The notes under the pieces: generated by a model
What the model was told of the DNA's origin: nothing
Seen by the model: only the letters and a program-made list of their open reading frames with translations
Database searches by the model: none
Shown here: in pieces, positions 1-64,000 of the stretch
How positions within the stretch are numbered: position 1 is the stretch's first letter
Layout: each line of letters opens with the position of its first letter
NCBI RefSeq assembly: GCF_014131695.1
Contig: NZ_CP036346.1
Span: forward strand, 744,001-808,000
Direction of reading: 5' to 3'
Source: Thomasclavelia ramosa DSM 1402
GTDB taxonomy: Bacteria; Bacillota_I; Bacilli_A; Erysipelotrichales; Coprobacillaceae
DNA length: 64,000 nucleotides
Made by a program: the position numbers and the translations under genes

Positions 1-762
1 AATTTCTTTATTCGCAATTATTGTTCCAAGCCGGATACCCGGAGAAATGATTTTTGATAGGCTTGCACAGTAAACAACGATTCCTTCAGTATCGATTGAT
101 TTTAAAGTCGGGATGGTTTTACCTTTAAAACGCAATGTGCCATATGGATTATCTTCAAGAATGATGATATTATACTTTAAACATAAGTCATATATAGCTC
201 TTCTTTTTTCTAGTGAAGTAGTGATACAGGTAGGATTTTGGAAAGTAGGAATAATATATAGTAGTTTGGGGGCAGGAGTGCTTTGCATTGCTTCTTCTAA
301 TAATCCTAAATTCATTCCATCACTTTCAACAGGCACACCAAGCAGTTTAGCATCATTGCTAATAAATCCATTCAGCGCTCCGACAAATGTAGGATCTTCG
401 ACAATGATACTTTCTCCTGGGTTTAAAAATACTTTGGCAGCCATTTCCAGTCCTTCTCCTGAGCCGGAAGTAACCATTAGATCATCATTTTCTGTAAAAA
501 TTTTTTCTTGACGATTAAAGAAAGCTTTTAATGCCTTTTTTAATGGTGGATAAGTGGTACCTCTGGAATATTGCAAGATAGTATAAATATCTTCCTTAAG
601 AACATCTTGTGAAATCTTTTGAATATCATTAGCTGGAAAAGCATCGTTATCAGGAAAGCCCGGTGAGAAGTTGATCATATCGGGTCCCGCTGCTTTTTCT
701 AGTACAGCGCGAATACCACTTGGAGTAATGTTATTAAATCTAGCTGCAAATGTATATTTCAT
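1..762 (-). CDS. PLP-dependent aminotransferase, fold type I (partial, C-terminus outside window)
   Basis: The first 254 residues of a class I/II aminotransferase are present; the gene runs off the window start. The N-terminus is MKYTFAARFNNITPSGIR, followed by INFSPGFPD, a gap typical of the 2-aminoadipate/LysN-like group. The glycine-rich SGSGEGLE segment that contacts the cofactor and the motif SLSKIISPGIRLG are visible; the lysine at about residue 237 should form the Schiff base with PLP. An AAGGAGG ribosome binding site lies at 774-780, which fixes the start. The gene is divergent from ridA. RidA proteins remove reactive enamine/imine products of PLP enzymes, so the pairing makes functional sense. 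The exact amino-acid substrate cannot be told from this fragment. Confidence 0.88.
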   Translation of the reverse strand, partial: MKYTFAARFNNITPSGIRAVLEKAAGPDMINFSPGFPDNDAFPANDIQKISQDVLKEDIYTILQYSRGTTYPPLKKALKAFFNRQEKIFTENDDLMVTSGSGEGLEMAAKVFLNPGESIIVEDPTFVGALNGFISNDAKLLGVPVESDGMNLGLLEEAMQSTPAPKLLYIIPTFQNPTCITTSLEKRRAIYDLCLKYNIIILEDNPYGTLRFKGKTIPTLKSIDTEGIVVYCASLSKIISPGIRLGTIIANKEI

Positions 763-793
763 AGTCGTGCTATCCTCCTTTTGTATTGTCAAC

Positions 794-821
794 ATTATAG
801 CAAAGAATTGTAATAAGTCAA
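794..821 (-). promoter_or_regulatory. sigma-A-type promoter of the aminotransferase
   Basis: On the minus strand TTGACT (821-816) and TATAAT (799-794) are separated by 16 bp, upstream of the start at 762. The opposite strand has a TATAAT at 894-899 that probably serves ridA, though its -35 is weak. Confidence 0.6.
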
Positions 822-920
822 TAATAAATTATCACAGTGATAAAAATAGCAATATTTTAATTAATAAAACTTTAAAAATAGTGATTATTTGTTTATAATG
901 ATTTAAGGAGGATATTAAAG

Positions 921-1295
921 ATGAAAAATGTAGTAAAAACAGATAAAGCACCTGGAGCTATCGGACCATATAGCCAGGGAATTAATGTTGGTGATATGTA
1001 TTTCTTTTCAGGACAAATTCCATTAGTACCAGAAACAGGGGAAATGCCTGAAGGAATTGAAGCACAAGCTCATCAATCATTAAAGAATGTTCAAGGATTA
1101 TTAGAAAGCCAAGGTTTAACATTTGCAAATGTTATTAAAACAACTGTATTTTTAGATAATATGGATGATTTTGTTACTGTAAATGACATTTATGCTCAAT
1201 ATTTTGTTGAACCATTCCCAGCTCGTAGTGCTGTAGAAGTAGCTAAATTACCTAAAGGGGCTTTAATTGAAGTAGAAGTTATTGCAACTAAATAA
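921..1295 (+). CDS. ridA: RidA family reactive intermediate/imine deaminase
   Basis: This 124-residue protein has the full length and signatures of the RidA/YjgF/YER057c family: GPYSQG near residue 14, FFSGQIPL, and the C-terminal FPARSAVEVAKLPKGALIEV with the conserved arginine and glutamate of the active site. Family members hydrolyse 2-aminoacrylate and related imines released by PLP enzymes, acting as cytosolic trimers. The start has a strong AAGGAGG (905-911). It is divergent from a PLP aminotransferase, consistent with that role. Nothing is missing or unusual. Confidence 0.95.
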   Translation: MKNVVKTDKAPGAIGPYSQGINVGDMYFFSGQIPLVPETGEMPEGIEAQAHQSLKNVQGLLESQGLTFANVIKTTVFLDNMDDFVTVNDIYAQYFVEPFPARSAVEVAKLPKGALIEVEVIATK

Positions 1296-1306
1296 TTATA
1301 AAAGAG

Positions 1307-1375
1307 CTTAAGTTATTGTATTGAACCTTAAAAATCTAACGATTGCAGGTTGATGCATAATACTTAAGTTTTTTT
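1307..1375 (+). terminator. probable rho-independent terminator after ridA
   Basis: CTTAAG arms with partial extension (1307-1312 and 1363-1368) enclose a long loop and are followed by seven T. The loop is long, so this is less certain than the other terminators. Confidence 0.45.
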
Positions 1376-1381
1376 ATGAAG

Positions 1382-1412
1382 TTGACCAAAAATTGACAAA
1401 CTTAAGTATAAT
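1382..1412 (+). promoter_or_regulatory. promoter with TTGAC direct repeat, probable response-regulator site
   Basis: TTGAC occurs at 1382-1386 and again at 1393-1397, exactly 11 bp apart, and the second copy is 9 bp upstream of TATAAT (1407-1412). Neither copy has normal -35 spacing to the -10. OmpR-class regulators bind 10-11 bp direct repeats in this position, so autoregulation by the downstream response regulator is inferred. Confidence 0.55.
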
Positions 1413-1438
1413 AAAAATAACTATAGGGGGAAAAAACA

Positions 1439-2110
1439 ATGTATAAGATTCTTATGATTGATGATGAAAGAGACATTTTAGAAATGCTGGCATTACAATT
1501 TCAATCTGAAGGATATTTAGTTTATTTAGCTAATGATGCTAATGAAGCTTTAAAACAATTATCAGTTTTACCTGACCTTATTTTATTAGATATCAATATG
1601 CCGGAGATGAATGGTTTAGAATTATGTACGATGATTCGGGAACATGTGAATTGCCCGATTATATTTTTAACAGCACGAATTTCTAGTCGGGATATGATCA
1701 ATGGTTTAATGCTGGGAGGCGATGATTATATTACAAAACCATTTTCGATGGATGAACTTTTCGCAAGAGTTCAAGCTCATTTACGTCGTGAAAAACGCAG
1801 CTCCCATAAATCACGAGGACATTTTACTAGGGAACTGATTATTGATTATAGTCAAAGAACCGTAATTATTAAAAATAAAAAAATTGATTTTTCTAATAAG
1901 GAGTTTGAAATTATTAAATTATTATCTATGAATGCTGGTCAAATATTTGATCGTGAAAAAATTTATGAAGTAGTATGGGGCTTTGAAGCTAATGGTGATA
2001 GTGCTGTAATTAAAGAACATATTCGTAAAATCCGAATGAAATTATCCCGGTATAGTGAAAATGAATACTTAGAAACAGTGTGGGGCGTAGGGTATCGATG
2101 GAAAAAATAA
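1439..2110 (+). CDS. OmpR/PhoB-family response regulator
   Basis: This 223-residue protein has a receiver domain (about 1-115) and an OmpR-type winged-helix domain (about 125-223). Visible receiver residues are the acidic pair in MIDDE, the phospho-acceptor Asp51 in LLLDINMPEMNG, the Thr in IFLTAR and the Lys in DDYITKPF. The winged helix shows SNKEFEIIKLLSMNAGQ, VWG and HIRKIRMKL, ending in the typical GVGYRW. It overlaps the downstream histidine kinase by 13 bp, indicating translational coupling as a pair. The stimulus and regulon are not evident; the TTGAC repeats upstream suggest autoregulation. Confidence 0.93.
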   Translation: MYKILMIDDERDILEMLALQFQSEGYLVYLANDANEALKQLSVLPDLILLDINMPEMNGLELCTMIREHVNCPIIFLTARISSRDMINGLMLGGDDYITKPFSMDELFARVQAHLRREKRSSHKSRGHFTRELIIDYSQRTVIIKNKKIDFSNKEFEIIKLLSMNAGQIFDREKIYEVVWGFEANGDSAVIKEHIRKIRMKLSRYSENEYLETVWGVGYRWKK

Positions 2111-3291
2111 AACAGCAATTTTATAACATGTCTTTAAAAAAATCATTATTATTAATATTAAGTGTAGCTTTATTTTTAATTATTATTTTGTCTTCTACAA
2201 CAGTTTTGTTGACTTCATCATTACGACAAATGATTCTTGATAATCGGACTATTCATATTGCAGTAGATACCGCTATTATTAGTGAAAATATTACAGGTAC
2301 GTATGAAATCTCGCCCTCAAATGATGAGTATCAGTATAGTGAATTGGCTAATCAAGATAAATTTATTTATCTTAGTGCGACAGTAGCGATGATCGCATTA
2401 CCAACATTATATCTTGTTTTAGGGACAATCTTTATTGTAAAGATATACTATCGTTTAAAACTGGCGTTGCCGATTGAACAATTAAATATAGGAATCGCTA
2501 ATTTAACCAATAATAATCTTGATTTTCAAATAACTTATAATTCTAATGATGAATTAGGTCGGTTATGTAGTACTTTAGAGGTAATGCGTAATGAACTGAT
2601 TGAAAATAACCAAAAAGTATGGGAACTTTTAGATCAGCGAAAAGCTTTAACGGCATCAGTATCACATGATTTAAGAACCCCGATTACAGTATTGAAGGGA
2701 TACCTTGATTATTTATTAAAAAATCTTCCAGAAAAGAGAGTATCTGATGATGTTTTATTAACGACCTTAAAAAGTATGGCTCATTCATCAGCTCGTTTAG
2801 AGCGATATGTTGAATGTATTCAAGATATCCAAAAAATAGAAGATATTGAAATTAGTAAGACAATGGTTGTCGGCAAAGATTTTCTAGAAGAAATTAATAA
2901 TGATTTTATGATTATCGCTAAGAATAATCATAAAGATTTAGTATTAGAAGCAAAAATAGTGTCTAAACAATTATATCTTGATAAACAGATTATTTTTAAA
3001 ATATTAGAAAATTTGTTAAATAACGCTTTCCGCTTTGCTAATAATGGGGTTAAGTTAACGATTATGGAAACTGTGGGTTATCTTGAATTTGTTATTCAGG
3101 ATGATGGGCCGGGTTTTAGTAAAAAGGATTTAGAAAATGCAACTACATTATTTTATTCATCACAGACTAATAAAGGAAGTTTTGGAATTGGATTATCGAT
3201 TAGTAAGATCCTTTGTGAAAAACATGGCGGTATTCTAAAATTATTAAATAACGAAAATGGAGCTTGTGCAATTGTTCAAATTAAAAAGTGA
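2098..3291 (+). CDS. membrane sensor histidine kinase partner of the response regulator
   Basis: Starting at the ATG at 2098 the product has 397 residues. It has two membrane segments (about 12-35 and 85-110) flanking a short extracellular loop of about 50 residues, then a HAMP-like linker, a HisKA domain with the phospho-acceptor His190 in VSHDLRTP, and an HATPase domain with an N box (LENLLNNAFRFA), G1 box (DDGPGF) and G2 box (GIGLSISK). The small sensor loop suggests membrane or envelope sensing rather than a folded ligand domain. A GTG at 2080 in the same frame is an alternative start but lies deep in the upstream gene. No transporter or target gene is adjacent. Confidence 0.92.
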   Translation: MEKIKQQFYNMSLKKSLLLILSVALFLIIILSSTTVLLTSSLRQMILDNRTIHIAVDTAIISENITGTYEISPSNDEYQYSELANQDKFIYLSATVAMIALPTLYLVLGTIFIVKIYYRLKLALPIEQLNIGIANLTNNNLDFQITYNSNDELGRLCSTLEVMRNELIENNQKVWELLDQRKALTASVSHDLRTPITVLKGYLDYLLKNLPEKRVSDDVLLTTLKSMAHSSARLERYVECIQDIQKIEDIEISKTMVVGKDFLEEINNDFMIIAKNNHKDLVLEAKIVSKQLYLDKQIIFKILENLLNNAFRFANNGVKLTIMETVGYLEFVIQDDGPGFSKKDLENATTLFYSSQTNKGSFGIGLSISKILCEKHGGILKLLNNENGACAIVQIKK

Positions 3292-3307
3292 GAGATGGAA
3301 TTCTTAC

Positions 3308-3545
3308 TTAATAATAGTTTTTAGTAAAAATAACTTTGCCAATTATCTTTATTGGTAATTCTAGGATTTGGTGAGGATCAAAGTATTTATCAATAACCAT
3401 CGAATTACTTGTGATTAAAGTAAATCAATGGTATTTTTTTATTGTAACTTCATCATCAGCTATTAACTGGTTTTTAGCATGTTGGAAAGAGAATAGTTCA
3501 ATGTGATGAAAAGGCCGAACGTGTAAAATAATTTTATCTTATGAT
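3308..3545 (-). pseudogene. remnant of a LexA/S24-type repressor C-terminal domain
   Basis: On the minus strand one frame reads ADDEVTIKKYH, stop, FTLITSNSMVIDKYF, and ends KIIGKVIFTKNYY. That order (an E-V-T-I-K-K strand, then I-I-G-K-V-I near the C-terminus) is characteristic of peptidase S24/phage repressor domains. At least two in-frame stop codons interrupt it and no N-terminal helix-turn-helix remains, so it is a decayed gene. It may be left over from a lost prophage or integrative element. Confidence 0.5.
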
Positions 3546-3580
3546 CCACTAAAAGGATTTAAAGAATTGTTCAGGGCTAA

Positions 3581-3829
3581 ATTGTGGGTCATTATCGAAC
3601 GAAAAAGCTTGCTCTTGATGCAATAGAAGAGTTGGACTGGAAGATTAGGTAGCTTAGAAGTGAATAAATGATCGAAACTGCTTATTATGCTCAAGATAAT
3701 TATGCAATTCTCAAGGATATACTTACAGCCTTTGATCTATACAAAAAAATAATCAAAATTGATGGTAAAGAAATGAATATTACAGATATAATTAAAATTA
3801 ATAGTAAAAAAAACAGTTTTTTGAAATGA
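3581..3829 (+). pseudogene. degenerate coding remnant, unrecognised
   Basis: A plus-strand frame encodes GHYRTKKLALDAIEELDWKI, then two stops, then an ATG at 3668 giving MIETAYYAQDNYAILKDI and further residues up to the stop at 3829. Amino-acid composition looks protein-like across the stops, so this is probably a decayed gene. I do not recognise the family. Together with the S24 remnant it fills the 570-bp gap between the kinase and uppP. Confidence 0.35.
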
Positions 3830-3863
3830 ACTTTAATGGAGAGACATTTCATTTTAAACTGTT

Positions 3864-4706
3864 TTACAAAAATAATACGGCTAAAATACCAACTACTAAA
3901 CAATATAAAGAAAAGACATTTAATTTCTTTTTATCTAGTAATTTAAATAATAAGTGTAGAGCCAAATATGTAACGATTCCACTTATAATAAAAGCAACTA
4001 AATAAGGAAGCCATAAAGCACCAAGTGTGCTGGATGTTAAAAAGTCTTTTAGTTTTAAAATAATTGCTCCAAAACTAACAGGCATGAACATAAAAAATGA
4101 AAAATCACGAGCTGCCTTTTGTGATAATCCCCCTAACATTCCTCCTGTTAGGGTAGAACCACTACGAGAGATTCCTGGAAGTAATGCAAATAACTGAAAA
4201 ATCCCCATTCTTAAAGCGTCGAATAAGTTTAATTTTTTTGCTGTCCGTTTTCCTTTGTAGCCAAATTTATGGATTGATAATAAGAAAATCGCTGTAACCA
4301 GTAACATGCATCCAACTAATTTAGGGTTAGAAAAAGCTGCTTCAATTTTATCATTAAATAAATATCCTCCAATTGCTGCCGGAATAGTTGCAACAATCAA
4401 TAAAATACAGTATCTAAAATCACCTTCGTAATAGTTTCTTTTTTTTGGTTTTCGAATATAGCCAAAGAAAGCTGTGAATAATCTAACAATATCGTGGCGA
4501 TAATAATACATGATCGCGAGTAGTGATCCAGTATTGACGATTACTTCAAAAGTAACATCGTTCATTTGAGGAACCATTAGTCCCATTTTTTCAAAAATAC
4601 TTTGAAAAATAACTAAATGGCCGCTACTTGATATGGGAATTGGTTCACTAAAACCTTGAATCGCTCCAAGAATACCATAAATGATGATATTTTTAATTAA
4701 TTCCAT
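3864..4706 (-). CDS. uppP: undecaprenyl-diphosphatase UppP (BacA family)
   Basis: This 280-residue polytopic membrane protein has the two family motifs: QGFSEPIPISSSGHLVI (residues about 17-33), carrying the conserved Glu and SSSGH, and PGISRSGSTLTGGML (about 178-192), carrying the Arg-Ser-Gly phosphate-binding residues. Length and hydrophobic pattern match BacA. The enzyme dephosphorylates undecaprenyl pyrophosphate at the membrane to recycle the lipid carrier for peptidoglycan and wall polymers, and gives intrinsic bacitracin resistance in many bacteria. It is a single gene read toward the decayed region. Confidence 0.95.
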   Translation of the reverse strand: MELIKNIIIYGILGAIQGFSEPIPISSSGHLVIFQSIFEKMGLMVPQMNDVTFEVIVNTGSLLAIMYYYRHDIVRLFTAFFGYIRKPKKRNYYEGDFRYCILLIVATIPAAIGGYLFNDKIEAAFSNPKLVGCMLLVTAIFLLSIHKFGYKGKRTAKKLNLFDALRMGIFQLFALLPGISRSGSTLTGGMLGGLSQKAARDFSFFMFMPVSFGAIILKLKDFLTSSTLGALWLPYLVAFIISGIVTYLALHLLFKLLDKKKLNVFSLYCLVVGILAVLFL

Positions 4707-4803
4707 GTTTTCACCTCAGGAATCATTATATATTAATTAAAAATAAAAATATACTAAAAACATGATTTTATAAAATAATCATATATTTATATGGGAGGAA
4801 GAT

Positions 4804-5382
4804 ATGAAAGATATAATTGTAAACTGGGTTAAAGAAGATGAAGAATTATTAGAACCATATGAATGGGATGAAGATGATGATCTAGAAATCATTTCAAGAG
4901 TAGATATTTATCATGTTGATGAGAAGACTTTGCATGATTTTATTTATGGCTGTATCAATATTTATGATAGTCAATATTTTAATAACATCTTTATTGTTGG
5001 TGATGGGAAATATAGTGTAGTCGTAGAAATAAATAATAATGGTAAATTAGTTTATCGTTCATTAACGATGATGAAACAGCGAACATTAATTAATCATGAA
5101 TTAAAAAAATTACCGATAGTAAAGATCAATTATCACATGTATGATGAGGGTTTAATCAAAGAATATGGCTTAACACGCAATGAACGAATTAAAAAACAAT
5201 ATGTTGAAAACATGGTTGATCAATTATATGTTGAAGACTATGATAAATTTCTAAATGTTTGTAAACAGTTGGAAATCAATGATGATAAAAGTATTGGTAA
5301 ATATCTTCATCTAAAGAAAAAATTAGAAAAGGGATATTCTTTTATTCATGAACTTCTTTATAATGAATTTGTGAAAAAATAA
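4804..5382 (+). CDS. hypothetical acidic cytosolic protein
   Basis: This 192-residue protein has a good ribosome binding site (GGGAGGAAG) and is closed by a strong terminator. It has no signal peptide or membrane segment. The N-terminal 25 residues are very acidic (EEDEELLEPYEWDEDDD), followed by alternating strand-like and helix-like segments and a lysine-rich C-terminus. I recognise no family. It is monocistronic, so its neighbours do not suggest a role. Confidence 0.7.
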   Translation: MKDIIVNWVKEDEELLEPYEWDEDDDLEIISRVDIYHVDEKTLHDFIYGCINIYDSQYFNNIFIVGDGKYSVVVEINNNGKLVYRSLTMMKQRTLINHELKKLPIVKINYHMYDEGLIKEYGLTRNERIKKQYVENMVDQLYVEDYDKFLNVCKQLEINDDKSIGKYLHLKKKLEKGYSFIHELLYNEFVKK

Positions 5383-5430
5383 ATAAAAAGATTTTTCTAT
5401 GTAAATAACTAGAAAAATCTTTTTATTTTG
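5383..5430 (+). terminator. strong rho-independent terminator
   Basis: Perfect 17-bp arms (5383-5399 and 5410-5426) around a 10-nt loop, followed by T-rich sequence. It closes the hypothetical gene. Confidence 0.85.
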
Positions 5431-5454
5431 TTTTGAGTCATAAGAATAATTGTA

Positions 5455-5503
5455 TTGACAATACTATAAATTCGTGTTACTGTATTAGTGTATTAATACA
5501 GTA
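5455..5503 (+). promoter_or_regulatory. promoter and palindromic operator of the GntR-ABC operon
   Basis: TTGACA (5455-5460) is 17 bp from a -10 of TACTGT (5478-5483). A perfect inverted repeat with 10-bp arms, TACTGTATTA-N6-TAATACAGTA (5478-5503), starts at the -10 and runs up to the ribosome binding site. GntR proteins of the YtrA type bind such sites, so repression by the operon's own third gene is inferred. Confidence 0.75.
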
Positions 5504-5514
5504 GGAGGAGAGTT

Positions 5515-6213
5515 ATGAGTGAACTATTAAAGATTACTAATGTAACCAAAAAATATCATCATTTTAAGGCTTTAAACAATGTTTCGATGACATTAGAATC
5601 TGGTAAAATAATTGGTTTATTAGGTCCTAATGGATCAGGAAAAACAACATTGATTAAAATTATTAATGGGTTATTGAAAGATTATGAAGGTGAAGTATTA
5701 GTCGATGGGAAAAATGTAGGAATTGATTCACGAAAAATTATTTCATATTTACCGGATGAGAATTATTTTCAAGATTGGATGTATATTAAAGATGTCTTAA
5801 GTATTTTCAGTGATTTATATGAAGATTTTGATAAAGAAAATTGTTTGACTCTGATGAATCGTTTTAAATTAGATAAGGGAATGAAAATTAAAGAGATGTC
5901 TAAAGGAATGAAAGAAAAATTCCAACTATCATTGGTGATGTCACGCAAAGCTAAATTATATATTCTTGATGAACCGATAGCTGGTGTTGATCCAGCTGCT
6001 CGTGAAGTTATTCTAGATGTTATTTTGAATAATTATGAAGAAGATGCTCTGGTACTTATTTCAACACATTTAATCAGTGATTTGGAAACTATTTTTGATG
6101 ATGTCGTGTTTTTAAAAGATGGTGAAATCGTTTTGCATCAATCAACAGAAGATTTAAGATTAGAAAGAAAACAGTCAATTGATGAAGCCTTTAGGGAGGT
6201 ATTTAGATGTTAA
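5515..6213 (+). CDS. ABC transporter ATP-binding protein (YtrB-like)
   Basis: The 232-residue protein is a complete ABC ATPase: Walker A GPNGSGKTT, signature SKGMKEK (a variant of LSGGQ), Walker B LYILDEP and the H-loop STHLIS. The SKGMK form of the signature is common in exporters of the YtrB/BcrA type. It is the first gene of a three-gene operon with a membrane partner (7-bp overlap) and a GntR regulator, an arrangement typical of ABC systems that respond to envelope stress or cell-wall antibiotics. The substrate is unknown. Confidence 0.93.
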   Translation: MSELLKITNVTKKYHHFKALNNVSMTLESGKIIGLLGPNGSGKTTLIKIINGLLKDYEGEVLVDGKNVGIDSRKIISYLPDENYFQDWMYIKDVLSIFSDLYEDFDKENCLTLMNRFKLDKGMKIKEMSKGMKEKFQLSLVMSRKAKLYILDEPIAGVDPAAREVILDVILNNYEEDALVLISTHLISDLETIFDDVVFLKDGEIVLHQSTEDLRLERKQSIDEAFREVFRC

Positions 6214-6935
6214 AATTATTAAAATATGAGATGATTCAATCGTATCGTCAATACTTTTTAACTTTAGGAATATTTTTGATTTTATGTGTTTTGGCACCGT
6301 TGTTGCCAGATTTTATTAGTCAAGTATTGAGTTCATTGATGATTTTTGCAATGTTAGGTATATCAATTGCAGTTTTGGTCAATGTTATTACAAATTTTAA
6401 TCGTTCAATGTATAAGCGACCTGGTTATTTAACCTTGACGTTGCCTGTAAGTACTGAAAAATTGGTTGGGGCTAAATTTATAGGTAGTTTAATTTGGGTG
6501 TTTGTTAGTTCGATTGTTTTATCACTGGGAATATTAATTATTGTATTTTTAATTGGTAATGTTCCTTTGAATACTTTATTTGATTTATTTGGTGAGTTGT
6601 TAAAGGCTTTAGGTAATAATTTTGGTTTAGTAGTAATAAATTTAATTGATTCAATTGCGATGGTTAGTTCAATGATATTATCATTTTATGCTATTATTAC
6701 ATTAACAAAGACTAAATATATTCCTAAACACAAAACTGTTATTGGAATTATTGTTTATGTAGCACTTTTAATTTTAGGAAGCAGCTTATTAATGTGGCAG
6801 CCAATTGAGAGCTTTGTAATGAGTTTGGATAGTACTGCTTCTGTTTGGTTTAGCATTGTTTTAAATTTAGTATTAGCAACAGCATTTTATTTCTTCACTG
6901 TTTATTTAATTGATCATAAAATTGAAGTAGAGTAG
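6207..6935 (+). CDS. ABC transporter permease, ABC-2-like
   Basis: The 242-residue protein has six predicted membrane segments (first two about residues 18-35 and 38-62, last about 215-236), and the phrase YKRPGYLTLTLPVS between them, which is typical of small ABC-2-type permeases. It overlaps the ATPase by 7 bp and is followed after 8 bp by the GntR gene. It should form the membrane half of the exporter. Substrate unknown. Confidence 0.85.
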   Translation: MLKLLKYEMIQSYRQYFLTLGIFLILCVLAPLLPDFISQVLSSLMIFAMLGISIAVLVNVITNFNRSMYKRPGYLTLTLPVSTEKLVGAKFIGSLIWVFVSSIVLSLGILIIVFLIGNVPLNTLFDLFGELLKALGNNFGLVVINLIDSIAMVSSMILSFYAIITLTKTKYIPKHKTVIGIIVYVALLILGSSLLMWQPIESFVMSLDSTASVWFSIVLNLVLATAFYFFTVYLIDHKIEVE

Positions 6936-6943
6936 GTGGTAGA

Positions 6944-7300
6944 ATGAAAAATGACTTCGATCCTAATTTACCAATTTATATTCAGGTCATGGAAGAAATA
7001 AAAAAAGAGATTTTTGCCAGTGAGTATTTACCGGGAAGTAAGCTTGCTTCAGTAAGAGAGCTAGCGTTGGAATATGGAGTTAATCCCAATACAATTCAAA
7101 AAGCTTTAAGTGAATTAGAAAGAACGGGAATAATTTATAGCAGGCGAGCTTTAGGACGTTTTGTCAGTGAAGACAGTAATTTGATCAGTGAATTAAAAAA
7201 AGATGTTTCACTTGATAAAGTTAAAGTTTTTATTGAAGAAATGAGGAAACTAGGTTTTTCAAAAATAGAGGTAATTAAAATGATCGAGGAACTTGATTAA
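6944..7300 (+). CDS. GntR family transcriptional regulator, YtrA subfamily
   Basis: The 118-residue protein is short for GntR, as expected for YtrA types. It has the winged helix (PIYIQVMEEIKKEIFASEYLPG, then LASVRELALEYGVNPNTIQKAL and the wing around RRALGRFV) and only about 40 residues of C-terminal helical extension. It ends the operon it probably controls through the 10-bp-arm palindrome at 5478-5503. The inducing signal is not visible. Confidence 0.92.
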   Translation: MKNDFDPNLPIYIQVMEEIKKEIFASEYLPGSKLASVRELALEYGVNPNTIQKALSELERTGIIYSRRALGRFVSEDSNLISELKKDVSLDKVKVFIEEMRKLGFSKIEVIKMIEELD

Positions 7301-7325
7301 TCCAAGTTCCTCGATTTGCATATTA
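7284..7325 (+). terminator. rho-independent terminator of the GntR-ABC operon
   Basis: 12-bp perfect arms (7284-7295, 7303-7314) overlapping the stop codon, followed by T-rich sequence. Confidence 0.75.
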
Positions 7326-7400
7326 TTTTACTATGATTAACGAAAATGATAGAAAAATAATAAAAATAATGTATAATAGTGAAGTAAGGGAGATGGTATT

Positions 7401-7847
7401 ATGATTCGTATTTACACAGCACCGAGTTGTGCATCATGTCGAAAGGTTAAGTCTTGGCTGAAAGAACATAATATTCCTTATGTGGAAAAAAATATTTTTT
7501 CAACCTTGCTTAGAGAAATTGAATTAAAAGAACTATTGGAACGAAGCGAAAATGGAACAGACGATATCATTTCTAAGCGAAGTAAAATCATTAAGGAAAA
7601 TGATATTGACATTGATAGCATGTCAATTAGTGAGCTGATCAAGTTTATTCAAGAAAATCCATCAGTTTTAAAACGCCCAATTATGATTGATGAGCGAAGA
7701 TTCCAGGTAGGTTATAATGCAGAGGAAATCCGGGTATTTATTCCTCGTGAGTTACGTAAATTAGCAGAATGTCCAAGTAGTGAAGTTTGTCCACAATTTA
7801 TTAGTGAACCATGCTCAATTAAAGAGGCTTATTTTAAAGATAGATAG
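7401..7847 (+). CDS. spx: Spx-type RNA polymerase-binding regulator (ArsC/Spx family)
   Basis: The 148-residue protein has the Spx redox switch as Cys10-Ala-Ser-Cys13 in YTAPSCASCRK, the RPIM segment and the Spx signature RRFQVGYNAEEIRVFIPRE. It is about 17 residues longer than Bacillus Spx and carries two extra cysteines (EVCPQF and EPCS) at the tail. Spx binds the alpha C-terminal domain of RNA polymerase and redirects transcription under thiol stress. In Bacillus spx lies upstream of yjbK-yjbN-yjbO homologues, and the same neighbours follow here. Its promoter has a TATAAT near 7372. Confidence 0.9.
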   Translation: MIRIYTAPSCASCRKVKSWLKEHNIPYVEKNIFSTLLREIELKELLERSENGTDDIISKRSKIIKENDIDIDSMSISELIKFIQENPSVLKRPIMIDERRFQVGYNAEEIRVFIPRELRKLAECPSSEVCPQFISEPCSIKEAYFKDR

Positions 7848-7872
7848 CAGTGTTATGAAACGCTGCTTTTTT
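7847..7872 (+). terminator. terminator of spx
   Basis: GCAGTGTT (7847-7854) pairs with AACGCTGC (7859-7866), followed by six T. Confidence 0.7.
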
Positions 7873-7881
7873 AGTTCTAGT

Positions 7882-7910
7882 AAAAAAGATGATTATTTAA
7901 TCATCTTTTA
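7882..7910 (-). terminator. terminator of the CYTH gene
   Basis: AAAAGATGATTA (7884-7895) pairs with TAATCATCTTTT (7898-7909). Read on the minus strand it overlaps the stop codon and is followed by a T run. Confidence 0.6.
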
Positions 7911-8463
7911 AACTATCCATTAAACGTTTTACCTTGCTAGGACAATTACGAGAATACTTTAAATTATATTGACCAATAAAGTCTAAAAATATTTGTTTAC
8001 CATGATGATAATCAAATACTTCGTATTCTAATTCATAATCAGTAATTCCGTTATAAAGACTTTGATCTAGACAAATCAAGCCATCAGTAGTCTTAATTTC
8101 ACAACGTGTAGTAGTAAGTACACAGTCTGTTTTAAACATCGTACTATCTAATCCAAGGGGTTTTAGAAGGTCAAAAATTTCATTAGTAACAAAATCGTGA
8201 GTAATGATTTTCTCTTTAGTTATTTTGTCAATCTTTAGATTAGTTTCTAAATTTCCATATGATTGTGGTTGCTTTAAGGTTAATTCATAATTCTCTTGTT
8301 TTTGACGGATTCGCAGCATATATTTTAATTCAGTTAATTTAGGGTGAATCAAATAGTAATTAGTTTGACTATATTGATGGTCGATGTGGTGATCGTTATA
8401 GATTTGCTGGTATATTTCTTTGTCGATCAATACTTTAAATTCTATTTCTAAGTTTTCTTCCAT
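7897..8463 (-). CDS. CYTH domain protein (YjbK-like triphosphate tunnel enzyme family)
   Basis: Starting at 8463 the product has 188 residues. The N-terminal EIEFK is the ExExK motif that defines CYTH/triphosphate tunnel metalloenzymes, and later basic/acidic strand residues (YMLRIRQK, YELTLKQP, DYELEYEVFD) line the tunnel in this family. Members hydrolyse thiamine triphosphate or inorganic triphosphate, or bind such compounds; the substrate here is unknown. The start is chosen because GGAGG is 5 bp upstream; an ATG at 8475 lies inside that ribosome binding site. It is divergent from nadK, as part of a spx-yjbK-yjbN-yjbO-like block. Confidence 0.85.
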   Translation of the reverse strand: MEENLEIEFKVLIDKEIYQQIYNDHHIDHQYSQTNYYLIHPKLTELKYMLRIRQKQENYELTLKQPQSYGNLETNLKIDKITKEKIITHDFVTNEIFDLLKPLGLDSTMFKTDCVLTTTRCEIKTTDGLICLDQSLYNGITDYELEYEVFDYHHGKQIFLDFIGQYNLKYSRNCPSKVKRLMDSLKDD

Positions 8464-8477
8464 AGTAGCCTCCATTA

Positions 8478-8497
8478 GTATATACTATAGTATATAC
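8478..8497. promoter_or_regulatory. 20-bp perfect palindrome, probable symmetric divergent promoter core
   Basis: GTATATACTATAGTATATAC equals its reverse complement and contains TATACT on both strands. It lies between the divergent CYTH and nadK genes with only 53 bp between their starts, so one symmetric -10 region could fire both ways. Confidence 0.5.
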
Positions 8498-8516
8498 GCT
8501 AAGGTTGGTGAAAACA

Positions 8517-9299
8517 ATGAAACAATATGCATTAGTAGTAAAACAGGATGAAATGTCTGCTAATATTGCTGAAAAAATTAAGAAAGGGTTAACCGGAATT
8601 ATGGAATATAATCCCGATGATCCTGATTTGGTTATTAGTGTTGGTGGTGATGGAACAATGCTTTTGTCAGTGCATCAATATATGGAGCAAAAAGTTAGTT
8701 TTGTAGGTGTTCATACGGGAACCCTTGGTTTTTTTACAGATTATCAAAAAGATGAAATTACTGAATTGATTGCGGCTATAAAAGCTGATCATTATCAAAT
8801 GACGCCCCGACATTTATTAGAAGTTGATGTGTATCATAAAGCAGGTAAAGAAACATATTTAGCATTAAATGAGATGCGCATTGATCATGGGTATACAACT
8901 CAAGTAATTGATGTCTATATTGATGATGAGCTTTTGGAAGTATTTAGAGGAAATGGTCTTTGTGTTTCTACACCATCAGGATCGACGGCTTATAATAAGT
9001 CAATTGGTGGAGCTGTTATTTATCCAGGAAATCCCTTAATGCAACTGACAGAAGTCGCCGCTATACAACATAATGCTTATCGAAGTTTGGGTGCTAGTTT
9101 AATTTTAGATGAAAATAAGGTGATTAAGTTAAAAGGACAGCATTTTAATCGAGTTTATTTGGGAATTGATCACTTATCTTATCATCTTGATGATGTTGAA
9201 AAAATTGAAATTAGAATTTCTAAGAAAGTAGTAAAGTTCATAGAATATAAGGAAATGTCTTTTATTCAACGAATTAGAAGGGCTTTTATCAGCGAATGA
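8517..9299 (+). CDS. nadK: NAD kinase
   Basis: The 260-residue protein has the NAD kinase signatures: the GGDGTM motif with its catalytic Asp, LGFFTDYQ, and the diacylglycerol-kinase-like SGSTAYNKSIGGAVIYP. It phosphorylates NAD with ATP or polyphosphate to give NADP in the cytosol. The ATG at 8517 is preferred to the TTG at 8505 because of its position relative to the GG(T)TGG purine tract. It overlaps the downstream pseudouridine synthase by 4 bp (ATGA), an arrangement also seen in Bacillus (yjbN-yjbO). Confidence 0.95.
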   Translation: MKQYALVVKQDEMSANIAEKIKKGLTGIMEYNPDDPDLVISVGGDGTMLLSVHQYMEQKVSFVGVHTGTLGFFTDYQKDEITELIAAIKADHYQMTPRHLLEVDVYHKAGKETYLALNEMRIDHGYTTQVIDVYIDDELLEVFRGNGLCVSTPSGSTAYNKSIGGAVIYPGNPLMQLTEVAAIQHNAYRSLGASLILDENKVIKLKGQHFNRVYLGIDHLSYHLDDVEKIEIRISKKVVKFIEYKEMSFIQRIRRAFISE

Positions 9300-10132
9300 A
9301 ATTTATTATCGCAATGAAAGAAAGCGGAATGTTGTTAAGAGAATTTCTTAGTCAACAGGAGCTTAGTAAAAAAGCTGTTAAATTAATTAAAATGCATGGG
9401 AAGATTCTTGTTAATGGTCAGCGTCAAACGGTACGATATTGTTTGCGGTACGGTGATGTTGTTGAATTATTGTGGCCTGAAGAAGTTAGTACTATGGAAC
9501 CATATCCGCTAGCTTTAAAAATTTGCTATGAAGATGAAAATTTTTTAGTAATTGATAAGCCGGCAGGATTACCAAGTATTCCTACAAAGCGTTATCCTCG
9601 AAATACTTTAGCCAATGCAGTTGTTTATTACTATCAAAGCCAGGGAATAAAGGCAACTGTTCATTTGGTTAATCGATTGGATAAAGATACCCAAGGATTA
9701 TTGTTGATAGCTAAAAACAGTTATGCTCATTATTTATTGTCTAGAGATATCAAGCAGGTACGCCGTGTCTATCACTGTGTAGTAGAGGGAGTATTGACGG
9801 GACAAGGAACGATTACAGCGCCAATTATTAAAGATAAAAAAAGTGTTAAAAGACTGATTCATCCAGCTGGGAAATTTGCTGTAACCCATTATCGGGGACT
9901 GGAGGTAAGTGCTAATCAGAGTAAAATAGAGTGTATCTTAGAAACAGGAAGAACTCATCAAATTAGGGTTCACCTATCTAGTATCAATCATCCGTTAGTT
10001 GGGGATACACTTTATGATTCGATTTATCAAGAATCTTACTATTTGGATAGTATAGCATTAAGTTTTATTGACCCTTTTACACAACGTCTGATTGAAGTAA
10101 AGAAAGATTCAAAACAATTTGAAAAGAATTAA
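9296..10132 (+). CDS. RluA/RluD family 23S rRNA pseudouridine synthase
   Basis: The 278-residue protein starts with an S4-like RNA-binding segment (KKAVKLIKMHGKILVNGQ), followed by the catalytic domain with the active-site Asp in VNRLDKDTQGLL, the YEDENFLVIDKPAGL motif I and TGRTHQIRVHLS motif III. The family isomerises specific uridines in large-subunit rRNA (or tRNA). It is translationally coupled to nadK. The target position cannot be assigned from sequence; synteny suggests the YjbO type. A second family member occurs at 21267. Confidence 0.92.
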   Translation: MKFIIAMKESGMLLREFLSQQELSKKAVKLIKMHGKILVNGQRQTVRYCLRYGDVVELLWPEEVSTMEPYPLALKICYEDENFLVIDKPAGLPSIPTKRYPRNTLANAVVYYYQSQGIKATVHLVNRLDKDTQGLLLIAKNSYAHYLLSRDIKQVRRVYHCVVEGVLTGQGTITAPIIKDKKSVKRLIHPAGKFAVTHYRGLEVSANQSKIECILETGRTHQIRVHLSSINHPLVGDTLYDSIYQESYYLDSIALSFIDPFTQRLIEVKKDSKQFEKN

Positions 10133-10135
10133 AAT

Positions 10136-10189
10136 GATTCCTCATAAATGGATAGCAAATAGCTGAAATTAAATGAAGGAATCTTTTTT
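10136..10189 (+). terminator. terminator after nadK-rluD-like operon
   Basis: GATTCCTCAT (10136-10145) pairs with ATGAAGGAATC (10173-10183) around a long loop, followed by six T. Confidence 0.5.
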
Positions 10190-10196
10190 ATCGAAA

Positions 10197-10230
10197 TAAA
10201 AAGATGATTTATCATTTAATAAATCATCTT
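10197..10230 (-). terminator. terminator of rodA
   Basis: AAGATGATTTA and TAAATCATCTT form 11-bp arms, with a T run after the hairpin on the minus strand. It lies 15 bp beyond the rodA stop. Confidence 0.75.
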
Positions 10231-10244
10231 ATATAATTAATAAG

Positions 10245-11441
10245 TTAATAGCGCTTTTTTCCTTCGAGGATTCGCGTTTGTCGTTCCATATCTAAGAAAA
10301 TTCCCATTGCAATCATATATGAAAGAAGTGATGAACCACCGTAGGATAGAAATGGTAAGGTGATTCCAGTAATTGGAAATAGTCCTAAAACCATTCCGAT
10401 ATTCCAAACTTGCTGGAAGATAAGTAGACCAAAGATTCCGGCTGTGAGATATTTATCCCGATTATTTTTAGATTTAAAACCAATTCTAATTAATAAGGCA
10501 TCAAGTACACAGACAACTGCAATAGTGAAACCGCCACCGACAAATCCAAATCCTAAGGCAATAACAGCGAAAATAAAGTCTGTTTGTGCCTCAGGAAGAT
10601 TAATGATAGCTGTTCCCATACCATGTCCCCATAGGCCGGCAGTTCCATATGATAACATTGCATTAAACAGTTGGAAACCTTGATCATTATAGGTACCCTC
10701 GGGATCGACCCAGCCATAGAAACGATTTAATTTATGGTCTCCTCCCATTAAACTAGCAAAAATATCATGTTGGTATAAGAATAGATAAACTCCAATCCCA
10801 AGGATGATTGCAACTACAATCCCCCCTATGATAAACCAGCCGGCTTGAATACCGGACATAAAAATAACGAATACTACTGATGCAAGCATGATCATTGTTA
10901 CTCCGGCATCATTTTGTAAATAAACGAGGATACAAGGTGGTAAGGAAATAGCTAAGAGCTTACCAATCAATAAACAATCATTATGAATATTATGTACTAA
11001 ATAGCGATTATTATGTTTATCGACTGTATCTGCCATGACAACCACCATGATGATTTTCATAAACTCTGATGGCTGGAGATCAAATACTTTGAGATTGTAC
11101 CAGGATGTGGCACCACCCGCCCATTTAGCTAAAGGAACAATATGTATTCCAAATCGCGTAAATGCAAAGTGATCAATAGCAAGACCAACTAGTAAAACCA
11201 TTAAAATTCCATAAATGATCCACATCGATGAATAGATTCGATCGTTGGAGACTTTATAAACGATAAACATCAAGATAAATGATATTCCATAAAACATTAG
11301 CTGTTTAATCCAATAGCCACTTGGATTTCCTTTAGTAATCAAAGGAGTGGCGCTTTTAATTCCCAGACAGCTAATGAAACAAAGCAATAGTAATAGACCG
11401 ATTAATGGCCAACAGATAACGGATTTTTCTTTTTCTTCCAC
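10245..11441 (-). CDS. rodA: FtsW/RodA/SpoVE (SEDS) family peptidoglycan polymerase, RodA-like
   Basis: From a GTG at 11441 the product has 398 residues with about ten membrane segments. SEDS signatures are DLQPSEFMKI, GMGTAIINLPEAQTDFIF (with the conserved E and D) and the C-terminal GITLPFLSYGGSSLLSYMIA. These proteins polymerise glycan strands from lipid II with a class B PBP. The GTG start is chosen because AAGGAGGG lies 6 bp upstream; a longer frame to 11480 would cover the promoter. RodA versus FtsW/SpoVE cannot be settled here: there is no PBP neighbour. It is divergent from the EIIB-like gene. Confidence 0.88.
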   Translation of the reverse strand: MEEKEKSVICWPLIGLLLLLCFISCLGIKSATPLITKGNPSGYWIKQLMFYGISFILMFIVYKVSNDRIYSSMWIIYGILMVLLVGLAIDHFAFTRFGIHIVPLAKWAGGATSWYNLKVFDLQPSEFMKIIMVVVMADTVDKHNNRYLVHNIHNDCLLIGKLLAISLPPCILVYLQNDAGVTMIMLASVVFVIFMSGIQAGWFIIGGIVVAIILGIGVYLFLYQHDIFASLMGGDHKLNRFYGWVDPEGTYNDQGFQLFNAMLSYGTAGLWGHGMGTAIINLPEAQTDFIFAVIALGFGFVGGGFTIAVVCVLDALLIRIGFKSKNNRDKYLTAGIFGLLIFQQVWNIGMVLGLFPITGITLPFLSYGGSSLLSYMIAMGIFLDMERQTRILEGKKRY

Positions 11442-11482
11442 AAAATCCCTCCTTATAAAAATGATAGTTTTTTCTATCATGG

Positions 11483-11498
11483 TATAGTATACTATAAT
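11483..11498. promoter_or_regulatory. symmetric AT palindrome between rodA and EIIB-like gene
   Basis: TATAGTATACTATA (11483-11496) is a perfect palindrome giving TATACT on both strands; TATAAT (11493-11498) overlaps it on the plus strand. It is positioned to give leaders of about 25-40 nt in both directions. Confidence 0.5.
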
Positions 11499-11528
11499 TA
11501 AATGGTAATTAATAGGGGGTATATTTTA

Positions 11529-11873
11529 ATGAATGAATATTTATTATATGGAATAATCGCACTGATTGTAATCGTAATATTAGCGTTTATTTTCCTAAAA
11601 GTAATGAAAAATAAGCAACCAAAGCAAGTATCAGCTGCTGATATTCCAGTTGATGTAAATAGTATTATCGAAGCTGTCGGCGGTAAGACGAATATTAAAG
11701 AAACAACAGCTACTTCTTCAAAAGTCACTTTCTTTGTAAATGATGATAGTTTGGTTGATTTAGATAAGTTAAAAGCACTTGGTGCTTCTGGAATCGTTCA
11801 AACAAGTAACAAGGTTAGTGCAATTTTAGGAAAGTATTCAAAAGAGATATCTCATATGATTAATGGACAGTAA
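11529..11873 (+). CDS. membrane-anchored PTS EIIB-like protein lacking the phospho-cysteine
   Basis: The 114-residue protein has one N-terminal membrane segment (about 4-24) and a cytosolic domain resembling the glucose-type PTS EIIB fold: IIEAVGGKTNIKET, then a strand, then DLDKLKALGASGIVQTSN and SAILGKYSKEI. In functional EIIB the strand after the GGKxNI helix begins with a cysteine that takes phosphate (Cys-x-x-Arg-Leu-Arg); here the segment reads TATSSKVTFFV and has no cysteine. It therefore cannot act as a phosphocarrier and is more likely regulatory or structural. It is divergent from rodA and followed by a weak terminator. Confidence 0.65.
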   Translation: MNEYLLYGIIALIVIVILAFIFLKVMKNKQPKQVSAADIPVDVNSIIEAVGGKTNIKETTATSSKVTFFVNDDSLVDLDKLKALGASGIVQTSNKVSAILGKYSKEISHMINGQ

Positions 11874-11900
11874 GCAGATAACAATATCTGCTTATTTCTC
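11872..11900 (+). terminator. hairpin after EIIB-like gene
   Basis: AAGCAGATA and TATCTGCTT (9-bp arms, 4-nt loop) overlapping the stop codon, followed by a short T-rich tract. Confidence 0.55.
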
Positions 11901-11918
11901 TATCGAAAGGAGGTAAGT

Positions 11919-14147
11919 ATGGATATAAAAGATCGTGTTAAAAGTTATGAGCCGTTATTTAATCAATGGTTGTTTGAAGAACTGGTAGAAATTCATGATC
12001 AAGAATCATTGATAAAAATTAAACATCAAGCGATTGGTGTTGAGAAAACGGCTCTTTTAAAAGTAATAACATTATATGATCAAGATAATAATATTGAATT
12101 TTTAGAAAAACGTGTAGAAGAGATTAAAAATAGATTAGGATTGCAAGTAATCAATGAAAGTGAATATTTAGATTATGAACAATATCTTATTGAGGATAAT
12201 CAAGGAAAGATAATTGGTATTGACCTATGTCTTTTGATGGTTGATGAAGTTGATCGTTTACAAAATATAAATAATGTCAGTGGTAAATTATTGTATGAAT
12301 TAGGTTTGAAATTATTTGATAAACATGAATATCTTGAAGCTTTAGAGTATTTTAAAAAGGGAGCAGAGGTGGATAATAGTGATTGTGTTTGCATTATTGG
12401 TTATTTATATGAACGTGGACTAGGTGTCGAACAAGATCATTATCAGGCTTTTCGTTATTATCAATCAGCAACAAGTTTAGGAAATGTTGTCGCAAGCTGC
12501 AATTTAGCATATTTCTATGAGTTAGGAATCGGTGTGAAACAAGATTATCAGAAAGCTTTTGAGTTATATGAATTTGGGGCTCGAGCTGGATTTGCTCGTG
12601 CTATTTGTAATTTAGGCTATTGTTACGAATACGGTCATGGAACTGCTGTTGATCTTCCACGTGCTGTTAATTATTATTATCAGGCGGCTAAACTAGGGTA
12701 TAGTGAGGCTTTGTATAGCTTAGGAACTTGTTTAGAATTTGGTGAAGGAATTGAACAAGATATTGAACGTGCTTTCAAATGTTACGAAGAAGCTGCGAAC
12801 CAAGGGCACGAACGTTCTCAACACCGTCTGGGTTATTGTTATGAAAATGGATTAGGAACAATTCAAGATTTTGTTAAAGCATTTTATTGGTATTATCAAG
12901 CTAGTCAAGTTAATTACGCTCCTGCTTTAATTGCGTTAGCGTCGTGCTACGAATTAGGTCAAGGAACTGATATTGATTTAAAAGCTGCACGTCAAAATTA
13001 TTTAAAAGCTGCACGTCAAGGATATTCGCGAGCACAGTTTTGGTTGGGTTATTTTTATGAGAATCATCCTGAAATTAAAAATGCACCATATCGCTGTTCA
13101 TATTGGTATCGTCAGGCAAGTAAACAAAATGATGTTCAGGCAATCGTAGCACTAGGTTACTGTTATGAAAGTGGTTTTGGAGTTAAACAAAATTTAATCA
13201 AAGCAATTGAACTATATAATAAAGCAGCTAATCAAGGGTATGCTCCAGCCCAATGTAATTTAGCATATTGTTATGAAATGGGAATTGGTATAGATGTCGA
13301 CTTAAATGAAGCTGTCCGCTATTATCGCTTGGCTGGAGATGCAGGTTATCCGCGGGCTTTATGTAATTTAGGTTACTTATACGATCATGGAGAAGGAGTG
13401 GATGTTGATCATCATCAAGCTTTTAAGTTATATCAAAAAGCTGCAGAAGCTAATTATGCTCCGGGTCTTTATCATCTAGCTTTGGCATATGAAGAAGGTA
13501 ATGGAGTGGATGTTGATATTGATAAAGCAATTGAGTATTATGAATTAGCAAGTCATCAAGATTATGGAATTGCCCTTTATAATTTAGGTTTGATCTATGA
13601 GCATAATGAACAGTATCATGATGATTTAAAGGCAATCAAATATTATGAAGCTGCAATTGATCAAAATGATGTCCGAGCTATGTATCGGATGGCTTTATAT
13701 TTAGATGAAGGTAAAGTAATTGCTAAAAATCTAGATAAAGCTTTTACTTATTTGCAGATTGCTGCTAATCAAGGCTATGGACCAGCTATGAATATGTATG
13801 GAATATATCTTGAAAATGGAATTGGTGGATATAAAAATTTAGATGAAGCTTTCAAATACTATCTTGCTTCAACAAGTGATGAATATGTACCGGGAATATA
13901 TAATTTAGCACGTTGTTATTTTTATGGTATTGGAACAACAGTTGATAAAGCTTCAGCTTTTAAATTGTTTTTAAAGGCTAGTGAACGTGGGTATTATGAT
14001 GCTAGTTTTATGATTGGCTATATGTATAGTTATGGAGATGGAATTAATCAAGATAAACAAAAAGCCAAAGAGTATTTTAAGCAGGCTGCCAATAAAGGAA
14101 TGAAAGAGGCGATTGAAGAGTTGAATAAGCTCGATAAAGAGGTATAA
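11919..14147 (+). CDS. Sel1-repeat (SLR) protein
   Basis: The 742-residue protein has an N-terminal region of about 125 residues with no repeats (it includes VEKTALLKVITLYD), then roughly sixteen to seventeen Sel1-like repeats of about 36 residues to the end. A typical unit is A-x-x-x-L-G-Y-C-Y-E-x-G-x-G-V-x-x-D-x-x-K-A-x-x-Y-Y-x-x-A-A. There is no signal peptide, so it is probably a cytosolic scaffold for protein-protein contacts. The ribosome binding site is AAAGGAGG. The gene sits alone ahead of the M29 aminopeptidase. Partners are not evident. Confidence 0.9.
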   Translation: MDIKDRVKSYEPLFNQWLFEELVEIHDQESLIKIKHQAIGVEKTALLKVITLYDQDNNIEFLEKRVEEIKNRLGLQVINESEYLDYEQYLIEDNQGKIIGIDLCLLMVDEVDRLQNINNVSGKLLYELGLKLFDKHEYLEALEYFKKGAEVDNSDCVCIIGYLYERGLGVEQDHYQAFRYYQSATSLGNVVASCNLAYFYELGIGVKQDYQKAFELYEFGARAGFARAICNLGYCYEYGHGTAVDLPRAVNYYYQAAKLGYSEALYSLGTCLEFGEGIEQDIERAFKCYEEAANQGHERSQHRLGYCYENGLGTIQDFVKAFYWYYQASQVNYAPALIALASCYELGQGTDIDLKAARQNYLKAARQGYSRAQFWLGYFYENHPEIKNAPYRCSYWYRQASKQNDVQAIVALGYCYESGFGVKQNLIKAIELYNKAANQGYAPAQCNLAYCYEMGIGIDVDLNEAVRYYRLAGDAGYPRALCNLGYLYDHGEGVDVDHHQAFKLYQKAAEANYAPGLYHLALAYEEGNGVDVDIDKAIEYYELASHQDYGIALYNLGLIYEHNEQYHDDLKAIKYYEAAIDQNDVRAMYRMALYLDEGKVIAKNLDKAFTYLQIAANQGYGPAMNMYGIYLENGIGGYKNLDEAFKYYLASTSDEYVPGIYNLARCYFYGIGTTVDKASAFKLFLKASERGYYDASFMIGYMYSYGDGINQDKQKAKEYFKQAANKGMKEAIEELNKLDKEV

Positions 14148-14195
14148 AGAAGTTTAGATTGATTATAATAAATTGATGGAAAGAGGTAGATAAAG

Positions 14196-15428
14196 ATGTC
14201 GTTTAAAGAAAAATTATCAAAATATGCACAATTGATCGTTAAAGCTGGTTTAAATGTTCAGCCAGCTCAAATTGTTGTAATCGATGCACCTGTTGAGAGT
14301 GTTGAATTAGTACGTTTAGTAACTAAGGAGGCATATGCGGCTGGAGCTAGGGAAGTGGTTGTAAAATATAATGATGAAGTTGTTTCACGATATAAATATA
14401 AATATCTTGAAAAAGAAGCGTTTGCTCATGTTCCAACGTGGTTTAAAGAATTTAGAAATGATTATGCTGCTAAAAAGGCTGCCTTTTTAACAATTATTAG
14501 TGATGATCCTGAAGGTTTTAAAGGAATCGATCCTGCAAAGATCGCATTGTGGTCAAAAAGTGTATCAACTGCTTGTAAACCATTTTATGATAGCCTTGAT
14601 TTGGGGATAAATACATGGTGCATTGTTGCTGGCAGTTCAATTAAATGGGCAAATAAAGTATATCCTGATATGTCTGATAGTGAGGCAGTAGAGGCGTTGT
14701 GGAATGCTATTTTTAAAGCGGTTAAAGTCGTAGATGATGACCCTTTGACTGCCTGGCAGGAACATCGTAAAAGTTTTGAAGCTCGAGTAGCATATTTAAA
14801 TAAATTGAATTTAAATACATTGACTTATACTAATTCGCTTGGAACAAACCTAACTGTTACCTTAAATGAGGGTTACCTATTTGCTGGTGGGGGTTCTTAT
14901 ACGACTAAAGGACAATATTTTTTTCCAAATATGCCAACCGAGGAGATTTTTACAAGTCCATATCGTAATGGGACTAATGGGGTTGTGTATAGTTCTCTGC
15001 CATTAAATTATAATGGTAATTTGATCGATGAATTTAAAATGGAATTCAAAGATGGTCGAATTATTGATTTTGATGCAAAAATGGGTAAAGAGGTTTTAAA
15101 AGAGATGTTGAGTATTGATGAAGGTAGTCTTTATTTGGGTGAAATTGCCTTGGTACCATATGATTCGCCAATTTCTAATATGAAAACATTATTCTATAAT
15201 ACTTTATTTGATGAAAATGCTTCATGTCATTTAGCAATTGGAAAAGGCTTTAGTGAATGTATTCAAGGTGGTTTAACAATGACTAAAGAACAATTGTTGG
15301 AAAAGGGAGTCAATGATTCATTAACTCATGTTGATTTTATGATTGGTACTAGTGATTTGAAAATTGTGGGAGAAACAAAAGATGGTCAAGTAGTAAGGAT
15401 ATTTGAAAACGGAAATTTTGTATTTTAA
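14196..15428 (+). CDS. M29 family aminopeptidase (AmpS/PepS-like)
   Basis: The 410-residue protein has the length and layout of peptidase M29 (aminopeptidase T/AmpS/PepS): AQLIVKAGLNVQPAQIVVID at the N-terminus, an EAYAAGAREV segment, and later the metal-site region with FPNMPTEEIFTSPYRN, LGEIALVPYDSPIS, HLAIGKGFSE and THVDFMIGT, which supply the Glu, His and Asp ligands. Members are cytosolic dinuclear zinc or cobalt aminopeptidases with broad specificity. It has its own ribosome binding site (AAGAGGT) and a strong terminator. Confidence 0.93.
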   Translation: MSFKEKLSKYAQLIVKAGLNVQPAQIVVIDAPVESVELVRLVTKEAYAAGAREVVVKYNDEVVSRYKYKYLEKEAFAHVPTWFKEFRNDYAAKKAAFLTIISDDPEGFKGIDPAKIALWSKSVSTACKPFYDSLDLGINTWCIVAGSSIKWANKVYPDMSDSEAVEALWNAIFKAVKVVDDDPLTAWQEHRKSFEARVAYLNKLNLNTLTYTNSLGTNLTVTLNEGYLFAGGGSYTTKGQYFFPNMPTEEIFTSPYRNGTNGVVYSSLPLNYNGNLIDEFKMEFKDGRIIDFDAKMGKEVLKEMLSIDEGSLYLGEIALVPYDSPISNMKTLFYNTLFDENASCHLAIGKGFSECIQGGLTMTKEQLLEKGVNDSLTHVDFMIGTSDLKIVGETKDGQVVRIFENGNFVF

Positions 15429-15434
15429 GAAATG

Positions 15435-15466
15435 ACGATATAACGGTTAGGTTATATCGTTTTCTT
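15435..15466 (+). terminator. terminator of the M29 aminopeptidase gene
   Basis: ACGATATAAC and GTTATATCGT (10-bp arms, 6-nt loop), followed by TTT. Confidence 0.75.
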
Positions 15467-15515
15467 ATTTACTATACTCGCTTTTTGTAATAGAATGAGT
15501 TCTATTGAGGTGAAA

Positions 15516-16454
15516 ATGATGGAAGTAAAGAAAAGTATTGTTCCCCAGATAATGACGATCTTGCTAGTAGCTTTAATGATCTTGATGTCAGAAGTGTTTC
15601 ATGAAAAAGAATTTATTTTTCCAGAAATTACGGCATTGACGATTGGAGCATGGTTAGCGCCTAAACAAGTATGGAAAACTAATAAAATTAAATTGGTTTT
15701 TTTAATTGCGGCTTATGCGTCGTTAGGGATTATTTTGGTTAAATATGTAGATATTGATATTTATTTTAAAATTTTAATTGGCTTTGTAGTATGTGTGACG
15801 GGATTATTTTTATCTAAAACGACGTTTGCTCCATTGATATCTGCAACGATCTTACCAATCATTATTAATAGTGAGTCATGGTTGTATCCGCTTTTTGCTA
15901 CTGCAATGAGTATTTTGATTGTAATCGGGCAACAATATTTAGAGAAGGGCGGCTATCGTAGTGTTCAGGAATATCATCCGGTTACTGCAGCAGTTAAAGA
16001 AACCTATAGCTTAAATTTAAAACGGTTATGTGCATTAGCATTAACGGCTTTTATTGCTTTACAATTAAAATTACTGTTTTTGATTGCCCCACCCTTGATA
16101 GTTGCTTTTGTTGAATTGAGTAGTAATCACCCAAAGTTGCGTCATAATTCGATTAAATTAGCATTTGTTACCTTTATTTGTGCATTTAGTGGTGCTTATG
16201 GAAGAATTTTGATAAGTGAGATTGGTGATTTGCCATTAACTATTAGTGCAATTATAATTGTAATGATCATGTTGAGCATTATGAAAATTACTAAATTATA
16301 TTTTCCGCCAGCTGGTGCCTTAGCAATTTTACCGTTATTGATTGAATCGGGAAAATTAATAGTTTATCCGTTTGTGATAATCGGTGGATTTGTAATCTTC
16401 ACTGTCTTTGCTTTCATTATTACGAAGACTCCGTTAAACAGTCTGAGTAAATAG
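15516..16454 (+). CDS. HPP-like integral membrane protein
   Basis: The 312-residue product has about eight to ten membrane segments. The C-terminal half carries FPPAGALAILPLL, resembling the HPP family signature, and the N-terminal half has a similar but weaker segment (FAPLISATILPIII), so it may be an internally duplicated HPP-like protein. HPP family members have been linked to nitrite transport in plants and cyanobacteria, but nothing here supports a specific substrate. The ATG at 15516 (or 15519) is preferred to the one at 15495 because GAGG lies just upstream. Single gene. Confidence 0.6.
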   Translation: MMEVKKSIVPQIMTILLVALMILMSEVFHEKEFIFPEITALTIGAWLAPKQVWKTNKIKLVFLIAAYASLGIILVKYVDIDIYFKILIGFVVCVTGLFLSKTTFAPLISATILPIIINSESWLYPLFATAMSILIVIGQQYLEKGGYRSVQEYHPVTAAVKETYSLNLKRLCALALTAFIALQLKLLFLIAPPLIVAFVELSSNHPKLRHNSIKLAFVTFICAFSGAYGRILISEIGDLPLTISAIIIVMIMLSIMKITKLYFPPAGALAILPLLIESGKLIVYPFVIIGGFVIFTVFAFIITKTPLNSLSK

Positions 16455-16461
16455 ATTTCGG

Positions 16462-16490
16462 TTGACAAATTCATTATAAATCTATATGAT
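16462..16490 (+). promoter_or_regulatory. promoter of prfC
   Basis: TTGACA (16462-16467), 17-bp spacer, TATGAT (16485-16490), about 25 bp before the start codon. Confidence 0.7.
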
Positions 16491-16514
16491 TAATCCTTGC
16501 AAGGAGATATAAAA

Positions 16515-18101
16515 ATGAGCGATTTTATCAAAGAAGTTGAAAAAAGAAGAACGTTTGCCATCATCTCCCATCCCGATGCTGGTAAGACAACATTAACAGA
16601 AAAATTCTTATTATACGGAGGGGCAATTCAACAGGCAGGTACCGTAAAAGGAAAAAAGAACAGCAGACATGCAACAAGTGACTGGATGGAAATAGAAAAG
16701 CAAAGAGGAATCTCTGTAACATCATCTGTATTGCAATTTAATTATGATGGTTTTTGTATTAATATTTTAGATACACCAGGTCATCAGGATTTCTCTGAAG
16801 ATACTTATCGTACATTAATGGCAGCTGATTGTGCAGTTATGGTTATTGATGCAAGTAAAGGGGTCGAAGATCAAACTCGTAAATTATTTAAAGTTTGTAC
16901 GATGCGTAATATCCCAATTTTTACTTTTATCAATAAAATGGACCGTGAAGCTCAAGATCCATATAATTTAATGGAAGAGATCGAACAAGAATTGGGGATC
17001 GATACTTGTCCAGTTAACTGGCCTATTGGTTCTGGAAAACAGTTTAAAGGTGTTTATGAACGGCATGATCAGGAAGTAATCCGTTTTATCCCTGTTGATG
17101 GCGGGCGTAAAGAAGTTGATACTAAAATAATGAAATATGATGATCCTGAATTAATTAATGAATTAGATGAAGAATTATATAATAAGCTGCAGGAAGATAT
17201 TGAGTTATTAGATATGGCAGGAAATGATTTTGATTTAGAAAAAGTGCGTCAAGGTAAACTTTCTCCAGTATGCTTTGGTTCTGCTTTGACTAACTTTGGA
17301 ATCGAACCATTTTTAAAACATTTCTTAGAAATGACAACACCACCATTACCACGAAGTACTGGTGAAAAAACAATCGATCCATTTAGTGAAGATTTCAGTG
17401 CCTTTGTTTTTAAGATTCAAGCTAATATGAATAAAGCACATCGTGATCGAATGGCTTTCTTTAGAATTTGCTCTGGTAAATTTACTAAAGGGATGGAAGT
17501 ATATCACTATCAAGGTGGTCGTAAAATAAAATTGAATCAGTCAAAACAATTGATGGCTGATGAACGTCAAGAAGTTGATGAAGCTTATGCTGGAGATATC
17601 ATCGGAGTTTTTGATCCAGGGATCTTTTCGATTGGAGATACGATTACAACAGGTAAAGCTAAATTTGCTTTTGAAGGTATTCCTACCTTTGCTCCAGAAC
17701 ATTTTTCATTGATTCGTAATAAAGATACGATGAAAAGAAAACAATTTGTTAAAGGTGTAGAACAAATTGCTAAAGAGGGAGCAATCCAAATTTTCACTGA
17801 ATTAGGCGGTGGAATGGAAGAAATTATTGTTGGTGTCGTTGGGGTACTTCAATTCGAAGTATTAGAATATCGCTTAAAGAATGAATATAATGTTGAGATA
17901 ATCAAGCAGCCGCTACCATATCAATATGTGCGCTGGGTTAAAGAGGGATGCGATTTAAAAGCTTTAAATTTATCTAGTGATACAAAAAAAGTACAAGATT
18001 TAAAAGGACAACATTTATTATTGTTTACTAATGATTGGGGCGTTCGTTGGGCTACAGAGAAGAATCCTGATTTAGAGTTATTGGAATTCAGTAAGAATTA
18101 G
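16515..18101 (+). CDS. prfC: peptide chain release factor 3
   Basis: The 528-residue translational GTPase has G1 SHPDAGKTTLTEK, switch I around RGISVTSS, G3 DTPGHQDFSED, G4 NKMDR, and the RF3-specific continuation (GVEQIAKEGAIQIF, GVVGVLQFEVLEYRLK). RF3 recycles RF1/RF2 after peptide release and takes part in post-peptidyl-transfer quality control. The ATG at 16515 follows AAGGAGAT; an upstream TTG in frame is not used. Monocistronic, with a strong terminator overlapping the stop. Confidence 0.97.
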   Translation: MSDFIKEVEKRRTFAIISHPDAGKTTLTEKFLLYGGAIQQAGTVKGKKNSRHATSDWMEIEKQRGISVTSSVLQFNYDGFCINILDTPGHQDFSEDTYRTLMAADCAVMVIDASKGVEDQTRKLFKVCTMRNIPIFTFINKMDREAQDPYNLMEEIEQELGIDTCPVNWPIGSGKQFKGVYERHDQEVIRFIPVDGGRKEVDTKIMKYDDPELINELDEELYNKLQEDIELLDMAGNDFDLEKVRQGKLSPVCFGSALTNFGIEPFLKHFLEMTTPPLPRSTGEKTIDPFSEDFSAFVFKIQANMNKAHRDRMAFFRICSGKFTKGMEVYHYQGGRKIKLNQSKQLMADERQEVDEAYAGDIIGVFDPGIFSIGDTITTGKAKFAFEGIPTFAPEHFSLIRNKDTMKRKQFVKGVEQIAKEGAIQIFTELGGGMEEIIVGVVGVLQFEVLEYRLKNEYNVEIIKQPLPYQYVRWVKEGCDLKALNLSSDTKKVQDLKGQHLLLFTNDWGVRWATEKNPDLELLEFSKN

Positions 18102-18124
18102 CAGGGCTAATTCTTACTTTTCTT
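18090..18124 (+). terminator. terminator of prfC
   Basis: 12-bp perfect arms (18090-18101, 18107-18118) with T-rich sequence after; overlaps the stop codon. Confidence 0.8.
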
Positions 18125-18145
18125 TTAATTATCATGTTATAATGA

Positions 18146-18406
18146 ATGAGAAAAGAGGTGATTACTATCGCAAATACAGGAAAACGTCGCGTGTGTCGTT
18201 GTATCAAGACAATGAATATTGTAATTGGTAAAGAACAGCGGGATCTATTTACTAAGGGCCAAGTTTACGATTGTGTGATTCGTGATAGTGGTCAGCTTCA
18301 GGTAAATTATAAAATATATGGTAAAGAGTTTGATTTGTCATGTACTAAAGAGGAATTTGAAGAAAACTTTGTTTTAATAAATAAAAAAACGGGGGTTAGA
18401 AAATGA
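18146..18406 (+). CDS. small hypothetical protein, start codon uncertain (possible ATC start)
   Basis: Up to 86 residues, basic, cysteine-containing (RRVCRC), no membrane segment; family not recognised. The start is problematic. The ATG at 18146 lies three bases after an extended -10 (TGTTATAAT, 18136-18143), so it would hardly be on the transcript. The only good ribosome binding site, AAAGAGGTG (18152-18160), is 6 bp upstream of an ATC codon at 18167, which would give a 79-residue protein beginning M-ANTGKRR. A GTG at 18158 lies inside the ribosome binding site. It overlaps the GNAT gene by 4 bp (ATGA). Confidence 0.7.
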   Translation: MRKEVITIANTGKRRVCRCIKTMNIVIGKEQRDLFTKGQVYDCVIRDSGQLQVNYKIYGKEFDLSCTKEEFEENFVLINKKTGVRK

Positions 18407-18927
18407 TATTTGAAGATTTAAAATTAGCAGAATTTAATGATTTTTATAAAGTTATTTTAGGAAATTTTCCTAGTAAAGAAATCAAAGAATATGATTATAT
18501 GAAAGAGACTTTTATTAATGGTGATTTTAAAGTTTTGACTTTAAAAGAAGATGATGAAATTAAAGGTATTTTATCACATTATGATGGTGGAGAATTTGCT
18601 TTTGTTGATTATTTTGCAATAGATGGTAATCAAAAAGGCAAAGGTTTGGGAAGTAAGATGTTAAAACATTTTATGGAGACGGCAGGGAAACCGGTTATTT
18701 TGGAAGTTGAACATCCAGAAGATGAGCAAAGTCGTCGACGGATTGCGTTTTATCAAAGAAATGGCTTAGTGCTAAATGATCAGCATGATTATTTTGTACC
18801 ACCTGTGCGTAACTTAAAACATCGTCTGTATTTTCATTTAATGTCTTATCCAACGGAAATTGATGCATTGCAATTTGAACGTTATTATCCTCAAATTTTA
18901 CAGTTAGTTTATGGTGTTAATGAGTAG
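18403..18927 (+). CDS. GNAT family N-acetyltransferase
   Basis: The 174-residue protein has the GNAT core: the strand EFAFVDYFAID followed by the acetyl-CoA pyrophosphate loop in NQKGKGLGSKML (Q/R-x-x-G-x-G/A), then the strand VILEVEHP and the IAFYQRNGL motif B segment. It is probably a cytosolic acetyltransferase for a small molecule or protein amine; the acceptor is unknown. The gene is coupled to the small upstream protein by a 4-bp overlap. Confidence 0.88.
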   Translation: MIFEDLKLAEFNDFYKVILGNFPSKEIKEYDYMKETFINGDFKVLTLKEDDEIKGILSHYDGGEFAFVDYFAIDGNQKGKGLGSKMLKHFMETAGKPVILEVEHPEDEQSRRRIAFYQRNGLVLNDQHDYFVPPVRNLKHRLYFHLMSYPTEIDALQFERYYPQILQLVYGVNE

Positions 18928-18985
18928 AGTTGGAATTTTTTTGAAGATATGCTAAAATTAGGTGACTATTGGAAAGGAGATTACT

Positions 18986-20935
18986 ATGGCTCGTAATTTC
19001 TATATTGATAATATAAATGATAATGATAAATTAAATGAGGTCAGCCTCCTCTTAAACGAAATGGAAGAAGTTTCACGAATCAAGATTGGAAAAACAGGTA
19101 TTTCATTTTATTGTGAAGATCCTGAAAATGTGCAGGCGGTTTTGAATAATCATGATGAAAATCTTGTTTTAAAAGAGGAAATCAACTCACGTAAGCGTGA
19201 ATTCGTGGCACCAGAACAAAAAGTAGAACATATTTTTATGTTTACTAATTTAGAGACAGAAGAAGAGGCAAAAGAAATTGAGGAAGTTATTTCACGATAT
19301 TCAGCCTATGAAAATGTTAGTCTTGATTTTACTAATAAGTTACTTAAAGTCACAACTAGTCAAAAGAATATTTTAGTGCGATTAAATCGTCTAGTTGATA
19401 AAGTTAATCCTAAAATTGATGTGGAGCAATGGAAGAAGCCATTTAAATCACAAGATATTTTTCAACAAAAATATTTAAATACAATGATTAGAATTGCAGG
19501 ATTATTTGTAGCTTTAGCACTTGGATTAGTTACAAAAGATGATCCTAATTTTATAACTAATATTGCCTGGCTGATTGCTTTGATTATTTTTAATGAAAAG
19601 ACCTTGGTTCAAGCATATAAAGATTTAAAAGTTAAACAATTCTTAAGTGAAAATATTACAATTAATCTAGCTTGTTTATTTGGATGGGCTTATGGTGCTT
19701 ATATTGAGGCTATCGTGGTTTCTTTGATTTACCAAGTTGGAGAACGGTTATTGATGCGTTTAATCAATTTAACGATGGAGAAAATTGATGACGAGATCAA
19801 CCCAATTCAATTGGGACGTCGAGAAATTGGTGAAAATGAATATGAGATGGTTTCTTTAGAAGATTTTGATATTGGTGATGTGATCGTAGTTTTACCTGGA
19901 GAAACGATACCTCTAGGTGGCAAGATTGCTTCGGGTGAAAGTGAATTAGATATGTTTGCCATTAATGGATCAGATATTTTAGAGCCAGTTAAAGCCGGAA
20001 GTGAAGTTCAAAGTGGAAGTGTCAATGTTAAAGACACTTTGAGAATTAAAATTTTATATACGTATGATCGCAGTGCAATGAGCAGAGTCTTAGAAATTGC
20101 GACAATGGCACCTGTTGGTTCTTCAAGAACGCATAGGCTGGTAGAATTAATCAGTAAGATTGATACAGTTCTTTTAGTCGTCGCAGGAATTCTTTGTGCA
20201 ACATTAGTGCCAATTCTTAATTTTGAAGCAAATTTTAAATATATTTATTTAGGGGCTATTTTAATAACAATTTCTGGTTCTTTTGCTTACAAGCAGGCTT
20301 CTTCTTTTGCTGTTCTATCAGGAGTGGCTAAAGCTTTTTCTAAAAATATTGTTATTAAAGAAAATAGTGGTTTAGATGCTTTGAATTTATGTCGAACAGT
20401 TATTTATGATCGTTTTGATGGAGTTGAAGTAACTGAAGAGGAAATGGAATTATTCGCTAAATTATCAAAATTACATGTTGGCTTGATTATTTTCAATGAT
20501 GGACCAGTTGATCTTGAAAATGATCAGTATCGAATCTATAATAATTTGGCAGTTGATGAAAAATTAGAAGTAATGGATAAAGCAAGTATTGCTGGACCAG
20601 TTGCTTATATTGGTGATAATTCAAAAGATATTGCATTATTGCAAAAAGCTTATGTAGGTATTAGCCGTGGTGGCATCAAAGATAAAAAAGTGATTGAAAA
20701 TAGTGATATTATGCTGATGAATTCTGATCTTAATACCGTTATTGAAACATTCATGATTTCTAAGAAACAAAAATATATTACGATTGAAAATATTTTTGTA
20801 GGATTGTTTATTAATGTAATCTTAATGATCTTAGCTGTTTTATTTATTATTCCTTGGTGGCTGGCATTAGTAATTTATTTAATAGAAGTTGTAGTTGTAT
20901 TATTTAATACTCATCGAATCATTGATATGAAATAG
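18986..20935 (+). CDS. catalytically degenerate P1B-type ATPase homologue
   Basis: The 649-residue membrane protein follows P1B metal ATPase topology but lacks every catalytic signature I can align. Two N-terminal ferredoxin-like segments (about 3-60 and 80-140) have no CxxC. The TGE loop reads FAINGSD. The membrane CPC region reads GSFAYKQASSF. DKTGT is replaced by YDRFDG (Asp475 kept). Only 69 residues separate Asp475 from GDNSKD (canonical GDGxND), so the nucleotide-binding domain is missing. The C-terminal pattern VGISRGGIKDKKVIENSDIMLM is still clearly P-type. It cannot be a normal pump; a structural, sensory or chaperone role is possible. The ATG at 18986 follows AAAGGAGA. A YbjQ-like gene follows. 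Confidence 0.85.
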   Translation: MARNFYIDNINDNDKLNEVSLLLNEMEEVSRIKIGKTGISFYCEDPENVQAVLNNHDENLVLKEEINSRKREFVAPEQKVEHIFMFTNLETEEEAKEIEEVISRYSAYENVSLDFTNKLLKVTTSQKNILVRLNRLVDKVNPKIDVEQWKKPFKSQDIFQQKYLNTMIRIAGLFVALALGLVTKDDPNFITNIAWLIALIIFNEKTLVQAYKDLKVKQFLSENITINLACLFGWAYGAYIEAIVVSLIYQVGERLLMRLINLTMEKIDDEINPIQLGRREIGENEYEMVSLEDFDIGDVIVVLPGETIPLGGKIASGESELDMFAINGSDILEPVKAGSEVQSGSVNVKDTLRIKILYTYDRSAMSRVLEIATMAPVGSSRTHRLVELISKIDTVLLVVAGILCATLVPILNFEANFKYIYLGAILITISGSFAYKQASSFAVLSGVAKAFSKNIVIKENSGLDALNLCRTVIYDRFDGVEVTEEEMELFAKLSKLHVGLIIFNDGPVDLENDQYRIYNNLAVDEKLEVMDKASIAGPVAYIGDNSKDIALLQKAYVGISRGGIKDKKVIENSDIMLMNSDLNTVIETFMISKKQKYITIENIFVGLFINVILMILAVLFIIPWWLALVIYLIEVVVVLFNTHRIIDMK

Positions 20936-20956
20936 GTTACTTTAGTAACCTTTTCT
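20934..20956 (+). terminator. short hairpin terminator
   Basis: AGGTTACT and AGTAACCT arms followed by TTTCTT, directly at the stop codon. Confidence 0.6.
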
Positions 20957-20974
20957 TATAAGGAGGAAAATATA

Positions 20975-21274
20975 ATGGATATGATTGAAGTAAGTACGAT
21001 TGATTATTTACCCGGATACCGAATTACAAAGAGTCTGGGAATCGTTTTTAGCAGTAAAATCATGAATCAGGCAATTGCTAGTGATAATACTAATATTGAA
21101 GAAATGTTAGATACAGCAAGACAAGAAGCGATGGCAGAAACAGTTGCTCAAGCTTCTCGAAGACATGCTTCAGCAATCATTAATGTTCGCTTTACAACAA
21201 CAAACCTTGGCAACAATATGATTGAGTGTCAAGTTTCTGGAATGGCAGTTAAGGCGGAAAAAATCGATGAATAA
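20975..21274 (+). CDS. YbjQ/UPF0145 family protein
   Basis: The 99-residue protein matches the YbjQ/UPF0145 (heavy-metal-binding-like) fold: STIDYLPGYRITKSLGIVF at the N-terminus, a central helix TARQEAMAETVAQASRRHASAIINVRF and a final strand IECQVSGMAVKAE. Family members form ring-like oligomers; function is not established. It lies just downstream of the degenerate metal-ATPase homologue and overlaps the following RluA-type gene by 8 bp. Confidence 0.8.
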   Translation: MDMIEVSTIDYLPGYRITKSLGIVFSSKIMNQAIASDNTNIEEMLDTARQEAMAETVAQASRRHASAIINVRFTTTNLGNNMIECQVSGMAVKAEKIDE

Positions 21275-22106
21275 GTATTTAGTGAAGACAGATTCTACGT
21301 TAATGGAGTTTTTATTAAATCACTATAATAAAAAGAATGTTAAAAATTTACTTAAATTTAAGCAGGTGTCTGTCAACGGGCAAGTGATTAGTCAGTTTGA
21401 TTATTCATTAAAACGGGATGATGAGATTGTTGTTGATCGTAATCCTAATAATAATTCAAGTCTAGATATTATTTATGAAGACAGAGAACTGATCGTTATT
21501 AATAAACCGGCTGGTTTATTAAGTATGGCCGGAGGAAATGAAAAAGAAAAAACAGCTTATCATTTAGTTGGAGAGTATCTTAAAAGTAAAAATAAAAATG
21601 CCCGTGTTTTTATTGTTCATCGACTTGATAAAGAAACATCGGGGGTACTGTTGTTTGCTAAAAATGAAATAATTAAAAATAAATTACAAAATAATTGGAA
21701 TGATATTGTTTATAAGCGTGGTTATTTGGCAATTATTGAAGGAAAGCTTAAAAAGAAGCATGGAACGATTAAAAATCACCTTGATGAAAGTAAGACACAA
21801 ATGGTTTATATTGCTAATAATGGTAAAGGTAAATTGGCGATTACAAATTATAAAGTATTAAAAGAATCACGATATAATTCATTGATTGAAGTATTTCTTG
21901 AAACGGGTCGTAAAAATCAGATTCGGGTCCATATGCAATCATTAGGTCATAGTATTGTTGGGGATAAAAAGTATGGTGCTACAACTAATCCGATTAAACG
22001 AATGGGACTTCATAGTCATGTATTCGCCTTTGTTCATCCGGATACAAAAGCTAGAATGGAATTTAAAGCGGTTGTACCAGAAGAATTTAAAAAAATGTTT
22101 AAATAA
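21267..22106 (+). CDS. RluA family pseudouridine synthase (second paralogue)
   Basis: The 279-residue protein has an S4-like N-terminus (VKNLLKFKQVSVNGQ), motif I YEDRELIVINKPAGLLS, the catalytic Asp in VHRLDKETSGVLLF and motif III TGRKNQIRVHMQS. It modifies uridines in rRNA or tRNA; the target is unknown. The ATG at 21267 lies within the end of the YbjQ gene with AAGGCGG upstream, so translation is probably coupled. It differs clearly from the paralogue at 9296 (KTAYHLVGEYLK insert after motif I). Confidence 0.9.
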   Translation: MNKYLVKTDSTLMEFLLNHYNKKNVKNLLKFKQVSVNGQVISQFDYSLKRDDEIVVDRNPNNNSSLDIIYEDRELIVINKPAGLLSMAGGNEKEKTAYHLVGEYLKSKNKNARVFIVHRLDKETSGVLLFAKNEIIKNKLQNNWNDIVYKRGYLAIIEGKLKKKHGTIKNHLDESKTQMVYIANNGKGKLAITNYKVLKESRYNSLIEVFLETGRKNQIRVHMQSLGHSIVGDKKYGATTNPIKRMGLHSHVFAFVHPDTKARMEFKAVVPEEFKKMFK

Positions 22107-22172
22107 TGTCTTGTTATGATAAGTAGCAAGGCATTTTCTAGCTTCTATTTAGTCGATATGCTATAGTAGCAA

Positions 22173-22350
22173 GAGGCTGTGGGCGCAGTATAATTTGACA
22201 CAAGAAGAACTAGGGGGCAAGCGGTCGCTAAGTGAGAAATAAATGGTGGTATCTTGATATTGAAAATATTAAGAATTTGGCTAAGTTTATATTTATTAAT
22301 AAATATAATTGCTGTAGAATGGAAAGTATTTAAACATAATCATAAAAACA
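22173..22350 (+). pseudogene. remnant of an XRE-type helix-turn-helix regulator
   Basis: LWAQYNLTQEELGGK is followed by a stop, then in another frame DIENIKNLAKFIFINKYN. Those are the first helices and the P-D-I-E-N-I-x-x-L-A-x-x-F segment of XRE/Cro regulators. Stops and frameshifts between them show that it is decayed. It occupies the first part of the 570-bp gap before infC. Confidence 0.5.
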
Positions 22351-22395
22351 AGTAATAATTTTATTGGGATTACATATATTATTAGTGGTGATGAA

Positions 22396-22473
22396 ATGTT
22401 TGCATTAATAGTATTGATAGTCTTTTCGGTGTTTGGATACTTTAAATATTTACAAATAGATGAAGATGAATAA
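22396..22473 (+). CDS. 25-residue membrane peptide or tail of the decayed XRE gene
   Basis: ATG at 22396 opens a 25-codon frame with a single hydrophobic segment (MFALIVLIVFSVFGYFKYLQ) and an acidic end (IDEDE). XRE regulators in this group often end in a membrane helix, so it may be the surviving C-terminus of the remnant just upstream and not a gene. The ribosome binding site (GTGGTGATG) is weak. Confidence 0.3.
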   Translation: MFALIVLIVFSVFGYFKYLQIDEDE

Positions 22474-22489
22474 ATCTTTTAAATATGGG

Positions 22490-22518
22490 TTGACTTTAAT
22501 TAAATAAAATGATAATAT
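22490..22518 (+). promoter_or_regulatory. promoter of the infC-rpmI-rplT operon
   Basis: TTGACT (22490-22495), 17-bp spacer, TAATAT (22513-22518), placing the transcript start near 22525 ahead of the leader. Confidence 0.65.
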
Positions 22519-22524
22519 ACTCAA

Positions 22525-22651
22525 GTAAATGAAAAGTAGTGGAAAGAAGAAGTGCCTACTTCTCGCCTGATTGATTATGTCGATAGGCAAATGTCGCTAA
22601 GATAAACTATCTTAATGTCAATGTGTGGGTACTCAGTGTGCTCACTTTTTG
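22525..22651 (+). ncRNA. L20-type leader with attenuator terminator
   Basis: A 125-nt structured leader precedes infC. It ends in GTGGGTAC-N5-GTGCTCAC (22625-22645) and a T run, a terminator just before the infC ribosome binding site. In Firmicutes free ribosomal protein L20 binds such leaders and promotes termination, giving autoregulation of infC-rpmI-rplT. Assignment is by position and architecture; I could not run a covariance model. Confidence 0.7.
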
Positions 22652-22680
22652 TTTAAACTACTAAAATGGAGGTGGCTTTT

Positions 22681-23220
22681 ATTAGCAGATTTGATAACAG
22701 AAAACCAAAACAACCGGATGAGTTAGTAAACGAAAAAATTCGTTTCAAAGAAGTACTAGTCATTGATCAAAATGGTGATCAATTAGGTGTCAAAAGTCGT
22801 AACCAGGCAATTGATATTGCTTATGGTGCAGGACTTGATTTAGTGTGTGTTGCCCCTAACGGTAAACCACCAGTATGTCGTATTATGGACTTTGGTAAAT
22901 ATCGTTTCGAACAACAAAAGAAAGCTAAAGAAATGAAACGTAATTCTAAAGTGGTTGCTTTAAAGGAAACTCAATTATCGGTAACTATTGATGTTCATGA
23001 TAAAAATGTAAAATTAAAAAGAACATTGAAATGGTTAGAAGAAGGTAACAAAGTTAAAATTGCAATTAGATTTAGAGGAAGACAATTAGCTCATATGGAT
23101 CTTGGGAAAAAAGTTATTGATGACTTCGTAGCTGAATGTGCTGAAGTTGGTCAAATTGAAAAACCAGCTAAGCTAGAAGGTAGAACTCTAACTGCAATAA
23201 TTGCACCAAAGAAAAAATAA
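22681..23220 (+). CDS. infC: translation initiation factor IF-3 (ATT start)
   Basis: The 179-residue IF-3 begins at an ATT codon (22681) 6 bp after GGAGGTGG; the in-frame ATG at 22666 lies inside that ribosome binding site and is not a plausible start. ATT/ATC starts are typical of infC and allow IF-3 to autoregulate through start-codon discrimination. Sequence features: NEKIRFKEVLVIDQNGDQLG (N-domain), PVCRIMDFGKYRFEQQKK linker and the C-domain KVKIAIRFRGRQLAH. IF-3 acts on the 30S subunit in start-site selection. First gene of the operon. Confidence 0.97.
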   Translation: MSRFDNRKPKQPDELVNEKIRFKEVLVIDQNGDQLGVKSRNQAIDIAYGAGLDLVCVAPNGKPPVCRIMDFGKYRFEQQKKAKEMKRNSKVVALKETQLSVTIDVHDKNVKLKRTLKWLEEGNKVKIAIRFRGRQLAHMDLGKKVIDDFVAECAEVGQIEKPAKLEGRTLTAIIAPKKK

Positions 23221-23237
23221 TTTAGGAGGAATATATC

Positions 23238-23432
23238 ATGCCAAAAATGAAATCACATAGTGGTCTTAAAAAACGTTTAAAAAGAACAGGTAGCGGTAAA
23301 TTAAAACGCAGCCATGCTTATGTATCACATTTATCTCACAATAAAACTCATAAACAAAAGAAACACTTAGCTAAAGCTACTTTAGTAAGTGCATCAGACT
23401 ACAAGAGAATTAAATCTAGATTAGCAAAATAA
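23238..23432 (+). CDS. rpmI: 50S ribosomal protein L35
   Basis: 64 residues, very basic, starting [20 protein letters not shown] and containing the family hallmark [15 protein letters not shown]. Second gene of the infC-rpmI-rplT operon with a perfect AGGAGG ribosome binding site. Confidence 0.98.
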
Positions 23433-23457
23433 TTATTGACATAGGAGGAAGAAACAA

Positions 23458-23817
23458 ATGGCAAGAGTAAAAGGTGGATTTACTACAAGACGTAGAAGAA
23501 AAAAAGTATTAAAATTAGCCAAAGGATATTTTGGATCAAAACATACATTATATAAAACTGCTCATGAACAAGTTATGCATTCATTAGCATATTCATATAG
23601 AGATAGAAGACAAGTAAAAAGAGATATGAGAAAATTATGGATTGCACGTATCAATGCTGCTGCAAGATTAAATGATATCTCATATTCAAAATTAATGCAC
23701 GGATTAAAATTAGCTAACGTTGAAGTTAACCGTAAAATGTTATCTGAAATCGCAATTTGTGATCCTAAAGGATTTACTGCAATTGTAAATACAGCAAAAA
23801 AAGCATTAGCAAAATAA
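23458..23817 (+). CDS. rplT: 50S ribosomal protein L20
   Basis: 119 residues with the L20 hallmarks [40 protein letters not shown] and [20 protein letters not shown]. It assembles early on 23S rRNA and is the probable repressor of its own operon through the leader at 22525-22651. Last gene before a strong terminator. Confidence 0.98.
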
Positions 23818-23823
23818 TTATTT

Positions 23824-23850
23824 AGAGAAAGTTCGCTTTCTCTTTTTTTA
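23824..23850 (+). terminator. terminator of the infC operon
   Basis: AGAGAAAG-TTCG-CTTTCTCT (8-bp stem, stable TTCG tetraloop) followed by seven T. Confidence 0.9.
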
Positions 23851-23884
23851 TTGTGTTATAATGGAATCGTGGAGGGCTCAAAAA

Positions 23885-24277
23885 ATGAAAAGAATAGATA
23901 TGACAGTTGATTTTAAAAGTGAAGTAGCAGCAGTTTTTAAAGTAATAACTAATTTAAAGGATTGTTCATGGCGTAGTGATTTAACACGGGTTGAGCAGAT
24001 TGGTGATAATCGATTTATTGAATATGATCGAAAACAGCGGGAAACGAAGATTTTTGTTACAGATTTACGTGAAAATATTCAATTTGACTATGATGTTGAA
24101 AATAATAGTTATCGTGGTCATTGGAGCGGACAATTTGCCCCTTTGCCTGATGGTGGATGTCGCATGTATCTAAATTTTGATTTTGAACCTCAATCGATAT
24201 TAGGAAAATTTGTTCGTGTAGATAAATTTGAAGAAAGATATATTGAAGATTTGAAAAAAGAGCTGAATGAATATTAA
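23885..24277 (+). CDS. SRPBCC (START/polyketide cyclase-like) family protein
   Basis: The 130-residue protein looks like a small SRPBCC ligand-binding fold: an N-terminal strand MKRIDMTVDFKSEVAAVFKVITNL, a W-x-S-D-L segment, successive beta strands and a final long helix DKFEERYIEDLKKELNEY. No catalytic motif is visible and the ligand is unknown. The ATG at 23885 is chosen because TGGAGGG is upstream; an earlier ATG at 23861 precedes that site. Monocistronic with a terminator at the stop. Confidence 0.7.
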   Translation: MKRIDMTVDFKSEVAAVFKVITNLKDCSWRSDLTRVEQIGDNRFIEYDRKQRETKIFVTDLRENIQFDYDVENNSYRGHWSGQFAPLPDGGCRMYLNFDFEPQSILGKFVRVDKFEERYIEDLKKELNEY

Positions 24278-24302
24278 AACTATACTAAGGTATAGTTTTT
24301 TT
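24276..24302 (+). terminator. terminator of the SRPBCC gene
   Basis: AAAACTATAC-TAAG-GTATAGTTTT with further T residues; overlaps the stop codon. Confidence 0.75.
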
Positions 24303-24312
24303 AGTCAATTAG

Positions 24313-24392
24313 AATATGTAGCTTACTACATATTTTAATTGACTATTAATATTAGTCATCTTATAATATTAATATGTAGCAGGCTACATATT
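24313..24392 (+). promoter_or_regulatory. promoter flanked by two identical MarR-type operators
   Basis: Two copies of AATATGTAG-N4-CTACATATT (24313-24334 and 24371-24392) flank a consensus promoter, TTGACT (24339-24344), 17 bp, TATAAT (24362-24367). The upstream copy ends 4 bp before the -35 and the downstream copy begins 3 bp after the -10. This is a strong repression layout for the MarR gene that follows. Confidence 0.85.
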
Positions 24393-24404
24393 AGGGAGGC
24401 GGAA

Positions 24405-24830
24405 ATGAAGGATTATGAAGTAATGTTCAGTTTAAATAAACTGGCAGGAAATATTGCTAATTATGCAAATGCTCGTTTAAAGCCATATGGATTAACTTTT
24501 ACACAGCTTAGTGTCCTGATTTTTTTAGCCGATAATCAGGATCGAACGATCAATCAAAAAGATATTAGTATGGAATTTGATGTCTCACATGCTACAACAG
24601 TAGGAATAGTTGCACGAATGCATGGCCGTAGTCTTGTTAAGGTTAAAGCGTGCGAATCTGATCGACGAATAACCAATGTTATAATCACAGATCATGGTAA
24701 AGATATGATAGTTCAGACTAGAAAGGTACAAGAGGAATTAGTGCAATTATTTTCTAAATGTTTAGATGAAACAGAAATGACTAATTTTTTTAAATTGATC
24801 AATAAAATTAATCAAGTTTTTAAAACTTAG
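24405..24830 (+). CDS. MarR family transcriptional regulator
   Basis: The 141-residue protein has the MarR layout: dimerisation helices at both ends and a winged helix (FTQLSVLIFLADNQ, NQKDISMEFDVSHATTVGIVARMHGRSLVKVKACESDRR with the D-x-R wing). It is the first gene of an operon with an ABC system and sits behind two identical palindromes, so it probably represses its own operon until a ligand, perhaps an antimicrobial, releases it. The ATG at 24405 follows GGGAGGCGG. Confidence 0.92.
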   Translation: MKDYEVMFSLNKLAGNIANYANARLKPYGLTFTQLSVLIFLADNQDRTINQKDISMEFDVSHATTVGIVARMHGRSLVKVKACESDRRITNVIITDHGKDMIVQTRKVQEELVQLFSKCLDETEMTNFFKLINKINQVFKT

Positions 24831-24843
24831 ATAGGAGAAAAGT

Positions 24844-26154
24844 ATGGGAAATTTTAAGTTTGCAATGACATTACTGGTGAAAGAGTATAAAAAGAGTGCT
24901 TTTTATGCTTTGACAATGGTTTTTGCTATTGCAGTTTGCTTTATCTTTTTTAATATTATGAATAACGACTTATTAGCTGATCCTGGTGCTGTCGTTGGTG
25001 GTACTACATGGAATCAAGTCAATGTACCGCTTTCTACAACATTATCTTTTATCATAATTTGCTTTTGTTGTTTTATGATTTTCTTTGCAAATAGCTTTTT
25101 TATTTCTCGAAAAACTAATGAAATTGCCATTATGACATTATCGGGAAACAGTTCTTTTAAATCTACTAAATATTTGATTTATCAGACATTTGTATTATTA
25201 CTGATTGCAGCACCAATTGGTCTTGCGTTGGGGATGGCAGTTACACCAATCTCAAATTATTGGATGTTTCATTATTTGGGGATTGAGGCATCGATTTATC
25301 ATATACCTTCAGCAGCATTTATGCAGACCATAGTTGTAGTTGCAATGATCCTAGTTGCACTTTGTGTTTTTGCTAGTGGGTATATTTATCGAAATGATAT
25401 TTCAAGTTTGTTACAACAAGAAAAGGCAATGGATTTTAGTGATAAACGTAAATTAGTAATTCCATCAGCTGTTTATTTATTTTTATATGTATTTGGAATA
25501 GTTATGATGTTTATGAATGAGCATAGTGCTACCGCTTATATCGCACCTACCGGGGTAGGGATCGTTGGGGCTATTGGTTTGATTAGATATGCGCTGCCAG
25601 AGTATATTAAGAAGTTTAAAGAAAAGAAATTATTAGAAAAGAGATATGCATTGATTTATGTTTCTAACCTTGGTTATTCAATTCAGCGAGCTATTTTACT
25701 AATTAGTTTAATGATGATTTCTGTTACAGGGATGATTGCGGCAATCGCTGCTAATCAGGGAGCACCTCGTGAATATATTACTGGAGTGATTGGTTACATT
25801 GTAATAATCATTTTGTTAATAACTAGTATCGTTTATAAATTTTGTATGGAGGCCCAGACAAGAAAAACTTTATTTTTTAATCTTTGGAAGATTGGGTATA
25901 CACGAAAAGAAATAACTAAAATAATTAAGTATGAGGTATTTTATTTTTATTTAGTTTTATTATTAATTCCAATGATTTATATAATTATTATTTCAGGATG
26001 TTTTATTTATCATGGGGAGATGTCGGTTGCTTTTGCGTTAGGAGTAATTGGGGTCTACTTTATTCCTGTTGTTTGTTCAGGTTTAATTACTTACTATAAT
26101 TATAAAAAAGCGGTGGTAGCACCGATTCATGGAGGAAAAAATGATGGAAAATAA
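24844..26154 (+). CDS. FtsX-like ABC transporter permease (first of two)
   Basis: The 436-residue protein has about ten membrane segments and the FtsX/BceB-like phrase NSFFISRKTNEIAIMTLSGNS followed by two hydrophobic helices; a second similar unit with EAQTRKTLFFNLWKIGYTRKE occurs near residues 337-360. Two permeases with one ATPase between them are all under the MarR regulator. It overlaps the ATPase gene by 14 bp. An export or sensing role in drug or peptide resistance is inferred from the family; the substrate is unknown. Confidence 0.85.
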   Translation: MGNFKFAMTLLVKEYKKSAFYALTMVFAIAVCFIFFNIMNNDLLADPGAVVGGTTWNQVNVPLSTTLSFIIICFCCFMIFFANSFFISRKTNEIAIMTLSGNSSFKSTKYLIYQTFVLLLIAAPIGLALGMAVTPISNYWMFHYLGIEASIYHIPSAAFMQTIVVVAMILVALCVFASGYIYRNDISSLLQQEKAMDFSDKRKLVIPSAVYLFLYVFGIVMMFMNEHSATAYIAPTGVGIVGAIGLIRYALPEYIKKFKEKKLLEKRYALIYVSNLGYSIQRAILLISLMMISVTGMIAAIAANQGAPREYITGVIGYIVIIILLITSIVYKFCMEAQTRKTLFFNLWKIGYTRKEITKIIKYEVFYFYLVLLLIPMIYIIIISGCFIYHGEMSVAFALGVIGVYFIPVVCSGLITYYNYKKAVVAPIHGGKNDGK

Positions 26155-26911
26155 AATTTTAGTTGCTAAAAATGTAACAAAAATATATGGTGTAGGGACA
26201 AAAAACCCCTATACTGCGTTAAGTGATGTTTCTTTAGAAATGTATGAGGGAGAATTTGTTTGTGTCATGGGTCCTTCAGGAGCTGGTAAATCGACTTTTA
26301 TTAACAATTTATCAACAATCGATATTCCAACTAAAGGTTTTGTTTATATTAATGGTAAAGAGGTACGACAAATGTCGGAGGGAGAAATTGGTAAATTCAG
26401 ATATGAAAATTTAGGATTTATTTTTCAAGAATTTAATTTATTAGATTCACTAACGATTTTTGAAAATATTGCTGTACCGCTGACGTTAGCAGGAAAATCA
26501 AAAGTAGAGATAAAAGCAGCAGTTGCAAAGATTGCAAAACGGTTAGATGTCGAGCAGATTTTGAATAAATATCCAAGTGAGTGTTCTGGGGGACAAAGAC
26601 AAAGGGCAGCAATTTGTCGGGCTTTAGTTACTAATCCAAAGATTATTGTAGCTGATGAACCAACTGGAAATCTTGATAGTAAAAATTCTCATGAATTGTT
26701 ATCGTTGTTTAGAGATTTAAATATTAATGACGGTGTATCTATTTTAATGGTAACTCATGATTCTAAAATTGCTTCGTATTCATCGAAATTATTATATATT
26801 AAAGATGGTGTGATTGATGAAACAATAGAGCGAAAAGATATGAGTCAAAAAGAGTATTTTTACAAAATCGTTGATATTAATTCGACAGAATCGCAAGCGT
26901 TGTTTGACTAA
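26141..26911 (+). CDS. ABC transporter ATP-binding protein (MacB/BceA-like)
   Basis: The 256-residue ATPase has Walker A GPSGAGKST, Q-loop FQEFNL, signature CSGGQRQRAAICRAL, Walker B IIVADEPTGNLDS and H-loop VTHDS, the pattern of the LolD/MacB/BceA group that drives FtsX-fold permeases. The ATG at 26141 follows GGAGGAAA. It lies between two FtsX-like permeases and its stop codon overlaps the next start (TAATG). Confidence 0.93.
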   Translation: MMENKILVAKNVTKIYGVGTKNPYTALSDVSLEMYEGEFVCVMGPSGAGKSTFINNLSTIDIPTKGFVYINGKEVRQMSEGEIGKFRYENLGFIFQEFNLLDSLTIFENIAVPLTLAGKSKVEIKAAVAKIAKRLDVEQILNKYPSECSGGQRQRAAICRALVTNPKIIVADEPTGNLDSKNSHELLSLFRDLNINDGVSILMVTHDSKIASYSSKLLYIKDGVIDETIERKDMSQKEYFYKIVDINSTESQALFD

Positions 26912-28173
26912 TGGGCTTAATAAAATTAGCAATAAGATCTTTAAAAACTGATTTTTTAAAGAGTTTATTTTATTTTCTATCTTTTGTTTTAACAACGATT
27001 TTTATTTTTTTATTCTTTAATCTTACACTTAATCCTAGTACAGGGATCAATCTTGGTGGGAATGATGCAAAGTTGATTACTACGATAGCTGCTTTTGTAA
27101 TTTTGATTGCAATGGTTTGTGTATTTATGGCTAATGATTTTTATGTTTTAGCGAAAACTAAAGATGTGTCAATTGTTTTGATGTCAGGGGCATCTGTTTA
27201 TCAAGTTGGGATTTATTTGCTTTTACAGAGTACGATTATCATGTTTTTAGCTATTCCAATTGGTTTTGTCATTAGTTATCCTCTAGTTCCTTTAGTAAAT
27301 AATTTACTTTTTATGGTCTTTGATTATCAAGGAAGTTTAAATTATATTTCGAGTAATACTTTTATGGCAACTGCTATCATTTTATTTTGTGAAATTGGCT
27401 GGTGTACGCTTTTAAATATGGGATATTGTTATCGTACCAGCATCAATAAGATGGTGACTGCAAATGTTAAAATTGAAAAATTTGGAATAGGCGTAAAGAA
27501 ACTATCAAATCGAATATATCTTGTTTTGTTTATTTTACCAATGATCGTATTTCCTTTTCTTAATGATACAGCTAGTCATTTATTGATTGCTCTTATTGGA
27601 ATAATTGGTGTTTATGGCCTAGTTAAGAATATAATTCCTGAATTCATTGAAAATCGGCAAACTAATGAATCGTTAGAAGACCGCTGTTTATTAATTACGC
27701 TGGGAAATGTTCGCTATGATCTAGAAAAAGTTAGAATGCTTGTTTTAGTAATAACCATAGCAGCGATTATTTTGATGTGTACAACTATTTATACTTTAGA
27801 TACCCCATTGATTAGTATGGTTACGTTGATGTCATATTTTAGTGTCATGGTATTGTTATCGATTACAACTATTTTTAAAGTAGGAATGGAATTGCAAGGA
27901 CGAAAAAGGAGCTTTCTTAACTTGTATCATATGGGGTATGATCTAAAAGATTTAAAAAAGATAATCGATTTGGAAATGATTATCTTCTATGGTTTAATTA
28001 TTGTTATTCCTTTGTTGTATCAAATAATTATTTTAATTAAATTGTATAGTTTAGGATTGATTAATTTTTATCTAGTGGGGGGATTGTTATTGATTCAAAT
28101 TATCCCAATGCTAGTTTGTATGATTATTTGTACGCTCATGTACCAAAAAGTTTTGCCGGAACCGATTATTTGA
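26911..28173 (+). CDS. FtsX-like ABC transporter permease (second of two)
   Basis: The 420-residue protein parallels the permease at 24844: VFMANDFYVLAKTKDVSIVLMSGAS and later GMELQGRKRSFLNLYHMGYDLKD are the matching cytosolic turns, so the two are paralogues expected to form a heterodimer with the ATPase. It overlaps the ATPase stop by one base and overlaps the convergent phosphodiesterase gene by 8 bp at its end. Confidence 0.83.
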   Translation: MGLIKLAIRSLKTDFLKSLFYFLSFVLTTIFIFLFFNLTLNPSTGINLGGNDAKLITTIAAFVILIAMVCVFMANDFYVLAKTKDVSIVLMSGASVYQVGIYLLLQSTIIMFLAIPIGFVISYPLVPLVNNLLFMVFDYQGSLNYISSNTFMATAIILFCEIGWCTLLNMGYCYRTSINKMVTANVKIEKFGIGVKKLSNRIYLVLFILPMIVFPFLNDTASHLLIALIGIIGVYGLVKNIIPEFIENRQTNESLEDRCLLITLGNVRYDLEKVRMLVLVITIAAIILMCTTIYTLDTPLISMVTLMSYFSVMVLLSITTIFKVGMELQGRKRSFLNLYHMGYDLKDLKKIIDLEMIIFYGLIIVIPLLYQIIILIKLYSLGLINFYLVGGLLLIQIIPMLVCMIICTLMYQKVLPEPII

Positions 28174-28705
28174 ACCATTTTTTATAAAATGGTTCTTTTC
28201 TTTTAGGACGTTCCATTGGGGAAAAAGGGTCACATGGTTCTAATGTCGTGACATCATAAAAAGTACTTTTTTTTGTCTTAGTATCAAAAATACAATAAGT
28301 TGGATTACGATACTGACCTCTAGGATAACAAACACTACCAGGATTAATAAAAGTGATTCCTTCATGAAAATCGTAATAAGGTCGATGAGTGTGCCCGAAA
28401 CAAACTATATCAGCTCCCTTTTCTTTTGCGATATGGGTTAAATAATCTAGGTTATAATCAACATCATAGCGATGACCATGGACAATATAAAATTTTAAAT
28501 CATCGATTGTAATAAATAATTCATCAGGAATATTACCAAAATCGTTATTACCACGGACTAAATAAAAACTATTAAGATTGATGCCATCATAAGTCATATA
28601 AATATCACCGCAGTGAATGTAATAGTTAACAGAGTTGTTTTTTAAAAGGGTTAATAAATCGGTTTTAGAAACAGAATGAGAATCTGATAAAATCATTATT
28701 TTCAT
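28166..28705 (-). CDS. YfcE/MJ0936-type metallophosphodiesterase
   Basis: The 179-residue protein has the calcineurin-like metal motifs in order: ILSDSHS (D-x-H), IHCGD, RGNND, VHGH and FGHTHRP. These bind two metal ions. Family members hydrolyse phosphodiesters on artificial substrates and physiological targets are uncertain. It ends in a lysine-rich segment encoded by the terminator hairpin shared with the convergent permease gene. Confidence 0.92.
   Translation of the reverse strand: MKIMILSDSHSVSKTDLLTLLKNNSVNYYIHCGDIYMTYDGINLNSFYLVRGNNDFGNIPDELFITIDDLKFYIVHGHRYDVDYNLDYLTHIAKEKGADIVCFGHTHRPYYDFHEGITFINPGSVCYPRGQYRNPTYCIFDTKTKKSTFYDVTTLEPCDPFSPMERPKRKEPFYKKWFK
28172..28195. terminator. 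bidirectional terminator between convergent genes
   Basis: GAACCATTTT-TTAT-AAAATGGTTC with T-rich flanks; it overlaps the last codons of both convergent genes. Confidence 0.7.
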
Positions 28706-28802
28706 AATAGACCTCCTAATTGATTTAATTTTAGCACGATTTTTATGAAAATTCTTGTAATATGAGTAGCATTATTTAATTTATTTATTAAAAAAGTAGA
28801 AA

Positions 28803-28831
28803 TTGGATTGAGAATAGTTTCGTGATATAAT
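28803..28831 (+). promoter_or_regulatory. promoter of the second ABC system
   Basis: TTGGAT (28803-28808), 17-bp spacer ending in TGA, TATAAT (28826-28831): an extended -10 promoter. Confidence 0.65.
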
Positions 28832-28868
28832 TATGTATATGTTTTAATTAGAAAGGTAGTGATGATAA

Positions 28869-29573
28869 ATGAAAAGTTTCATTACATTTAATAATGTTAA
28901 AAAGACATATAAAGTTGGTGATGTCGAAATCAATGCATCAGATGGTGTTGATTTTGAAGTTAATAAAGGTGAATTTGTAGTAATTGTTGGGCCTTCTGGT
29001 GCTGGAAAAACAACTATTTTGAATCTTTTAGGGGGAATGGATAAAGCAACAAGTGGGCAAATTTTAGTTGATGGTCAAGATGTTGCTAAATATAGTGAAA
29101 GACAGTTGACGCAATATCGACGAGATGACATTGGTTTTGTTTTTCAATTTTATAATTTGGTTCAAAATCTGACGGCTTTAGAAAATGTTGAATTAGCTAC
29201 CCAGATATCGAAGAATCCTTTAGATGTGAGAATGGTTTTGGAACGTGTAGGATTAAATAAACGGTTAGATAATTTTCCGGCTCAGTTATCAGGTGGTGAG
29301 CAGCAGCGGGTGGCTATTGCGCGAGCAATTGCTAAAAATCCTAAACTGCTTTTATGTGATGAACCGACAGGAGCATTAGATTATCAAACCGGTAAAGCGA
29401 TTTTAGGATTACTACGGGAGATGTGCGATAAATATACAATGACAGTAATTGTTATTACTCATAATAGTGCTTTAGCTCCAATGGCAGATCGAATCATTCA
29501 TCTTAAAAATGGTCAAGTAGCTTCAATGAATATAAACGAACATCCTAAGTCAATCGCGGAAATTGAGTGGTAA
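28869..29573 (+). CDS. ABC transporter ATP-binding protein (LolD/MacB-like)
   Basis: The 234-residue ATPase has Walker [11 protein letters not shown]-loop FQFYNLV, signature [15 protein letters not shown], Walker [13 protein letters not shown] and H-loop ITHNS. It pairs with the very large FtsX-fold permease that starts one base after its stop. This two-gene arrangement is common in Firmicutes for MacB-like systems; the substrate is unknown. Confidence 0.94.
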
Positions 29574-29574
29574 T

Positions 29575-32500
29575 ATGAAAAAGAGAGCATATGTAAAAAA
29601 TCAAATTCAAATAATAAAAAAAACTAAAGCACGTTTTTTGTCGATTTTTTGTATTGTCTTTTTAGGTGCTGCCTTTTTTGCAGGACTCCGGCATACGGCT
29701 TCAATTATGGAAATAACGATGGATAGTTATCTTCAAGAACACGCTTTCAATGATCTTAATTACGTTGCAACACTAGGATTTACAAATGAGGATATAGAAG
29801 CTGTTAAAAAAATTGAGCAAGTCGCTCAGGTTGAATATGGAAATCGCTTTGATGCTTTGATCCAAGTTGGTGATAATGTCAAAGGAACGACAGTATATAC
29901 AAATGAGAGTTTTGATAATAAGGTCAATAAAATTGAATTAGTTGATGGTACAGTTCCAGTTGCTGATGATGAATGTTTGGTGGATAATAATTATGCTTCA
30001 AGAAATAAAATCAAAGTAGGAAGTAAGATAACATTAACTAATGATAATGGTGAAAAGAAATTTAAGGTTGTTGGATTGATCAATGATCCTCGTTATTTTA
30101 GTACGATTGAACGGGGGACAAATACTCTCGGTGATGGAACTAATGAGGCTTTTGTTGAAATTTTAGCTCAAGGCAATGAATCATTAGCTTTACCGCAAGA
30201 TCTATATGATCTTCGTAATGGAACTGTTTTTAATGAAATTCGAGTGACTTTAAAAAACAGTGATGATAATAATATTTTTAGTGATGATTATTTAAGTTAT
30301 GTAAAAGATGTTAATAAAGAAATTAAAAAAGTTCTTAGTGGTAAAGTTGCTCAGGTCAATGAGGAATTAGCGGGTGATGCTAATCGTGAATTAGAAAAAG
30401 GCGAACAGGAATATAATGATGGTATCAATGAATACCAAGATGGATTAGCTCAATATAACAATGGTCTTAGCCAATATGAAAGTGGCTTAAAGCAGTATCA
30501 AGATGGTTTAAATAAATACAATGATGGGTATCGTCAATATCAAAATGGTCTAAAGCAATATCAAGATGGAAAAGCTCAGTACGATCAAGGAGTCAGTGAT
30601 TATCAGCTGGGAAAAGCTCAGTATGATCAAGGAATCAGTGCATATAATGAGGGGATAAATCAATATAATAATGGACTGAATCAGTATAATGTGGGAATTG
30701 AGCAATATAATCAAAGTGTAGTACAATTACAATATTTAATTGAGAATAATTTAATTACGCCAGAAGATGCTGCAATAATGCAAGAAAAGTTGAACGAGAC
30801 TAAAATTCAACTGGATGCAACTAAAAAAACTTTGGATGCGAGCAAGCTGGAATTGGACAATAATGGTGCTGTTTTGGCTGCTACAGCTAATCAATTGGAA
30901 AGTGCAAGAATTACGTTAGCAAATACGAAAGTTACTTTAGACAGCTCCAAAGCCCAGTTAGATGAAACAGCGATAACTTTGACTAATTCTAAAAAACAAC
31001 TGGACGATTCTAAAATTACATTAGACAAGACAAAAGTTTTACTGGATGAAACAAAGATTAAATTAGATGAAGCGAAAACATCGTTAGATGATGCTAAGAT
31101 AAAACTGGATGAGGCTCGCAGTGCCATTGATGATATTCCAACTGGAAAACTGATTAGTTTAACACGTGAGGAAAGTGCTAGTATCTTAAGCTATGATTCT
31201 GCTTGTCAATCAATGAAAGCCATTGCAGTAGTCTTTCCACTGATCTTTTTCTTGGTCGCTGCATTAGTTAGTTTAACAACAATGACTCGAATGGTTGAAG
31301 AACAGCGAGTCCAAAGCGGAACCTTCAGAGCTTTAGGATATGATAAAAAAGATGTAATTAATCAATATTTGATTTATGCTTTTTTAGCTACTTTCGTGGC
31401 TAGTGTATTAGGAATTATCGCAGGAGTATATTTCTTCCCAAGTATTATTTATTTCTTGTATCGTAAAATGTTGTTTAATGTCGGTGCACCAATCAAGATT
31501 TCATTTGATACTTTTATTTGTATCCAAACATTTTTGATTTCAGTAGCGATTACTTTATTAGTTACTTACATAGTGACACGTCAAGAATTAAGTGAGATGC
31601 CAGCTAGTCTGCTTAGACCTAAGGCCCCTAAAATGGGAAAAAGAATTGTTCTAGAAAGAATAACATTTATTTGGAAACGTTTGTCTTTTAATCAAAAAGT
31701 TACGATGCGAAATATTTTTAGGTATAAAAAGCGTTTCTTTATGTCGATTATAGGAATTGCTGGTTGTGCGGCTTTAATTGTTACTGGATTTGGGATCAAG
31801 AATTCGGTTTCTACTTTAGCAGATAAGCAATATGGTGATATTTTTACTTACGATGGAATGGTTGTATTTGATCGTAATCTAAGTAATGATCAATTAAAAA
31901 AAGAAAAGGATGAGTTTGAGAGTTTAAGTAGTGTAAAAGATTGCAGTAGTTTTTATCGAAAAACGATCACAGTTGTAGGAAGTAAAGATCATTATGGTAC
32001 ATTAGAAGTATTTAAGAATAATGAGGAACTTAGCAAATATACAAATCTAGAGAATTATCAAACAGGTGAAAAAATTAAATTAAATAATCAGGGGGTTGTT
32101 ATTTCAGCTAAATTATCAGAATTATTAGGAGTAACGATTGGAGATAAAATAAATATAACGATTGATGAAAAAGATTATCAGGTTAAAATTACAGGAGTAA
32201 TGTTATTGTATTTTCAACACCATATATATATGAGTGAAGAATTTTATCGAGGTCTAACAGGTGAGACACCAGTTAATAATTATGCGTATTTTAATTTAGA
32301 AGATGATGGCAATCGTAAAACTGTTACTAACTATTGCGACAAGGATAGCAATATTGATTCATTAAATTATGTTAAAGGAATTAGTCAAGCATTTAGAGAT
32401 CAAATGGGCAGTATCGATAGTGTTGTTGTGATATTGATTGCTTGTGCCGGGGCCTTAGCTTTTATTGTCTTGTATAATCTAACAAATATTAATATTCAAG

Positions 32501-32814
32501 AACGTAAAAGTGAAATTGCAACTATAAAGGTATTAGGCTTTTATCCACGTGAGGTGTATGATTATGTATTTAGAGAAAACCTAATTTTATCAGCAATCGG
32601 ATCAATTGTAGGATTAGGAATTGGGAAAGTTTTACATATGTTTATCATTAATGCGGTAGAAGTTGAAGTAGCTATGTTTATTAGAAGTGTTAATTTAATG
32701 AGTTATGTTTATGCAATAATTATTACAATGATCTTTACTTATTTAATTGATTTTGGAATGCGAAAAGTTTTAAAAAATATTGATATGGTTGAGTCATTAA
32801 AGAGCATTGAATAA
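29575..32814 (+). CDS. large FtsX-fold ABC permease with heptad-repeat extracellular stalk
   Basis: The 1079-residue permease has an N-terminal membrane helix (about 19-38), a MacB-like extracellular domain, a long repeat region, then FtsX units at about 535-675 and 965-1075. The repeat region has two parts: 275-387, in seven-residue units such as QYxxGLx, and 402-519, in units such as LDxTKxx. Together they should form an antiparallel coiled-coil hairpin outside the cell. The FtsX units are recognisable from EQRVQSGTFRALGYDKKDV and ERKSEIATIKVLGFYPREV. Such a stalk could span the peptidoglycan. The start at 29575 has a weak ribosome binding site, suggesting coupling to the ATPase. Confidence 0.88.
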   Translation: MKKRAYVKNQIQIIKKTKARFLSIFCIVFLGAAFFAGLRHTASIMEITMDSYLQEHAFNDLNYVATLGFTNEDIEAVKKIEQVAQVEYGNRFDALIQVGDNVKGTTVYTNESFDNKVNKIELVDGTVPVADDECLVDNNYASRNKIKVGSKITLTNDNGEKKFKVVGLINDPRYFSTIERGTNTLGDGTNEAFVEILAQGNESLALPQDLYDLRNGTVFNEIRVTLKNSDDNNIFSDDYLSYVKDVNKEIKKVLSGKVAQVNEELAGDANRELEKGEQEYNDGINEYQDGLAQYNNGLSQYESGLKQYQDGLNKYNDGYRQYQNGLKQYQDGKAQYDQGVSDYQLGKAQYDQGISAYNEGINQYNNGLNQYNVGIEQYNQSVVQLQYLIENNLITPEDAAIMQEKLNETKIQLDATKKTLDASKLELDNNGAVLAATANQLESARITLANTKVTLDSSKAQLDETAITLTNSKKQLDDSKITLDKTKVLLDETKIKLDEAKTSLDDAKIKLDEARSAIDDIPTGKLISLTREESASILSYDSACQSMKAIAVVFPLIFFLVAALVSLTTMTRMVEEQRVQSGTFRALGYDKKDVINQYLIYAFLATFVASVLGIIAGVYFFPSIIYFLYRKMLFNVGAPIKISFDTFICIQTFLISVAITLLVTYIVTRQELSEMPASLLRPKAPKMGKRIVLERITFIWKRLSFNQKVTMRNIFRYKKRFFMSIIGIAGCAALIVTGFGIKNSVSTLADKQYGDIFTYDGMVVFDRNLSNDQLKKEKDEFESLSSVKDCSSFYRKTITVVGSKDHYGTLEVFKNNEELSKYTNLENYQTGEKIKLNNQGVVISAKLSELLGVTIGDKINITIDEKDYQVKITGVMLLYFQHHIYMSEEFYRGLTGETPVNNYAYFNLEDDGNRKTVTNYCDKDSNIDSLNYVKGISQAFRDQMGSIDSVVVILIACAGALAFIVLYNLTNINIQERKSEIATIKVLGFYPREVYDYVFRENLILSAIGSIVGLGIGKVLHMFIINAVEVEVAMFIRSVNLMSYVYAIIITMIFTYLIDFGMRKVLKNIDMVESLKSIE

Positions 32815-32937
32815 GGTATTTTTAGTTATAAATTCTGGATAATATTATTATTAATATTTATGTTTATGGTAATTTCTATTTAGGACTATGTAAAATCTTA
32901 TAAATTTCTTAAGAAATCTTAAAAAAATTATTCTCTT

Positions 32938-32997
32938 GAAAGCTAAGCGGAGCTTGCGATACAGCCAAAGGACAAAAATGAAAGAGCTTTCAGGGCT
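32938..32997 (+). ncRNA. possible structured leader (pseudoknot) upstream of the NlpC/P60 gene
   Basis: GAAAGCT (32938-32944) can pair with AGCTTTC (32985-32991), enclosing an AAGC-GGA-GCTT hairpin; AGCC in the loop (32963-32966) can pair with GGCT beyond the stem (32994-32997), which would form a pseudoknot. It lies 60 bp upstream of a cell-wall hydrolase gene. I do not recognise a known riboswitch class. Confidence 0.35.
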
Positions 32998-33059
32998 AGA
33001 TTTTTCTAAAAAATAGTAATATAATAACAATTGGATATATTATTGAAAGGAGGTAACGA

Positions 33060-34502
33060 ATGGATAGAAATATTAAGACAAGCTTTAAAAATGTAGTTGA
33101 CGAGTATATCGTTAATCGTAAAGCAATGTTCATTCCGATTGCAGCTGTTGCTAGTTTTATGCTAGTTGGTTATGCAGCAGCAGACAAAGAAAAACCTGAG
33201 ATTAAGTCTAATCAAATCGATCTTGCCTATGGTGAGAAATTTGATGTAGATAGTATTGATATTACTGATAATAAGGACAGTCGTGATTTAATTGAAGTAT
33301 CAGCTGACACTTCATCATTAAATGTAACACAATTAGGTTCTTATAAAGTATCAGTTACTGCAACTGATAGTGGTTCTAATGTTGCTACAAAAACAGTTCA
33401 AGTTAATGTAGTAGATAATGAGGGACCAAAATTTGAATCATTAGGTTCAAATCAAGGATACACAATTGATGTTCCTGTAAAAGGAAGTACAGATTTCGCT
33501 AGCTATGTTAAGGCTAATGATAATGTTGATGGTGATGTAACTCCATTTATCGAGGCTAATACCCCATTAAATACAGAGGTTAAAGGTCAACAAGATATTA
33601 CTTTAAAGGCTACTGATAGTTCAGGTAATGAAACTGTTAAAACTTTTACATTCGCTGTTAGCGATTTAGAAGCTCCGGTTATTAATTTAACCCAAGGAGA
33701 AAATGTTACTGTAGATTACGGAAGTGGTTTTGATTTAAATAATTTTGTAAATGTTACAGATAACTTAGATGGTACTTTAGTACCAACTGTTGAAGGATCT
33801 ATTGATACTTCAAAAATTGATGAAACGCAAACATTGAAAATTTCTGCAACTGATAGTTCAGGAAATGTTAGTGAGGCTAACTTAAATGTTGTTGTTAAAG
33901 ATTTATCAGCTCCTGTAATTAGTTTAACAAAATCTTCAATTACAGTTAATGCTGGTGAAAATGTTGATTTTAATGCATATATTGCTTCAGCAATTGATAA
34001 CAAAGATGGTGATGTTAAAGCCAATGTCAAAGTTGATGCTCCTAGTACAGCGAAAGCTGGTACTAAAACAGCTACATATACAGTAACTGATGCAGCCGGT
34101 AACACAGGTACCGCGAGCTTATCAGTAAAGGTAAATGCAGTTTATGGCGGGGCAGCAAGTAATAACTATGGTAATAGTGTTTTATCAGCTGCTTATTCTA
34201 GATTAGGGTGTCCATATGTATGGGGAGCAGACGGTCCAAATTCATTTGACTGTTCAGGTTTTGTCAAATGGTGTTACTCACGTGTAGGAATTTCACTTCC
34301 ACACTCATCTTCAGCTCAAAAGAATGCAGGTACACAAATTAGTATTTCCCAAGCACAGCCAGGAGATATCTTATGGAAATCAGGACATGTTGGTATTTAT
34401 ATTGGTAATGGTCAATATATTCATGCCCCAAGAACTGGTGATGTAGTTAAGATTTCATCTGTGTCTGGTTCAGGATTCGTTTGTGCTGTAAGAGTAAAAT
34501 AA
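33060..34502 (+). CDS. secreted NlpC/P60 peptidoglycan hydrolase with Ig-like repeats
   Basis: The 480-residue protein has an N-terminal hydrophobic segment (about 22-41, signal or anchor), four bacterial Ig-like (DUF5011/HYR-type) repeats over about 46-365, each with a D-x-x-G-N-V/E-x-x-K turn, and a C-terminal NlpC/P60 domain from about 375. Catalytic Cys398 is in FDCSGFVKW, with His in SGHVGIYIG and a further His in YIHAP. These enzymes cleave D-Glu-diaminopimelate bonds in stem peptides. Strong AAAGGAGG. Monocistronic with a terminator. Confidence 0.93.
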   Translation: MDRNIKTSFKNVVDEYIVNRKAMFIPIAAVASFMLVGYAAADKEKPEIKSNQIDLAYGEKFDVDSIDITDNKDSRDLIEVSADTSSLNVTQLGSYKVSVTATDSGSNVATKTVQVNVVDNEGPKFESLGSNQGYTIDVPVKGSTDFASYVKANDNVDGDVTPFIEANTPLNTEVKGQQDITLKATDSSGNETVKTFTFAVSDLEAPVINLTQGENVTVDYGSGFDLNNFVNVTDNLDGTLVPTVEGSIDTSKIDETQTLKISATDSSGNVSEANLNVVVKDLSAPVISLTKSSITVNAGENVDFNAYIASAIDNKDGDVKANVKVDAPSTAKAGTKTATYTVTDAAGNTGTASLSVKVNAVYGGAASNNYGNSVLSAAYSRLGCPYVWGADGPNSFDCSGFVKWCYSRVGISLPHSSSAQKNAGTQISISQAQPGDILWKSGHVGIYIGNGQYIHAPRTGDVVKISSVSGSGFVCAVRVK

Positions 34503-34525
34503 AAATTGAATATAACAACTAATTA

Positions 34526-34557
34526 AAGATTACGATTTTAAATTCGTAATCTTTTTT
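34526..34557 (+). terminator. terminator of the NlpC/P60 gene
   Basis: AAGATTACGA and TCGTAATCTT (10-bp arms) followed by T6. Confidence 0.85.
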
Positions 34558-34600
34558 GATTCTATCAATATAATTAGTATTACCGCACTTATAAATAAAG

Positions 34601-34630
34601 TTGACGTAATTAAAAATACAGTGCTATAAT
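34601..34630 (+). promoter_or_regulatory. strong promoter of a candidate small RNA
   Basis: TTGACG (34601-34606), 18-bp spacer ending TGC, TATAAT (34625-34630). No start codon with a ribosome binding site follows before the terminator-like hairpin. Confidence 0.65.
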
Positions 34631-34636
34631 GAATAT

Positions 34637-34750
34637 GTTATTTTTATAAAAAAATTAGAATCGAGGATCATACTTTTCCTGCACGGGAAAGAATAGATTT
34701 TCGTGCACAAAAAAAACACATAAATTTGGGTCTATTTACGTGTTTTATAT
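34637..34750 (+). ncRNA. candidate small RNA or attenuated leader upstream of the SARP gene
   Basis: Between the promoter at 34601 and the hairpin at 34713-34746 lies about 110 nt without a reading frame. It contains a hairpin TGCACG...CGTGCA (34680-34707) and ends in a 13-bp stem with one mismatch (34713-34725 with 34734-34746) followed by T-rich sequence. It could be an independent small RNA or a terminated leader of the SARP gene 170 bp further on. From 34750 to 34919 I see only a single AACC and no clear promoter. Confidence 0.5.
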
Positions 34751-34919
34751 TTATGCAACGAAAACGTATAGTTAAACCAAGTGGTAAGAATTTATCACTA
34801 ATAAATTACTATTAAATAAAAATAATGGGCTAATACTGTAATGGGGTTTTAGAATATGACTATTTTGGTGGATAAATTTGTGGGCAAGTAACATATCTTG
34901 AAAAGTGAGGGAATTAGAT

Positions 34920-36137
34920 ATGGCAAATGATAAGATTAACGTAAATATGTTTGGAACGTTTTCACTTTCACGTGGAAATGTAACAGTTGATTTAACCAAA
35001 TTATTAGGAAAACAGTTGATTAATTTATTCCAATTATTGCTGCTTCAAAAAGGAGTTGTAATATCTAAGAATAATATTATTGATATTTTATATCCGGATA
35101 GTGAAAATCCAAATAGTGTGGTTAAGTTTTCTATTTTTAGACTTCGTAAAGATTTAAAAGCATCAGGTATTTTTAATGAGGATGAAGAAGTTATTTTAAC
35201 TGTTAAAGGTGGTTATCAAATCAATCCCAAGTTGGAATGGGTGATGGATACTGAGGAGTTTTATTATAACTGGGACAAAATAAAATATATTGATGATATA
35301 AGTGATAAGGACCTAGCATATGCTCAAAAAGTAAATCATCTATATAAAGGTAAATTATATATAACGACTAATCATTCTATTTGGATTGAACAGATGCTAG
35401 AATTTTTTCGCTCAGCATATGTTAACTGTGTTATCAAAATTTGCAAATACTACATGAAAAGAAAACAGTTTGAAAAGATGATGTCAATAAATTATCATGC
35501 TATTCTATTAGAACCATTTTACGAAGGTCTACATTATTATTATATTAAAGGCCTGATTGAATTAAAGGACTATCATAATGCGTTAAAATATTATGATGAC
35601 CTGAATGAACGCTTTTATAAAGAGTTGGGAACAGGATTATCACCGCGGTTTAAAGAGCTTTATGATGTCATTACAGAAGATATAGAAGAAGATTATATTA
35701 TTAATACTGAAAATGTTAATGAAGATTTGATTATTAATAATGCTGATTATCGAGGGTTTTACTGTGGATATGACATGTTTAAGCATATGTATGAAATTTT
35801 ACTTAAGAATGCACTTCGAGATAATAAGAAATATTTTTTGATTATTTTTGATCTTAATGCTAAAACTACAATAGAAAATCAAGTACATGTAATGAACCAG
35901 TTAAAAGAAATGATTGCTTCATCATTAAGAGTGAATGACTTGTTTGCTAAAATTAATAAGAAACAATATATTATTTTAGTAGCGTGTCAGGAAATGGACA
36001 ATGCATATACAATCATTCAAAGAATAAATAAAAAGTTTTATGCAAAATATAATAGTACTACATATCGTTTGAATTATGATGTTGCAAAAGCAAAATTATT
36101 ATATAAAAAACCAATAGAGTCTTCAGTTCAGAGTTAA
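34920..36137 (+). CDS. SARP-like transcriptional activator (winged helix + BTAD) with degenerate GGDEF-like tail
   Basis: Starting at 34920 the protein has 405 residues. Residues 5-95 form an OmpR-type winged helix (VNMFGTFSLSRGNVTVDL, LLLLQKGVVISKNNIIDILYP, VKFSIFRLRKDLK, VILTVKGGYQINP). Residues about 100-245 are a bacterial transcriptional activation domain of helical repeats (IWIEQMLEFFRSAYVNCVIK, MMSINYHAILLEPFYEGLHY). The last 140 resemble a GGDEF domain (KYFLIIFDLNA, then IASSLRVNDLFAKINKKQYIILVA), but KINKKQY replaces R-x-GGDEF, so no cyclase activity is expected. It directly precedes the fibre locus, is separated from it by a terminator, and is the best candidate to bind the AACC repeats there. 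Confidence 0.82.
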   Translation: MANDKINVNMFGTFSLSRGNVTVDLTKLLGKQLINLFQLLLLQKGVVISKNNIIDILYPDSENPNSVVKFSIFRLRKDLKASGIFNEDEEVILTVKGGYQINPKLEWVMDTEEFYYNWDKIKYIDDISDKDLAYAQKVNHLYKGKLYITTNHSIWIEQMLEFFRSAYVNCVIKICKYYMKRKQFEKMMSINYHAILLEPFYEGLHYYYIKGLIELKDYHNALKYYDDLNERFYKELGTGLSPRFKELYDVITEDIEEDYIINTENVNEDLIINNADYRGFYCGYDMFKHMYEILLKNALRDNKKYFLIIFDLNAKTTIENQVHVMNQLKEMIASSLRVNDLFAKINKKQYIILVACQEMDNAYTIIQRINKKFYAKYNSTTYRLNYDVAKAKLLYKKPIESSVQS

Positions 36138-36166
36138 GTTTTAGAGATATAACTTAACTCTTTTTT
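36130..36166 (+). terminator. terminator of the SARP gene
   Basis: AGAGTTAAGTT and AACTTAACTCT (11-bp perfect arms, 10-nt loop) with T6; overlaps the stop codon. Confidence 0.85.
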
Positions 36167-36203
36167 AGATTTTAAAAGAAAGTTATTATCTAAAACAAAA
36201 TAT

Positions 36204-36233
36204 AACCGCTTTAAAACCACCATTACATATAAT
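36204..36233 (+). promoter_or_regulatory. SARP-type promoter A of the fibre operon
   Basis: AACC at 36204-36207 and 36215-36218 (11-bp period), then 9 bp, then TATAAT (36228-36233). There is no -35 hexamer; the repeats occupy that region. The same geometry recurs at 44422, 44514 and 45476. Confidence 0.8.
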
Positions 36234-36293
36234 ATGGATGTAATGTGGGAAAAGTATCCACCGATCAATATTAAAGCAAAGGAGATAATCATC

Positions 36294-36941
36294 ATGGAAA
36301 ATAAAAAAAATAAGCTATTAATATTAATGATTGTTCTATGTATCATGGTTCCAATTGGAGGCGCAATTGCCTATTTCCGTGCCGATACTTCTTCAAGTAA
36401 CAAACTTAGTTCAGGGAATATTGGAATTGAATTGAGAGATGCTACAACAAATGAAGATGGTCAAATAACGGATGAAGGTATTAACTTTAATTTTGGTTAT
36501 CCTGGAGCTATAAAAGATAAACAAACATTTGTAAAAAATACATCAGAAAATGATTTATATACAAGAATTGCTGTTACCAAATACTGGGAAGATGAAAGCG
36601 GTAATAAGGTGATCGATGCTAATCCTGGTTTTATTGAAATCATTACTAATGATAAAGATAATTGGATTATTCAAGATAGTGATGAAAATAAAGAAGTTGT
36701 TTATTTCTATTATAAAAAATTATTAGAACCAGGGGCAGTAACAGATTTATTTGTTAATCAAATCAAATTATCTGGCAATATCGATAACACTAATGCAATG
36801 CGTTACTCTGGTTTAAGTGCTCATTTAAGTTTTGAAGCTGAAGCAATTCAAAAAGTTGGTGCTGAATCTGCAATTTTGAGTGAATGGGGCTTAGAAGTTA
36901 AAATTGATAATAATGATGTTATTCAGTATGTAGAAGAATAG
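36294..36941 (+). CDS. TasA/camelysin-like protein 1, SipW-type signal
   Basis: The 215-residue secreted protein has a SipW-type signal: a basic N-terminus, a hydrophobic helix (about 9-24) and GGAIAYFRADTSSSNKLSSG around the cleavage region. The mature part is beta-rich with PGAIKDKQTFVKNTSENDLYTRI, the family's conserved strand, and a W...YFYYKKLLEPG motif. It is most like protein 4 (43712). TasA-family proteins assemble into extracellular fibres. The ATG at 36294 follows AAAGGAGATAATC; a longer frame upstream would overlap the promoter -10. First gene of an operon running to 44353. Confidence 0.85.
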   Translation: MENKKNKLLILMIVLCIMVPIGGAIAYFRADTSSSNKLSSGNIGIELRDATTNEDGQITDEGINFNFGYPGAIKDKQTFVKNTSENDLYTRIAVTKYWEDESGNKVIDANPGFIEIITNDKDNWIIQDSDENKEVVYFYYKKLLEPGAVTDLFVNQIKLSGNIDNTNAMRYSGLSAHLSFEAEAIQKVGAESAILSEWGLEVKIDNNDVIQYVEE

Positions 36942-36961
36942 TCGTGGAGGAGGTCATTAAA

Positions 36962-37651
36962 ATGCGAGGTAAAAATATTTTAAAAACATTAGTTGTAACA
37001 ACAGTACTAGCACTATCTATGACTACTATTCATGCAGCTGATACTAATGTATCATTTGATGGTGATGCAGAAGACTTTATTTTTTTGGATGGTAGTCAGG
37101 ATTTATTTGATAATTTTAAAAATATTATGCCTGGTGAAGTTCGAACACAAAATATTGTTTTAAAAAATGATGATCATCGAGAGTTAAGATTTTATTTGAG
37201 TGCTGATGTCTTAGATAGTCTTGATACTGATACTTCGGGATTAAGTGTTTATAATATTACAATTACTAATGAAGGTGAAGAGTTTTATAATGGAACACTT
37301 GATGATCTGGCTGCTTTAAGTTCTGGAAGAATGAGTGAAGATACGTTACTTGCTAGTTTACAAAAAGGTGAAACTACTACAGTAACAATGACATTGGAAG
37401 TTAATGGTGATTCAATGGATAATACGTATCAAAATCGTGAAGGATTGATCAAGTTTAATTTTAGTGTTGAAGAACTTGATGATCAAAGTACTATTGTTGA
37501 AGTAGTTAGAAATGTTTATGAAAGTATCAAAACTGGTGATGCAACTGTAATTGCACCATTACTTGGATTGGTAGCAGTTAGTGGATTTGCAGTTATATTC
37601 TTATTGAAGAAGAAAAAGCATAAGGAGGATTGCAGTCATGAAGAAAATTAA
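36962..37651 (+). CDS. secreted surface protein with noncanonical sortase-type C-terminus
   Basis: The 229-residue protein has an ordinary Sec signal (VVTTVLALSMTTIHAA), a beta-rich region containing a TasA-like phrase (MPGEVRTQNIVLKNDDHREL), and a C-terminal SIKTGDATVIAPLLGLVAVSG, then a hydrophobic helix and KKKKHKED. The IKTGD-helix-KKKK order is that of a cell-wall sorting signal with an unusual pentapeptide in place of LPXTG. It may be the wall-attached base for the fibres. No sortase gene is in the window. It overlaps the next gene by 14 bp. Confidence 0.7.
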   Translation: MRGKNILKTLVVTTVLALSMTTIHAADTNVSFDGDAEDFIFLDGSQDLFDNFKNIMPGEVRTQNIVLKNDDHRELRFYLSADVLDSLDTDTSGLSVYNITITNEGEEFYNGTLDDLAALSSGRMSEDTLLASLQKGETTTVTMTLEVNGDSMDNTYQNREGLIKFNFSVEELDDQSTIVEVVRNVYESIKTGDATVIAPLLGLVAVSGFAVIFLLKKKKHKEDCSHEEN

Positions 37652-38471
37652 AAAAGTCATTATTGTTCTAGCTATGATGATTGCAATGGTCGGCTTTGTT
37701 AATCCAATGACAGTTGATGCTAGTAGAACCTATAAAGTAACATTTAGGGCAGGAGCTCATGGTACATTTGCTGCTAATGGTGAAAATAAGATTACTATCG
37801 ATGTAGCAGCAAACGAATGTTTTCCGGATATCCCTGATATCAATGTAGAAGATGGCTATTATTTAATGGGATGGAATAAAACCCTTCCAGCTAGTGGTGA
37901 GGCTGTTACTGGTGCAATGACATTTGTAGCCAAATATCAAGTTTTGACTAATGGACGCGAATATTCGATCAATTATGTTAATCAGGATAATGTTCAAATA
38001 GCCACAACAAAAGTTATGACAGCGCCACTTGGCAGTACAGTGAACGAGAGAGCTAAAACGATTGCTGGCTATGAATTGATTGGAGCTGCTGATTTATCAA
38101 TTACAATTGGTGAAACAGATAATTCAATCACATATGTATATCGAGATTTAAATGTAACACAGGAATATGTTGAAAGTGTTGTAGTGATTCCTGTAGGTTT
38201 ACCTGCTAACACTGCAGTATCAACTGCAACTGGTGGAGCAGGAACTGGTGGTACTACAACTAACCAAGGTGATGATACCGAAAATGTGACTGATTCAGAA
38301 ACTCCGTTATCACCTGGGGATGGAACAGAGGAAGTTCCTGATGATCAGACGCCTTTAAAAAAAGGTGAAGAAGGAATTAATTATACTTATTTGTATATTA
38401 CAGGTGGAATTGTTTTACTGTTAATTGCTGCTGGTATCTTTATTCTTAAAAGGAAACAAGCAAGTGAATAA
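37638..38471 (+). CDS. secreted repeat protein (MucBP/InlB-like) with C-terminal membrane anchor
   Basis: The 277-residue protein has a Sec signal (residues 1-28), an InlB-B-type repeat (YKVTFRAGAHGTF, GYYLMGWNKTLPASGEAV), a MucBP-like strand set (YSINYVNQDNVQI, SITYVYRD), a Thr/Asp/Pro-rich linker, and a C-terminal membrane helix (YLYITGGIVLLLIAAGIFIL) ending KRKQASE. No LPXTG-type motif is visible, so it is probably membrane-anchored. It sits between the IKTGD protein and the first SipW peptidase, overlapping the latter by 8 bp. Confidence 0.68.
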   Translation: MKKIKKVIIVLAMMIAMVGFVNPMTVDASRTYKVTFRAGAHGTFAANGENKITIDVAANECFPDIPDINVEDGYYLMGWNKTLPASGEAVTGAMTFVAKYQVLTNGREYSINYVNQDNVQIATTKVMTAPLGSTVNERAKTIAGYELIGAADLSITIGETDNSITYVYRDLNVTQEYVESVVVIPVGLPANTAVSTATGGAGTGGTTTNQGDDTENVTDSETPLSPGDGTEEVPDDQTPLKKGEEGINYTYLYITGGIVLLLIAAGIFILKRKQASE

Positions 38472-38979
38472 AATAAGAAAAATTAATAATATTGTTTCAA
38501 CGATATTATTGATCTTATGCTTTATATATTTGATTATAACACTTGGCCCAAGATTGCTGGGGTATGAGGTAAATGTTGTATTATCGAATAGTATGGAGCC
38601 TGTTTATTCAACTGGAGAATTATTACTAGTTAAACCAGCTAAAGCTGATGAAATAAAGGTAAATGATATTATAAGTTTTAAAGGCTCAGGTGTAAGCGGT
38701 AATGTGATAACTCACCGAGTAATTAAAATAGACCAAGAAAAACAAGTATTTATTACTAAGGGTGATGCTAATAGTAGCCAAGATTCAAACCCAGTTGCCT
38801 TTAGTCGATTAAATGGGATAGTAAAGATAAATATTCCTTATATAGGATATATTTATGGAATGATCCAATCAATGATTGCAAAAATAATTTTGGCTGGTCT
38901 AGTGTTGATTTATATAATCGTTAATCTGGTAACAAAAAAGAAGCTTAACAGTAACGTCAGTGAGGAGGAAGCTAAATGA
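38464..38979 (+). CDS. sipW: ER/archaeal-type signal peptidase I, SipW-like (copy 1)
   Basis: From a GTG at 38464 the protein has 171 residues with an N-terminal and a C-terminal membrane helix. It carries the ER-type Ser-His dyad: Ser in SNSMEPVYSTG and His in VITHRVIK, then FITKGDANSSQD, the box D of signal peptidases. SipW removes the special signal of TasA-like proteins. The GTG is chosen because AAAGGAAAC lies 7 bp upstream. Its stop overlaps the vWA gene start (ATGA). A second copy lies at 43199. Confidence 0.9.
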   Translation: MNKIRKINNIVSTILLILCFIYLIITLGPRLLGYEVNVVLSNSMEPVYSTGELLLVKPAKADEIKVNDIISFKGSGVSGNVITHRVIKIDQEKQVFITKGDANSSQDSNPVAFSRLNGIVKINIPYIGYIYGMIQSMIAKIILAGLVLIYIIVNLVTKKKLNSNVSEEEAK

Positions 38980-41873
38980 AGATATCTAAAAAAAGAAAAC
39001 AAAATAAGTTTACTAGAAAGATAAAAACACTGGTTTTGGCATTAGCGATGATAATACCAGCGGCTGGAACTAACTTAATTGTTGAAGCGGAAAATAACCC
39101 TGGCTCTACTACTAGTAGTGATGGCCTAGTTACTGTTAATAAAACTTCAGAAAGAGTTGGCGATAATCGGTATAAAATCAATTTGGATTTAGCTACTGGA
39201 AAAGCCCAGGATAGTGTTGAGGCGATTGGTAATGATATTGTTCTAGTATTTGATATTTCAAATAGTATGGCTGAAGATGAACATGGAAATAGCACATCTT
39301 CAAATGATAAAAAACGTCTTACTAAAGCTAAAAACGCTGCAATTGAGTTTTTGAATAATAGTAAAATTTCTGGAAATAAAAAGAATCGATATTCAATTGT
39401 GACATTTAATTACTATGGTACAGTAGAACAAAATCTAACAAGCAATCTTGAAACCGCAAAACAAGCAATTAGAGATGTCGAATTAGGAAATAATTCGGAT
39501 GGTGGAACCAACATTCAAGCAGGGCTTTATAAAGCTAGAACTGTTTTAAAAAATGCTAAATCAGAAAATGGAATTATTATTTTATTAAGTGATGGTGGTG
39601 CGACAGGAAGTTATAAACTAAATAATGAACGCAATAATGGTTATTTAGTTAATGATTATAGCGAAGCGACCGCTACTGATAAAGCTTTAGGATATAGTGG
39701 TAGATATACTTTTGGGGAAAATGCAATCAATTATGATAGTGTAATTAAGGGCGGAAGAAATGATTTTACATTAGACTTATATTTAAATAATAGTCACTAT
39801 TCTTTAAATAATGCAGCTGCTACATTAGCTGAAAATGAAGCATTATTAGCAAAGAAAAGTGGAAATACAATTTTTACGATTGGTTACACAACTGGAAGTA
39901 GTGTTAATAGTTTCTTGAAGAATGTAGCTACTCAAGGTGAAGGATATGCCTATAGTTCCTCTAGTGATTTAAGCGGAATTTATGAAAATATTGCTAATGA
40001 GATTGTGACTCGATATGAAACAATCATAAAAAATGGGATTGTCAATGATCCAATGAGCCAGTATGTTGATCTTTTAGATTTACCTGATGGCCGTTATGAT
40101 AACTCTGTAGCTGATAAATTAATATTTGATCGTGGTTATGTTATTGTAAGTACAGAAAATGGTCGAAAAAAAATCACTTGGTATGTAGGTGATGTTGAAA
40201 AAAACAGTCAAGCTCATTTAGAATATTATGTAGCAGTTAAAGAGGAATATAAGGATGGTACAGATTATCCAGCCAATGACCCAACCCAGTTAGTCTATAA
40301 AAATTATATTGATAAAGATTCTACATTGGATTTCAATGTACCAACAGTTAATGAAGAATTGCCAATTACAAGTGCAACTCTTACTGTAAAAAAGGTTGTA
40401 AACAATTCTAGTGAAGATAAGACATTTATTATTCATGTGGTTGGTCGAGATAGTGAAAATGCAGTAATTTATAAAACAGATTTAATCTTAAAAAATAATG
40501 AAGAAGTTCTTTTAGAAAATTTACCGTTTGGTAAATATACCGTAACAGAAACTGTTCCAATGGAATATAAGCTAGAAAGTACAGAAAGTGGTTATGCTCA
40601 AACAAACTTATCTAGTGGAAATATTATCGAACTTAGTCAAAATAAAGATGCAGCTAATGGTTATGTGACTCTAACAAATTCATTTGGTCATGTTGGATTC
40701 TTTAAAGCGACTGATGAAAAGACTAATTATCTTCCTGCTGGAAGTGAAACAATCAATAACTATGAATATAATGTAAGTGGAAATGTTAAATCTACGACAG
40801 TAAAAGCCCCACAAGACGTTGTCTTGCTATTAGATAAATCAGGCAGCATGGATGAGTCAATGAATGGCAGCAGTCGTCTAACCCATTTAAAAAATAATGT
40901 AATTAAATTTATAACTAAGTTATATGAACATAATCCTGACAGTCGTGTATCAGTAATTACTTTTGCATATAGTGCAGATGGTTCGATCACTAATAATAAT
41001 TTTGTGAAGTTATCAGATATTAAATCAGGTAATGAAACATGGTACACATATTTAACTAAAAATAATGGTGGTATCAAAAATATTAAAGCTTCAGGAGGAA
41101 CGCAAATTGATTTAGGTTTGTATGAAGTTCGTAATCAATTATCAAGTGCAACTGGAGAAAATAATCGTTCAGTAATCGTCTTTACTGACGGTCAACCAGG
41201 AAATAAGGGATTTAATACTAGTTATAATGATTATGATGATAATGGGTATCGGGTTGGAGCTGAGGCTTTAAATCAAGCTGATTTTATTAAGTTTAGTGGA
41301 AATTTAACAGGAATCAATAATTACATTGAAAGTAGTAATGGATCAAAGTATTATGGTCATAAAAATGATGATATTACTAAAAATCGTAGTAACAATAATT
41401 CTAATGATGCAGGCAATAGAACTAATCGTTCTGGTAAAGGTTTAGGTAAGACGATTTTTACGATTGGTCTTAATTCCAATAATTCATCATTATTTGATAG
41501 TTTCTTAACGCGTTTAGCTAGTGAAGGACATTATACAAAAGCAAATAACAGTAGTGCGATGGAAAATGCATTTAATAGTATTTTTACAAGTATTACAACA
41601 ATGGATACCGATGTTGATATTCGAGTAAAATATGATGCTAATAAGTTTGAGGTAATTGATGCTCAAGGTGGTAAGCTAGGTGGCAGTGGTACTAATGCTT
41701 ATATTGAATGGAAAGATATTATTGATGAAACTACTGGAAAATTTGTAATTGAAGGAATTAAATTTAGAAATATTGTGGCTGATGCAGGAGAACCACAGTT
41801 AACTGTGCAAGGTTATAAGGATGGTGTAACTACTGATTTAGAAGCTGCAGAAATAAAAAAAGTTGGTAATTAA
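38976..41873 (+). CDS. large secreted vWA-CnaB-vWA adhesin-like protein
   Basis: The 965-residue protein has a Sec signal (about 15-38) and two von Willebrand A domains with intact metal-binding MIDAS starts, Asp93-I-Ser-N-Ser in the first and Asp620-K-Ser-G-Ser in the second. Between them (about 466-570) is a CnaB/DUF5979-type domain (ATLTVKKVV, GKYTVTETVP, TLTNSFG) with the Lys, Glu and Asn expected for an internal isopeptide bond. The architecture resembles pilus tip adhesins. There is no C-terminal anchor, LPXTG or membrane helix, so it may be released or held by the fibres. It is coupled to sipW by a 4-bp overlap. Confidence 0.85.
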   Translation: MKISKKRKQNKFTRKIKTLVLALAMIIPAAGTNLIVEAENNPGSTTSSDGLVTVNKTSERVGDNRYKINLDLATGKAQDSVEAIGNDIVLVFDISNSMAEDEHGNSTSSNDKKRLTKAKNAAIEFLNNSKISGNKKNRYSIVTFNYYGTVEQNLTSNLETAKQAIRDVELGNNSDGGTNIQAGLYKARTVLKNAKSENGIIILLSDGGATGSYKLNNERNNGYLVNDYSEATATDKALGYSGRYTFGENAINYDSVIKGGRNDFTLDLYLNNSHYSLNNAAATLAENEALLAKKSGNTIFTIGYTTGSSVNSFLKNVATQGEGYAYSSSSDLSGIYENIANEIVTRYETIIKNGIVNDPMSQYVDLLDLPDGRYDNSVADKLIFDRGYVIVSTENGRKKITWYVGDVEKNSQAHLEYYVAVKEEYKDGTDYPANDPTQLVYKNYIDKDSTLDFNVPTVNEELPITSATLTVKKVVNNSSEDKTFIIHVVGRDSENAVIYKTDLILKNNEEVLLENLPFGKYTVTETVPMEYKLESTESGYAQTNLSSGNIIELSQNKDAANGYVTLTNSFGHVGFFKATDEKTNYLPAGSETINNYEYNVSGNVKSTTVKAPQDVVLLLDKSGSMDESMNGSSRLTHLKNNVIKFITKLYEHNPDSRVSVITFAYSADGSITNNNFVKLSDIKSGNETWYTYLTKNNGGIKNIKASGGTQIDLGLYEVRNQLSSATGENNRSVIVFTDGQPGNKGFNTSYNDYDDNGYRVGAEALNQADFIKFSGNLTGINNYIESSNGSKYYGHKNDDITKNRSNNNSNDAGNRTNRSGKGLGKTIFTIGLNSNNSSLFDSFLTRLASEGHYTKANNSSAMENAFNSIFTSITTMDTDVDIRVKYDANKFEVIDAQGGKLGGSGTNAYIEWKDIIDETTGKFVIEGIKFRNIVADAGEPQLTVQGYKDGVTTDLEAAEIKKVGN

Positions 41874-41896
41874 TAAAGAAGGTGAGGGATGACGCA

Positions 41897-42517
41897 ATGA
41901 AATATTTAGGTAGAATTAAAATGAAACGACCATTGATGGTATTGATGGTAGTGGTGACAGTCTGTCTTACTGCAGTGGGCGGAATCTACGCATGGTCAAA
42001 ACTAAGTGCATCTGTCACTAATAATATTAAGACACCAACAGTGGATACTGAAGTAGTAGAAAAGTTTGACAAAGATTCAACTGTAGACTGGTTTGATCAA
42101 GTAGAAAAAGAAGTACAATTCAAAAATACTGGAACAGCACCAGTCTTTCTAAGAGTTTCTTATGCGGAGTTTTGGAAAGATGCTGATGGCAAGGTTATTT
42201 CTGGGTTAGTTGATGGCAATGAAGTTGTTAATAAGAACTGGACTGAAGCATGGCAAAATGACTGGTTTGATGGTGGTGATGGCTGGTATTATTATAAAAA
42301 AGTTCTTCCAGCTAATGAAATGACAGCTAAAGTTTTAACTAGTCTTAAATTTGATAGCAATTATGCCGAAATTTATCAAACAGCAGATTATACTTTGAAA
42401 TTTGTTAGTGAAGCAGTACAGTATAGTGATGACGATAGTGTTAACCATCGAGCAGTACAAGCAAACTTTGGTCGTGATTTTAAAGTTATTTCTAACAATG
42501 TAATTACTTGGAATTAA
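41897..42517 (+). CDS. TasA/camelysin-like protein 2, SipW-type signal
   Basis: The 206-residue protein has the special signal (LMVLMVVVTVCLTAVGGIYAW, then VTNNIKT) and the mature pattern VVEKFDKDSTVDWFDQVEKE, VQFKNTGTAPVFLRV and DWFDGGDGWYYYKKVLPANE. Its closest local relative is protein 3 (42535): both have the W-x-D-G-x-D-G-x-x-Y-Y motif. The ATG at 41897 is preferred; GTG at 41882 precedes the ribosome binding site. Confidence 0.83.
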   Translation: MKYLGRIKMKRPLMVLMVVVTVCLTAVGGIYAWSKLSASVTNNIKTPTVDTEVVEKFDKDSTVDWFDQVEKEVQFKNTGTAPVFLRVSYAEFWKDADGKVISGLVDGNEVVNKNWTEAWQNDWFDGGDGWYYYKKVLPANEMTAKVLTSLKFDSNYAEIYQTADYTLKFVSEAVQYSDDDSVNHRAVQANFGRDFKVISNNVITWN

Positions 42518-42534
42518 ATGGAGGTGAAGATAAA

Positions 42535-43176
42535 GTGAAATTTTTAAAAATTAAAAAGACGAAGGTAGCTTTAATCTTTGCTTCAGTATGTTTGATTGTT
42601 GCGATTGGATATACAAGTGCTTACTATAATAGTACCGTCAATGTAGAAAACAAAATGGCAACGCAAGAACCGGAGATTGAATTGATTGAAAAATTTAATC
42701 AAGATTCACAATTTTTACCAGGAGAAACCGTTGATAAAAAGGTTAAATTTGCCAACAGTGGTGAAATTGATGCTTTAATCAGGGTAAGTTACAGTCAAAG
42801 CTGGATCAATCAAAATGGTGATTTTGTAAATGGTGACGTTGATAGTGTTGAAAAGAAATGGACATCTGCCTGGCAAGATGAATGGGTGGATGGAAATGAC
42901 GGCTATTTCTATTACACTAAAGTATTAAAAGCTAATACAACAACTAATATCATTTTGGATAGTCTGGTTTTATCGGAGCAAGTTTCAAATGATACTCATG
43001 CGGTGGATTATTCAGGAATAATCTATCAAATTACATTTAATTTAGAATCATGTAAAGCTACAACTGAAGGGGCACAAAGCACCTTTGGTAAAACTGCTGC
43101 TATTTCTGGAAATAATGTAACATGGAGTGATTATAAGGGTAATAGTAATCAACAGAAATCTGGAGAAGATTTTTAA
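42535..43176 (+). CDS. TasA/camelysin-like protein 3, SipW-type signal
   Basis: From a GTG at 42535 (after GGAGGTGA) the protein has 213 residues. The signal reads VAIGYTSAYYNSTVNVENKM. The mature part has FLPGETVDKKVKFANSGEID and EWVDGNDGYFYYTKVLKANT, closely parallel to protein 2, plus a longer Asn/Gln-rich tail. It is followed 22 bp later by the second SipW peptidase, its probable processing enzyme. Confidence 0.83.
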   Translation: MKFLKIKKTKVALIFASVCLIVAIGYTSAYYNSTVNVENKMATQEPEIELIEKFNQDSQFLPGETVDKKVKFANSGEIDALIRVSYSQSWINQNGDFVNGDVDSVEKKWTSAWQDEWVDGNDGYFYYTKVLKANTTTNIILDSLVLSEQVSNDTHAVDYSGIIYQITFNLESCKATTEGAQSTFGKTAAISGNNVTWSDYKGNSNQQKSGEDF

Positions 43177-43198
43177 TAACTAGGATAGGAGGCAGGTT

Positions 43199-43693
43199 AT
43201 GAAGATATTTAAGAAAGTGGTTAGCTATTTATCAATATTATGTTATGTAGTGATAATAGCATTAGTGCTTATACTTGCTCCTATGGTAGTTGGCTACAAG
43301 CCTGTAGTTGTATTATCTGGAAGTATGGAACCCACATATCCAGTTGGAAGTTTGATCTATTACAAAGCTGCTTCTTTTGAGGATATTAAAGAAAACGATG
43401 CAATCACATTTCGAGTAGATGATGATACATTAGTTACTCACCGAGTGATAGTGAAAAACGAAATTTCACAAACTTTTGTTACAAAAGGCGATGCAAATCC
43501 AACTAATGATACAAATCTGGTAGAATATCAAAATGTAGCCGGAAAGACATTAGAATTCTGCCTCCCTGTTGTTGGAACGATCTTTGCTTCATCAGCAAAA
43601 TATATTGCGGTAGCAATTATTGGTGGAATATTGTTATTAAATATTGTTTTGAGTAACCTTGTAGCGGATGAAAAAGAAAAAGTGACAGTCTAA
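43199..43693 (+). CDS. sipW: ER/archaeal-type signal peptidase I, SipW-like (copy 2)
   Basis: The 164-residue protein has N- and C-terminal membrane helices and the Ser-His dyad in VVLSGSMEPTYPVG and LVTHRVIVKN, with FVTKGDANPTND as box D. It is only moderately similar to copy 1 outside the motifs, so the two may have different substrate sets. It lies between TasA-like proteins 3 and 4. Good ribosome binding site (ATAGGAGGCAGGTT). Confidence 0.92.
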   Translation: MKIFKKVVSYLSILCYVVIIALVLILAPMVVGYKPVVVLSGSMEPTYPVGSLIYYKAASFEDIKENDAITFRVDDDTLVTHRVIVKNEISQTFVTKGDANPTNDTNLVEYQNVAGKTLEFCLPVVGTIFASSAKYIAVAIIGGILLLNIVLSNLVADEKEKVTV

Positions 43694-43711
43694 AGATAGG
43701 AGTGTAGCGAG

Positions 43712-44353
43712 ATGAGTAAAAAGAAAAGAACCATAATGAGTCTAATAGTTTTGCTAGGTTGTGTACTTGCTGTATCCGCCACACTGGCATGGTTTACAGA
43801 TAGTGATGAGACTAAGAACCGGATTAGAATTGGTGAATTTGGAATAGATGTTATCGAAAGCTCAACTAATCCCGATGCCTCTGTGAGTGAAGATGGAATT
43901 AAGTATGATGATCCAGTAGTGATTGGACAAGAAAAATCTAAAATTGTTGATATAAAAAATACTGAGGAACTAGATGCTTTCATAAGAGTGACGGTTGAAA
44001 AGGTATGGATGGATGAAGATGGAAATATCTTGAGTGATAAAGATCCTGATAAAATTGTAATTCGTGGAATTGATGAAGATAAATGGATATATAAAGCTAC
44101 TGGGGAAAAGGGTAAATCTTATTACTATCTAAAGATGCCATTAAAATCTAATGAGACTGTCAATTTATTTAAATCATTTATTATTGAAAATAATTTTACC
44201 TCACATGAGGAAACAATGTCATATGCTAATCTTAAATCTAAGATTATAATCACTGCTAATGGTGTACAAGCAGATGACGGTGCTAATGCAGTTGCTACGC
44301 AAAATTGGGATTCAATTATTGTTGAAAATGGACAATTAGTTTCTATTGATTAA
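43712..44353 (+). CDS. TasA/camelysin-like protein 4, SipW-type signal
   Basis: The 213-residue protein has the signal LLGCVLAVSATLAWFTDSDE and the mature pattern DPVVIGQEKSKIVDIKNTEE, LDAFIRVTVEKVW and KSYYYLKMPLKSNETV. Among the eight it is closest to protein 1 (shared SEDGI/TDEGI region, and N-P-D/D-A-N-P turns), so these two form one subtype. It ends the first long transcription unit, before a strong terminator. Confidence 0.84.
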   Translation: MSKKKRTIMSLIVLLGCVLAVSATLAWFTDSDETKNRIRIGEFGIDVIESSTNPDASVSEDGIKYDDPVVIGQEKSKIVDIKNTEELDAFIRVTVEKVWMDEDGNILSDKDPDKIVIRGIDEDKWIYKATGEKGKSYYYLKMPLKSNETVNLFKSFIIENNFTSHEETMSYANLKSKIIITANGVQADDGANAVATQNWDSIIVENGQLVSID

Positions 44354-44361
44354 ATCGTGAA

Positions 44362-44390
44362 AGAGATGTATTTTTATACATCTCTTTTTG
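44362..44390 (+). terminator. terminator of the first fibre operon
   Basis: AGAGATGTA and TACATCTCT (9-bp arms) with T5; just after the stop of protein 4. Confidence 0.85.
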
Positions 44391-44421
44391 TTTTTGAATA
44401 TTATTTTTCGTTTGTGAATAT

Positions 44422-44451
44422 AACCGGAAAAAAACCAAATAAAGATATACT
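44422..44451 (+). promoter_or_regulatory. SARP-type promoter B
   Basis: AACC at 44422-44425 and 44433-44436, 9 bp, TATACT (44446-44451). It is 92 bp upstream of a second copy (44514), giving tandem promoters before protein 5. Confidence 0.75.
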
Positions 44452-44513
44452 GTTAATTGTAAAAGAAAAGTTTTCTTCGATAGTTATATTAATAGAATAA
44501 GAGTTATAAATAT

Positions 44514-44543
44514 AACCAGAAGCAAACCATCAATTGTTATCAT
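44514..44543 (+). promoter_or_regulatory. SARP-type promoter C
   Basis: AACC at 44514-44517 and 44525-44528, 9 bp, TATCAT (44538-44543). The core TATAACCAGAAGCAAACCAT is identical to promoter D (45474-45493). Confidence 0.75.
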
Positions 44544-44585
44544 TGATTTGTAAAATGAAATAAAAAATAAAAAGGAGTGGAAATC

Positions 44586-45359
44586 ATGAAAAACAAGAAA
44601 AGCGTAGTGGCATCAATTGTATTATCAGGGGCATTGGTAGTTGTAGGAACTCTAGCATATTTTACTCAAACACATACAGTTGACAATAAATTAAAAACAA
44701 AAGGGTTTGGCTCTGATATTGTCGAAAAATTTACACCTAAAGAATTTAATCCAGGAGCAACTGTTACAAAAGAGGTACGAGTTGATAATACAGGAGATTA
44801 TGCTTTAGTAGCACGTGCTAAATGGGAAGAATCATGGACACGCAACGGAGAAGAATTTAAAGCAGTAGCTTATCCAGACACTAATAATGAAAGTGTTGTT
44901 GATAAAAATGGTATGAGCGATAAATGGGTTGACGGTAATGATGGATGGGCATATTATAATGAGATGATTGGAGTAAATGGACATACAGAAAATTTCCTAA
45001 CTTCAATTACTTTAAAAAATAGTGCTGATGTAGTTGGAACAGATATTAAAAACTTTTATTATACAACTGCAGCAACTGAACCGGATAAAACATCAATTGG
45101 AACTGACTCAAAAACTCAATGGGTAAAAATTTCTGAAGAAGAATTTAAAGCATTAGATGATGAAAATAACAATATTAAAGCGACATTTAAACGTGCTGAA
45201 GTTAAATCAAATGGTTTATATGATAACGCTGAGTATACATTAACAATTACTGCTCAAGTTTCACAAGCTAATAAAGAAGCTGCTGCAACTTGGATCACTG
45301 ATGCAACAAATCAAACTGTAAAAAATTTCTTAAATGGATTACCTACAGTAAACAACTAA
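44586..45359 (+). CDS. TasA/camelysin-like protein 5, SipW-type signal
   Basis: The 257-residue protein has the classic signal GALVVVGTLAYFTQTHTVDN followed by KLKT, then IVEKFTPKEFNPGATVTKEV, RVDNTGDYALVARAKW and KWVDGNDGWAYYNEMIGVNG. It pairs with protein 6 in the VEKFTPK start and the C-terminal YTLTITAQVSQANKEA strand. It forms its own transcription unit between two SARP-type promoters and a terminator. Ribosome binding site AAAAGGAGTGG. Confidence 0.87.
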   Translation: MKNKKSVVASIVLSGALVVVGTLAYFTQTHTVDNKLKTKGFGSDIVEKFTPKEFNPGATVTKEVRVDNTGDYALVARAKWEESWTRNGEEFKAVAYPDTNNESVVDKNGMSDKWVDGNDGWAYYNEMIGVNGHTENFLTSITLKNSADVVGTDIKNFYYTTAATEPDKTSIGTDSKTQWVKISEEEFKALDDENNNIKATFKRAEVKSNGLYDNAEYTLTITAQVSQANKEAAATWITDATNQTVKNFLNGLPTVNN

Positions 45360-45369
45360 TGAAGCCACG

Positions 45370-45399
45370 AACACTCTAACAATTGTTAGAGTGTTTTTC
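45370..45399 (+). terminator. terminator of protein 5 gene
   Basis: AACACTCTAAC-AATT-GTTAGAGTGTT (11-bp arms) with T5. Confidence 0.85.
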
Positions 45400-45475
45400 T
45401 TTATAAGTTAAGACAATTATTGATTTTTAGATTCAATAAAAACATTAAAATAGAATATTAAGGAAAGTGAAATAT

Positions 45476-45505
45476 AACCAGAAGCAAACCATGATTATTT
45501 ATAAT
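45476..45505 (+). promoter_or_regulatory. SARP-type promoter D
   Basis: AACC at 45476-45479 and 45487-45490, 9 bp, consensus TATAAT (45500-45505); serves proteins 6-8. Confidence 0.8.
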
Positions 45506-45591
45506 AATGTTGTAATATGACAAAAGTATATTTGTTGGTTATTAATACCACATATCGGTTATTAAATATTTGAGAAAGGGGTACGAAAATT

Positions 45592-46320
45592 ATGAAACGA
45601 AAAAAGAGTTTGATTGCAATTATTTCGTTATCAGCATTTTTAGTTATAGGTGGGGCAGTTGCTTATTATAATAGCACAACGAATGTTGATAACAAATTAA
45701 AAACTGGACAGTTTAAGTCAGAAGTTGTGGAAAAATTTACACCAAAAGATAATTGGGAACCCGGAGATAAAGTTACTAAAGAAGTAGGTGTTGAAAATAC
45801 TGGAACTGGTAATATTGTTTCTCGAGCAATGTGGAGTGAAACATGGAAAACAGCTGTTGGTGAAGATATTACAGTTACAAGTGCTGATCCAAGAGCTAGT
45901 GTTGTTGAAAAAGAATATGGTAATAAATGGATATATTCAAATAGTGATGGATATTTCTATTATGACGGAATAATTTCTTCGGGTGGTAGAGCCGAGGATA
46001 AGTTTTTAAAATCAATCATGTTAAGTGGAGATGTCGATTTTGCTGAAACTAAGAAAACAGTAGTATATTATTCGACGATGACAACTGGTGAACCAAGCAA
46101 AATAACTAATAATCCTGAAACAGGATGGGCAGTTGCCCCAAATACAGGCATTCCCAATAATGCAACTTACAATAAAACAGTTGTAACTGGTAATGGTAAG
46201 TATGCTAGTGCCAACTATACTTTAACGATTACAGTTCAAGTTTATCAAGCTAATAAACAAGCAGTCGCAGGAACCGCTTTTGAAACTGTAGTTCCTGAAA
46301 CGTATGCATTATTAGATTAA
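45592..46320 (+). CDS. TasA/camelysin-like protein 6, SipW-type signal
   Basis: The 242-residue protein has the signal FLVIGGAVAYYNSTTNVDN then KLKTG, and mature motifs VVEKFTPKDNWEPGDKVTKE, VGVENTGTGNIVSRAMWSET and SNSDGYFYYDGIISSGG. It is closest to protein 5. First gene of a three-gene unit (6-7-8) read from promoter D; ribosome binding site GAAAGGGGTACG. Confidence 0.86.
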   Translation: MKRKKSLIAIISLSAFLVIGGAVAYYNSTTNVDNKLKTGQFKSEVVEKFTPKDNWEPGDKVTKEVGVENTGTGNIVSRAMWSETWKTAVGEDITVTSADPRASVVEKEYGNKWIYSNSDGYFYYDGIISSGGRAEDKFLKSIMLSGDVDFAETKKTVVYYSTMTTGEPSKITNNPETGWAVAPNTGIPNNATYNKTVVTGNGKYASANYTLTITVQVYQANKQAVAGTAFETVVPETYALLD

Positions 46321-46340
46321 AAAGAAAGTGAGTGATAGAA

Positions 46341-47117
46341 ATGAAAAATAAGAAAAGCCTATCTGCCCTTATTTCATTAGCTGCAATTGTATTGGTTGTA
46401 GGTACATTGGCTTACTTTTCTAGAGACTTAACTGTTGAAAATAGACTTAAGACGGCAAAGTATGATACAACGATCGAAGAAGAATTTATTCCAACTGATA
46501 AGTGGGCACCAGGTGTTGAAATTAATAAAAAAGTTACAGTTAAAAATACTGGAAACGTTGATATTGTGGTAAGAGCAAAATTAACTGAGCTATGGAAACG
46601 TAGTGAAAATCTGATGGATCCTAATGATCCAGATAAAATCTTGAGCGAGGAAGGTGAAATTTTACCAAATTCATTCGTTGATGAAAACGGCATTTCACAT
46701 GATGCGGCAATTAAAAATTTTGTTCAAAATATGGTTTATGAATATGAAGATGTTAAAGATAATCTAGCAGATTATCATAATAAATGGATTCATTATGGTG
46801 ATTATTACTACTATTTAGGTGTAATTGGTGAAGATGAAGCATCAAATGGATTATTAAATAGTGTGAAGATGAATCCGTTATTAGATGCAACAGTTAGCGG
46901 CAGTCATACAGTCGTTGAAGCAGATGAACAAGGGACTACAACTGTAACTAAAAAATATCAATACGGAAAATATGGATATGATAGCGCAGATTATACTTTG
47001 ACAGTTGAAGCGCGGACAGTCCAAGCTTCAAAAGCAGCAATTAGGGATGCGTTTGGTGATAATGTGATGGCTGTGTATTTAGCCGATCATTTTGCTACGA
47101 TTGCTGAACAACAATAA
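46341..47117 (+). CDS. TasA/camelysin-like protein 7, SipW-type signal
   Basis: The 258-residue protein has the signal IVLVVGTLAYFSRDLTVENR then LKTAKYDTTIEEEF, which is nearly the same as in protein 8. Further shared blocks are APGVEINKKVTVKNTGNVDI and KMNPLLDATVSG. Proteins 7 and 8 therefore look like a recent tandem duplication. It carries a KWIHYGDYYYYLGVI version of the W...YY motif. The ATG at 46341 is preferred over a GTG at 46332 that lies in the purine tract. Confidence 0.86.
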   Translation: MKNKKSLSALISLAAIVLVVGTLAYFSRDLTVENRLKTAKYDTTIEEEFIPTDKWAPGVEINKKVTVKNTGNVDIVVRAKLTELWKRSENLMDPNDPDKILSEEGEILPNSFVDENGISHDAAIKNFVQNMVYEYEDVKDNLADYHNKWIHYGDYYYYLGVIGEDEASNGLLNSVKMNPLLDATVSGSHTVVEADEQGTTTVTKKYQYGKYGYDSADYTLTVEARTVQASKAAIRDAFGDNVMAVYLADHFATIAEQQ

Positions 47118-47139
47118 AGAAAAGGAAAGGTGAAGAAGA

Positions 47140-47853
47140 ATGAAAAATAAAAAAAGTTTAGGTGGAATATTATTATTAGCATTAACAGTAGGAGTAGTTG
47201 GGTCGTTAGCGTATTTTAGTCAGGAATTGACAAAAACAAATGAATTTAAAACAGCAAAATATGATACTACAATTGAAGAAGAATTTACTCCACCAACTGA
47301 TTGGTTACCAGGAGTTGAAGTAAATAAAGATGTAACAGTAAAAAACAGTGGTAATGTTGATGTAGTTGTTAAAGCAACATTAACAGAGTCATGGACCCGC
47401 GGTGATGAAACTTTAAGCAATACATTTACTGATGAAAATGGTTTAACACAAAATGCGGCTTTATTGGCATTGCCAAATGTTGTGAAATATACTGATGATA
47501 TAGAGTTGGCGGCACAAGCAGGTAAATGGGTTGAATATGAAGGAACTTATTATTATATGGGAGCAATCAAAGGCGGTAATAGTTCAGCTTTATTATTAGA
47601 TAACGTTACTTTAAATCCACTATTAGATGTAACTGATAAGAGTGTTACTACGGTTGTAACAACTGATGAAAATGGAACAAAAAAAGAAATTACAACTACC
47701 GAAAAAGGTAAGTACGGATATGATGATGCTAATTATAAATTAACAGTAACTGCAAATACGATTCAAGCAACAGCTTCAGCTATTAAAACTTGGGGAAGTA
47801 ATCCAGTTGTAGATTACATTGTTGCTAATTATGCAACAATTGCTGAAAAATAA
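47140..47853 (+). CDS. TasA/camelysin-like protein 8, SipW-type signal
   Basis: The 237-residue protein has the signal ALTVGVVGSLAYFSQELTKT then NEFKTAKYDTTIEEEF, and mature motifs LPGVEVNKDVTVKNSGNVDV, KWVEYEGTYYYMGAI and TLNPLLDVTD. Tandem duplicate of protein 7. It ends the fibre region and is followed by two terminators. Confidence 0.86.
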   Translation: MKNKKSLGGILLLALTVGVVGSLAYFSQELTKTNEFKTAKYDTTIEEEFTPPTDWLPGVEVNKDVTVKNSGNVDVVVKATLTESWTRGDETLSNTFTDENGLTQNAALLALPNVVKYTDDIELAAQAGKWVEYEGTYYYMGAIKGGNSSALLLDNVTLNPLLDVTDKSVTTVVTTDENGTKKEITTTEKGKYGYDDANYKLTVTANTIQATASAIKTWGSNPVVDYIVANYATIAEK

Positions 47854-47870
47854 GATATAAATATAGAAAG

Positions 47871-47905
47871 AACGAACTGTACCCCTCACTTCAGTTCGTT
47901 TTTTC
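47871..47905 (+). terminator. terminator at the end of the fibre locus
   Basis: AACGAACTG and CAGTTCGTT (9-bp arms, 12-nt loop) with a T run. Confidence 0.8.
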
Positions 47906-47921
47906 AATTATATAATGAGTA

Positions 47922-47964
47922 ACAAAAAGATTATAGGATTAATGCTTCTATAATCTTTTTGTAT
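47922..47964 (+). terminator. second terminator-like hairpin (possibly bidirectional)
   Basis: 15-bp perfect arms (47922-47936 and 47948-47962) around an 11-nt loop, A-rich before and T-rich after, so it could stop transcription from either side. It isolates the fibre locus from the gene at 48005. Confidence 0.7.
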
Positions 47965-48004
47965 TCTTTGATTGTTGGGTATATAATTATCTTGGGGTGG
48001 GAAG

Positions 48005-49027
48005 ATGAAATTGTTTAAAAGATTATTAAAGTATTTTAGTAGACTAGAAAAAGAGGAAATTATAGATCTTACGCCAATTGTTGAAGATAAATATAATGAA
48101 GTGGCGATAGGAAATCTAGTATGGGCTTTGATGCCGTTAAGTAATGATGAGTTAGAACGTATAGAAGAAAGTCATCGAATTAGGCCCTATTTGGTCGTTG
48201 CTAAGGACGAAAATTATTTTTATGGGTATTATTGTTCTACAAAACAAAAGTCCCGTTATTTAGCTACATTTAAGCTTGATAAGAATATATATGACCATCG
48301 TAAAAATACATATGTCTATTTAACAAACACTTATAAGATTCCGCGAACTAATTTTCGAGATATTTACAATCGGATTGGAATTAATAATTTAATAATGATT
48401 GAGCGAAAACTGATTGTTAATTCACGCTACCTAGAGGGATTGATTCATTTTGATGTTCCGATTATTTATTGCGTTGGTGATATTATTAGAGTGGGTGATC
48501 AATTATATTATATTTATCAAACAGATAATTCAAACTTATATGTTAATAAGACTAAGTTTGTTCGTGAAGCAGCATTACGATATGAATTTGATTACAGTGA
48601 AACGATTATATTTGATTGTAAAAAATCTTATGAGCTGGTTAATATGCTATCACCAAAACATATTGAAATAGTATATGAAAATAAACGAAAATATAAGCAT
48701 GAACAAAAAAGAAAGCAAGTTAAGCAGTATAAAAATGTTTTTAATTATCCTCGCGGAAGTGTTTTTGAGGATTGTAATGGTGATAAGATAATTTATTTAT
48801 ATAGCCGTTCTAATCATCATTATGGAATCAATACAAAAATCAATGAATTTTTTCCATATATATGTGATATTCAAAATATTGAAAAAGCGAATATTATCGG
48901 TACTATTAATGATGGAAAAATGATGATCATGCTGGAACGTCTGTTAGACCAAAATATTAATCCACATAATATTGTTACAATGATTTATCAAGAGATAATG
49001 GATGAGCGTCCTAGAAGCAGAGTGTAG
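48005..49027 (+). CDS. hypothetical protein with PemK/MazF-like N-terminal segment
   Basis: The 340-residue cytosolic protein is not a known family to me. Residues 35-80 (IGNLVWALMPLSND, HRIRPYLVVAKDENYFYGYY, CSTK) resemble the first strands of PemK/MazF-type domains (G-D-I-V-W ... R-P-x-L-V-V). A second such half may start near residue 155 (YCVGDIIRVGDQLYYIYQ) and a third near 250 (YPRGSVFEDCNGDKIIYLY), suggesting a repeated beta-barrel unit. No antitoxin gene is adjacent, and it is isolated by terminators on both sides, so a toxin role is doubtful. Confidence 0.55.
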   Translation: MKLFKRLLKYFSRLEKEEIIDLTPIVEDKYNEVAIGNLVWALMPLSNDELERIEESHRIRPYLVVAKDENYFYGYYCSTKQKSRYLATFKLDKNIYDHRKNTYVYLTNTYKIPRTNFRDIYNRIGINNLIMIERKLIVNSRYLEGLIHFDVPIIYCVGDIIRVGDQLYYIYQTDNSNLYVNKTKFVREAALRYEFDYSETIIFDCKKSYELVNMLSPKHIEIVYENKRKYKHEQKRKQVKQYKNVFNYPRGSVFEDCNGDKIIYLYSRSNHHYGINTKINEFFPYICDIQNIEKANIIGTINDGKMMIMLERLLDQNINPHNIVTMIYQEIMDERPRSRV

Positions 49028-49042
49028 AAATCTGCTTTTTTT
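49014..49042 (+). terminator. terminator of the gene at 48005
   Basis: AAGCAGA (49015-49021) pairs with TCTGCTT (49031-49037), with a T run after; overlaps the stop codon. Confidence 0.7.
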
Positions 49043-49128
49043 ATTTTTTTTGCTTCTAAGTAGGTTTTTATGAATAATTGCTTTATAATATAAACATAAG
49101 ATTTTATAGAGAAAGTAATGGTGATAAT

Positions 49129-50604
49129 ATGTATGTTGCAACAAGTAGACAAATGAAGGCTTACGATCAGGCTTTATTAAATGAGGGATATTCAATCGAA
49201 GAACTAGTGGATAAAGCTAGTAATGCCATTTTACCGCATTGTTTGGGTTATAATAATATCGTGATTGTTTGTGGACCGGGAAATAATGGAGCTGATGGTT
49301 TAAGTTTAGGGATTAAACTACATATTCGAGCACGAAATGTGAAGTTATACTGTTTTGGAAACCCTAATAAATTTTCTCAAGCAAATAATTTTTATATTGA
49401 GCAAGCGCAAGAGATGGAAGTTCCAATTACTTTTATGGATGAAGAAGATATATCTTTATTTATAAGTGATGCACAAAAAGCAGATGTGGTAATTGATGCA
49501 ATGTTTGGTTTCGGATTAAATGGTGAAGTTCGTGGAGTAGCTAGGATATTAATTGAAGAAATTAATAATTTATATGATATAGACATCATCGCAATTGATA
49601 TTCCAACTGGATTAAATCCTGATACAGGAATACCTTATGGTAATGTGATTTGTGCTAGTAAGACAATTACTTTAACAGCAATCAAACAGGCTTTTTTAAA
49701 TGAAGAGTGTCATATGTATACAGGAGAGATTGCAGTTGAAATATTGGATGCTAAAGATTTACGTCAGGAGCAGGGGCTTGCTAAATTGGTTAGTCCATCA
49801 TGGATCAAATATCATTTAAAACCGCGTGCTTATTATGGACATAAAGGAATCTATGGCAAGATTTTACATTTAACTGGATGTGATTACTATCGAGGAGCTG
49901 CTTTATTAGCGTCAAAAGCCTCGGTTTATAGTGGAAGTGGTGTTGTATGTGTTTGTTCAAGTGAAAAAGTAATTGATGCGCTAGCAATAGTTACTCCTGA
50001 ATGTACTTCTAAACTTCGTAATAGTAAACTGGAACAAGAACTTTTTTATGACCGTGATGCAATTTTGATTGGTTCAGGTTTAGGGTTAAATGAACAAAGC
50101 GAGCAGTATGTAATTGATACTTTACAATATGCCAATTGTCCAATCGTAATTGATGCTGATGGTTTGACGATTGCAGCTAAACATTTAGATTTATTAAAAG
50201 AGTGCCCCGTTCCTATTATCTTAACACCTCATTTTGGTGAATTTAAGCGTTTGTGTGCTTATGATGATGAATTAGATATGATTGATAAAGTTGGTGGTTT
50301 TGCTCGAAAATATGGTGTTACTGTTGTTTTAAAGGGTCCTAACACATTAATTACAGATGGTCGAGAGACATATCGTAATATTACAGCTAATAAGGCGATG
50401 GCTACGGCTGGAATGGGAGATGTTTTAGCTGGGATGATCGTTAGTTTTGTTGGACAAGGCTATACACCTAAAAATGCAGCTATTTTAGGAACTTATCTAC
50501 ATGGCAGCTGTGGGGATGTAATAGGGGATAATTCTTATACAGTATTACCTAGTAAATTAATTGATTTGATTCCACAAGTAATGCATGAAATTATTAATGA
50601 ATAA
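49129..50604 (+). CDS. nnr: bifunctional NAD(P)H-hydrate epimerase / ADP-dependent dehydratase
   Basis: The 491-residue protein fuses the YjeF N-terminal epimerase domain (about 1-210; VCGPGNNGADGL, DVVIDAMFGFGLNGEVRG, DIPTGLNPDTG) to the C-terminal dehydratase domain (about 225-491; GCDYYRGAALLASKASVYSG, LTPHFGEFKRL, ATAGMGDVLAGMIVSFVGQG). Together they repair hydrated NADH/NADPH in the cytosol. The ATG at 49129 is chosen over an upstream ATG at 49078 because it opens directly on the domain (MYVATSRQM). Single gene with its own terminator. Confidence 0.95.
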   Translation: MYVATSRQMKAYDQALLNEGYSIEELVDKASNAILPHCLGYNNIVIVCGPGNNGADGLSLGIKLHIRARNVKLYCFGNPNKFSQANNFYIEQAQEMEVPITFMDEEDISLFISDAQKADVVIDAMFGFGLNGEVRGVARILIEEINNLYDIDIIAIDIPTGLNPDTGIPYGNVICASKTITLTAIKQAFLNEECHMYTGEIAVEILDAKDLRQEQGLAKLVSPSWIKYHLKPRAYYGHKGIYGKILHLTGCDYYRGAALLASKASVYSGSGVVCVCSSEKVIDALAIVTPECTSKLRNSKLEQELFYDRDAILIGSGLGLNEQSEQYVIDTLQYANCPIVIDADGLTIAAKHLDLLKECPVPIILTPHFGEFKRLCAYDDELDMIDKVGGFARKYGVTVVLKGPNTLITDGRETYRNITANKAMATAGMGDVLAGMIVSFVGQGYTPKNAAILGTYLHGSCGDVIGDNSYTVLPSKLIDLIPQVMHEIINE

Positions 50605-50655
50605 TTAGAACTTGAAATCTAAATTTAATTTTAATAGATTTAAAAATATATGTGA

Positions 50656-50684
50656 AAAAGTCATCAATAGTGATGACTTTTATA
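50656..50684 (+). terminator. terminator of nnr
   Basis: AAAAGTCATCA-ATAG-TGATGACTTTT; 11-bp arms. Confidence 0.75.
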
Positions 50685-50775
50685 ATTAGTATTTAAGCAA
50701 GATAAAAGAATGTATTAAAATCAATAAAATAGAAATTTTTTGATACAGGGTATTTAACTATGATGCATTTATAAA

Positions 50776-50850
50776 AAAAGATAATCACGTAAATTAGTTT
50801 TATGCTCATCTGCTTTAGAACTAAAAAACTATCTTAGGATTATCTTTGTT
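50776..50850 (-). terminator. probable terminator of the giant EAL gene
   Basis: On the minus strand AAAGATAATC and GATTATCTTT arms enclose about 50 nt and are followed by T6, just after the stop codon. The long loop lowers confidence. Confidence 0.45.
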
Positions 50851-50856
50851 TTAGTG

Positions 50857-53800
50857 TCAATGGGGGTTAGTGATGCCAGAAATCTTTTTGAAATCATCTT
50901 CAGATAAAGGCTTATTAAGATAATAGCCTTGAATAACATCACAAGATAAATCTTTTAACACTTTTAGCTGTTCTTTAGTTTCTACTCCTTCAGCGACACA
51001 AGTTATATCTAATTGTTGACACGTATTAATGATATTTTTGATTACTAATTTAGCACGGTGATCATGATAAATATCGCTTACGATCTTTCGATCAAGTTTA
51101 AGTGAGCTTAAGTGCAGCGAGTATAGTATATAAATATTGCTATATTCAGCACCGAAGTCATCTAAAGCAATTTTATATCCTTCAGCTAAAAATTGATTAA
51201 CAATATTTTTTAAACTAGCAGAATCAATTGATCCAATGGATTCAGTAACTTCTATTTCAATTAATTCTTTAGGAATATTATAGCTTTCAACGATTTTATT
51301 AGTTTCTTCTAAAATACCAGGTTCTAAAATAGTTGCTCGAGAATAATTTATTGAAATTGGGAAAGGCTTCCAAGTAGTTTTTAACCAGTTACTGAGAATT
51401 CGGCAGACATCTTTTAGAATAAATAAATCTATATGTCTAATTAATCCTGCTCTTTCTATTTCTGGAAGAAAACGCCCTGGTGGAATAATTCCTTTTTGAG
51501 GATCGTTGTATCTGATCAATGCTTCAGCACCACAAATTTGATTAGTTTTAGTATGAGCCTTAGGTTGTAAAAAGGTTAAAAATTTTCCATTTACAAAAGC
51601 AGTATTTAAACGCTCTAATATTTTTGCTATCGACTGATCAGATTTAGCTAACTTAGAGTGTATTTTTTTATTTACAGCATGTCTTGTTTTTTCCTCTAAT
51701 TGCTCTTGCATTGTTTCTAACACAAGTGAATTCTTTTCCCAAACTTTTTCACAAATGATCCATTGATCATAAAATTCAATTAGCTCTTGGTAAAAAGTAT
51801 CATATATATGAATGAAGTTTTCATACGTAATATCTGGACAAAGCACTATAAAATGGGCATTACTGATCCGATAACATGATTTTTTATCAAAAAATTTAGT
51901 AATTGTTTGTGCGATGAACTGTAAGATTTCATCACCTTGGACGATGCCATACCGCTGATTATATTTTTTTAGATTAATGATAGTTATTTCAATCATTCCA
52001 AAAGTAGAATAAATATCAGTATTTATATTTCTTATAGTCTTAATATAAGAATCGTAGTTAGATAAACCGGTTTTTTGATCATGAGTAAGGGCATAAGTAT
52101 ATTTAGTCTGCAAATTATAAATAGTGGTAATTTTACAAATAACATCAGCAATCACCTCAATAGATTTTGAAGCGTTAATATGTTGTTTAACAGTTTCCAC
52201 GAGCAAGCATGATACAAGCTTGTTTTTGTTATAAATACCGATAAATAATAATGGTAGTGGTACATCCTTTTCAAAATATAGTTCTGTAATATTTTTATAA
52301 CAAAAATGGTTTTTATCTAATATTACAAAGTATTTTTGTGGTGCGACAGCACTAACAATATTTTCAAAGTGTTCCTTACTGAAATGAGTATTTTTAATAT
52401 TAGAGATTTGATTATTATAATTCCACTTTGAAGTCAGAGAAAATTTTTGTTGATTATCGCTTTGATGAAATAAGAGAACATTTTGGGCATTAAAGAATGT
52501 TCCTAATTGTCTAAGAATATTATCAAAAGCATTTTCTCGTTGAATATTTTTATCTATATTTTTCCAGCTTATTTCTAAAAATTGTTGTAAATCTGAATCC
52601 TGATTTTCATATGCTAAGTTAAAGGGAATATCCTGCATTTCAATTTTTCTTACAGTATCGCCCTCATAATGAGACAGCTGTTCTTTAACATACATAAGTT
52701 TATCGATTTTGGATACAAAACATTCACGCATATTTGTTTGTTCAAAGTCGATTTGTTGAGAACAAAATGGGCACGGTGATTTACGATTATGTAATAATTC
52801 ATAACATTTTATTGGCTTTTTAACTGGGAAAATACAATTAAATATGATTTGTCCAGTCGGGCTCATCGATAAAATTGTAAAATCATTAGGGTTAATAATC
52901 ATTTCAATCTTGAAATTAAATTCAACTTTTTCAATTTCTTGATAAGATAGTATCTGGTTTTTTCCGCGTCTTTTAGCTGTATCTAAGGCATGGAGTGCGC
53001 ATTGATGAATTTGACTATAGCTCATATTTTCTGAAAATAGATAGATTAAACCACCGGTGAGAGTTAACTGGGTCTCAATATCTTGAAAATGATAAATACT
53101 AGAAAGCTTTTTTTGAAGTTGTAAGGCTGCTTGATAGATAACTTTTTTTGATTCAGCATTATGATAAAAAATAGAGAATGTATCACCATTGATTCGTGCT
53201 GCAATACAGCTGGAAGAAATACTTTTCTTGATCATTTGTCCCATTTGACGAATGATTTGGTCACCGAACAAGAAATTCCCACTGTGATTTATCTGTTTAA
53301 AATTATCAATATCTAGCAAAAGAAAAGCATTGACTTTCTTAGGATCATATTCTTTCTTCAGCAATGTTTCAATCATTAGCTGTGAAGTAGACTCATTATA
53401 TAAGCTACTCATCTCATCAATTTCTGCTTTATTTTGCAATGCTAATTCACGTCTTTTTTGGATATCAATATTTTTGGTATAAATAAATAATATTACATCG
53501 TTATTTTGAGGAGAAATAGTTGTTTTCATATTTAAGGATACCCATAATATCATTCCATTTAAATATTTCTGCCTAAATTCAAAAGTTGGAATATCGGTAA
53601 AAGTACGGATATAGTCATTAATTTGATTTTTAGAATATTTTTTCTCAAATTTTTTTTGATCATCCTCATTAGCAATAGTCTGTAATAAATATTTATAAAT
53701 ATCATCGTATGTGTAATCAGAGAGCTGTTTTTCATACTGTTCATTGGAATGTAAAGAAATATCTTCGATAAAATCACGAGAAAAATTTAAACGGATGTTT

Positions 53801-56424
53801 AATATAATATCTTCATTCAAAACTTTCCTTAAACTTTCTTCATTATAGATTCTTGTCTCAATTTCTTTTTGTTCTGTAACATCTTCTGATATGCCAATTG
53901 CCCATGCTGGTTTTTCATCAATATGCTGGACAATAGTATATGTTATTTTTTCCCAAAGATATTTATCTTTCGCATCTTTTTGTTTGACCCTGATTGTAGC
54001 AGAAAGGGGAGCAGCTCCTTTTTCTAAGCGTTGATATAAATTCTTAAGTTCATTAATGCTTTGAGGATGGATCAACCCTTGTGCAATTATGCTTTCTGGG
54101 ATATTGGCAGTAAGATTTTGATAGCTGCGGATTACTGCAGAATCGGGATTGCCAATTACTTGTTTGTTTTGAATATCAAACTCCCAAATATTTAAGCCGG
54201 TTTTAGTTTGTGCAACTTTAAACAACTGCTGTGAGCGATATAACTTATCTTCTAGTTTTTTTCGTTTAGTAATATCCATGACCATTCCAATCATAATAAT
54301 TGTTTGATCAAGCAGCGAAGTAAAGCTGGCACTAATATGAATCCAGGCAATTGAATTGTCTCGTTTTTTAATTCGATATTCAAGAATAGCTTGTGACTGA
54401 TTATTTTTAATTAAATCCGTTATTTGGGCTCTTATTCTTGCTTTATCTGATTCATAAATGAGATTTTCAGCACAATCATTTAAATCATGGTGAAATTGTT
54501 TTTTGGTATACCCATGTATTCGATAATATCCGTCATTAGCATATAAAATTGGAAAATGTTCAATTAATGCAGCTTTAAAAACTCCGTCAAGGCTATTTTC
54601 ATTAATGAAACGTAGTTCTTGTTCATTATTCATTTCATGGGAAATATCAACAAAAAAAGACAAAATTAGTTTTTGACCATGCCCATCGATAACGTATTTT
54701 CCTCTTTCATATACCCAAAGCAAATGGCCTCCGTGGCAAACTATGCGATAACGAATTTCATAAATGTCATTTCTTTCAAGCTGTTGGAAAATTTCTCTTT
54801 CAACAAATTGACGATCTTTTTCATAGATAATATTTGAAAATTTTCCATTTGTTATTTGACATAATTCTTCATAAGAATATTGGGTATATTCTAAAATGGC
54901 TTGATTAAAGCAATAGAGTGGAAAGCCAGAGTGCGCTTGGACAGCTAGTATTCCTCCCGGAATATTTTTATTTACAAAATCAAGTAAGTCAGTTTTTGTT
55001 TTTAAATCATTTTGCTGATCAAATATGTTTACAAAGTAAAAGCTTTTTTGAAAAAGAAAATTATTTTTATTGCTTTGATTTTTCTCATAAATATAATACG
55101 AAGTATCTAAATAAGTATCTAAAGAATTTGGCTCTAGAGAAGCTTGTTCTCTATTTTTATCCAAATTACGAATTGTTCCAGCAAATAAATCTGGATTACC
55201 ATTTTTATCTCTAATCATTTTTCCTTTACAAAGCAAGGGAATCCAACGGTTAGAGGCATCTTTTGCACGATAATAAATTGTATGCTGTTCAGCTCTGCCA
55301 TCAGCAATTTCTTGATTACTTCTTAAAAATCCTGCTTTATCATCAGGATGAATTTTTTCTCCCCAAAATGCTGCAGCATTATCAAGAATTTGATTTGGCA
55401 AACGAAAATCTATCATCATCTGACGTGAGTACATGAATTTACTTGTCTTTAAATTTCCAACAAATAAGTAGTCATCAATTGTTTCTGATAAACTTTCAAA
55501 AAGATGATCACGATTATATTCAAATAAAGGAATAGAATTATACTTAGGTTGTGAATTTGTTAGCCTTTTTTTATTCATAAGAATATGATAATCTCGTTTT
55601 TGGATATACATTTGTGAATCAGCAATAGATAATACATCAGAAACAGTTAAATTTTCATCTACATGGATATTAGCAATTCCATAACTAAAAGAGGTATCAT
55701 AATCAATGTTTTCTTTGATTCTTTCTTGATTTAAAGTTAAAAGAATATTATCCATCCAAACTTCTACACCTTTAACAGTAGTATCTAAAAAAACAATTAT
55801 AAATTCATCACCACTAAGGCGAAAGATAAAGTTTGGCTCTTTCAAACGCTTTTTTATATTTTGGGCAACAAATATTAATAGGCGATCGCCTTCAAGATGT
55901 CCATAAGTATCATTAACCCATTTTAAACCGTTCATGTCATATAAAACTACAACAAAGTCTTCGTTAAGATATTCAGCAGTTAATAGTTCTTCAATTCGTT
56001 TTTTACCGGCATTTCGATTAAAAATACCTGTTAATTCATCAATTGTTGCTTCTACAGATAACTGTAGTTGTTCAGTAACGTCAATCGAATTTTGGATATG
56101 ATAAAGTTTGTTATCCCAAAGTTCTAAAGTATCATGATTTAAATATGTTTTTTCTGTTATCGTGTTCTTTTCATACCATACACAAATTTTTTGTGAATTA
56201 GATTCTTGAAGTTGTTTGATTTTACAAAACTCACATCTTTTGTTCATTCCAGATTGTAAAATCTGCCAGCATTTCTTTCCTTCAGTGTTAGAGACTTGAA
56301 ACGTATTTTTCATATAATCGTTCATATATACAATTTCATCAGTTTCAACATCGGTGACATAGATATTAGAGTTAATTTGATCAAGAATCTTCTTGTAGAA
56401 TGCTGAATTAAAATTTTCATTCAT
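50857..56424 (-). CDS. giant soluble PAS/GGDEF/EAL cyclic-di-GMP protein
   Basis: The 1855-residue protein has no membrane segment. In order: a PAS domain with CEFCKIK; a GGDEF domain (about 125-285) with SGDEF; several PAS/PAC units (about 300-1010); a second GGDEF (about 1015-1175) with NGDTF; a segment with CPFC; a GAF-like region (about 1300-1450); a third, degenerate GGDEF with SNAHF in the motif position; and a C-terminal EAL domain (about 1600-1850). The EAL domain keeps AEALIRY, SINYSR, EVTES, LDDFGAEYSN, LKLDR and EGVETKEQ, so phosphodiesterase activity is likely; only the first GGDEF looks possibly active. The ATG at 56424 follows GAGGTG. Confidence 0.9.
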   Translation of the reverse strand: MNENFNSAFYKKILDQINSNIYVTDVETDEIVYMNDYMKNTFQVSNTEGKKCWQILQSGMNKRCEFCKIKQLQESNSQKICVWYEKNTITEKTYLNHDTLELWDNKLYHIQNSIDVTEQLQLSVEATIDELTGIFNRNAGKKRIEELLTAEYLNEDFVVVLYDMNGLKWVNDTYGHLEGDRLLIFVAQNIKKRLKEPNFIFRLSGDEFIIVFLDTTVKGVEVWMDNILLTLNQERIKENIDYDTSFSYGIANIHVDENLTVSDVLSIADSQMYIQKRDYHILMNKKRLTNSQPKYNSIPLFEYNRDHLFESLSETIDDYLFVGNLKTSKFMYSRQMMIDFRLPNQILDNAAAFWGEKIHPDDKAGFLRSNQEIADGRAEQHTIYYRAKDASNRWIPLLCKGKMIRDKNGNPDLFAGTIRNLDKNREQASLEPNSLDTYLDTSYYIYEKNQSNKNNFLFQKSFYFVNIFDQQNDLKTKTDLLDFVNKNIPGGILAVQAHSGFPLYCFNQAILEYTQYSYEELCQITNGKFSNIIYEKDRQFVEREIFQQLERNDIYEIRYRIVCHGGHLLWVYERGKYVIDGHGQKLILSFFVDISHEMNNEQELRFINENSLDGVFKAALIEHFPILYANDGYYRIHGYTKKQFHHDLNDCAENLIYESDKARIRAQITDLIKNNQSQAILEYRIKKRDNSIAWIHISASFTSLLDQTIIMIGMVMDITKRKKLEDKLYRSQQLFKVAQTKTGLNIWEFDIQNKQVIGNPDSAVIRSYQNLTANIPESIIAQGLIHPQSINELKNLYQRLEKGAAPLSATIRVKQKDAKDKYLWEKITYTIVQHIDEKPAWAIGISEDVTEQKEIETRIYNEESLRKVLNEDIILNIRLNFSRDFIEDISLHSNEQYEKQLSDYTYDDIYKYLLQTIANEDDQKKFEKKYSKNQINDYIRTFTDIPTFEFRQKYLNGMILWVSLNMKTTISPQNNDVILFIYTKNIDIQKRRELALQNKAEIDEMSSLYNESTSQLMIETLLKKEYDPKKVNAFLLLDIDNFKQINHSGNFLFGDQIIRQMGQMIKKSISSSCIAARINGDTFSIFYHNAESKKVIYQAALQLQKKLSSIYHFQDIETQLTLTGGLIYLFSENMSYSQIHQCALHALDTAKRRGKNQILSYQEIEKVEFNFKIEMIINPNDFTILSMSPTGQIIFNCIFPVKKPIKCYELLHNRKSPCPFCSQQIDFEQTNMRECFVSKIDKLMYVKEQLSHYEGDTVRKIEMQDIPFNLAYENQDSDLQQFLEISWKNIDKNIQRENAFDNILRQLGTFFNAQNVLLFHQSDNQQKFSLTSKWNYNNQISNIKNTHFSKEHFENIVSAVAPQKYFVILDKNHFCYKNITELYFEKDVPLPLLFIGIYNKNKLVSCLLVETVKQHINASKSIEVIADVICKITTIYNLQTKYTYALTHDQKTGLSNYDSYIKTIRNINTDIYSTFGMIEITIINLKKYNQRYGIVQGDEILQFIAQTITKFFDKKSCYRISNAHFIVLCPDITYENFIHIYDTFYQELIEFYDQWIICEKVWEKNSLVLETMQEQLEEKTRHAVNKKIHSKLAKSDQSIAKILERLNTAFVNGKFLTFLQPKAHTKTNQICGAEALIRYNDPQKGIIPPGRFLPEIERAGLIRHIDLFILKDVCRILSNWLKTTWKPFPISINYSRATILEPGILEETNKIVESYNIPKELIEIEVTESIGSIDSASLKNIVNQFLAEGYKIALDDFGAEYSNIYILYSLHLSSLKLDRKIVSDIYHDHRAKLVIKNIINTCQQLDITCVAEGVETKEQLKVLKDLSCDVIQGYYLNKPLSEDDFKKISGITNPH

Positions 56425-56642
56425 CGACAAAATCACCTCAATTATCGTTTATATATATTACTTTTATTATATCATTCATCGAGAAACATATAAAAAAATT
56501 AACAAGTAAAAAGATAAGTTAATGTAGTTAAAATGTGATTTTGTAACTGATTTATAACCAATTTATGTAATTTTATGGAAAATTTAATTACTAAAAAATA
56601 AATATTAACAATTAAAGTAGAAAAAACTGATTTAATAAATAA

Positions 56643-56763
56643 AAAGGGCTATAACGCCTAGAGTGATATGCTTCCTCCTAGGTAGACAAATAAAATAATA
56701 AAAACTTGTCATCTAGAAGGGAACATATCAAAGATTGAAAATCTTTATTTGTTATAGTCCTTT
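56643..56763. repeat. 121-bp imperfect inverted repeat (long hairpin) after pgeF
   Basis: Outer arms of 13 bp with one mismatch (56643-56655 with 56751-56763), inner arms GATATG/CATATC (56665-56670, 56724-56729) and CTAGGTAGACAA/TTGTCATCTAG (56678-56689, 56706-56716) nest around a 16-nt AT loop. On the minus strand it directly follows pgeF and ends in T5, so it may act as its terminator; its length and full symmetry also fit a MITE-like element. The rest of the gap (56437-56640) holds nothing I recognise. Confidence 0.55.
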
Positions 56764-57508
56764 AAGCTTGTCTTTTTATGATTGTGATATTTCTGCCACT
56801 ATCTTTATATTTACGATAGCTATAAAATAACTTGTCATTTTCAACAGTACAATATGGCGAAACAGTAATATTTTTTTTCAATAAACCTAAATTTAATAAC
56901 ATTTGTCGGTTTAGACCTTTGTTATCAAGCAAATAATGTGTAGTATCTGTTTGTTTATAGTACGGAGTAGTATCGAAATCCATTTGTTTAACTAAGTCGA
57001 TGACATTATCCATTACCTCAAGACAATCTTGGCAGATGCATGGTCCAATATAGGCAAGCATCTCTTTAGGATCACAATGTTCATTTTCAATTAGATGTTT
57101 TGTGACTTTTGAAACAATTTGTTTAGTTGTTCCTAGCCAACCAGAATGAATTGCAGCAATTATTTTTGTTTTAGGACAATATAGTAACACTGGGGTACAA
57201 TCTGCATGAAATGATAATAAAAAGAGATCAGTATCTTTTGTATAAAGAGCATCAGTATTGTTAAAGGCATCATCTTGGCAGTACATACCTCTGCCACCGT
57301 CTTTAAGAGATACTTCTTTAAAGTTGGCTGAGTGTGTTTGATGTGGTGCCACCATGTGCTCTAAATCAGTTTTTAAAAGTTTGGCTAATTGTTTACGATT
57401 ATTGAGAATCAATTGTTTGTCCTCGTTATTATAAGACATATCGCCTAATTCTTTAGTAATTGTATATGCTTCAATGTTTTCAACAGTATTCCATTTGATT
57501 AATTTCAT
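56762..57508 (-). CDS. pgeF: PgeF/YlmD family purine nucleoside phosphorylase-deaminase (laccase domain)
   Basis: The 248-residue protein has the copper-oxidase-like (DUF152) signatures: APHQTHSANFKEVS, SFHADCTPVLLYCP, AAIHSGWLGTTKQI and GPCICQDCLEV, which supply the two His and one Cys that bind zinc. Members act on adenosine/inosine or trim peptidoglycan precursors; in Bacillus the homologue is YlmD near the division gene cluster. Here it stands alone, divergent from the CotD-like gene. Its stop codon overlaps the long hairpin. Confidence 0.92.
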   Translation of the reverse strand: MKLIKWNTVENIEAYTITKELGDMSYNNEDKQLILNNRKQLAKLLKTDLEHMVAPHQTHSANFKEVSLKDGGRGMYCQDDAFNNTDALYTKDTDLFLLSFHADCTPVLLYCPKTKIIAAIHSGWLGTTKQIVSKVTKHLIENEHCDPKEMLAYIGPCICQDCLEVMDNVIDLVKQMDFDTTPYYKQTDTTHYLLDNKGLNRQMLLNLGLLKKNITVSPYCTVENDKLFYSYRKYKDSGRNITIIKRQA

Positions 57509-57582
57509 AATTTAGACCTTTCTGTGTAATTTGCCTTAGCACCAAATTTAATCGAACATATAGTATATTAAAGGAGGTGGAA

Positions 57583-57975
57583 ATGATGTTTTGTAACTCA
57601 GGATGTGGTTGTAACAACAGCTGCGGATGTGGAGGATGTAACAGTGGAATGAACTGCTGCCGTGCTACTCCAATCGTTGCACCAAGAAAAGTTTGTACAA
57701 GCTGCTCTAATCAATATGTTGAACAACCAATTATTTGCCCAATCGAATGTCGCCATATTAATAATATCGTTTATTACCCACGTTATTATCCACGTTATGA
57801 ACGTACTTTCATGACTCAAAGTAATGGAAATCCATTCGCAAGTGCTGCTAACGCTACTCCATTTAACGGAGCAGGTACAGGATTTAACGCAGCTAATAAC
57901 ACAGGTGACTCTGTTATTAATGGAATGTATAACAACGCTAATAACGGAGGAAGCGGATGTGGATGTAACCGCTAA
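57583..57975 (+). CDS. Cys/Gly/Asn-rich spore coat protein, CotD-like
   Basis: The 130-residue protein is low in complexity: a Cys/Gly/Asn N-terminus (CGCNNSCGCGGCNSG), a core TPIVAPRKVCTSCSNQYVEQ, CPIECRHINNIVYYPRYYP and an Asn/Gly C-terminus ending GSGCGCNR. The core resembles CotD-type coat proteins, with a proline-histidine-tyrosine segment after the cysteines. Cysteine clusters fit disulphide cross-linking in a coat. Strong AAGGAGGTG. It supports a spore-forming host. Confidence 0.65.
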   Translation: MMFCNSGCGCNNSCGCGGCNSGMNCCRATPIVAPRKVCTSCSNQYVEQPIICPIECRHINNIVYYPRYYPRYERTFMTQSNGNPFASAANATPFNGAGTGFNAANNTGDSVINGMYNNANNGGSGCGCNR

Positions 57976-57980
57976 AAAAG

Positions 57981-58008
57981 ATAGATGCCCAGGCATCTAT
58001 TTTTTTTG
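57981..58008. terminator. terminator between the coat gene and rqcH
   Basis: ATAGATGCC and GGCATCTAT (9-bp arms, tiny loop) with T8 on the plus strand and A/T-rich sequence on the other side; shared by the two convergent genes. Confidence 0.8.
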
Positions 58009-59640
58009 TAATTCATCGAGGCAATGTTGATCAGGATCAATATAAATAGTTTTATAATTATCTAAGATTACTTGCCCAGGTTTAGCGCCATGAGGCTTTT
58101 TCAATGTTTTTATTAAAGTATAATTGACAGGAACACTACTACTGTTTTTCCCTTTTGAATAATAGGCAGCGATATTACTAGCTAATCGAATCGTATATTC
58201 ATCTAATTGATCACCTTTAACGACAACATGACTACCAGGCATATCTTTAACATGAAACCAGGTATCATAGCGATGAGCATGTTTAAAAGTTAGATAATCA
58301 TTTTGAAGGTTATTCTTCCCAATACATATTTCAATACCATCTTTAGTATAATATGTCTCAAAAGAAGGTTTTTTATTTTTACGGATCGTATTAGTTTTCT
58401 TTTTCTTTTTTAAATATCCTAGATTTTCTAATTCTTCTTTTATTTCTAGGGCATCATAGTATGAAGCATTATCCATTAGTGTTAAAAGAGTGTCAAAATA
58501 TTCAATTTCTTTTTTGGTTAAATCAATCTGCTCATGCAGAACATTGATTGAATTTTTTGCCTTTTGATACTTGTTATAATATTTTTGAGCATTACTTTTA
58601 GGATCAAGTTTTTCATCTAAATCAACCATAATCTTAGAACCATCATAGTAATTATCTAGTTCAACATGACGCATTCCTTTTTTTAATAAATGTAAGTTTG
58701 AGTATAAAAGATCGCCAATGATTCGATATTCATCACTATTGTTCGAATCTTCTAGAGTTGATTCTAATTTTGCAAGTTTAGTAACATTTTTTTGATATTC
58801 ATTATTAATAAATTTCAAAAGATTTGATGTTTGTTGTTTTATACGTTCTTTTTGATCGATTAAATTAAAATGTTTATCCAGACCATCGAATAATGAATAA
58901 GACTGTGCCTGCTGATTTAGATGAGTTAATGGAATTAAATGAAAATATTCTTTTTCATCAACTCTACTTATATAAAGGGTATCGCTATTTTTTATTTCAT
59001 CCATAATCTCTTTAAAATCTATACCATTATCATGACGATAAAGAATTTCTTTAGATAGGATTGGAGACATCCCTTGATATATTTTTGTTAGATTATTGTT
59101 TTCAATAAAATCACTAGTGAAAGGATCAACTTTATTTTGATTCATTGGTGGCAATTGGTACATTGCCCCTGGTTGTACAAAACGTTCACTATTAATGTTA
59201 GGGGTAATTCGTTTTAAACAATCAAGAATTTTTTTATCTTGATTGCAAAGAATAATATTAGAATGTTTACCCATAATTTCAATATAACAATGGTATTCAA
59301 CGTAATCACCAAATTCGTTATGACAGCCAAAAAGAAAATGACAAATTCGATCTAATTCGATTTGTTCAATTTTTTTGATATAACCACCCTCAAGATGTTT
59401 ACGAAATAACATTGTTAAAGGATTCGGACTTTCCGGAGTAGGATAGTCTAAATTAGTCAGCTGAATTCTTGCGTACATTGGATGGCAGGAGAGCAGCAGC
59501 TTGTAATTAGTTCGATTATTACGAACTTGAATCAATAATTCATATTTTGAGATTTGGTAGATTTTGTTGATTCTACCACCAGTTATTGTTTTGTTTAAGT
59601 CATCAATTACTTGATGCATCATTATTCCATCATATGCCAT
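57997..59640 (-). CDS. rqcH: RqcH/NFACT family ribosome rescue factor (FbpA-like)
   Basis: The 547-residue protein has the NFACT layout: NFACT-N (MAYDGIMMHQVIDDLNKTI, GGRINKIYQISKYELLIQVR), a long central coiled coil (about 270-390), and NFACT-R near the C-terminus (YLTFKHAHRYDTWFHVKDMPGSHVVVK). RqcH recruits Ala-tRNA to stalled 50S subunits and adds alanine tails that mark the peptide for degradation; older annotations call it fibronectin-binding protein. In Bacillus (YloA) it lies near gmk and priA, as here, divergent from gmk. Confidence 0.93.
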   Translation of the reverse strand: MAYDGIMMHQVIDDLNKTITGGRINKIYQISKYELLIQVRNNRTNYKLLLSCHPMYARIQLTNLDYPTPESPNPLTMLFRKHLEGGYIKKIEQIELDRICHFLFGCHNEFGDYVEYHCYIEIMGKHSNIILCNQDKKILDCLKRITPNINSERFVQPGAMYQLPPMNQNKVDPFTSDFIENNNLTKIYQGMSPILSKEILYRHDNGIDFKEIMDEIKNSDTLYISRVDEKEYFHLIPLTHLNQQAQSYSLFDGLDKHFNLIDQKERIKQQTSNLLKFINNEYQKNVTKLAKLESTLEDSNNSDEYRIIGDLLYSNLHLLKKGMRHVELDNYYDGSKIMVDLDEKLDPKSNAQKYYNKYQKAKNSINVLHEQIDLTKKEIEYFDTLLTLMDNASYYDALEIKEELENLGYLKKKKKTNTIRKNKKPSFETYYTKDGIEICIGKNNLQNDYLTFKHAHRYDTWFHVKDMPGSHVVVKGDQLDEYTIRLASNIAAYYSKGKNSSSVPVNYTLIKTLKKPHGAKPGQVILDNYKTIYIDPDQHCLDELQKK

Positions 59641-59705
59641 TTTTTATCACCGTTGTAAGTATAACATAGATTAAAAATAATTGACATTATATAGTTTGAA
59701 AACAA

Positions 59706-59734
59706 TTGACAATATAAGACGTATTTTGTATGAT
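59706..59734 (+). promoter_or_regulatory. promoter of gmk
   Basis: TTGACA (59706-59711), 17-bp spacer, TATGAT (59729-59734), 30 bp before the GTG start. Confidence 0.7.
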
Positions 59735-59763
59735 GAACTTATCAAAAAAAAGGGGTGTAGACA

Positions 59764-60336
59764 GTGCAAAAAGGAATGTTGATAATTCTTAGTGGGCCTA
59801 GTGGCGTTGGTAAAGGAACAGTAAGAGAAGAATTATTCAAAGACGATAGTTTAAATCTTGCTTATTCGATTTCGATGACAACAAGAAAACCACGTCCAAA
59901 TGAAAGAGATGGAATTGATTATTTTTTTGTTGAAGAAGAAGAATTTAAAAGTAAAATTGAAGAAGGAAAGTTATTAGAGTGGGCGCAGTTTGTCGGTAAT
60001 TATTACGGAACACCCAAAGATTACGTTGATCAATTATTAAATGAAGGTAAAAATGTTGTTTTAGAAATTGAAGTTCAAGGGGCCCTTCAAGTAATGGAAA
60101 AATGTCCAGATGCAACAACAATCTTTTTAGTACCACCTAGCTTAGAAGAACTCGAACGACGAATTCGTGGACGTCGTACAGAGGAAGAAGAGATTGTCCA
60201 ACAACGTTTATCAAAAGCAAGAAAAGAAATTGCGACTAAAGATGAATATAAATATGTAGTGGAAAATGATGACGTTATGGCAGCAAAAGATAAAATTGCT
60301 GAAATTATAAAAAATCATCAAACAAATCAGGGGTAA
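59764..60336 (+). CDS. gmk: guanylate kinase
   Basis: The 190-residue protein has Walker A GPSGVGKGT, the GMP-binding segment SMTTRKPRPNERDGIDYFFV and the LID region ELERRIRGRRTEEEE. It phosphorylates GMP to GDP with ATP. The GTG start at 59764 follows AAGGGGTG. In Bacillus rpoZ, coaBC and priA follow gmk; here priA is 3.4 kb further on and no rpoZ or coaBC lies between. Confidence 0.97.
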   Translation: MQKGMLIILSGPSGVGKGTVREELFKDDSLNLAYSISMTTRKPRPNERDGIDYFFVEEEEFKSKIEEGKLLEWAQFVGNYYGTPKDYVDQLLNEGKNVVLEIEVQGALQVMEKCPDATTIFLVPPSLEELERRIRGRRTEEEEIVQQRLSKARKEIATKDEYKYVVENDDVMAAKDKIAEIIKNHQTNQG

Positions 60337-60352
60337 ATATCCCTGATTTTTA
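60325..60352 (+). terminator. weak hairpin after gmk
   Basis: AAATCAGGG and CCCTGATTT arms overlapping the end of gmk, followed by TT and directly by the next ribosome binding site, so read-through is likely. Confidence 0.5.
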
Positions 60353-60364
60353 GTAGGAGGAAAA

Positions 60365-60775
60365 ATGGAAAAGTTTAAAGAGTATTTTAAGGTGTTTGCG
60401 TATATTTTTTATCCAGGAATGGTTTTAATTTTATATTTGGCGCAAGGGTTAGAAGGTAAATTAGGACTTGATTTAATTTTTTGCCCAACCGACATTATTG
60501 TGTTATTAGCTATTTTGGGAATATACATGTTGTTAGATGCATTTAAAGTATTTGATGCTAAAGTGTTTGATTTTATGAAAAAAAATGATGGACGGCTAAA
60601 AGTGCCATTTTTACTAGCTTTTTTATTAATTATTGCAGTTTTGATGGGACTATATGATGATTTAAAAGTATATTTTTATTTGAATAATGATGTAAGTATT
60701 AATTTATTTATTATAATCGCATTAGGTTTAGGGTTAGCAGGAATAGCTTTCCTCTTAAATAAATCTGAAAAATAA
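60365..60775 (+). CDS. small integral membrane protein, unrecognised
   Basis: The 136-residue protein has four membrane segments (about 9-26, 40-58, 75-95 and 110-131) joined by short charged loops (FKVFDAKVFDFMKKNDGRLK between the second and third). I do not recognise the family. It probably shares the gmk transcript. Strong AGGAGG. Confidence 0.75.
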   Translation: MEKFKEYFKVFAYIFYPGMVLILYLAQGLEGKLGLDLIFCPTDIIVLLAILGIYMLLDAFKVFDAKVFDFMKKNDGRLKVPFLLAFLLIIAVLMGLYDDLKVYFYLNNDVSINLFIIIALGLGLAGIAFLLNKSEK

Positions 60776-60790
60776 GTTATAATATGGTTG

Positions 60791-60895
60791 CTAAGATAAA
60801 AACACGAACTTGTTGGTAGTCAAGTTGTGCATTTTGCATCAGTAACCTGCCCTCCTGAGGTTGTCCGTTCTTAGAAGTAAATTTCAAGGAGGATA
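60791..60895 (+). ncRNA. probable yjdF riboswitch
   Basis: A TATAAT at 60778-60783 is followed by a structured leader: closing stem CTAAGA/TCTTAG (60791-60796, 60869-60874), internal hairpins AACTTG/CAAGTT (60807-60826) and AACCT/AGGTT (60844-60862), and then the ribosome binding site of a yjdF-family gene. yjdF RNAs in Firmicutes bind azaaromatic compounds and control such genes. The call rests on context plus foldability, since I could not run the Rfam model. Confidence 0.6.
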
Positions 60896-60900
60896 GCGAT

Positions 60901-61317
60901 ATGTTGGATGTTGGTTTGGAATTAAATGTTTTATTTGATGATCCGTTTTGGATTGGAGTATTTTATTTAACAAATGGAGATAAGTGTTACGTTGAACGAG
61001 TTGTGTTCGGTCAAGAGCCAAGTGATGGTGAGATATATGTTTATTTTTTAAATAATTACCATAAACTTAATTTTGTTGCTGAGTTCAAAGCGAAACATAA
61101 AGATAAACCAAAAAATCCTAAGCGATTACAACGGATGATTAGAAAACAATCTATGAACTTACAAACAGGTACTAAATCGATGCAAGCGTTGAAACGACAA
61201 TATGAGCAAAATAAGGCAAAGAATAAAATTATTCGTCGTGAGCAGCGAACGGCTGAAAAAGAGCATCTATTTGTATTGAAACAGCAAAAACGTAAAGCGA
61301 AACATCGGGGCCATTAG
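60901..61317 (+). CDS. yjdF: YjdF family protein (DUF2992)
   Basis: The 138-residue protein matches YjdF: an N-terminal beta part (VLFDDPFWIGVFYLTNGDKC, RVVFGQEPSDGEIYVYFLNN) and a basic helical tail (KPKNPKRLQRMIRKQ, QYEQNKAKNKIIRREQRTA, KQQKRKAKHRGH). Function is not known, but its expression in Firmicutes is linked to azaaromatic sensing by the yjdF riboswitch, and a leader of that kind lies directly upstream. Length is normal for the family. Confidence 0.88.
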   Translation: MLDVGLELNVLFDDPFWIGVFYLTNGDKCYVERVVFGQEPSDGEIYVYFLNNYHKLNFVAEFKAKHKDKPKNPKRLQRMIRKQSMNLQTGTKSMQALKRQYEQNKAKNKIIRREQRTAEKEHLFVLKQQKRKAKHRGH

Positions 61318-61326
61318 GCCCTTTTG
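61308..61326 (+). terminator. terminator of yjdF
   Basis: GGGCC-ATTA-GGCCC with T4; short but GC-rich; overlaps the stop codon. Confidence 0.6.
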
Positions 61327-61366
61327 TTACAATTTCCCGGGAAATGTAAAATAATGAGGTAATAAA

Positions 61367-61939
61367 ATGGTCAAACGAGTAATAATTGGATTTGGAATAT
61401 TGAATCTACTAGCATTTTTATTAGTATTTAAAAAACCATATAAAAAACAGCGTTATAAAAAATATGATTGTGCGATTATTTGTGGTTATCCTGCTAATAT
61501 CGATGGTGAGCCATCAACAATTATGAAATCACGGGTTGAAATGGGTGTTACTTTATATAAAAAAGATAAGATTAAATTTTTAATCTTATCTGGTGGGGCA
61601 GTTAAAAATGAATATCAGGAAGCGAAAATAATGGCTTCATATGCAATTAGTTTAGGGGTAAAAAAAGAAGATATCCTTATCGAGGGACAATCTCGAAGTA
61701 CATATCATAATTTGATGTATAGCCGCGATATAATGCAGATAAATGGATTGAAAAATGCTCTAGTTGTTACAAATAGCTGGCATTTACGAAAGGCAGATCA
61801 TTATGCTCGGAAATTCAAATTAGATTATGCCATGGTCAGTGCTTCAGCACCGAAATCATACTGTTGGATTAAAGTCGTGGTTCTGCATCTAGGAACTAAT
61901 ATAAAAATGTATTACAATTTATTCAAAGGATATTATTAA
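61367..61939 (+). CDS. YdcF/SanA-like DUF218 protein
   Basis: The 190-residue protein has an N-terminal membrane helix (about 4-20) and a DUF218 domain: CAIICGYPANIDGEPSTIM, FLILSGGAVKNEYQEA, the E-x-x-S-R-S-T-Y-H-N signature in IEGQSRSTYHNLMYS and VVTNSWHLRKADHYARKF. Family members include SanA and YdcF and are linked to envelope integrity; biochemical activity is uncertain. It ends 1 bp before the convergent lipoprotein gene. Confidence 0.88.
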   Translation: MVKRVIIGFGILNLLAFLLVFKKPYKKQRYKKYDCAIICGYPANIDGEPSTIMKSRVEMGVTLYKKDKIKFLILSGGAVKNEYQEAKIMASYAISLGVKKEDILIEGQSRSTYHNLMYSRDIMQINGLKNALVVTNSWHLRKADHYARKFKLDYAMVSASAPKSYCWIKVVVLHLGTNIKMYYNLFKGYY

Positions 61940-62761
61940 TTATTTATTCAGATATTTATTATTTTCAAAAACGAGTGGCAAACCGTCATTTTCATCTCCT
62001 TTGAGATCGTTTCGAGTTAATAAATACGTTTTTAATTCACTTCGGCTATTAAATTTTGTCACCTGATAAGGATAAAAACAACCGTATTTTTCAATAAAAT
62101 ATAAACCGTCATTGCTATCAATTAAAACACCACAGTGGCTAACAAAGCGACGGTTATCTGCGGAAGAGTGAAGCCACAAGGTAATCAATGATGCTTTTTG
62201 GTTTTGTTTTACGCTAAAGTCACGATCACTAAATGTTTTTTCAATTTGATTGATATGAGAAATTTCATTATTTTTTATGCCGGTAACAGAAATGCTGTTA
62301 AAAGTAGTAATGAATTTTAAACGATCTTCTTGGCTCATTGAATACTGATCAATAGTATCAATTAAATTTAAATTAAACATAATATATGAGTCATCTGCGT
62401 GACCGCTATTATTAGTATAAATTAGGTTTTTTATTAAGATAAATGAAGGAATTAGTGAATTAGAATCGTTTTGATCACTTATTTCAACTGGGCTATTATA
62501 TTTAAAATATTGGTAATCTGGTTGTTCTCTTTCTAAAGTTTCAAAATCACCAATTAAGGGTGTAGCGTGCTGATTAAAGGTATTAACATAGGAAAAGAAT
62601 TGTTTAATATTCTCTTTGGGGAGGTCAGCTTCATTTAAAATATTAGTAAGTTTATTTTGACTGGCTTGATTACCAAGATTGCTATATAAAATTGGCTTGT
62701 CTTTAGAGCATCCTGTTATCATAAGCAGGCATAGTAAAATTATTGATAGTTTTTTACACAT
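61940..62761 (-). CDS. DUF4300 family lipoprotein
   Basis: The 273-residue protein has a lipoprotein signal with lipobox MITGC (Cys18) and the DUF4300 pattern LYSNLGNQASQNKLTNILNE near the N-terminus, then FFSYVNTFNQHATPL and SLITLWLHSSADNRRFVSHC and GVLIDSNDGLYFIEKYGC. These are extracytoplasmic proteins of unknown function in Firmicutes. It is convergent with the DUF218 gene; no clear terminator lies between them. Confidence 0.8.
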   Translation of the reverse strand: MCKKLSIILLCLLMITGCSKDKPILYSNLGNQASQNKLTNILNEADLPKENIKQFFSYVNTFNQHATPLIGDFETLEREQPDYQYFKYNSPVEISDQNDSNSLIPSFILIKNLIYTNNSGHADDSYIMFNLNLIDTIDQYSMSQEDRLKFITTFNSISVTGIKNNEISHINQIEKTFSDRDFSVKQNQKASLITLWLHSSADNRRFVSHCGVLIDSNDGLYFIEKYGCFYPYQVTKFNSRSELKTYLLTRNDLKGDENDGLPLVFENNKYLNK

Positions 62762-62877
62762 AAACAGCCCTCCTTTTATCTAAATTATATAGAGTATTTT
62801 TCTTAAAAACAATTATCTATATCTTAATATTCATTAAGTCTGTGATATAATATCCTTATAAAAAGGGGGATAGTATA

Positions 62878-63396
62878 ATGAATGAAACAATCAATAATTT
62901 AATTACACGTCGAAGTGTTCGAAGCTTCCAAAAAGAGCAAATTAGCGAAGAACAATTGAATGAAATTTTGACGGCTGGAACATATGCAGCCTCAGGAATG
63001 GGACGTCAATCTGCAATTATGGTAGTTATTCAAAATCCTGAGATAATTAAGCGGCTATCAAAATTGAATGCGGCAATAATGGATAGTGAAAACGATCCTT
63101 TTTATGGAGCACCAACAGTGGTAGTCGTTTTAGGGGATTCAACGATTGGAACATATTTAGAAGATGGTGCGTTAGTAATGGGGAATCTTTTAAATGCAGC
63201 CAATGCAGTTGGCGTAGATTCTTGTTGGATTCATCGTGCCAAAGAAGTTTTTATGAGTACTGAGGGAAAAGAATTGTTAAAGCAGTGGGGCATTGATGAA
63301 AAGTATGTAGGAATCGGTAATTGTATTTTAGGTTATGGTAAAGAACCGAAACCAGAAGCTAAACCGCGAAAAGATAATTATATTTATCATGTCTAG
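62878..63396 (+). CDS. nitroreductase family protein
   Basis: The 172-residue protein has the FMN-binding motifs of the nitroreductase fold: RRSVRSFQKEQISEEQLNEIL, GMGRQSAIMVVIQNPE and GNLLNAANAVGVDSCWIHRAKE, with YVGIGNCILGYGKEP at the end. It probably forms an FMN dimer and reduces quinones, nitro compounds or similar acceptors with NAD(P)H. Promoter: extended -10 near 62850. Confidence 0.93.
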   Translation: MNETINNLITRRSVRSFQKEQISEEQLNEILTAGTYAASGMGRQSAIMVVIQNPEIIKRLSKLNAAIMDSENDPFYGAPTVVVVLGDSTIGTYLEDGALVMGNLLNAANAVGVDSCWIHRAKEVFMSTEGKELLKQWGIDEKYVGIGNCILGYGKEPKPEAKPRKDNYIYHV

Positions 63397-63419
63397 GAAT
63401 CGCAAAGATTCCTTTTTTT
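63395..63419 (+). terminator. terminator of the nitroreductase gene
   Basis: AGGAATC-N5-GATTCCT with T6. Confidence 0.75.
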
Positions 63420-63436
63420 AAAAGAGAGTGAATGCA

Positions 63437-63562
63437 ATGAAGTATGTATTAACTCATGCAACTGTTTTTGATGGTTATCATGATTATGTGTTGAAACATG
63501 ATCTTAATATCTATCTTGATGAATCATCAATAAAAGCTTTTAGTGTCATCAGGCTAGTTTAA
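63437..63562 (+). pseudogene. truncated N-terminus of an amidohydrolase
   Basis: A 41-codon frame with its own ribosome binding site (AAGAGAGTG) reads MKYVLTHATVFDGYHDYVLK then NIYLDESSIKAF, the opening strands of amidohydrolases (I-x-N-A-x-V-F-D-G), and then stops with no catalytic domain. Downstream a short frame ending GKMIDHPKIKNVGEQLDTLL (to about 63681) looks like another broken coding piece that I do not recognise. Confidence 0.5.
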
Positions 63563-63756
63563 TTTGCACTTTATTACCAGCGGTGTTACTCGCTAATTTT
63601 TCGCTAGAACAGATGTTTGTGGTAAGATGATAGATCATCCAAAAATAAAAAACGTGGGAGAGCAATTAGATACTTTGCTATAAAGATATAAGAGTTAATC
63701 GACTCTTTTATTTTATCTTGTAGATGTGGTAGAATAGAAACAAATTGGAGATGATG

Positions 63757-64000
63757 ATGGTGTATATTGTACAAGTATTAGTAGAACATCCAACCCATGC
63801 TCTTGACACTACTTTTGATTATTTAGCAAATACTGAAATTGCTAGTGGGGTTAGAGTGACAATTGCGTTTGGATATCAACGAATAATCGGATATGTAACG
63901 GGATGTCGTTATAGCAATTCAACAAAAGAGGAATTAGAAGCAGCAGCAGGATTTAAATATCGCTATATTAGTGAAGTTATTGATGAGCGCCCCTTATTAA
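63757..64000 (+). CDS. priA: primosomal protein N' (PriA helicase), partial at window end
   Basis: Only the first 81 residues are in the window: MVYIVQVLVEHPTHALDTTF, DYLANTEIASGVRVTIAFGYQ, RIIGYVTGC. That is the PriA 3'-DNA-binding domain (V-x-x-x-h-P-L-x-x-x-x-F-D-Y ... G-x-R-V-x-V-x-F-G-x-R-x-x-x-G-x-V). Three ATG codons in a row (63751, 63754, 63757) follow TTGGAG; the third gives the best spacing. PriA restarts collapsed replication forks. Confidence 0.85.
   Translation, partial: MVYIVQVLVEHPTHALDTTFDYLANTEIASGVRVTIAFGYQRIIGYVTGCRYSNSTKEELEAAAGFKYRYISEVIDERPLL

Follow-up and report, generated by a model that had tools for sequence, protein, structure and literature searches.

Four sites in a fibre locus carry tandem 11-bp repeats in place of a -35 box, and we consider it likely that these are SARP-type operators read by the product of the gene at 34920, through which three fibre transcription units are co-activated in a manner set by c-di-GMP. 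In this reading, binding, activation and the response to c-di-GMP are inferred; the sites, their geometry, the SARP and GGDEF folds, the conservation of the I-site and the recurrence in relatives come directly from sequence or prediction. An initial annotation of the locus had proposed the SARP reading of these promoters, and it is supported by the Pfam domains of the 34920 protein, its AfsR fold, the box geometry, recurrence in relatives and a site in Longicatena. The class of mechanism is already known; its novelty here lies in the bacterial lineage, in the genes proposed as its targets and in the attached sensor domain. SARPs have been described almost wholly as activators of Streptomyces antibiotic clusters, and one review calls them genus-specific (PMC10972967). 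In keeping with the initial annotation, which knew of no such system in this bacterial group, the literature searched, mostly excluding subscription papers, contained no description of a SARP together with a TasA/BsaA fibre system, nor of SARP-GGDEF proteins.

Repeat sites and transcription units of the fibre locus

The features of the locus, given in coordinates of the window (the whole 64-kb stretch of DNA analysed), are as follows.

34601..34630, + strand: sigma-70-type promoter, TTGACG-18-TATAAT (11/12 consensus matches; function inferred)
34920..36137, + strand: gene of the SARP-type regulator, 405 aa (ATG at 34920; ORF from a GTG at 34905)
35760..36104, + strand: degenerate GGDEF domain, residues 281-395 of the regulator (structure match, alignment, conservation)
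about 36131-36166: inverted repeat and T run directly 3' of the SARP gene, before box 1 (seen in the sequence)
36201..36233, + strand: putative SARP box 1 and -10, TATAACC-N4-TAAAACC-N9-TATAAT (sequence reading, recount)
36294..44353, + strand: transcription unit A (Pfam/TIGR profiles, alignment, relatives)
44359..44388, + strand: intrinsic terminator hairpin between units A and B
44419..44451, + strand: putative SARP box 2 and -10 TATACT, upstream member of a tandem pair (reading, recount)
44511..44543, + strand: putative SARP box 3 and -10 TATCAT, downstream member of the tandem pair (reading, recount)
44586..45359, + strand: transcription unit B, BsaA-family SipW-dependent matrix protein 44586 (TIGR04090)
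45369..45396, + strand: intrinsic terminator hairpin between units B and C
45473..45505, + strand: putative SARP box 4 and -10 TATAAT (reading, recount)
45592..47853, + strand: transcription unit C, three BsaA-family matrix proteins 45592, 46332 and 47140

Direct reading and a scripted recount confirmed the AACC pairs of the initial annotation at 36204/36215, 44422/44433, 44514/44525 and 45476/45487, all with a period of 11 bp, as well as the exact 9 nt between each second AACC and a -10 hexamer (TATAAT, TATACT, TATCAT and TATAAT in site order). The claims that no site has a -35 box and that TAT or ATAT precedes each first AACC were likewise borne out: the best match to TTGACA at a spacing of 15-19 nt is 3/6, and the four sites can be written as TATAACC-N4-nnnAACC-N9-TATNNT. 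A longer context, AATATAACC[A/G]-N6-AACCA, is common to all four. The proposal of three transcription units stands, with the small correction that the sites at 44422 and 44514 lie in tandem in front of a single unit, which leaves four promoters for three units.

On the + strand of the window, AACC-N7-AACC occurs five times, four of which are the fibre sites, and no AACC pair at any other spacing from N4 to N12 is present in the fibre locus. A Markov simulation of the window predicts 0.03 full sites in 64 kb with both strands counted, whereas 4 were observed. The genome-wide search called for earlier returned AACC-N7-AACC-N9-TANNNT 10 times in the 3.25-Mb genome and 5 times in the reversed control. 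Four of these 10 matches are the fibre sites and one more is intergenic, adjoining a SARP paralogue; the two examined of the rest (2560516 and 3196468) lie inside genes. The ATAACC-fronted pattern gave 7 genome matches and none in the reversed control. An off-period control with a 10-bp period, ATAACC-N5-WAACCA, showed no enrichment over nine genomes (14 matches vs 17 in the control) and recovered none of the four fibre sites. Random scatter of the motif without a link to TasA-like genes, which would have refuted the proposal, was not found; the motif is non-random and linked to fibre genes.

Unit A encodes a BsaA-like protein, an LPXTG protein, a MucBP protein, a SipW and a VWA/GBS104-like protein, together with the BsaA/TasA-like proteins 41882 and 42508, a second SipW (43199) and a further BsaA/TasA-like protein (43712). 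Against the BsaA-family profile TIGR04090, with its curated cut-off of 60 bits, the products of 44586 (271 bits), 45592 and 47140 (263 bits each) score above the threshold and that of 36294 just under it (55 bits); the 46332 product was assigned by alignment with those of 45592 and 47140.

Upstream, the promoter at 34601..34630 probably drives the SARP gene, implying a leader of about 285 nt. The leader (34636-34919) contains hairpins, one of them terminator-like, and could be a cis-regulatory RNA; its fold is only moderately better than those of shuffled sequences (z -2.6), and it matches no Rfam family. As regards autoregulation, the region upstream of 34920 showed no paired AACC or TGTGAC motifs with the 11-bp spacing. 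Elsewhere in the window, an azaaromatic (yjdF) riboswitch lies at 60786-60884 (Rfam RF01764, 81.8 bits).

A SARP with a degenerate GGDEF domain

The 34920 protein had been called SARP-like, and its BTAD (27.8 bits) and Trans_reg_C (27.1 bits) domains both score above the Pfam cut-off. Pfam and structural matches together fulfil the definition of the SARP family, namely an N-terminal OmpR-type winged helix followed by a BTAD. In an AlphaFold2 model built from 19 sequences (mean pLDDT 87), residues 4-256 find AfsR as their best structural match (Z 18.9); EmbR also matches the model (Z 17.3). Known SARPs recognize direct repeats that recur every 11 or 22 bp, the 3' repeat lying about 8 bp from the -10 (PMC10936776). 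Sites of this geometry, with 11-bp repeats near a -10, adjoin the 34920 gene, an association of position only, without binding data. To find relatives of the protein, a scan of genome contigs with the single sequence yielded 0 hits and one with a three-row alignment 9.

The point missed by the initial annotation is a degenerate GGDEF sensor domain on this SARP, which, as far as alignment and model can tell, looks built to sense c-di-GMP. Residues 281-395 of the model match GGDEF structures (Z about 14), and a C-terminal profile finds diguanylate cyclases (E 1e-7); the Pfam GGDEF profile alone stays below its cut-off (16.6 vs 23.8 bits required). The domain does not qualify as an active diguanylate cyclase, the GG(D/E)EF motif being replaced by NKKQY; in all 28 sequences compared the motif is absent, with NKKQY or similar letters instead. 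It does qualify as carrying an I-site, defined by RxxD and two further arginines: R337, D340, R368 and R300 are kept, their PleD counterparts being R359, D362, R390 and R313. D340 and R368 are 28 residues apart, the same spacing as D362 and R390 in PleD, and R300 aligns with the matching arginine of diguanylate cyclases in a profile alignment. Among 19 sequences the GGDEF-like domain has five invariant residues, one F and these four; in the set of 28, D340 is retained in 28, R337 in 27, R368 in 26 and R300 in 25. The chance that the four named positions fall among the five invariant ones is about 7e-7, a rough guide only because the relatedness of the sequences is ignored. Survival of the RxxD could also be partly inheritance, the motif being common in GGDEF domains. 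The genome holds 39 GGDEF domains. Near the fibre locus, at 50857-56436, lies the gene of a very large PAS/GGDEF/EAL protein of 1859 aa with three GGDEF stretches, which are among the 39.

Recurrence in relatives and alternative readings

The search of related genomes suggested earlier found the same promoter architecture again in relatives, in front of fibre and surface-protein genes, several of them adjoining a SARP gene. Fibre operons of several genera of the same family have a similar gene order, and many fibre promoters of related genera carry TGTGAC-N5-TGTGAC instead. A family-wide scan for this motif with a -10 found 26 sites vs 0 in the control; 25 of the 26 lie exactly 10 nt from the -10, although 8-10 nt were permitted. 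TATAACC and TGTGACT are in register, the first base standing 27 nt before the -10 in both, and the consensus T-R-T-R-A-C-Y fits the two motifs. SARP genes adjoin the fibre operons in L047, L099, L100 and L041, and G039 and G053 have one box each, beside or at a SARP gene. Boxes precede scattered large secreted proteins in G045 and G046, with no SARP within the stretches examined around them; in G033 the fibre promoters carry TGTGAC boxes, and no SARP was found on the 50-kb contig bearing these. The genome of the window itself contains two further SARP genes. One ends a type IV pilus-like cluster (L012:6006-11843; G000:2174005-2179842), in which an ATAACC repeat separates it from pilT. The other (L052:8250-11610) lies behind a surface-protein gene whose promoter has TGTGAT-N5-TGTGAT and TATTAT, by its letters a second box class within the same genome.

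Longicatena caecimuris, a near neighbour in the tree, has the closest orthologue of 34920 (50% identity). The only match to AACC-N7-AACY-N8-10-TATAAT in its genome lies about 400 bp beyond the end of the SARP gene, in a promoter position shortly before the point where the signal peptide of a large surface protein begins. Given that this sole AACC site is next to the SARP gene, the 34920 type is favoured as the reader of AACC. The surface-protein gene (L177:11695-17400) is interrupted by a single in-frame stop downstream of the signal peptide. Two other family members with orthologues of 42-43% identity (G016 and G037) have no BsaA/TasA-like genes and no AACC-type site. No clear box adjoins the orthologue genes of G016, G037, Emergencia and Holdemanella, and thus a pairing of SARP and box is not claimed there. 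The combination seen in the window was found in one species only.

Chance occurrence in AT-rich sequence around ordinary promoters is very hard to maintain: the bare pattern is only twofold above its reversed control genome-wide, yet the excess over expectation within the window (4 vs 0.03), the extended pattern (7 vs 0) and the position of the four sites, all intergenic, on one strand and before fibre genes, speak against it. The repeats might also be operators of an unrelated regulator, or a single promoter that was duplicated together with the fibre genes, in which case their periodicity would reflect common descent and not a SARP. Indeed, the sites at 44514 and 45476 are identical across AATATAACCAGAAGCAAACCAT, and they precede paralogous genes of 44% identity. 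We nevertheless judge this explanation improbable, as the sites at 36204 and 44422 diverge between the repeats with AACC, spacing and -10 preserved, and other genera keep the architecture with different letters, including at scattered surface-protein genes.

A further possibility retains the SARP operators but assigns them mainly to the type IV pilus-linked paralogue G000:2174002, or to both SARPs in common, with pili and fibres co-regulated. Repeats of the ATAACC-N5-ATAACC type lie about 30-100 bp upstream of the pilus-type SARP in G000, G002, G005 and G008, the last three of which carry them without having a 34920-type SARP, and the site G000:2175302 near the paralogue has TATAAT at 9 nt. 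Since an almost identical repeat thus stands in front of the paralogue gene, cross-regulation is possible and pilus-type SARPs may read AACC. However, these repeats and their -10-like sequence do not face the SARP gene but the opposite direction, where no gene was seen, while it is the 34920 gene that directly adjoins the fibre promoters and its Longicatena orthologue that has an AACC site of its own alongside; moreover, the two types have different recognition helices. We therefore judge this possibility, the main rival, to be rather unlikely; that the 34920 protein is the binder of the fibre sites, and that it activates, is inferred.

Proposed mechanism and comparison with known systems

With the 34920 protein taken as the reader of the fibre sites, a putative model of their activation can be proposed. 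AfsR binds two 11-bp repeats as a side-by-side dimer, on which sigma region 4 docks in place of the -35 element (PMC10936776). By analogy, the two direct repeats would stand in for the -35 box before the -10, and the 34920 protein would most likely bind them side by side as a dimer and recruit RNA polymerase, sigma region 4 being offered a docking point by the SARP instead of by a -35 element. The missing -35 is consistent with activation via sigma region 4 and RNA polymerase, the activation itself being inferred. BsaA/TasA-type SipW-dependent fibre proteins, signal peptidases and a VWA-type adhesin would then be switched on together. Because the GGDEF domain, though degenerate, keeps its allosteric c-di-GMP site intact, the activity of the SARP is probably set by c-di-GMP via the I-site; binding of c-di-GMP and the response to it, in either direction, are inferred. 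Perhaps c-di-GMP bridges the two protomers on the repeats through their C-terminal domains. Two domains and a c-di-GMP dimer share the I-site in diguanylate cyclases, which makes such bridging a natural, though speculative, idea.

More broadly, we see an even chance that a c-di-GMP-sensing SARP family, combining winged helix, BTAD, catalytically dead GGDEF and intact I-site, controls surface fibres and adhesins in Erysipelotrichales and some neighbours via 11-bp tandem T-R-T-R-A-C-Y boxes replacing the -35, with specificity shifted between the TATAACC and TGTGACT classes; bridging by c-di-GMP may act here as well. SARP promoter logic appears to govern fibres and adhesins in gut Bacillota, and the fibre genes appear to be switched on by a kind of activator known elsewhere from soil bacteria that make antibiotics. 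A functional I-site would connect the biofilm signal c-di-GMP directly with the transcription of fibre genes, in bacteria that possess dozens of GGDEF domains.

Among known regulators, EmbR of Mycobacterium resembles the 34920 protein in joining a winged helix and a BTAD to an extra C-terminal domain, which is an FHA domain in EmbR and a GGDEF-like domain here. AfsR and the Streptomyces SARPs share with it the OmpR-type DNA-binding domain, the BTAD and 11-bp repeats near a -10 without a good -35 (PMC10936776, PMC10972967). Unlike them, 34920 comes from Erysipelotrichales, not actinomycetes, and lies beside fibres and adhesins, not antibiotic clusters; its C-terminus is a degenerate GGDEF domain in place of the NOD/TPR of AfsR, and the repeat letters, TATAACC or TGTGACT, differ from those of Streptomyces SARP repeats. 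PelD and other degenerate-GGDEF receptors, which are linked to biofilm matrix production, likewise keep the GGDEF fold and the RxxD I-site with the catalytic motif lost (PMC7288161, PMC7112168, and partly general knowledge). These receptors are not DNA-binding activators, whereas in 34920 the GGDEF domain, whose c-di-GMP binding is inferred, is fused to a SARP. As for the output, BsaA/SipW of Clostridium perfringens and TasA/SipW of Bacillus subtilis are similar systems of SipW-dependent polymerising matrix proteins (PMC7395162), the present proteins scoring up to 271 bits on TIGR04090; the passages of PMC7395162 consulted do not mention a SARP. In contrast to these systems, the present locus is larger, combining eight paralogues, two SipW-type peptidases, a VWA/GBS104-like adhesin and a SARP.
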